From a virus, in the IMG/VR virus record IMGVR_UViG_3300034093_003355, positions 1 through 22,613 of that record: 22,613 bases of DNA; one strand, written 5' to 3'. The first letter of the stretch is position 1; every line of letters starts with the position of its first letter. The notes under the pieces were generated by a model. It was not told the origin of the DNA. It saw nothing but the letters and a program-made list of their open reading frames with translations, and ran no database searches. Shown piece by piece: positions 1 through 22,613 of the stretch. The position numbers were made by a program, and so were the translations under genes.

Positions 1-245
1 GCGCCCGAAGGCCCGGTGAAACCAGTAATGCGGCCAACAGGAATGCCTTTATAAAGGGATCCAGAGAAGATAGCATTAAGAGCATACGAACCAGTATCAA
101 TCCAGTCTCCTACAATAGAGAGCGAGTTTTCATCTGAAAGCAGTGATGCATCTGCATTAAGTGCATCTACTGCATCAAATATATCTTTGAGAGACGAAGC
201 TTTCGTCTCGGTATTGTTATTACCGGTGGAAGGTTTACGAGCCAT
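1..245 (-). CDS. uvsX: UvsX recombinase (RecA-like), N-terminal part, cut by window edge
   Basis: Only the first 81 codons lie in the window; the gene runs off the left edge. The translation opens MARKPSTGNNN, and near residues 70-81 reads GRITGFTGPSG, which is the beginning of a RecA/UvsX Walker A P-loop (GPSGxGKS) broken by the edge. The preceding text (SIVGDWIDTGSYALNAIFSG) matches the usual RecA-fold lead-in, in which a short helix precedes the P-loop. The UvsX family forms the presynaptic filament on ssDNA in T4-type recombination-dependent replication, with UvsY (encoded at the right of this window) as its loading mediator. The ATG at 243-245 follows the previous gene after only 3 nt. 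No Shine-Dalgarno is visible. The assignment rests on the P-loop context and on the gene neighbourhood; the rest of the ATPase core cannot be seen. Confidence 0.88.
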   Translation of the reverse strand, partial: MARKPSTGNNNTETKASSLKDIFDAVDALNADASLLSDENSLSIVGDWIDTGSYALNAIFSGSLYKGIPVGRITGFTGPSG

Positions 246-248
246 ATA

Positions 249-596
249 TTACTTGGCGTCATCAGCATCAAACAACTTAATCGTTGGAGCTGGGGATGCA
301 TTTGCGGCTTTAAACATTTCAGTGTATTGAGCGATCAAGTTTGGCTCAAGTTCGCAATCGGTAGCTAGTGCTACAGATTGTCTAGCGTAGGACCATGTTG
401 GGAACACGTCACGATCTTTAAGAAACTCTCTAAACATAAGAGGATAGAGTTGAACTTGAAGTTTCTTTTCATTAGTCGGAGACACATTAAGGATAGCTGG
501 TTTAGTTACAGTGATAGTATCTTTGTTTTCAGATACGAGTGTAGCAACGATGGTGCGTTGAATGTTATCGAGGAATACGATGATTTTTGAGTTCAT
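249..596 (-). CDS. Small conserved-looking phage protein, possibly Sm-like (LSm) fold
   Basis: This 115-aa protein has no motif that I can identify with certainty. Residues 3-40 alternate hydrophobic and polar residues (IIVFLDNIQRTIVATLVSE, then DTITVTKPAIL), followed by VQLYPLMFREFL. That pattern resembles the small Sm/LSm-like beta-barrel proteins found in many marine T4-like phages, in which a '...LxxPxxI...LxPF' strand pattern is typical. This is pattern recognition only. The C-terminal third (ASPAPTIKLFDADDAK) is probably flexible and acidic. It sits directly upstream of uvsX (3-nt gap) and 36 nt after queF, so it could be first in a uvsX transcription unit. An RNA-binding or structural role would be a guess. 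Confidence 0.75.
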   Translation of the reverse strand: MNSKIIVFLDNIQRTIVATLVSENKDTITVTKPAILNVSPTNEKKLQVQLYPLMFREFLKDRDVFPTWSYARQSVALATDCELEPNLIAQYTEMFKAANASPAPTIKLFDADDAK

Positions 597-604
597 ATAG
601 TTAT

Positions 605-630
605 ATTATATTGTTATTGTTTTTAATCAA
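605..630 (-). promoter_or_regulatory. Possible promoter for the Sm-like gene/uvsX unit (weak)
   Basis: In the 36-nt AT-rich gap between queF and the 115-aa gene, the minus strand carries TATAAT (605-610) preceded by TTGATT (625-630) at a 14-nt spacing, which is shorter than the usual 16-18. The predicted start would lie only a few bases before the ATG at 596. In DNA this AT-rich the match could be chance. It is one of the few real gaps in the minus-strand block, which is the main reason to list it. Confidence 0.25.
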
Positions 631-632
631 GC

Positions 633-1562
633 TTATTGACGGGGGAACTTAAAGTAAGGAGACTTTGGATTAATAAGATCTATATCTAATAGTTTCTTAC
701 TAGAAGCGCGTGTAGGTACGATATCCCAACCACCACGACGAGCGTAAAAACAAGTTACAAGTAAATCTTCTGGTTGCAAAAAGTCCCAAAGACGTTTATA
801 AGCAGCTTCACAGATTTCTTCGTGAAAATGACATTCATTACGGAACGAAACAATCCATTCAAGTAATGAAGCTTTAGTGACCGCTTTTTTGCTACGGTAG
901 GCAATAAAAATATCCCCAGAGTCTGGCTGCTTAGTAATCTTACAGTTAGAACGAAGAAGGGTACTCATGTAACGTGCTTCAACCCAATCTATATCAACTT
1001 TTCCGTCTAACTTTAATAAATCAGCAGACTCGTTAAATACAGTAAATTTCATTTTCTTTACTTCAGGAATATCTTCAAGAACATCCCAGCCGCCGTAGCT
1101 ATTAAACCATTCGTTTTCCTTTAAGTAATCTCCTTTAAGTTGTTGTGTGTAAAACTCTACTTTAACTGGAGTCTCAAGCAATGCAGAAAGATCTTTTTCA
1201 GCAGTAGCTTTGACATTCTTAAGCACTTCTTTAGGGGTTCTACCGGATGGCTGCATGTTAAAACCGTTCCAGTAAAGCTTCATTGACTTAGACTCTACGA
1301 TGTATGGGTTAGAAGCAGAATAAACTACTTTAGCAACAAAAGACACGGGTAGACCAGAATCTGTTATTGAACTACATTCATAGCCGTTCCAGATATCATA
1401 ACCCACAAAAGGAAGTGATTCGTTTTGCAAACCAAGGTACGTACGGTTACGTTGACGTTCTTCACGTACAAGAATACTAGGGGAGTACCTATCTGGAGAA
1501 TCAACTCTTTGACCAAGTACTTTATCGATATTGTTTGTGTTATAGCTCATTTTATAATTCAT
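633..1562 (-). CDS. queF: QueF, NADPH-dependent 7-cyano-7-deazaguanine (preQ0) reductase, long form
   Basis: This 309-aa protein matches the two-domain (E. coli-like, about 282 aa) QueF family, which reduces the nitrile of preQ0 to the aminomethyl of preQ1 with two NADPH. The QueF signature ESKSMKLY is at residues 90-97. The catalytic cysteine is C207 in LRSNCKITKQPDSG, with Asp D214 seven residues later, as in E. coli (C190, D197). His/Glu at 247-248 (FHEE) match the family's substrate-binding pair. The tail YARRGGWDIVPTR also matches the E. coli protein. All key residues are present, so an active enzyme is expected. It shares a 4-nt ATGA overlap with the upstream NTPase gene, which fixes the start at 1562. 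In a phage beside a DpdA homologue the natural role is supplying preQ1 for DNA, not tRNA queuosine. No preQ0 synthesis genes (folE, queD, queE, queC) are in the window, so preQ0 must come from the host or another part of the genome. Confidence 0.95.
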   Translation of the reverse strand: MNYKMSYNTNNIDKVLGQRVDSPDRYSPSILVREERQRNRTYLGLQNESLPFVGYDIWNGYECSSITDSGLPVSFVAKVVYSASNPYIVESKSMKLYWNGFNMQPSGRTPKEVLKNVKATAEKDLSALLETPVKVEFYTQQLKGDYLKENEWFNSYGGWDVLEDIPEVKKMKFTVFNESADLLKLDGKVDIDWVEARYMSTLLRSNCKITKQPDSGDIFIAYRSKKAVTKASLLEWIVSFRNECHFHEEICEAAYKRLWDFLQPEDLLVTCFYARRGGWDIVPTRASSKKLLDIDLINPKSPYFKFPRQ

Positions 1563-2125
1563 TCGTTAAAATCTTTTTTAATTTCGTTAATTACTGTAGC
1601 AACTCGTTCTTCAACTGACCCAGTAAGAAATATAATATTTTTACTGACGCTGAAGTGATTAATATAAAAGTTAAACTGTGCAACTACTCCATCGAAAAAC
1701 TCTTTATTAACACTACGCTGACCGTCTTCCTTCAACGGAAGTTCTGGCGCTACATAGAATATCTTATTATAAAACGGTAAGCACAACTCGTATACCTTTT
1801 CAGTAGACTCCATAATTGCCTTATCTACTGTGCCTTTTTCGTAAAAGTAATGAGTATATGCAATACCATCTAAAGCAGCTCGATCCAAAATAACCCGTCC
1901 CGGAGTTAAAGCATACTCTAAATGTCTAGACATAATAAGATACTGAGAAGCAGAGTTACCAGCTTCATTAATAGGCAGTAGCTTACTAATATTACGAGTT
2001 AGATTAGTGTTATATGAGAATTTTAACTCACTTGATAGGTATGAAACTTGTTTAAGCGCATTAACAAGAGTAGTCTTACCCTGTGAATGTGCACCACAAA
2101 TAGCTACTTTATAGTTTTTGTCCAT
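1559..2125 (-). CDS. P-loop NTPase / nucleoside-kinase-like protein (AAA_28/NadR-type)
   Basis: The 188-aa protein has a clear Walker A at residues 11-18 (GAHSQGKT). It also has an LDRAALDGIAYTHYF segment near residue 80, typical of small NadR/deoxynucleoside-kinase-like P-loop proteins, where Asp-Arg lies near the phosphoacceptor, and a possible arginine-bearing lid around EDGQRS. The family phosphorylates small nucleoside-type substrates or acts as an ATP-dependent regulator; the substrate cannot be read from the sequence. It lies between the putative DpdN formyltransferase (17-nt overlap upstream) and queF (4-nt overlap downstream), so it is translationally linked to the 7-deazaguanine locus. 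It might act on a modified nucleotide or be a general phage dNMP kinase. The ATG at 2125 is the only Met before the P-loop. Confidence 0.8.
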   Translation of the reverse strand: MDKNYKVAICGAHSQGKTTLVNALKQVSYLSSELKFSYNTNLTRNISKLLPINEAGNSASQYLIMSRHLEYALTPGRVILDRAALDGIAYTHYFYEKGTVDKAIMESTEKVYELCLPFYNKIFYVAPELPLKEDGQRSVNKEFFDGVVAQFNFYINHFSVSKNIIFLTGSVEERVATVINEIKKDFNE

Positions 2126-2711
2126 AAAATGATGTGTTAAGTATATCTTTCTTTTTCAAAAAGGCTACCCAATTCTTAATAGAGATTTCGTGAAGGTGGT
2201 CCATATAACCCCATAAACCGCTTACATAGGTAGACTTAATATCTTCGTTCATGACATAAGCGGATGAGACCACATCTCCAGCATCCACTTCAGCTACAAC
2301 TTTATGAATTACATGACCGTGATACTTGTAGTTAATATCAGAGTTCCATACCTTAGCTTGTGGGTCTTTACCTTTTAATTCCGGATACTTGGTTATTAAC
2401 CCTGGGTGTCCATTATAAATGGTATAACGAAAACAAACTTCTGGTGGAAGTATTCTGAGGTAACCGTGTAACGTAATAAACGCGCCAGGTGGTTTAAATA
2501 CCGTATAATACTCTTCTACAGTCGGTACTCGTGGTAGAAAAACCATACGATCAAACGCAATTTCTAGCAGCTTTGGATTGATCGTATCAATCTTCTCTAA
2601 AGGCTTATTAGTAATAATTGCATTCGGGAGCCTGCCGATCTGTTGAGAGATTTCATAAATCTCAGAACCAGATTGCGAAAATAAAGCATTCCAGACAAAT
2701 TCACGTTTCAT
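2109..2711 (-). CDS. dpdN: PurN-like formyltransferase, probable dPreQ1 formyltransferase DpdN
   Basis: The 200-aa protein is a formyltransferase of the glycinamide ribonucleotide transformylase (PurN) fold. Its FSQSGSEI near residue 11 mirrors the PurN phosphate-loop (SGNGSN). GYLRILPPE (83-91) mirrors 'GFMRILSP'. The catalytic set aligns residue by residue: N100-x-H102-P (PurN N106/H108), H136 (H137) and D143 in EVDAG (D144). It should therefore transfer a formyl group from 10-formyl-tetrahydrofolate to an amine. Purine synthesis (GAR) is the textbook role, and 4-amino-sugar formylation is another known use of the fold. Clustering with queF and a DpdA homologue instead fits the published prediction of DpdN, which formylates the preQ1 aminomethyl in phage DNA. 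It overlaps both neighbours (ATGA upstream, 17 nt downstream). The fold and catalytic residues are certain; the substrate is inferred from context. Confidence 0.75.
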   Translation of the reverse strand: MKREFVWNALFSQSGSEIYEISQQIGRLPNAIITNKPLEKIDTINPKLLEIAFDRMVFLPRVPTVEEYYTVFKPPGAFITLHGYLRILPPEVCFRYTIYNGHPGLITKYPELKGKDPQAKVWNSDINYKYHGHVIHKVVAEVDAGDVVSSAYVMNEDIKSTYVSGLWGYMDHLHEISIKNWVAFLKKKDILNTSFYGQKL

Positions 2712-2947
2712 ACGTTTAGGCGGTAACCTATTATATTATTACTAAAGGAAATTACCATAGCAAAGTTGGTAATTTTTGCAGCTATTATGTAAGCTTTAAC
2801 TGCTTCGAATTTCGATACTGGTAGTATCTCGTTTTTGGTGCAATCAATAAAGTAGTAATCCGTAACGGTTACCCCGCCTTCAAGTAAATTTGGATGATTT
2901 ATTGAAAGATTGTGAGTGATTGCATCTATGTCAGTTAATTCATCCAT
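2708..2947 (-). CDS. Unknown 79-aa protein in the 7-deazaguanine locus
   Basis: This short gene encodes an acidic N-terminus (MDELTDIDAITHNLS) followed by a compact alternating segment with a hydrophobic stretch near residues 45-73 (AVKAYIIAAKITNFAMVIS). I recognise no family. It is judged real because it overlaps dpdA by 8 nt at its start and the formyltransferase gene by 4 nt (ATGA) at its end, so it fills the only space between two clear enzymes in the same direction. It may be an accessory subunit of the transglycosylase or formyltransferase, but nothing in the sequence proves this. Confidence 0.65.
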   Translation of the reverse strand: MDELTDIDAITHNLSINHPNLLEGGVTVTDYYFIDCTKNEILPVSKFEAVKAYIIAAKITNFAMVISFSNNIIGYRLNV

Positions 2948-3755
2948 TCACGTAGCTACGGAAAGCAGCAAGGTTATCTGCAATGCATTTCTCTTGAACA
3001 GCATCTGGTACCGAATCAAGTAGGTCAACCAGTTTAGTACTCTCTTTATTCCAAGTACCGATTTTATCAGAGTAAGCAACTTTCTTAATACCATGTACGA
3101 TAGGTGAAGAGGTGTCCAAAGAGTCAATCCAGCTGAACTCAGGCCCTTGATAAAAACTGAACTCTCTAGGATGCGCACAACCAAGAAGATGATGAGGCTT
3201 ACTCTTATTAATAATACCATCATTCATTAAACGATTAAGAGTCATTACTCGGCCCATCATAAACGATACCCACTTGTTAGGATGAGGAAATACTTCTCGG
3301 TAATAAGAGTAATCAAATGAAATAGCGAGTTTATCCACGTTCATTACTTGATCCATATGGATATAACATTTAACTAACTCCCCGTAATTTTTACCCTGTA
3401 CTACCCCGATCATTCTACTCTGGGTGTGAGGTACGTTATTCCAGTCTAGTTTAAAATTCCAGTTCTCAGCAGATTTAATCGTACCATTGCAATCCTCTAA
3501 TACATCTGGAATAATATATTCGGTAGGTAAGAGTTTATTAATCCAATATGCGTAACGTTCTGAATCAAAAGCAGTACCAAGCTCAAAAATAGAATTATCT
3601 AGTAACACTTTACGGCCCTGCTCTAAGCTCTCTTCAAAGAACTTAAAGTATTGCGGATGAGTTTCGAACAAATGTACAAGAGCGTAGTCGTAATCATTAT
3701 AGGTACGAGAGATCTCGAGCATACTCAAGGGCGATTCGTGTGATAATTTAATCAT
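2940..3755 (-). CDS. dpdA: DpdA-type tRNA-guanine-transglycosylase-like enzyme (DNA 7-deazaguanine insertion)
   Basis: The 271-aa protein shows the ordered landmarks of the TGT fold in shortened form. LLDNSIFELG (51-60) stands for the TGT SDSGGFQ base-pocket Asp (here D53). IIPDVLEDC (81-89) stands for the substrate-binding Asp (D84). IGVVQGKNYGELVK (116-129) matches GIVQGG, with Q120 binding the base. LLGCAHPREF (190-199) matches the 'LMGVG.P.D' strand. WIDSLDTSS (209-217) matches the nucleophile region, with D211 as likely nucleophile, as in the archaeal 'FDSASY'. DpdA proteins exchange guanine in phage or bacterial DNA for a 7-deazaguanine base. The small size and lack of the RNA-binding PUA and zinc regions favour DNA over tRNA. 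It starts inside the end of gene 43 (4-nt ATGA overlap). QueF and a formyltransferase downstream indicate preQ1 as the inserted base. The subfamily is not assigned. Confidence 0.82.
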   Translation of the reverse strand: MIKLSHESPLSMLEISRTYNDYDYALVHLFETHPQYFKFFEESLEQGRKVLLDNSIFELGTAFDSERYAYWINKLLPTEYIIPDVLEDCNGTIKSAENWNFKLDWNNVPHTQSRMIGVVQGKNYGELVKCYIHMDQVMNVDKLAISFDYSYYREVFPHPNKWVSFMMGRVMTLNRLMNDGIINKSKPHHLLGCAHPREFSFYQGPEFSWIDSLDTSSPIVHGIKKVAYSDKIGTWNKESTKLVDLLDSVPDAVQEKCIADNLAAFRSYVNG

Positions 3756-6316
3756 GTAAATAAGTCAAATAGATCGGTTTGTGCTTCGTTGTTTACTTGT
3801 GGTAATTGCCAGTTAAGAGCGTTGTATACTGCTATTACAGGTGGCTTGATAATTGTATCAAACATCTCTTCATAATCAACTTCAAAATCACTAAATTCAG
3901 GAGGGAAGCTTACTGGGAAACAAAGAGTATCAATATTGTACTTGTTCGGAGCAATATAAATCTTTTTAACCTTACCACCAGAGGTGATCTTTTCGTATTT
4001 GGTTTCTAAGTTACGATGCTTGAGCAATTGGTTGTACCAGATAGCACCTTTAACATGATTCGGGGTACCTTTAGCAATTTTGAAGCCGTCTGCTCTTACC
4101 TGGTGCTTTTCAATATCGCTCAAGCCGCCTCTGATGGCGACATCATCAATAGGCATCTTTTTAAATGTGTCATAAACGTCTCTATAGATAGCATTAGCTT
4201 TATTTTGATCTTGTACCAGCAAACTACTCTCAATTACCTTTTTAATAAGCTCTTTAGCTTTCTTAGGGGTAGTGGAGCGTGCAATTTCAACCCCGACATA
4301 TTTAAACTTACATACATCAGCGCCTTCATCGTTAATAACGTGAATAATATAGCGTTTCTTTTCAAGATACACCGCTACATCACAAATAGATTCTCTTTTA
4401 AAGTAATACCGAGGGTCAACAGAATTTAGCTTATCTTTAGCCCATTCTTTAATCTTATCGTTGAGATAGACTCCAATTTCATCGTCAATAAGCTCAAGGC
4501 CGTCTTTATTAACTTTACCGTCTGTAAAGATTTCTAACTTCTTTTTATCCAGTAGAGGCTGAATGCTGATATGAGTGCTATCAGTATCGCCATAAACAGT
4601 GAGCGACTTACCTTCATAACCATACTTCTCCCTCGCATATCGGTCGATAATTTCACTGGCTTGCTTAACAACTGCTTGACCAGTGAGAGTAATACTACCG
4701 GCATGATCACTATCACAAATAGGGCTAAACTTATTAGCAAAAACCCCGTAGATAGAATTGAGTAGAATCTTGATGACGTGTTGTATGGTGTCTGCTCGTT
4801 CCATAGTCGACTTACACGTTTTGTATTCATCAGTATCTACTGTTAACTTACTTAACTTTTTCTTTAAGTCTACGTATATGTTCTTGTTTATTACACGCTC
4901 TTTATACAGGCCGTCAATAAGTGAAGGTACCACGCCTTGCTTCTTTTGAGTATAGAGTACGTTAGCTTTGGATATAGCGAGCTTCTCAGCTTGCATAAAC
5001 TGAACAAACTTCTCGTTAGAGAGCTTAAAATCCTTGTTACTAGTTAGACGTATAGTGATACTCTCATCATCCTTAGCAACTATCTTACCAACCTTTGTCT
5101 CCGGGGATATATTCAGGGTAATAATAGTATTAGGGTATAGTGAGTTAGCGTCATAACTTACAACCGAGGTTTGAAGACCTCTTTCGGGATCTCTAACGTA
5201 TCCACCTTCAATAGCTTCTCGAGTAGGTCCTTCTACGAAAGTAGGTATAACCATACCGTGCTTGTAGGCTTCTAGAGCTACACATCCAGTAACAATAGAT
5301 ACCTTACCAAGCGCAGCTTCAAAGCTGGTTAAACCTTTATAGGCCAACATACGGATAATCTTAAAGAATTGAAGTTTCTTCTCCATTCTCACTAACAGAT
5401 CAACGTCTTGAATGTTGTAGTTAACAAAGTTATCCCAATCAGTCTTAGATAGATCTGCTAAATTAGTAGCATTAATAGCTAGTTTACCTTCTCCGAGTTC
5501 ATGCTGGGCAACAAAGTTAAGAGCATACGATTCAAGTAGTCCGCGTGCAAAACCTCTATACACTTCCATGTAATCCATTGCAGATATACCATGTATATAC
5601 CAGCGATCCAATTCCTGCCCTTTAACGAAGATACCTTTACGGCACCACAAACTTTTTACTGGAGATAAGCGTTTTGCAGCATCTTCCCCTAAAAGACTAT
5701 TAATACGGTTAATAAGATAGGGGAAGTCGAAAAAGTCCGTATTCCACCCCGAAAGAATATCTGGGTAATAATCCTTCTCCCAAAACTCTAAGAACCTCTC
5801 AAGTAAGTCATGCTCACTTGTACATTCAGTATAAACTACGTTCTTACGAGTAGGAGTGTAAGGTTTAGCGCCGAAAGTATAAAACGTCTCAGACAAGTTA
5901 TCATATACAGTGATTAAATTAATCGGGTGCTTAGCGTCTTTAGCTTCCGGGAACTCATCTGGCGAATACACCTCGATATCAAGAAAGCATACCTTAAGAG
6001 GGTTATTAGAAAACTCAGGTTTATCGTAAACGTCTTTGAATTGCTCGATGAGAAATTGCTGCTCTACTTGAATGTTATGATAGAGTCGTTTGATTGCTCC
6101 GTCTTGAGCAGCTTTATTACGGTCAAAGTTACTTCTGAATACCTTCTTCTTTAACTTAGTATTAAAGATAGACAACGCATCAGCCGTATCAGAATTAGTC
6201 TCGATATAAAAATACGGCTGGTAAGGCATCTTCTTAATGACACGATTACCCTGCTCATCCCAAGTAAAGAGCTGACAGACGCTATCTCGAGGGCTATAAT
6301 AGATATTACGGTACAC
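3752..6316 (-). CDS. 43: DNA polymerase, family B (T4 gp43-like), with proofreading exonuclease
   Basis: This 854-aa replicative polymerase (T4: 898 aa) has every catalytic motif. Exo I is D113-I-E115. Exo II is WNTDFFDFPY with D197. Exo III is YNIQD with Y300 and D304. Motif A is YDANSLYPN with D389. Motif B has K516 and NSIYG at 520-524. Motif C is YGDTDS at 575-580. The C-terminus ends TDLFDLFT, matching the T4 clamp-binding tail (LFDMF), so it should dock on a gp45-type sliding clamp encoded outside the window. The start is GTG at 6314-6316: the frame is open for only nine codons further upstream and contains no ATG. The start lies in a hairpin described separately. Unlike T4, clamp, clamp-loader and regA genes do not separate it from gene 46. 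It overlaps dpdA by 4 nt. Confidence 0.98.
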   Translation of the reverse strand: MYRNIYYSPRDSVCQLFTWDEQGNRVIKKMPYQPYFYIETNSDTADALSIFNTKLKKKVFRSNFDRNKAAQDGAIKRLYHNIQVEQQFLIEQFKDVYDKPEFSNNPLKVCFLDIEVYSPDEFPEAKDAKHPINLITVYDNLSETFYTFGAKPYTPTRKNVVYTECTSEHDLLERFLEFWEKDYYPDILSGWNTDFFDFPYLINRINSLLGEDAAKRLSPVKSLWCRKGIFVKGQELDRWYIHGISAMDYMEVYRGFARGLLESYALNFVAQHELGEGKLAINATNLADLSKTDWDNFVNYNIQDVDLLVRMEKKLQFFKIIRMLAYKGLTSFEAALGKVSIVTGCVALEAYKHGMVIPTFVEGPTREAIEGGYVRDPERGLQTSVVSYDANSLYPNTIITLNISPETKVGKIVAKDDESITIRLTSNKDFKLSNEKFVQFMQAEKLAISKANVLYTQKKQGVVPSLIDGLYKERVINKNIYVDLKKKLSKLTVDTDEYKTCKSTMERADTIQHVIKILLNSIYGVFANKFSPICDSDHAGSITLTGQAVVKQASEIIDRYAREKYGYEGKSLTVYGDTDSTHISIQPLLDKKKLEIFTDGKVNKDGLELIDDEIGVYLNDKIKEWAKDKLNSVDPRYYFKRESICDVAVYLEKKRYIIHVINDEGADVCKFKYVGVEIARSTTPKKAKELIKKVIESSLLVQDQNKANAIYRDVYDTFKKMPIDDVAIRGGLSDIEKHQVRADGFKIAKGTPNHVKGAIWYNQLLKHRNLETKYEKITSGGKVKKIYIAPNKYNIDTLCFPVSFPPEFSDFEVDYEEMFDTIIKPPVIAVYNALNWQLPQVNNEAQTDLFDLFT

Positions 6317-6331
6317 AGTGTTATTGTGTAC
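6311..6331 (-). promoter_or_regulatory. Translational operator-like hairpin over the gene 43 start codon
   Basis: On the minus-strand mRNA a perfect 7-bp stem is formed by GUACACA (6331-6325) and UGUGUAC (6317-6311), with loop AUAACAC (6324-6318). The GUG start of DNA polymerase is inside the 3' arm, so a folded hairpin hides it. T4 gp43 represses its own translation by binding a hairpin at its ribosome-binding site, whose 8-nt loop is AAUAACUC. Here the A closing the stem plus the loop reads AAUAACAC, seven of eight bases identical. This strongly suggests the same autogenous control. The hairpin and sequence are seen directly; the function is inferred. Confidence 0.65.
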
Positions 6332-6346
6332 TATTTTAACGTATTA

Positions 6347-7519
6347 TCAAGAAAAATATAGGTCTGTAAACGCCTTAATATTATCCTCAAGCCACCATTT
6401 GGTTGCAACCTTACGGGCACTATCTGATTCGGTAAGGTAACGTTTTCTATCAACAAGAATTTTCTTGATAAGGTCTACCATTTCATCAGAAGTGTTAAAG
6501 CGTAGAGGTGCCATTTTGTATGGTTCTAAGTCTTGACATATACAAGGTAGACCTAATGCACCCGCTTCTAGGTACTTGATAGGGGCTTTAGCCAGATTAA
6601 ACTTGTTGTTCTGTAATGGTGCAATAACCACATTAAGATTGAGACTACTGTATGTAGCCGGATAGTCCCAAATTCTAGTCCATGGTACGTATTCAATATC
6701 TCCGCTTCTTACTAAATGAGCTAATTCTACCGGGCAACCACCCATAACAACCCATTTAAAAGTTTTGACAGTCTTAATAATAGTACCGCAAATATCAGCA
6801 AAATCATCTCGGGCTCCTGGAACTTCACCCACGTTAAAGTGGGTAGGGCTTCCAATGTAGCCTACTCTTGGGCGCCGCTTAAAGAGTTCATAGTTTTCAG
6901 CAATCTTTGTCTTACTATAAAAACGATCAATCCAAAACTTAGGCATATAGTTTGGAAGTACTATGCCCTTCACCCCGGTCTTTTCCTGATAATAACTCGA
7001 CATATACGAAGTAGGTGTGGTGATACCATCACACAGTCTCATAATTTCTACTGCAGTATTACTAATAATTGGATCAATAAACGCTTCCCGAGCTTTATTA
7101 TATACAGGAATATCTTCAGGGAAAATTACATCATCAATATCATAATAAATTTTAAAGTTGTTTGTCCTATCAGACATACTTCTTAAAGCTTTTACGAATT
7201 GTAGCTGAGAGGGTGTTACTTGTCTTTGTATTCTCACACTCTTGATACCTTGGTAGAAGTTCTCTTGTAAGATCATAAAATTATTGTTATTAATAATTCC
7301 AAGCTGTTGACCGTTAATCACTGTCTCAGGCCAGTGCATTCTCCAAAAACCACATCCTTGATGATCAGCTGCAAAGCTTACCGCGCGAGGCATACCATTC
7401 GGCATCCCACCGTGAGATGGTGCAGGTGCCTGCTGAGCGTTTAAAGGACTACCCATAACAGGTGCTCCAAAAGGAAGTTGAGGAGCTCCGATCACTCCAG
7501 CGTTATTAGGAAATGTCAT
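6347..7519 (-). CDS. GT-B fold glycosyltransferase (GT4/GT1-like) with low-complexity N-terminus
   Basis: The 390-aa protein has a C-terminal GT-B donor-binding half: GYIGSP at 220-225, WVVMGG near 256, and KAPIKYLEAGALGLP at 311-325, the 'E-x7-E-like' donor loop of GT4/GT1 enzymes. YYDIDDVIF (125-133) is commonly seen in phage and cyanobacterial members. Residues 1-46 are rich in Pro, Gly, Ala, Met and Asn with no predicted fold, an odd extension for such an enzyme. It could be a linker or virion-association tail. It lies between genes 46 and 43, outside the main glycan island, and overlaps gene 46 by 14 nt. The donor and acceptor are unknown: a surface glycan is likely, while modified DNA is possible given the T4 precedent of DNA glucosyltransferases near gene 47. 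Confidence 0.85.
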   Translation of the reverse strand: MTFPNNAGVIGAPQLPFGAPVMGSPLNAQQAPAPSHGGMPNGMPRAVSFAADHQGCGFWRMHWPETVINGQQLGIINNNNFMILQENFYQGIKSVRIQRQVTPSQLQFVKALRSMSDRTNNFKIYYDIDDVIFPEDIPVYNKAREAFIDPIISNTAVEIMRLCDGITTPTSYMSSYYQEKTGVKGIVLPNYMPKFWIDRFYSKTKIAENYELFKRRPRVGYIGSPTHFNVGEVPGARDDFADICGTIIKTVKTFKWVVMGGCPVELAHLVRSGDIEYVPWTRIWDYPATYSSLNLNVVIAPLQNNKFNLAKAPIKYLEAGALGLPCICQDLEPYKMAPLRFNTSDEMVDLIKKILVDRKRYLTESDSARKVATKWWLEDNIKAFTDLYFS

Positions 7520-9329
7520 AATTTGTAGTTCTTGTAGTTATACCGTTTTTCTTTTCAAGGTATACTATCTCGCCGCTTGTACAGTATTTTTTACTTTCTT
7601 TACGGTGCGAGATAATATAGATAGACTCATTATAGTTATCTACCCTTTCTCTTAGAATATCAAGTACTAACTCAATACCTTTCTCATCTAAAGACGAATC
7701 AAATAACTCATCAAACATACTTAAATTGAGCCAAACATCAGCTTGTGCTCTACGAATGTCCTGAAAAGTAAATAACATCGCCAAGTCAATAGCTTTACGT
7801 TCAGCACCAGAGAAGTTAAAGTAACTACACTCTTTACCTCTTTCATTAGTAATGGTTTCATCAAAGAACTCGTTAAATACAACATTACTATTACTCTCGA
7901 GTCTGCGCAGGTATTGAGCAAGTCGTGTATTAAGAACCTGTAGTATCTTTTTCACAATAAACGACTTTACACCTTCTTCTGAAGTAATAAACTTAGCATT
8001 CTCAATAATATCCATTCTTTCCTGTAAAGCAAGAATAGCTTCTTTAATCTCTTTCTGACGAACTAAAATACCATTAATTGTATCTTGAAAGTCGTTAGAG
8101 TCTTTATTAAGCTGATCAATATCGATAACCAATTGGTTCTGCCAATCGTTAAGTTGCTTGGTACGAGAGTTGATATTCTCTACTTCCTTTTTACGAATAG
8201 CAAAGTTGTTTAACTTGCGCTCCATATCAGGTATAGACTTTTCAAGCTTGTCTAAGTTCTTTTGTGCTTCTGCAAGACGAGGCTTCTCTCTTGTAACTAC
8301 TTCAGTGTAGTTATAAACTTCTTGACTACAATCATCTTTATCTTTTTCGTACTGGGTATTAGCAGCTTCTGCGAGATCTTTACCGCAATGTTGACACTTA
8401 CTGTCGACTTTCTTGAGCTTCTTAACACGATCTGTATTAAACTTAATGTGTGCTTCTGCTTCAGTGATAAGCTTGTTGATTGCAGCTACTTTCTTATCGT
8501 AAGCCTTTTCTGCATCTTTTAAGAGCTTCAGATCTTCTTCGACTTTAGCTTGCGCAGCTATATCAACCGACTCAAGCTTACCGAGCTTTTCATTAAGTAA
8601 CGCAAGTTCTTGAATATTATTATTCTGACGGTTAACTAGAGTATCGAGCCTTTTCTTTTTATTAGCCTCGTAATTCTCTTGTTGTTTAGCAGCTTCAGTT
8701 AAAGAGCGTTCTACTTCTACATGCTTAGTATTTTCAATATCGATACTTCTCTTAACATCGTTAAAATCAGAACGTGCCTGAAGTAGCATATTGCCAAACA
8801 CTTCAAGCCCTAGAATACCTTCAATAAACTTACGCTTCTCGACCTTCTTTTGAGCCATGAACGGTATCGTATTATTAATAGTCATAATAATACTATTCTG
8901 AAACACTTCAGAAGAGGTCTTAATAATATCTACGATATACTCTGTAGTTTGAGGTACTCCAGAACGGGTAACATCTTCCCCGTTTATAAACAAATAACAC
9001 TTAGTAGGGTTAAGGGTTCTTACGATCTTACACTTGTTTACTTGTTCGTTCTGTTGGTAGTCGAATTCTAACTCTACTTCGCAAAGACTATCAGGTGCTT
9101 GATCGTTAACAATATTTTCCTTCTTGAGATCTCGAATAGTGGATCCATATAACGCAAAGTGTACTGCATCTGCAATAGTAGACTTACCTACCCCGTTAGC
9201 TCTATCAGCTTTATCGTAATTCTTACCTGTAATAATGTTTAAGCCAGGTTTAAAGAATACCTCAACCGGTTTCTTGCCAATAGACAAGAAATTAGATACC
9301 TTTATATGCTTAAAGTGTACATACCGCAT
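7506..9329 (-). CDS. 46: gp46, SbcC/Rad50-like subunit of recombination nuclease
   Basis: This 607-aa ABC-type ATPase (T4 gp46: 560 aa) is an SMC-like protein. Residues 1-170 hold the N-terminal ATPase lobe with GKST (48-51). The P-loop is stretched, with about six extra residues between GKN (35-37) and NGVGKST compared with the usual GxNGxGKST. Two long coiled-coil arms (about 180-305 and 325-450) flank a zinc hook, CQHC at 312-315. The C-terminal lobe has the ABC signature FSGAER (506-511), Walker B ending MFDE (538-541), the D-loop SSLD and the H-loop His (H575). With gp47 it resects DNA ends for recombination-dependent replication and degrades host DNA in T4. It is separated from gene 47 by the 9-kb glycan island, whereas the two are close neighbours in T4. 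Confidence 0.96.
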   Translation of the reverse strand: MRYVHFKHIKVSNFLSIGKKPVEVFFKPGLNIITGKNYDKADRANGVGKSTIADAVHFALYGSTIRDLKKENIVNDQAPDSLCEVELEFDYQQNEQVNKCKIVRTLNPTKCYLFINGEDVTRSGVPQTTEYIVDIIKTSSEVFQNSIIMTINNTIPFMAQKKVEKRKFIEGILGLEVFGNMLLQARSDFNDVKRSIDIENTKHVEVERSLTEAAKQQENYEANKKKRLDTLVNRQNNNIQELALLNEKLGKLESVDIAAQAKVEEDLKLLKDAEKAYDKKVAAINKLITEAEAHIKFNTDRVKKLKKVDSKCQHCGKDLAEAANTQYEKDKDDCSQEVYNYTEVVTREKPRLAEAQKNLDKLEKSIPDMERKLNNFAIRKKEVENINSRTKQLNDWQNQLVIDIDQLNKDSNDFQDTINGILVRQKEIKEAILALQERMDIIENAKFITSEEGVKSFIVKKILQVLNTRLAQYLRRLESNSNVVFNEFFDETITNERGKECSYFNFSGAERKAIDLAMLFTFQDIRRAQADVWLNLSMFDELFDSSLDEKGIELVLDILRERVDNYNESIYIISHRKESKKYCTSGEIVYLEKKNGITTRTTNYDIS

Positions 9330-9347
9330 TCGGTTATTATAGCTACT

Positions 9348-10115
9348 TTACAGAGAAAGCCAAGGCCAAGTTTTAACGTATTCTCTCAATTGATCCGCTG
9401 ACATAGTATCCACTTTTTGATACTCAACAACGTTTTTCTGGTAGTATGGATTGCTTTCATTACTATCTTGTTTACGTGCATGGTCAATATGAAAAAGCGG
9501 TCCCTTGACGCGCCCTACACGGTAACCTAATTTAACAAACCGTCTAAAGCGTTCCCAGTCTTCTGCACCCCAAGAGATAAAATACTCGTTCTCCATCCCG
9601 CTATCTAAAAATGCTTGTCTATTTAAAAACAACGCGCCACCCATAGAGTTTTTACCAAAATTAGGATAATTATCTGGATTGAGAGTATTCACACTAGCTT
9701 GTTCGTGTACTTCGGTACCTGCTGTTAATAAAAGGCTGCGTGGTATATTAACAAAAAGCCCATCATACGGATACACCATATCAGCTTCATTATTTTGCAA
9801 AATACTATACGCTTTAGTTATTTGCTTATGAGGAAACATAACATCACAATCATAATTAGCAATAAACTTAGTCGTGGTTAAACGAGCCATTTTATTGAGG
9901 TATCTAGTGCGATGAAAAGGACCACTTTCTTTTTCAGAAATAATTTTTACGTCCTTATGGTCATATTTAATATGACCGACATCGGGCCCGTTTTCATATA
10001 TAATGATATTGGTATCAAACGCTAACAAATGATTAATAATACAGATAAGATTTTGATATCGGTCAGGTGAATCAATTCTGACAGGTATAGTAAAAGTAAT
10101 GTCTTTAAGATTCAT
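9348..10115 (-). CDS. GT-A glycosyltransferase with galactosyltransferase-like C-terminus
   Basis: The 255-aa protein begins with a GT2-type Rossmann strand (ITFTIPVRIDS) and carries a DxD metal/donor motif, D89-C-D91, in ANYDCDVMF. Its second half (MGGALFLNRQAFLDSG, then WGAEDWERFRRF) matches the N-terminal-Gly/C-terminal-Glu-Asp acceptor region of galactosyltransferase-type GT7 enzymes. It should transfer a hexose from a nucleotide sugar by an inverting mechanism; donor specificity cannot be read. It is the last gene of the glycan island before gene 46 (18-nt gap) and follows the ColD-like gene by 5 nt. Confidence 0.85.
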   Translation of the reverse strand: MNLKDITFTIPVRIDSPDRYQNLICIINHLLAFDTNIIIYENGPDVGHIKYDHKDVKIISEKESGPFHRTRYLNKMARLTTTKFIANYDCDVMFPHKQITKAYSILQNNEADMVYPYDGLFVNIPRSLLLTAGTEVHEQASVNTLNPDNYPNFGKNSMGGALFLNRQAFLDSGMENEYFISWGAEDWERFRRFVKLGYRVGRVKGPLFHIDHARKQDSNESNPYYQKNVVEYQKVDTMSADQLREYVKTWPWLSL

Positions 10116-10120
10116 TTTTA

Positions 10121-11287
10121 TTAATTAAACTGATTCAAAAAGTTTGCGAGTTTATTAATATGCGCTTTCGTAATTCTACTATGTAAGCCTACGTACATTC
10201 CGAAATCGTGTAAGTATTCACTATTAGGATAAAATGCGGGGCTAGAGTAGCCGTTAAGACAAGTTTGACGTAAAAGATTACCTGAAATAATTGGTCGGTA
10301 CTCTATATTATTAGATGCACAAAAATATTTAGTTTGTTCTAATGCGTCCTTGTCTTTAAACAATAAAGGTATACAGAACGGTACGTCGGCACTATTATCC
10401 CCGTTGTTTAATTGTTTCATTTTAAGTAATCTTATAGTACGACTTTTAAGCTGAGTAACCAGTAGACGATAGAGCTCTTGACGTTTACTAATATACATGT
10501 CGACTCTTTTAAAGTCTAATAAACCAATAAAAGCGTTAATATTGGTGTTTCTGAAGTTGCTACCGAGCTGATAAAAGTCAAAGCGACTATCAACATCAGA
10601 ATTAGCGTATTTTATTTTTGCAGCTGTGGGCAAACTACGAACCATGCCGTGGTTACGAGCCATTAAATAGTATTCATACTCAAATTGATCATTAGTAAAG
10701 ATAAACCCACCCTCTACGCTTTGCAATTGATGACCAAAATACGTACTTGTAGTAGAAGTAAAGAAAGATGAAACATTTTTACCTTTATGAGATCCAAGCG
10801 TATTTTCACAATTATCAAACATGACCCTTACCTTATAAGTGGATGCAATTTGTTTTATTTTGTCCATGTCTGGTACAAACCCTAAAAGACTTGTAATAAA
10901 GATACATGCGATTTTGTCAGAACTAGATTTAAGGTAATCCTCAAGTTTGTTAAGATCCATAGATAGGTCTTGAGTATTAACGTCAATAAAATGAGGTTTA
11001 AAGCCTTCTCTAATAAAAGGTGAAACTGAAGTGATCCAAGTAGTAGAAGGAACTACTATAACATTGTTCTTAGAAGTATCTTTTAAGTACATTGCTAACA
11101 TAGTATTAGCAGTAGACCCGCTTGAAACAAATACTGCATATTTGCTACCTACAAATTTAGCCATGGTTTCTTCATACTTCTGGACCTGATCAGCCATGGT
11201 CCAGAAGTTTTTTTCATTAAGAAAAAATTTGCATAGTTTTAACCTATCTAAGAAAGTAAAATTAGACTCATTAAGATTCCATCTCAT
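10121..11287 (-). CDS. DegT/StrS-fold PLP/PMP sugar enzyme with catalytic Lys replaced by His (ColD-like 3-dehydrase)
   Basis: The 388-aa protein is a fold-type I DegT/DnrJ/EryC1/StrS family member: SSGSTAN (55-61) binds the cofactor phosphate and D158 in FDNCENTLGS binds the pyridine nitrogen. In aminotransferases the next motif is 'SFHxxKxxxxGEGG', with Lys forming the internal aldimine. Here it reads STYFGHQLQSVEGG (181-194), placing H186 at the Lys position. His at this site is the hallmark of C3-dehydrases such as ColD (GDP-4-keto-6-deoxymannose 3-dehydrase, also 388 aa as I recall, catalytic H188) and CDP-sugar E1/RfbH. The neighbouring GMER-type gene (17-nt overlap) points to GDP-colitose rather than a CDP sugar. 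The product would be a 3,6-dideoxy-4-keto sugar. The alternative is a degenerate or inactive aminotransferase. Confidence 0.78.
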   Translation of the reverse strand: MRWNLNESNFTFLDRLKLCKFFLNEKNFWTMADQVQKYEETMAKFVGSKYAVFVSSGSTANTMLAMYLKDTSKNNVIVVPSTTWITSVSPFIREGFKPHFIDVNTQDLSMDLNKLEDYLKSSSDKIACIFITSLLGFVPDMDKIKQIASTYKVRVMFDNCENTLGSHKGKNVSSFFTSTTSTYFGHQLQSVEGGFIFTNDQFEYEYYLMARNHGMVRSLPTAAKIKYANSDVDSRFDFYQLGSNFRNTNINAFIGLLDFKRVDMYISKRQELYRLLVTQLKSRTIRLLKMKQLNNGDNSADVPFCIPLLFKDKDALEQTKYFCASNNIEYRPIISGNLLRQTCLNGYSSPAFYPNSEYLHDFGMYVGLHSRITKAHINKLANFLNQFN

Positions 11288-12194
11288 TCAAGTATTTATC
11301 GTATGTTGTATAAATGCCATTTTCGAGACTAGTATATTTAAACTCTGGAAATAGGTTTCTAAACTCAGTAGTACTAACGTCTTTTCTAAACTGGCCGTCA
11401 GGTTTAGAAGCATCCCACATTATCTTTAAATCCGTTGCATTACAAGCTTTTAGAGCAATTTCAGCTATTTCCTTTATACTATACGTCTCGTCTGGAGCTA
11501 CATTAAAGTTTTTTGTTATGTCACTCATTATAGTACGAAATATAACTTTTGCAAAATCTTTTGCGTACATAAATTGTCTTAAAGGCTTACCAGTACCATA
11601 CAAGGTTATAGAATCTTTGCCTTTTTTCTTAGCCGTAGCAATCTTATGTATTAAACTGCTTACATAATGAGATTTGTTACCAACAAAGTGATCATGCTCT
11701 GAATACATGTTACACGGTATAAGATAGTTATATTTTGTATGATATTGAGCGTTGTATGTATCAATCTGAACACCTAAACAACGCTTTGCATAACCATAAG
11801 CAAAATTTGTAGGGGTAGGCGCCCCTTCATGTAGTCTTGACTCGGCCATTGGGTATGCTTCTTCTGCAAGTTGATCAGGATATATACAAGTACTTAAAAC
11901 CCCTAAAAATCTAGTAACTCCATGAGCGTGTGCAGACTTCAATACATTAGTATTAATGTATATATTTTCTTCAAAAAATTGTACAGGGTTATTAATGTTA
12001 TCTAATATACCACCTACTTTAGCGGCAAGATGTATTACAGTATCATATTTGCCTCTTTTAAAGAGTAAATCTACTGCATGAGGGTCTCTAAGATCACAAT
12101 CCTTACTACTTAAATAATGAGCAACAGGTAGGTATGTTTTTAAGTGTTTACCTGTCATACTAGTTCCGCCAGTAACTAAAATATTATTGTGCAT
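11271..12194 (-). CDS. GDP-L-fucose / GDP-L-colitose synthase-type epimerase-reductase (SDR)
   Basis: The 307-aa extended SDR has the NAD(P)-binding TGGTSMTGKH (8-17), AAKVGGI (57-63) and the GMER-specific active site. This comprises S101 with C103 in STCIYP (C109 in E. coli Fcl), the YxxxK pair Y133 and K137, and H176 in the SHYVSSLI stretch (H179 in Fcl). GKPLRQFMYAKDFA (212-225) matches the family 'G.P.RQF.Y..DLA'. The enzyme epimerises C5 (and C3 in Fcl) and reduces C4 of a GDP-4-keto-6-deoxyhexose with NADPH. The same family includes ColC, which makes GDP-L-colitose after ColD. The ColD-like partner next door favours the colitose version. The upstream enzyme Gmd is not in the window and must come from the host or another locus. 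Confidence 0.88.
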   Translation of the reverse strand: MHNNILVTGGTSMTGKHLKTYLPVAHYLSSKDCDLRDPHAVDLLFKRGKYDTVIHLAAKVGGILDNINNPVQFFEENIYINTNVLKSAHAHGVTRFLGVLSTCIYPDQLAEEAYPMAESRLHEGAPTPTNFAYGYAKRCLGVQIDTYNAQYHTKYNYLIPCNMYSEHDHFVGNKSHYVSSLIHKIATAKKKGKDSITLYGTGKPLRQFMYAKDFAKVIFRTIMSDITKNFNVAPDETYSIKEIAEIALKACNATDLKIMWDASKPDGQFRKDVSTTEFRNLFPEFKYTSLENGIYTTYDKYLNEMES

Positions 12195-12840
12195 ATTTCC
12201 AATAAGTCGAGAGTTGCGAGTGTAATTTGCGATCTCTTAGTAGATACAATTCGCAGGGTATCTTTTTAATGGGTATATGTTTTGTTTTAAGCATATGAGT
12301 AATTAGCTCCTCCCCTGAAGTAATCATTACTCCTTGTTTAAAGTAATCGGTAATATTGTGGTATATTTCAGAATATAGCTTTATATTATCCGAGGTTGAG
12401 AAATTAAACCAGTCCGATATTACTTCAGGGTTAGCACATACATCTGGAGAGTAGACTCCTTCTTTGAGGTCAAAGTTTTCCAAATCAATTTTAGATTCTA
12501 AGCCTATATCAAACCGAGTTCTTACTACTAAATCGTATTTAAAATTATTAGCCTGTTCATACTCGGATAAAAGCTTGAGGCTCTCTTTCATTGTATAAAA
12601 CATACTAAAGTGTACAAATACGGCTTGAGAGTATTCTTTTACGCTTAAAGGCACTACAGGCTTTTGTTCTTCTATAATTATAGCCTTAGGTTCATACAAA
12701 TAACAGTCCTTGTTTAATGGACCTTTCCAGGTATGTATAAAAATATCGTAATCTTCGAAGTTACGTAAATTTTTACGGAGAGATTCAAGCCCTTCCAGTA
12801 CGAAACGGCTTTGTCCAGAAAATGAAATAGCTTTTTTCAT
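12184..12840 (-). CDS. Putative GT-A-type glycosyltransferase of unassigned family
   Basis: The 218-aa protein has a pattern seen in many island-borne phage and capsule proteins: a first strand KAISFSGQSRF (3-13), then YDIFIHTW (31-38) and YDLVVRTRFDIG (102-113), where R-x-R-x-D occupies the place of a DxD-like donor motif. The C-terminal half holds SDWFNFSTSD and ends without further recognisable motifs. The call of a nucleotide-sugar transferase is based on this layout and on the neighbours (11-nt overlap with the GMER gene, 4-nt ATGA overlap with the cupin gene). Neither donor nor acceptor is predictable. Confidence 0.65.
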   Translation of the reverse strand: MKKAISFSGQSRFVLEGLESLRKNLRNFEDYDIFIHTWKGPLNKDCYLYEPKAIIIEEQKPVVPLSVKEYSQAVFVHFSMFYTMKESLKLLSEYEQANNFKYDLVVRTRFDIGLESKIDLENFDLKEGVYSPDVCANPEVISDWFNFSTSDNIKLYSEIYHNITDYFKQGVMITSGEELITHMLKTKHIPIKKIPCELYLLRDRKLHSQLSTYWKYAQ

Positions 12841-13160
12841 TCGAGATTATATTTATCGCTCGGTACTGATGGCCATTTTATAACAATTAAATCGGTATCT
12901 TCAAGAAAGGTAACCTCAGCAACCTCTTTAGGGTGATATACGAACATGTCCCCTGTAGATAGTTTCTTATCTGAGGCTACTAGAGAGCCTTTTACTATAT
13001 AGGTTACCTCTGTAGCTATAAAATGCGTGTGTAGAGGGCCAGTGTAACCGGCTTTATGCTGATGATGTGCTACTTCAAAAAAGCAGTTCTTAAACACAGA
13101 CGGGGTAAAGTCCCCGATAAACCAACCGGCTTTAAAGTCTTTAATATTATAAACGTCCAT
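12837..13160 (-). CDS. Small single-domain cupin
   Basis: The 107-aa protein contains cupin motif 1 with metal ligands H44-x-H46 and E51, ending at G58 (GPLHTHFIATEVTYIVKG). The second motif is weaker (GDMFVYHP, lacking the usual terminal His), so metal binding may rely on three ligands. Cupins in sugar clusters act as epimerases, ketoisomerases or sugar-binding regulators; the size fits a sugar-phosphate or sugar-nucleotide binding cupin but the reaction is unknown. It overlaps the nucleotidyltransferase-isomerase fusion by 14 nt and the next gene by 4 nt, so it is part of the same translated series. Confidence 0.8.
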   Translation of the reverse strand: MDVYNIKDFKAGWFIGDFTPSVFKNCFFEVAHHQHKAGYTGPLHTHFIATEVTYIVKGSLVASDKKLSTGDMFVYHPKEVAEVTFLEDTDLIVIKWPSVPSDKYNLE

Positions 13161-14313
13161 AGCTGCCTTCTATCTTTTGAATTCGCGCACAATGACGACC
13201 ACCTTCAAAGCGAGTGTTTAAAAATGTGTAGATATAAGTGCCTAATATCTCCGGGGTAGTGATACGAGCGGGTATTGCAAAGAAATTACAGCAATTGTGC
13301 TTAATTGAGTATTCAGCACTATATGCATCGTAAATTAAAGCCGATCTAATACCGTCAGTCTTATTAGCCGCAATATTGACTGCTTGACCGGTACAGCAAA
13401 AACCAATACCGTGAGTACAAGTACCGTTTTTAATAAACTGCACAGCTTGAGAGATGTAATCAAATTGATCGCAATCTTTTTTAGTGAAACAACCTAAGTC
13501 TACGTATTCCACGCCATGTCTTTCAAGTATTTTTTTGCACTGCTCTTTTAATTCGTAGCCGCTATGATCGCACGCAAGAGCCACTTTACCTTTACCGAAT
13601 TGATTTAACACTCGAGTAGTAAAAAACTTATATTCTTCTGGGGTACCCATAATGTACATCTCATCTACTTCTTTGATAGAGATCTTAAGACCATCTTCAA
13701 TCATTAAGTTATACATAGGGGTAATGTAAAACTCGTTACGAGTACGCATATTGTGCATAATCATTGACTCGGCGTATTCTACAAACTTACTACCACTTTT
13801 AAAGCCGTACACCCCAACACAGGCATTACTGCTCACTACCTCTTTTTCAGCAGCAAGCAAAGCATATCCTTCCTCGTTAAGCTTAACGTAGCTATATGCC
13901 GGATTATTACTCTTGAATGTAAGAATGAGCCCATCATTAACCATTTCAGCTGGTTTAAATTTAGGACCAAAGTGCACATCTACAGTGTAAATGTATAGTG
14001 GTAGTTCATTATCGATGTATTCTTTAGCTAATAAGCAAGTAGATACACTACCGTCTGTGATGCGATCTATTACTACAATTTTAATATCATTACCAAACTT
14101 TTTACGAAATATTTCATCAACTCCGAAATTATTAATATGGTCTTGTCTTAAACAAAATATAAGATTACATTCAGATATATCAATAGAACTTAACGCCCAG
14201 TCAATAAGGTGCTTATCATAAGCAGTAATCATATACTTCGGAACAACAAAGCCTTCATCTACAAAGCGTTGACCTCGACCGGCAAGTGGTACTAAAAGAT
14301 TATATTTTTTCAT
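13147..14313 (-). CDS. Fusion: sugar-phosphate nucleotidyltransferase + RpiB/LacAB-type isomerase
   Basis: The 388-aa protein has two enzymes in one chain. Residues 1 to about 238 form a nucleotidyltransferase: LVPLAGRGQRF (7-17) binds the NTP, PK at 25-26 is the sugar-phosphate Lys motif, and TVDVHF (110-115) is the metal-binding Asp segment. From about 242 on it is a ribose-5-phosphate isomerase B domain. KVALACDHSGYELK (243-256) carries D249/H250. FCCTGQAVNIAANK matches LCGTGxxxSIAANK, with C306 as the catalytic Cys and an extra C307 replacing Gly. H339-N340 and FEGGRHCAR (369-377) complete the site. The isomerase would convert a ketose-phosphate to an aldose-phosphate (pentose or allose type) and the other domain would make the NDP-sugar. 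Kinase and phosphatase genes lie directly upstream. The exact sugar and nucleotide are unknown. Confidence 0.88.
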   Translation of the reverse strand: MKKYNLLVPLAGRGQRFVDEGFVVPKYMITAYDKHLIDWALSSIDISECNLIFCLRQDHINNFGVDEIFRKKFGNDIKIVVIDRITDGSVSTCLLAKEYIDNELPLYIYTVDVHFGPKFKPAEMVNDGLILTFKSNNPAYSYVKLNEEGYALLAAEKEVVSSNACVGVYGFKSGSKFVEYAESMIMHNMRTRNEFYITPMYNLMIEDGLKISIKEVDEMYIMGTPEEYKFFTTRVLNQFGKGKVALACDHSGYELKEQCKKILERHGVEYVDLGCFTKKDCDQFDYISQAVQFIKNGTCTHGIGFCCTGQAVNIAANKTDGIRSALIYDAYSAEYSIKHNCCNFFAIPARITTPEILGTYIYTFLNTRFEGGRHCARIQKIEGSYGRL

Positions 14314-14980
14314 TTATATAGTAATTGGTAAGTGCGCTGTGAGCGTGCTGTATTACTTTAGGAAGAGCGTTGGTACTATCAAGTAATCCTGCAAGTATAT
14401 AAGCAGCAAGTTTGTCTCCAGCACCTAATACGTTTATTCCGGATACAAGCGTAGCGTTTTGTTTAGTAAAATGCAAATCTTGCTTGTAAAGCGTGCTACC
14501 GGTAGGATAATGCATTAATACCGAGCCTCGAATGACACTACAAAGCGTGGCAATGTCCACGAACATATCTTCATCTGAGATTAATAAAAGATCAATATAT
14601 TGTAAGTTTTTATCGTTTAAGTTTAAAGACTTGCCGTTACACACATCTGCAGTAACAAAACCCTTAAGATCTTTAATAAAGCTAGTATCGGATAGTTCGT
14701 TAATATACATTACGTGACTAACTTTACTATCATGTATAGAAGGTGCTTGAGTTTTAAGTGATAAACGGGATACACTCGTTCTTTTGCACTGTTCTACGTC
14801 TGCTAAGATCAATGACTCACCAATGTCAGTAGGCTCAAGCTTTACTTTAAGATCTGGATTTATTATCTTGAGCTGATTCCAGACATTACCCATACATCCT
14901 ACCGAAGACTTATAATTAAAACCTTCGTAAATGTTGTCATAGCTTAAATGACCGTAAATTGCTATATCAAAACTTTTCAT
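14300..14980 (-). CDS. Compact PfkB/ribokinase-family sugar kinase
   Basis: With the ATG at 14980 the protein is 226 aa, shorter than most PfkB kinases (about 300). The same frame also opens at a TTG at 14989. YGHLSYDNI (9-17) with the SVGCMGN stretch (26-32) stands for the N-terminal 'GE...D' and 'GGxxxN' substrate elements. ISDEDMF stands for the 'N..E' metal motif, and VLGAGDKLAAY (184-194) is the PfkB signature 2 with catalytic base D189. The loss of length appears to lie in the central lid region. It should phosphorylate a sugar or sugar phosphate, by analogy to HldE kinase in heptose activation. It overlaps the HAD gene upstream by 14 nt and the fusion gene downstream by 14 nt. Confidence 0.82.
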   Translation of the reverse strand: MKSFDIAIYGHLSYDNIYEGFNYKSSVGCMGNVWNQLKIINPDLKVKLEPTDIGESLILADVEQCKRTSVSRLSLKTQAPSIHDSKVSHVMYINELSDTSFIKDLKGFVTADVCNGKSLNLNDKNLQYIDLLLISDEDMFVDIATLCSVIRGSVLMHYPTGSTLYKQDLHFTKQNATLVSGINVLGAGDKLAAYILAGLLDSTNALPKVIQHAHSALTNYYINEKI

Positions 14981-15494
14981 TACGATCAAGTGCTTCGACC
15001 TCCTCTACGGTTACACTTTTAACTAGCTTCATATAAAAAAGGTGCTCGTATAGTTCAGTTAAACAATTTTCACCGCTTTTGCTACGTAATATACGGATGT
15101 CAGATACGTTACGTACTTCCCGAGGTGAATCCTGCGGGCAAAATTTATATTTAACTAAATTCATAATGCCGATATCAAATATATCATCCCCAACGTAAAC
15201 CATTTCTTGAGTGGTGACGTTATACTCTTTTTCGAATTGAGTAATGAACGTAGCCTTATTACTCATTACCCCGTCTTTACGGTTAGTATAAAACGGTATG
15301 TTGCGGTTTTCAGCTACCTTTTGGTTAATATTAGGATCCCCTGAAAGGAATACAACATTCCACCCTGTAGCTCTAAATTTTTTAATAGCTGTAAAGTCTC
15401 GGTCATTAAAAGATTTTAATACCGCTTTACCGGTACTATCATAATACTTCTTTCCGTTCGTGAGTACCCCGTCTACGTCTAAGATTAGTAACAT
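14967..15494 (-). CDS. KdsC-like HAD phosphatase
   Basis: With the ATG at 15494 the product is 175 aa, close to KdsC (188 aa). The HAD motifs are complete: I, LDVDGVLTNG with nucleophile D6 and D8; II, S51 in FLSGD; III, K80; IV, VGDDIFD with D103, D104 and D107. There is no cap domain, as in the C0-type KdsC phosphatases that hydrolyse sugar phosphates such as KDO-8-P. The frame is open further upstream to 15536, but the HAD core begins only at 15494, so the shorter start is chosen. Even so it overlaps the GDPD-like gene by 56 nt. With the PfkB kinase and nucleotidyltransferase-isomerase it could remove a phosphate from a sugar bisphosphate, as GmhB does in heptose activation. No KDO-8-P synthase (KdsA) is present. 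Confidence 0.85.
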   Translation of the reverse strand: MLLILDVDGVLTNGKKYYDSTGKAVLKSFNDRDFTAIKKFRATGWNVVFLSGDPNINQKVAENRNIPFYTNRKDGVMSNKATFITQFEKEYNVTTQEMVYVGDDIFDIGIMNLVKYKFCPQDSPREVRNVSDIRILRSKSGENCLTELYEHLFYMKLVKSVTVEEVEALDRNEKF

Positions 15495-15945
15495 AATTCT
15501 TATAATGATATATGTTATCTGAACAAATTCCATCAAAATCTGCTAATTGTTCTTTAGAAAAGTGCCAACGCGTATCCTCTGGCATAACACATATAGATTG
15601 TTTATAAAATTCTTGATAAGTAGGACTCAACCATATATTACCACGGGTGGTAACTACAAAATCGTCTTTGTCTATTGAAAAGCAGTTTAAATTGTAGTAT
15701 GGCAACTTGCAAATTCTTAATGCTTCAATGTTTTTACAATGTATCCAGAGCCCTGGAGTGTTGCATAGAAACATAAAGTCAATAGGATATTGAGCGTTAT
15801 CATGACCTAGAAAAAACTTATCATTTATAGCCCATACGTCTATCTCTACCTCATAACCTTGGTCTACACAAAGTTTGATTTGATCGGGGTGATTTTCCCG
15901 GTCCCCTTTACCGGTTAAATTACCTCTGTGAGATATAAAGTTCAT
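15439..15945 (-). CDS. GDPD-like phosphodiesterase-fold protein (short)
   Basis: The 168-aa protein starts with the glycerophosphodiester phosphodiesterase landmarks: ISHRGN (H6, R7, G8), E17-N18, a Glu/Asp metal set in YEVEIDVW (E34, D36) and GHDN with H48/D49. The family hydrolyses glycerophosphodiesters through a TIM barrel, usually 230-250 aa. This protein is much shorter, so the barrel must be reduced. Related short forms occur in capsule and phage glycan clusters. The last 18 or so codons are basic (NLRRRRGTHERKE) and run through the beginning of the HAD gene in another frame, suggesting that the original end lay near residue 150. The upstream GT10 gene overlaps by 26 nt. Confidence 0.72.
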   Translation of the reverse strand: MNFISHRGNLTGKGDRENHPDQIKLCVDQGYEVEIDVWAINDKFFLGHDNAQYPIDFMFLCNTPGLWIHCKNIEALRICKLPYYNLNCFSIDKDDFVVTTRGNIWLSPTYQEFYKQSICVMPEDTRWHFSKEQLADFDGICSDNIYHYKNYVTNLRRRRGTHERKEVL

Positions 15946-16726
15946 GTTCGTGTATCCAATTTTCCGATAAAAGGTATTTTTTTGCTAATTCAAGATTCTC
16001 TCTAATAACCGGTAACTTGCTTTCGTAGTACTCAGGGGTGCATAATTTAAGTTTATCTTTTAATTCCACAAGGTCATTAAAAATAATAAACCCCTCATCG
16101 TTAAAGTAAGCAGAAATAGAAGGACACCCCCAGTATACCGGGATAGTACCAGTAACCAGGCAATCAATAAGCTTTTCGGTAAACCATACGTCTTTCTTGC
16201 AATTCTCTATAGCAAAATGATATCTATAGTCTTTCAATCCTTCAATCTTATCTTTAATAGGTCTATACCCGTTACCAAGTACATCAATGTTTGAACCACC
16301 AGCTTGTATGATTTGATGCCTCAACAAATGACCAGGTAATTGTCTCTTACCTGATGCTATAATAGAAAAGTTTTTACACTTAGGGTGTATTGCGTAGTCT
16401 TGCTCGTCAATCCAGCAACCACCAAACGGTACAAACGTACCGTTAACCTTTTCAATAAACTTTGTATCGTGGGACCATATCTCTCTAAATTTGTGAGTAT
16501 TTTGCTCTACATAGTTATAAACGTGAGGGATTAACTCGCGTGGTTCTAACAACCAGCCAATACCCCCGTCACACTCTTGTACATGGTAGTCAGTGTATAC
16601 GGTATTCTTAGGGTCTCCTGATTCTCTATTCCATTTAATATGTTTTGAAAACGTTTTAGGTGGCATCGGGTTATTGCTATATACGCAATGCGCAAAAGAG
16701 GAATCTCTTATATGTATTTCTTTCAT
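15920..16726 (-). CDS. GT10 fucosyltransferase-family enzyme
   Basis: The start is taken at the ATG 16724-16726, which overlaps the GT11 stop as ATGA; the only upstream start codon in frame is a TTG at 16738. The 268-aa protein matches the conserved C-terminal half of alpha-1,3/4-fucosyltransferases. YHFAIENCKKDVWFTEK (169-185) corresponds to 'F.L.FENS...YVTEK', followed by TGTIPVYWG (192-200), which contacts the GDP-sugar. The N-terminal acceptor-binding half is recognisable only by position. Family members use GDP-L-fucose; GDP-colitose, which lacks only the 3-hydroxyl, is a plausible donor here because of the ColD/GMER pair in the same island. No signal peptide or membrane segment is seen, so it acts in the host cytoplasm or at the membrane periphery. 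Confidence 0.85.
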   Translation of the reverse strand: MKEIHIRDSSFAHCVYSNNPMPPKTFSKHIKWNRESGDPKNTVYTDYHVQECDGGIGWLLEPRELIPHVYNYVEQNTHKFREIWSHDTKFIEKVNGTFVPFGGCWIDEQDYAIHPKCKNFSIIASGKRQLPGHLLRHQIIQAGGSNIDVLGNGYRPIKDKIEGLKDYRYHFAIENCKKDVWFTEKLIDCLVTGTIPVYWGCPSISAYFNDEGFIIFNDLVELKDKLKLCTPEYYESKLPVIRENLELAKKYLLSENWIHEHELYISQR

Positions 16727-17529
16727 AATTTTATCCAATCTGAAGGTATAACATCAGAAGAATTTAAATGTGCGTTGCCTGGGCCGAACCACACCTTAGG
16801 GGCAATTACAATCTTATTGGGATGCTCATTTAACCATGCACCCCACCACCCAAACGTACTGTTAACGATAATATTGTTCCGGCACATTGACATTGCTTTC
16901 ATATCTGAAAAGCATGAAGTTAAATCTGAATAATATACATTCTTACTCTTTATATTATCTTTACACCATTGTATATCATCTGAAAAGACAAGAACGTTTT
17001 TTAAGCGCGCTGATACAGTAGCTTCAAAAAAGTATTGAGATGATTGCAAAGGGTGAAACTGCTGCTTATTAACGAAGTCCCCTCTGCGTATATGTAAAGA
17101 GGTTGTCTCTTGGGGGTCTATTTCCAGATAACCAAAAAGATCGTTACTAGAGTTAACATGTTGCTGCTTAAATTTAAATATGTCTCTTATTTGTTTACTT
17201 GCATGCTTAAAGTAACGTTCAGATTGATAGTAACCAGTTAAATCTGTATTGTCTTGTATATTATCTATACTAGAACTATAATGAAAATGAGGCTCTTCGT
17301 GAATATATTTTATTTTTTTTAGATCCTCTGGGGCTAAAACAGGTATATCTACATCAAAACCGTCAAAAATAGATACGTTGTTACAGTTATAGTGTATATC
17401 AAAATAAGTCTCATGACGTGGTAATTTTACCTCATAACCTTTCTTAATAGCTGCCCCTACAGTAGCAGCCAGCTGAAACATTGAGTTTCCTAGGTTACCA
17501 TGACGACCTAATTTGGAAAACGTAATCAT
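16723..17529 (-). CDS. GT11 alpha-1,2-fucosyltransferase-family enzyme
   Basis: The 268-aa protein shows the GT11 motifs in order: GRHGNLGNSMFQLA (8-21, family GRxGNQxFQYA), GYYQSERYF (99-107), HIRRGDF (146-152, the HxRRGD motif contacting GDP) and NSTFGWWGAWL (223-233). Length and motif order fit bacterial alpha-1,2-fucosyltransferases (about 280-300 aa). The donor is GDP-L-fucose or a close relative; with the dehydrase in this island GDP-L-colitose is possible. It overlaps the GT2 gene by 4 nt (ATGA) and the GT10 gene by 4 nt, so the two fucosyltransferase-family genes are translationally coupled. Confidence 0.92.
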   Translation of the reverse strand: MITFSKLGRHGNLGNSMFQLAATVGAAIKKGYEVKLPRHETYFDIHYNCNNVSIFDGFDVDIPVLAPEDLKKIKYIHEEPHFHYSSSIDNIQDNTDLTGYYQSERYFKHASKQIRDIFKFKQQHVNSSNDLFGYLEIDPQETTSLHIRRGDFVNKQQFHPLQSSQYFFEATVSARLKNVLVFSDDIQWCKDNIKSKNVYYSDLTSCFSDMKAMSMCRNNIIVNSTFGWWGAWLNEHPNKIVIAPKVWFGPGNAHLNSSDVIPSDWIKL

Positions 17530-18332
17530 ACCCCTTTACAAGTTAAATAAATGCCTTTAAGTCTTGAAAGTACTACGTCTAAGGGTGTATCAGGATTTTC
17601 TATAGCAGATACGCCATGTTGCTTTCTATAATAATCTGCACCTTTCTTCATATTAGTAGTCCAAGTCTCGGTATGAGTAATAGAACTGTTCTGAATAGAG
17701 CCTGGAATCTCCGTTAACAGCTCATCGCTACCTTCAACATCTGGAAACCACCAGAACGCTGGTAACAAATTAGCTTTAATACCGCGTTGACAAAGTTCTA
17801 CATGCTCCCAGGCATTCTTAAAGTATTCATCATGTACCCCGGCTTTTTTAATATAGATAGGATTAAAATACGAAAATGCACCAACACTATGAGCATTTAA
17901 AGCTATTTTAATATTGTTTGGATACTCTACAATATATCTAGGGTTAGGTTTCTTGTAGTCTGGTGTTCTGTTAGCCGGGCCATGATAACCAAAATTCAAA
18001 TGCGTAATACCAGACCCTTGAGCAGCATCAATATATTTCTTCCATACATCAGAAGATTTAATAATGATATCATTTTCAATTAAGAAAATATGGTCACAGC
18101 CTGCATTTATAAGATATTTAAGAGCTTTATTCTTAGCTTTACCTACCGTTTGATAAGGTGGTCTGTTTTCGATTACATGAATACCTTCTGGTATAATTCC
18201 TTCTGGTAATTTAAGACCATCATTAATCAGAACAATCTCATCAAGAGGTCCTTTATTAGCCATAAGGCTAGCAACACATTGTTTAGTGTATTCAACCCGA
18301 TCACAGGCAATTATAGCAGCTCCAATTTTCAT
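17526..18332 (-). CDS. GT2-like glycosyltransferase (GT-A fold)
   Basis: The 268-aa protein begins KIGAAIIACDRVEYTKQCVAS, the usual GT2 first strand and helix. ND is at 37-38, a donor-site END occupies the DxD position (86-88, FLIENDII), and AWEHVELCQRG (174-184) supplies the ED-type catalytic/acceptor motif. It should be an inverting transferase; donor and acceptor are unknown. It is the first gene of the glycan island after gene 47, with which it shares a 4-nt overlap, so there is no separate promoter. Confidence 0.85.
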   Translation of the reverse strand: MKIGAAIIACDRVEYTKQCVASLMANKGPLDEIVLINDGLKLPEGIIPEGIHVIENRPPYQTVGKAKNKALKYLINAGCDHIFLIENDIIIKSSDVWKKYIDAAQGSGITHLNFGYHGPANRTPDYKKPNPRYIVEYPNNIKIALNAHSVGAFSYFNPIYIKKAGVHDEYFKNAWEHVELCQRGIKANLLPAFWWFPDVEGSDELLTEIPGSIQNSSITHTETWTTNMKKGADYYRKQHGVSAIENPDTPLDVVLSRLKGIYLTCKGV

Positions 18333-19381
18333 GCGTTTGTAGATTTGTGGTATAACTCAGTTACGTAAGTCTTTACTTTATCCTTATACTTAACATCAAG
18401 TAAATCAATAAATTCAGATATAGAATTCTCTACACTAACATTAAAATCTTTAGAATTAGCTTCTTCAGCATTTATTTTAGATAACTCTGTGTAGTCATAC
18501 TCTATTGTAAATTCAGCTGGCTTAATAGAGACAAGCTTCCTAATAATTGAGTCAACTACGTTAGGTTCTAGCTGTTTGTCAATAAAAAACTTAACTATAT
18601 TGCCTTTAATAAACCCTCGAAGAGATTCAGCAGTATAAGTGCCGTTAGCAATATCAGAATATCTAATTTTATTATAACGCGGGGATATAATATTCTCGAT
18701 AAACTCGTATTTAAGAGTATCTAGATCTAATATGTATAAGCCTTTAGTGGTACCATAGTCACCCCAATCTTGCTGGTACGGACACCCTACATAAAGAATA
18801 GTACCATCGTCGTACTTTCTTTCTTCTCGGTGATGAAAGTGTCCGGTAATAGTGAGAGGTGCGCGACTTGTTAAGTCAGAGGCCTTGAGTCCGTTAGTAC
18901 AGATCTTAAAGCTGTTCATCTTAAAGCTATTAATTTCAAAATGACCAAAAATAATATCACATTTTGGAACTGCTTCTACATCTTGACCCCACGGGCAGAA
19001 AGCTATTTTTTTGCCTTGCGTGTCAACCACCATAAGAGTGTCAACAACACTAATATTAGACCAGCCTCTGAGAATAGAAATTGAATTAATATCAGACTTA
19101 TCTTTATAAAAAGCGTCATGATTGCCCACAGTAATGATAATATTAAACTCGCGCAGACAATCAAAAATATCGGTAGTATTATGAAGAGTATTAACAGCAA
19201 TATCGTTTCGATCATGGAATATGTCTCCGGGTATAATTATATCTTTAATGCCTCTTTGGCGAAATTGTTCAGCAGCCCACTTAGCATGTTCAAGTGCAAT
19301 TTTATGCCAAGTTTCACTATTACGATGTACTCCGTAATGTGGATCTGAAAAGATCCCTACTTCTGAATTAATAATTTTCAT
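18329..19381 (-). CDS. 47: gp47, SbcD/Mre11-like nuclease subunit
   Basis: The 350-aa protein (T4 gp47: 339 aa) carries all calcineurin-type phosphoesterase motifs: FSDPHYG with D13 and H15; PGDIFHDR (51-58); VGNHDA (85-90, N87, H88, D89); FGHFE (145-149); and GHFHHR (180-185). These bind two Mn ions for exo/endonuclease action. It works with the gp46 ATPase to resect DNA ends for recombination-dependent replication. The C-terminal 100 residues form the capping and gp46-contact region, with no recognisable motif. It overlaps gene 55 by 14 nt and the first island gene by 4 nt. Confidence 0.95.
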   Translation of the reverse strand: MKIINSEVGIFSDPHYGVHRNSETWHKIALEHAKWAAEQFRQRGIKDIIIPGDIFHDRNDIAVNTLHNTTDIFDCLREFNIIITVGNHDAFYKDKSDINSISILRGWSNISVVDTLMVVDTQGKKIAFCPWGQDVEAVPKCDIIFGHFEINSFKMNSFKICTNGLKASDLTSRAPLTITGHFHHREERKYDDGTILYVGCPYQQDWGDYGTTKGLYILDLDTLKYEFIENIISPRYNKIRYSDIANGTYTAESLRGFIKGNIVKFFIDKQLEPNVVDSIIRKLVSIKPAEFTIEYDYTELSKINAEEANSKDFNVSVENSISEFIDLLDVKYKDKVKTYVTELYHKSTNA

Positions 19382-19913
19382 TGCTTTTGTATGTAACAGC
19401 CGGATTCACAGGGTCTTCAACTCCAACCCCTGGCCCAATAACACTATATACTTCTTCTTGATAAGCTGCAAGCGTATCTCTCATACGCTTTTCTTTTTTA
19501 ATACGACTACGCCAACAATTAAAAGAGATCGAGTTAAAGTATGAAAAAGGATTATTGCCTCTATCAAAGCGGTACTTCTTTTGTTTAAGTGCGTTAAACA
19601 TGTTAATCAAAGAATCACCAATGGCGTCTTCTTTAAAGGTATAATTAATAAAATTAGATGCATGTGCTAAGCCGTATGCAATATTTTTAATCATAAGGGC
19701 AAGTTCATTAGTAATGACATCAGTCTCATAGTACTTCTTAAGCTCGGCAGTAAAGTCTGCTGGACTTACATAGTATACCTTTTTAGCCTTAGCAGAGGCG
19801 CTTAGAACTTTAGGGGCTTTAGGCTCCTTAGGTTTCGGTGATGGTCTTGTCGCTGACTTGGATTTTTTCAAGGTCATAGAATTCTTTGCGTTTGTCGAAG
19901 TGTTTTCCGCCAT
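19368..19913 (-). CDS. 55: gp55-like late-transcription sigma factor
   Basis: The 181-aa protein (T4 gp55: 185 aa) matches the reduced sigma-region-2 of T4-like phages. Helices around NELALMIKNIAYGLAHASNF (69-88) and ALKQKKYRFDRGNNPFSYF (108-126) lead into FNCWRSRIKKEKRM (131-144), which corresponds to the T4 'NAFVQRIKKERKE' helix that binds the polymerase coiled coil and recognises the late -10 element. Residues 14-46 are a Lys/Pro/Ser/Ala-rich low-complexity segment. The T4 C-terminal hydrophobic clamp-binding tail is not obvious here (it ends TYKSNENY). The start is ATG 19913, with ATG 19877 as an alternative. The first choice overlaps uvsW by 86 nt, the second by 50 nt. Confidence 0.87.
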   Translation of the reverse strand: MAENTSTNAKNSMTLKKSKSATRPSPKPKEPKAPKVLSASAKAKKVYYVSPADFTAELKKYYETDVITNELALMIKNIAYGLAHASNFINYTFKEDAIGDSLINMFNALKQKKYRFDRGNNPFSYFNSISFNCWRSRIKKEKRMRDTLAAYQEEVYSVIGPGVGVEDPVNPAVTYKSNENY

Positions 19914-21276
19914 AAATTAATTCATCTACCAGGTCGATTATAGTGAGTACATCCTTGTTCTCATGAACACGTAGACCACGACCGATAGACTGTAAAGTTT
20001 TAATCTTAGACTTACCACCTGCTGCAAACATAATATAATGTATGTTTTTTATAGAAATGCCAGTAGAGAATATCTTGCTTATTGCAATACATACAACATC
20101 GTTATTGGTCTCCATTAGTTGCTGTATCTTTCTACGTTCTTCTACCTCAACACTTCCTTGTATAAAATATACTTGCTTATCACTTAATGCAGATAACTCT
20201 TTAAACATATTATCTCCATGAATAATATGGTCCACAAGAATAAGACAGTTGTTCTTAAGCTTATTAACTATGTTCTTTATAACCATATACCGAAACTTGT
20301 TATTATGTATAAAGTCTAATTCTGTTAAATAGCGTTGAGATGCTGCAACTGCAGTATAGTCAGGTTTAATACCGTACTCTAAGTGTACTGCAAGGGCCTG
20401 GGCATTAGCTATGTACTCTCCCCCAGCAGCTTCTCTTAAATTGGTAGTAGTTCTTTTAAAAATAACCGGGCCGATAAAGTTATTAATGTTCCAGGTATCA
20501 ATATCGCTTTCCGGTAAAGTGCCTGTAAAGCCAAAACGTCTTAAAGTAGGTATTTTATCAATAAGTTTATTAACTTTGTTACCTCTACGAAGCTTATGAC
20601 ATTCGTCTACAATTAGCATACCGACTTCTTTAAACCAACTCAGATCTGATTTCTCGCTTTGCAAAATACCCATATTGGCTATAATAACCTGGGCATTAGT
20701 ATCAATCTCATTATTACCTGACCACTTAGTTACGGTATCCATCGGATAGTTGTAACTAATAAAATCTTTATAGGTCTGCTCAACAAGACCAATGTCAGGT
20801 ACTACAATTAATACTCGCTCCTTATTACTCATTACTTGAGTAGCAGTGTAAACGAGATTTGCAATAATAAATGTCTTACCGCCACCGGTAGCAAGCTCGA
20901 TTATACCGTGACCAAATGTTAAAGCTTTATTGACAGCTTCTTCTTGATAGTCTCTCAAGGCATACTCACTCTTAAGTACCTCTTTATTTAATACCTGAAA
21001 GCGTAATTGCTCAAGTGCTGAAATCAGCTCATTGTTCATCGTTATTTCAAACGGTATAGTTTGACTATTAAGAAACTTAACAATTTCTGGTACCAAGCCA
21101 ATACCGCAATACCCTTGCGGGGTTATAGCATAAATGCGTTGGGGCATAAAACGCGAGTAACGATTAAACCGAGCCCCGGGATTCTTTACAGAGAACCGCT
21201 CTTTAATATTGTTGAGGTAGTCTGAGACTATCTTTACCTCTTTTCTCTTAGAATCATATTCAAAGCTTACCTTCAT
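19828..21276 (-). CDS. uvsW: UvsW, SF2 RNA/DNA helicase
   Basis: The 482-aa protein (T4 UvsW: 503 aa) has ordered superfamily 2 helicase motifs: Q-like LRDYQEEAV (107-115), Walker A ATGGGKT (129-135), DECH (224-227), GFTGT (249-253) and IGRGLR (431-436). An N-terminal domain of about 100 residues precedes the helicase core, as in T4. UvsW unwinds R-loops and branched DNA and drives the switch from origin- to recombination-dependent replication. It follows uvsY directly (stop and start share one base, 21276). The terminal residues after HFDKRKEFYDLEK are coded in the same DNA as the beginning of gene 55 in another frame. Confidence 0.95.
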   Translation of the reverse strand: MKVSFEYDSKRKEVKIVSDYLNNIKERFSVKNPGARFNRYSRFMPQRIYAITPQGYCGIGLVPEIVKFLNSQTIPFEITMNNELISALEQLRFQVLNKEVLKSEYALRDYQEEAVNKALTFGHGIIELATGGGKTFIIANLVYTATQVMSNKERVLIVVPDIGLVEQTYKDFISYNYPMDTVTKWSGNNEIDTNAQVIIANMGILQSEKSDLSWFKEVGMLIVDECHKLRRGNKVNKLIDKIPTLRRFGFTGTLPESDIDTWNINNFIGPVIFKRTTTNLREAAGGEYIANAQALAVHLEYGIKPDYTAVAASQRYLTELDFIHNNKFRYMVIKNIVNKLKNNCLILVDHIIHGDNMFKELSALSDKQVYFIQGSVEVEERRKIQQLMETNNDVVCIAISKIFSTGISIKNIHYIMFAAGGKSKIKTLQSIGRGLRVHENKDVLTIIDLVDELIYGGKHFDKRKEFYDLEKIQVSDKTITET

Positions 21277-21677
21277 TACGTGGTTTCAAGTTTCTGTAAG
21301 TCAATTACGTTTTTGCAATCGAAGGTTAACGAGCCCGTAAGTTTTTCTACTTTCTCCAGGTATTCGATAATAATTTTAAGCTTTTCAATACTTTCATCAA
21401 GCTTAGCTACAGTGGGATCATTTAATGCGGACTGTTCTAGAGCTTGCTTACTCAATGCAACCGGTACATCTGCAGTACACTTTTTAATTGCTGCTTTCTT
21501 AGCGTTAATCAGTCTACGTATCTGATCTTTATGCGTCATTAAACGAGCGACCCACTTGTGCTTAATTACAGGCACGAGCATGGCTTTATCCTTTAAAGAT
21601 AGCTCATCCACTTTAATATCTCCCAGTATTTCAGTCTGGTAATTAATAAATAATGTATCGTAATCTGGTAGTTCCAT
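21276..21677 (-). CDS. uvsY: UvsY recombination mediator
   Basis: With the ATG at 21677 the product is 133 aa (T4: 137 aa); a GTG at 21686 would add three residues. The pattern follows T4 UvsY: an early W (KWVARLMTH, around 42) starting a charged helix (DQIRRLINAKKAAIKK), a Ser/Leu/Asp segment (SALNDPTVAKLDESI) aligned to T4 'LSADKDVLKVDTSL', and a C-terminal helix ending in NVIDLQKLE that matches 'KHIQDMRAFE'. UvsY displaces SSB and loads UvsX on ssDNA. The gene is the first of the leftward block and shares one base with uvsW. Confidence 0.82.
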   Translation of the reverse strand: MELPDYDTLFINYQTEILGDIKVDELSLKDKAMLVPVIKHKWVARLMTHKDQIRRLINAKKAAIKKCTADVPVALSKQALEQSALNDPTVAKLDESIEKLKIIIEYLEKVEKLTGSLTFDCKNVIDLQKLETT

Positions 21678-21719
21678 AATTAACACCGTAAGTATAGTAT
21701 ACTTTAGATAATATTCAAC
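21678..21719. promoter_or_regulatory. Divergent promoter region between uvsY and the rightward genes
   Basis: The only strand switch in the window is in this 42-nt AT-rich gap. It contains the perfect palindrome AGTATACT (21696-21703) within GTATAGTATACT, giving TATACT in both directions, and further TA-rich sequence (GATAATATT, 21707-21715) ahead of the plus-strand ATG at 21720. Divergent promoters must lie here or inside the neighbouring genes. No T4-late TATAAATA was found. Exact promoter boxes are not claimed. Confidence 0.4.
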
Positions 21720-21968
21720 ATGAAAAATTTTGATAAAAGAATACTCGCTTTACTTGAAGATATGGGTAACACTTCTGCAGGTGCTTTTGGTGCAGGTCAA
21801 GCTCATGCTTTTCAGATAGGGCAAAGTGGGGACTTTTACGCTCCAGGAGATGCCCGGAACTTATTTGGCTCTAAACAAAAAAACAAGTTTACCCCTCCTG
21901 GATCTAAGTTTAAACCACCAGGTTTTAAAAAGGGTAAGGTTATCCGTAGAACACCTCCAGGCATGTAA
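21720..21968 (+). CDS. Unknown 82-aa basic protein with C-terminal PPG repeats
   Basis: The first rightward gene encodes MKNFDKRILALLEDMG, a short amphipathic helix, then a Gly/Ala-rich stretch (TSAGAFGAGQAHAFQIG), then a basic tail containing three PPG units (TPPGS, KPPGF, TPPGM). No catalytic motif or family is recognised. Low complexity and basic charge suggest a nucleic-acid-binding or virion-assembly peptide, but this is inference. It is considered real because it starts at the divergent gap, fills the space to the next gene 12 nt downstream and runs in the same direction as it. Confidence 0.7.
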   Translation: MKNFDKRILALLEDMGNTSAGAFGAGQAHAFQIGQSGDFYAPGDARNLFGSKQKNKFTPPGSKFKPPGFKKGKVIRRTPPGM

Positions 21969-21980
21969 TAAGTAGGGTTA

Positions 21981-22481
21981 ATGGATCTCGGCCACTGGAC
22001 TACTAAGCTTACTATTGAAGAAGGTAATTTACCTTACGGTTTTATTTACGTTATTACTAATACTGTAAATAAAAAGCGGTATATTGGTAAGAAACAGATG
22101 AAGTCTGTTAAAAAGCTTAAACCATTAAAGGGTAAAAAGAATAAACGCCATTTTGATATTGAGACTGATTGGAAGACCTATATGTCTTCGTCTAATGACT
22201 TAAACGCTGATATCCAGGCTATAGGTAAAGACAAATTTACGTTTGAAATAGTATGGCTTTGTGATAGTAAGTTTGAGCTGGCTTACTATGAAGCTAAAAA
22301 ACAATTTGATAATGATGTGCTTCTTAAAGAAGGGTTTTACAATGGTATTATTAACTGTAGAATAGGTAGAGCGCCTGATGCTTTACTAAAGAAACTACTT
22401 GAACAATCCAGATTAGAAGCTACAATAAAGAGTGATGCGTATACAGAAAATAGCACTCGGTCTGACAGTGGTGGACGCTGA
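21981..22481 (+). CDS. SegE-like GIY-YIG endonuclease-fold protein
   Basis: The 166-aa protein has the GIY-YIG core in its SegE-like form: GFIYVITN (20-27) in place of GIY, then RYIGKKQM (33-40) for YIG, followed after a Lys-rich segment by WKTYMSSSN and ELAYYEAKKQF, whose Glu (in AYYEA) is the likely metal ligand. Such domains occur in T4 seg homing endonucleases and as stand-alone phage proteins. No helix-turn-helix or zinc DNA-binding extension is visible after the nuclease domain, so a homing role is uncertain. A short AGTAGGG lies 4 nt before the ATG, one of the few SD-like sequences in the window. The final 47 nt overlap the next gene. Confidence 0.8.
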   Translation: MDLGHWTTKLTIEEGNLPYGFIYVITNTVNKKRYIGKKQMKSVKKLKPLKGKKNKRHFDIETDWKTYMSSSNDLNADIQAIGKDKFTFEIVWLCDSKFELAYYEAKKQFDNDVLLKEGFYNGIINCRIGRAPDALLKKLLEQSRLEATIKSDAYTENSTRSDSGGR

Positions 22482-22613
22482 GTCCTTTGCTGCTGAAATT
22501 GAAAAATGCTATTACCAAGATTTGACGCAAATATACGGGCTTGAGATTAAAGATAAAGATAGTGACAAGTTATACCTGTATCATACTTTAAATCGCCTGA
22601 TTAATTGTTTTAA
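22435..22613 (+). CDS. Unknown protein, N-terminal part, cut by window edge
   Basis: From the ATG at 22435 a frame stays open for 59 codons to the right edge (beginning MRIQKIALGLTVVDAESFAAE and continuing to LYLYHTLNRLINCF). It overlaps the end of the GIY-YIG gene by 47 nt in another frame; if a later start is used the overlap is smaller. No family is recognised. Its position after uvsY and SegE in a rightward unit could lead to structural or packaging genes, but nothing visible proves it. Confidence 0.6.
   Translation, partial: MRIQKIALGLTVVDAESFAAEIEKCYYQDLTQIYGLEIKDKDSDKLYLYHTLNRLINCF

Follow-up and report, generated by a model that had tools for sequence, protein, structure and literature searches.

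The window analysed here, a 22,613-nucleotide stretch of the IMG/VR virus record IMGVR_UViG_3300034093_003355, carries a unit of overlapping 7-deazaguanine genes next to a DNA polymerase gene, and raises the question of which base this unit makes and at what stage the base enters the phage DNA. Our analysis suggests, with a probability of roughly 0.6, that the unit makes N-formyl-preQ1, which is inserted in the DNA in place of guanine. N-formyl-preQ1 is the best-supported of the predicted products, and the predicted replacement of guanine comprises some or all of it.

The unit lies on the minus strand, as does the gene that follows it, and its order is polymerase, DpdA-like transglycosylase, a 79-aa ORF, formyltransferase (FT), kinase and QueF. 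The first gene (3752..6316) encodes an 854-aa protein; its sequence, and a PolB likewise adjacent in a related locus, L063, mark it as a putative family B DNA polymerase (PolB). Judging from a 4-base overlap, it is translationally coupled to the gene for the compact 271-aa DpdA-like protein (2940..3755). The latter overlaps the 79-aa ORF (2708..2947) by 8 bases, this ORF overlaps the 200-aa FT gene (2109..2711) by 4, FT overlaps the kinase gene (1559..2125) by 17, and the kinase overlaps the 309-aa QueF gene (633..1562) by 4. A previous sequence-only reading had placed the DpdA-like, FT and QueF ORFs in one overlapping transcription unit; all three are present at the positions it gave and overlap with their neighbours as described, but the kinase within the unit and the coupling to PolB had been overlooked. 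Family profile searches with the 79-aa ORF, whose function is unassigned, gave zero matches; it is kept within the window's own clade, and recognisable homologues adjoin DpdA in close relatives. The 115-aa protein (249..596), likewise of unassigned function, starts 36 bases past QueF, has a weak match to phrog_527 and is conserved downstream of QueF in relatives, while in L063 it directly follows the kinase. No preQ0 genes were recognised within the 22.6 kb, and genes for a DegT aminotransferase, an epimerase and glycosyltransferases are located at 9348-17529.

According to its AlphaFold (AF2) model (pLDDT 90.7, pTM 0.89) the 271-aa protein has a TGT fold; the best 50 matches in a PDB fold search were all TGT, with a best E of 1.2e-8 and TM values of 0.53-0.65 by query length. 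Pfam, NCBIfam and PDB phmmer searches returned no significant match, a profile built from 35 homologues did not place the protein in TGT, and the best TGT profile match among these homologues (E = 0.019) is not significant. Since sequence-only searches fail in this respect, its earlier assignment to the TGT/DpdA superfamily is carried by the predicted fold together with motifs. Specifically, D53, D84, Q120 and D214 are invariant in the alignment of the 35 homologues, and hhalign pairs Q120 with E. coli TGT Q187 and D214 with D264 in the FDCVMP motif, and its global mode also brings the D53 motif opposite the D89 motif; further pairs are GVVQG/GIIQG and KPHHLLG/KPRYLMG. The first three of these residues had been named before and were confirmed directly, but the proposed fourth active-site residue, D211, is not conserved (Y in the Flavobacterium phage immuto) and falls outside the invariant columns, and D214 is the probable nucleophile. 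The CxCxxC...H zinc site of tRNA TGT has no counterpart (no CxCxxC in the 271 aa), and the protein ends before the TGT zinc region and also lacks the C-terminal domain.

The QueF ORF passes the Pfam cut-offs for QueF_N (PF14819, 4e-25) and QueF (PF14489, 1e-16), and its PDB sequence match is QueF (4e-33). It misses the TIGR03138 equivalog cut-off (210.5 bits vs 293.45), yet its E value of 3.6e-62 against that profile marks it as divergent but clearly homologous. C207 and D214 (catalytic Cys/Asp) and H247 and E248 (substrate His-Glu) are intact, as previously noted, and the NADPH motif (ESK..K) reads ESKSMKLY at residue 90; an NADPH motif is present in 64/64 full-length QueF ORFs of the loci. 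The protein looks like a long-form nitrile reductase converting preQ0 to preQ1. Bacillus, Weizmannia and CAjan phages also gave weak QueF matches, discarded because they sit in genes annotated as FolE/GTP cyclohydrolase. The FT matches Formyl_trans_N (PF00551, 7.1e-7) with 29.6 bits at a cut-off of 26.1, its best-scoring profile is PurN and a PDB search returns PurN matches, but with 31 bits it misses the TIGR00639 PurN equivalog cut-off of 150.1. The catalytic residues proposed for it (N100, H102, H136 and D143) were found directly and are invariant in 28 homologues. With family matches above the cut-offs or columns invariant among homologues, the residues of QueF, FT and the DpdA-like protein are not there by chance.

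The modification had been called rare and the locus a compact test case, but the gene set is neither rare nor unique: IMG/VR holds at least 575 related DpdA stretches, and a cultured and annotated relative exists. This is the Flavobacterium phage vB_FspM_immuto (Immutovirus), in which DpdA, a small ORF, a formyltransferase, a 'thymidylate kinase', QueF and a hypothetical gene follow each other as in the window (identities to the window: DpdA 51%, FT 46%, QueF 41%, kinase 33%), DpdA and QueF being annotated as such already. Unlike the window, immuto has FolE, QueD, QueE, a phosphoribosyltransferase and a MazG-type pyrophosphohydrolase just upstream; it carries a family A polymerase downstream, where the window has PolB directly upstream. 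Cui et al. (NAR, 2023) are reported to have described fdPreQ1, probably from immuto DNA, and to have introduced the name DpdN; the FT of the window is DpdN-like and agrees with that of immuto in position and order. The same gene order recurs in about 60 IMG/VR loci. In all 60 loci with FT and enough downstream DNA, which fall into 10 DpdA clusters at 70% identity, the FT is accompanied by DpdA, the kinase and QueF. The natural reading is therefore that the preQ1 amine is formylated, and the FT is predicted to act on the preQ1 aminomethyl group. L063 groups with the clade of the window; in it the non-adjacent FT and QueF genes are both absent while the intervening kinase is retained, and thus FT appears to go with preQ1 and the kinase with the transglycosylase step. 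FT is also missing from L141, where a GNAT acetyltransferase adjoins QueF, and L143 has FT without QueF in the available stretch, its contig ending close upstream; given L143, a strict dependence of FT on QueF is not claimed. A distant IMG/VR profile search with the Bacillus group gave zero matches. As to the earlier proposal of an fdPreQ1 locus, the TGT fold, QueF, the PurN residues and the 60/60 linkage speak for it, while its nucleophile was wrong and the kinase had been missed.

The kinase matches phrog_2107 (3e-22) and AAA_28 (5e-11), and a fold search with its AF2 model (pLDDT 89.7) matches it to TMP kinase, deoxynucleoside kinases and the kinase domain of NadR, with E values near 1e-6. 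It has a Walker A motif (GAHSQGKT at residue 11) and a conserved DR motif and, on the modelled fold, is a P-loop kinase of the deoxynucleoside/NMP kinase superfamily. Among 50,697 phage records, 20 contain a relative of this kinase, and 18 of these 20 also carry the compact TGT. A second kinase family is present in 6 records, identical to the 6 with the Cellulophaga/Chryseobacterium TGT; unrelated kinases recur next to compact TGTs, in some cases with MazG. In phiST, immuto and L143, MazG-type genes adjoin the TGT or lie in its vicinity. MazG as a universal component was rejected, with zero PF03819 matches in the window's close relatives, whose records are fragments. The compact TGT adjoins a DNA polymerase gene in further lineages too. 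The conserved kinase is a hint that the base is perhaps installed on free nucleotides prior to DNA synthesis.

Gene content and linkage, the fold, the active-site residues and their conservation were computed, while the substrate, the order of steps, the final base and a role against restriction are inferred. preQ0 would be supplied by the host or by phage genes elsewhere, as in relatives whose long contigs contain QueC, FolE and PTPS genes, and QueF would reduce it to preQ1. The compact TGT would swap guanine for the 7-deazaguanine base via a covalent D214-deoxyribose intermediate, and the PurN-like FT would add a formyl group, presumably from 10-formyl-tetrahydrofolate, to the 7-aminomethyl group, giving 7-formamidomethyl-7-deazaguanine. 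If the exchange takes place on dGMP or deoxyguanosine, the kinase would take the product towards the dNTP for the coupled polymerase, and some lineages may use a MazG or HD enzyme that destroys dGTP and so yields dGMP. Protection against restriction is plausible by analogy with other 7-deazaguanine phages (PMC6884629).

Kinase relatives, the second kinase family and MazG-type genes accompany compact TGTs, and we therefore somewhat favour exchange at the level of deoxyguanosine nucleotides, at just short of even odds, over exchange in finished DNA, with some other arrangement being unlikely. In the DNA-level route the final base would be the same, but DpdA would swap guanine in the duplex for preQ1 or preQ0, dPreQ1 in the DNA would be formylated by FT (DpdN), and the kinase would be an ordinary phage dNMP kinase sharing the operon by coincidence. 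This route is a serious, if less probable, contender and has a precedent: the characterised bacterial and phage 9g/CAjan DpdA are taken as DNA-acting, and the latter insert 7-deazaguanine in DNA (PMC6884629). Moreover, CAjan DpdA and two compact TGTs (L093 and Brevundimonas StAshley) have no kinase nearby, which counts against the nucleotide route, as do the lack of PF03819 in the close relatives (fragments) and the dADG nucleotides which Crippen et al. (2019) reportedly did not detect in infected Campylobacter. An ordinary dNMP kinase, however, fits poorly with a kinase nearly restricted to compact-TGT phages and kept in L063 after FT and QueF were lost, or with the repeated presence of unrelated kinases at the same position, and the compact protein has neither the TGT zinc domain nor useful similarity to CAjan DpdA.

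Other readings concern the FT or the unit as a whole. The FT could be a GAR transformylase, an auxiliary gene raising the nucleotide supply, so that preQ1 is untouched and the DNA carries dPreQ1; PurN is its top profile, and cyanophages have PurN-like genes which the immuto FT resembles at 34-38% over partial length. The score far below the PurN cut-off, the tie to QueF, TGT and kinase in the 60 loci, the joint loss with QueF in L063 and the absence of FT from eight other genomes/contigs examined make this improbable. Surface sugars commonly include formylated amino sugars, and with the DegT aminotransferase and epimerase in the window the FT might instead be a sugar N-formyltransferase of the phage glycan genes. 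We consider this very improbable: more than 6 kb separate it from them, its gene overlaps the small ORF and the kinase gene of the unit, and its position among 7-deazaguanine genes is kept in many other loci. A role of the 7-deazaguanine genes in tRNA queuosine, and not in DNA, is less credible still. QueF and preQ0 genes are common to tRNA queuosine synthesis (PMC6884629), but this TGT has neither the zinc site nor the C-terminal domain of TGT, its gene is coupled to that of a DNA polymerase in the window and adjoins a DNA polymerase gene in other lineages, and a homologue occurs in phages whose DNA carries 100% dADG (PMC8306585).

The latter are the Campylobacter Firehammervirus phages (CP220, CPt10, CP21), in which a gene annotated 'hypothetical' encodes a compact TGT homologue, 43% identical to that of the window and immediately followed by the same kinase family. 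In CP220 and CPt10 100% of dG is replaced by dADG (PMC8306585); these phages were classed as without DpdA, their replacement was ascribed to a DpdA-free route, and a modified-dGTP route for full guanine replacement was a suggestion only (PMC6884629). Unlike the window, CP220 has no QueF or formyltransferase found across its whole record. The TGT-fold protein and its kinase partner link full guanine replacement in Firehammervirus to a widespread environmental cassette and provide two named candidate genes for its route. We tentatively propose, at less than an even bet, a pre-replicative pathway of a zinc-free compact TGT acting on dGMP/dG, a dedicated kinase and a coupled polymerase, the same module being the missing dADG insertion step of Firehammervirus. 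If true, nucleotide-level exchange would put the TGT fold to a new use and offer a simple route to fully 7-deazaguanine-substituted DNA.

The DpdA of 9g/CAjan (Queuovirinae) is also a TGT-related protein near preQ0 and DNA polymerase genes, but CAjan DpdA is longer (306 vs 271 aa) and hhalign aligned it to the compact family with a probability of 2-3%, in a short region at the LDxxxF motif alone; in 9g/CAjan about 32% of G is modified, not all (PMC6884629). A functional likeness is seen in the 2-aminoadenine pathway of cyanophage S-2L (PurZ, DatZ, MazZ), where whole-base replacement at the nucleotide level is aided by a MazG-type pyrophosphohydrolase (PMC8342488). Chemistry and enzymes differ, the window having a transglycosylase and a kinase, with MazG confined to some lineages. 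Finally, the preQ1 amine may be an exchangeable tailoring slot, carrying formyl in the window and possibly acetyl in L141.

The window is an IMG/VR virus record of 22,613 bases. An overlapping chain of genes on its minus strand was identified by ORF analysis, running from PolB (6316-3752) through the DpdA-like protein (3755-2940), a 79-aa ORF (2947-2708), the PurN-type formyltransferase (FT; 2711-2109) and a P-loop kinase (2125-1559) to QueF (1562-633), and a gene for a 115-aa protein lies 36 bases past QueF on the same strand. The sequence-only reading had recognized the DpdA, FT and QueF genes correctly, and its observation is confirmed here with corrections, but it left the kinase and the coupling to PolB unmentioned. 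The gene set belongs to a kind that is already known and widespread; what is new is the conserved kinase, the division of the operon into a core and a tailoring part, a revised active site and the connection to the Campylobacter Firehammervirus phages.

The 271-aa DpdA-like protein (compact TGT) was not recognized by sequence profiles alone (Pfam, NCBIfam and PDB sequence searches), and the best Pfam TGT match in 35 homologues reached only E 0.019. With 35 environmental homologues as input, AlphaFold gave a confident model (pLDDT 90.7, pTM 0.89), and in a fold search with it each of the top 50 listed matches in the PDB was a tRNA-guanine transglycosylase (best E 1.2e-8). In the profile alignment with E. 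coli TGT, GVVQG pairs with GIIQG, KPHHLLG with KPRYLMG and LDTSSP with FDCVMP; by the last pairing D214 corresponds to D264, the nucleophile of the E. coli enzyme. D53, D84, Q120 and D214 are invariant among the 35 homologues, while D211, the residue named in the sequence-only reading, is replaced by Y in the cultured relative Flavobacterium phage vB_FspM_immuto (immuto). The protein lacks the C-terminal region that binds zinc in TGT, and profile alignment with the characterised DpdA of phage CAjan gave no useful similarity outside a short motif region. In the compact TGTs of two Bacillus/Weizmannia loci (L017 and L018), Q120 is apparently changed to histidine (AVCH vs. GVVQ), which suggests that a different base or substrate might be used.

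QueF of the window has C207, D214, H247 and E248 together with the NADPH motif ESKSMKLY; the motif is present in 64 of 64 full-length QueF ORFs of the compared loci, and this favours a predicted nitrile reductase over the archaeal amidine-forming QueF-L. The match of FT to Formyl_trans_N exceeds the family cut-off, PurN structures were also matched in a PDB search, and N100, H102, H136 and D143 are kept across 28 homologues; the score against the PurN equivalog profile (31 bits) falls far short of the threshold of 150. N-formyl-preQ1, the product proposed previously, is the best supported of the readings, yet here it is still a prediction. This product was reportedly measured in a phage, maybe immuto, by Cui et al. 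in 2023.

The kinase (188 aa; Walker A, GAHSQGKT) matches profiles of the phage 'thymidylate kinase' and NadR families, and the fold of its AlphaFold model (pLDDT 89.7) is similar to the NadR ribosylnicotinamide kinase domain, thymidylate kinases and deoxynucleoside kinases (fold search, E about 1e-6). Relatives are present in only 20 of 50,697 phage records; 18 of these also have a compact TGT (14 Campylobacter and 4 Flavobacterium), representing two phage lineages and hence not 18 independent events, and the other two both come from a single Streptomyces phage, LukeCage. Where annotated regions were examined, the kinase gene lies directly past the TGT gene in the Firehammervirus phages CP220 and CP21, and in immuto it lies a few genes downstream with just a small ORF and FT in between. 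CP220 gp056, annotated as 'hypothetical protein', aligns with the compact TGT of the window along most of its length at 43% identity, and the next gene encodes a kinase of the same family as that of the window. In CP220 and CPt10 dG is fully replaced by dADG (PMC8306585), and Hutinet et al. put these phages in a DpdA-less class and mention a modified-dGTP route as proposed (PMC6884629). Neither QueF nor formyltransferase was found across the whole CP220 record, as expected for a dADG phage.

Relatives of the compact TGT are encoded on at least 575 IMG/VR stretches, of which the best 80 were retained, and linkage was counted for those 68 loci, among the matches listed, in which 2.5 kb or more of downstream DNA was present. 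FT, kinase and QueF are all present in 60 of these 68 listed loci, spanning 10 DpdA clusters (70% identity clustering); of the three genes, six further loci carry only the kinase and one only QueF, and in one all three were undetected. In one locus, L063, the two genes that flank the kinase elsewhere, FT and QueF, are both missing, and those for the transglycosylase, the 79-aa product, the kinase and the 115-aa protein are retained. L063 falls with the clade of the window in the DpdA (support 100/99) and kinase (100/100) trees, its exact position within the grouping not being fixed and its kinase branch being long, and loss of FT and QueF is the simpler reading because the sister clades carry both. 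Their joint absence with the kinase retained splits the operon into a preQ1 pair (QueF and FT) and a core (transglycosylase and kinase). The PolB of L063 (3272-6004) is 910 aa vs. 854 aa in the window, with about 56 extra residues within the exonuclease motif, past DIEV, perhaps a small insertion, intein-like or of another kind.

No FT was found in L141, which resembles the immuto locus and lies in a metagenome-assembled genome; here a GNAT acetyltransferase (beside QueF) and a weakly amidoligase-like protein are encoded between DpdA and QueF (8980-10923); judged from these genes, its product is possibly an acetylated or amino-acid-coupled preQ1. Transglycosylase, kinase and QueF are present in L142, where FT was likewise not found, and given the gene content of these two loci the amine of preQ1 seems to be a site where tailoring varies. 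A 221-aa ORF between DpdA and FT in L076 (6803-7465) encodes a possible extra tailoring enzyme. On a Clostridiales-binned contig (L143, 182-4388) the genes for MazG, compact TGT, formyltransferase and a large polymerase-like protein are consecutive, and QueF was not found in the part examined. Long contigs of relatives carry QueC (8/11), FolE (7/11) and PTPS/QueD-type (9/11) genes, so that preQ0 could be supplied by the phage itself.

We tentatively favour base exchange at the nucleotide level, i.e. on dG nucleotides and not in finished DNA, with a probability of roughly 45%. In other lineages the neighbours of compact TGTs are kinases from different families: those of Bacillus and Weizmannia adjoin a phrog_761-type kinase, and those of Chryseobacterium and Cellulophaga an AAA_18 kinase that is confined to the six phage records with this type of TGT. 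A MazG-type pyrophosphohydrolase is encoded next or almost next to the TGT in immuto-like loci, Cellulophaga phage phiST and L143, an HD + AAA protein immediately upstream of it in CP220, and DNA polymerase genes are adjacent or near in the window, Bacillus, Weizmannia, Brevundimonas and phiST. Such a neighbourhood of kinase, MazG and polymerase resembles nucleotide-level replacement more closely than DNA-level exchange, the pattern being similar to that of 2-aminoadenine, where the base is replaced at the nucleotide level (PMC8342488). Exchange on finished DNA is a somewhat less probable route. Several points speak against the nucleotide route: the compact TGTs of L093 and Brevundimonas StAshley, which have no adjoining kinase, a negative PF03819 (MazG) search of the close relatives of the window, and the characterised DpdA, which is taken as DNA-acting. 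The nucleotide route would also be disfavoured by the work of Crippen et al. in 2019, in which dADG nucleotides were reportedly sought in infected Campylobacter and none detected.

The phiST stretch (L136, 1540-7728) encodes QueD, QueE, FolE, MazG, an AAA_18 kinase, the compact TGT (annotated as hypothetical and nothing more) and DNA polymerase III alpha; QueC is absent from it. The window itself also carries a large cluster of sugar genes (9348-17529), including a DegT aminotransferase, an NAD epimerase, a HAD hydrolase, a fusion protein with a LacAB/RpiB sugar isomerase domain at its end and glycosyltransferases of families 10, 11 and 7C, and according to a review Immutovirus likewise pairs gene sets for DNA modification and surface glycosylation (PMC11500664).
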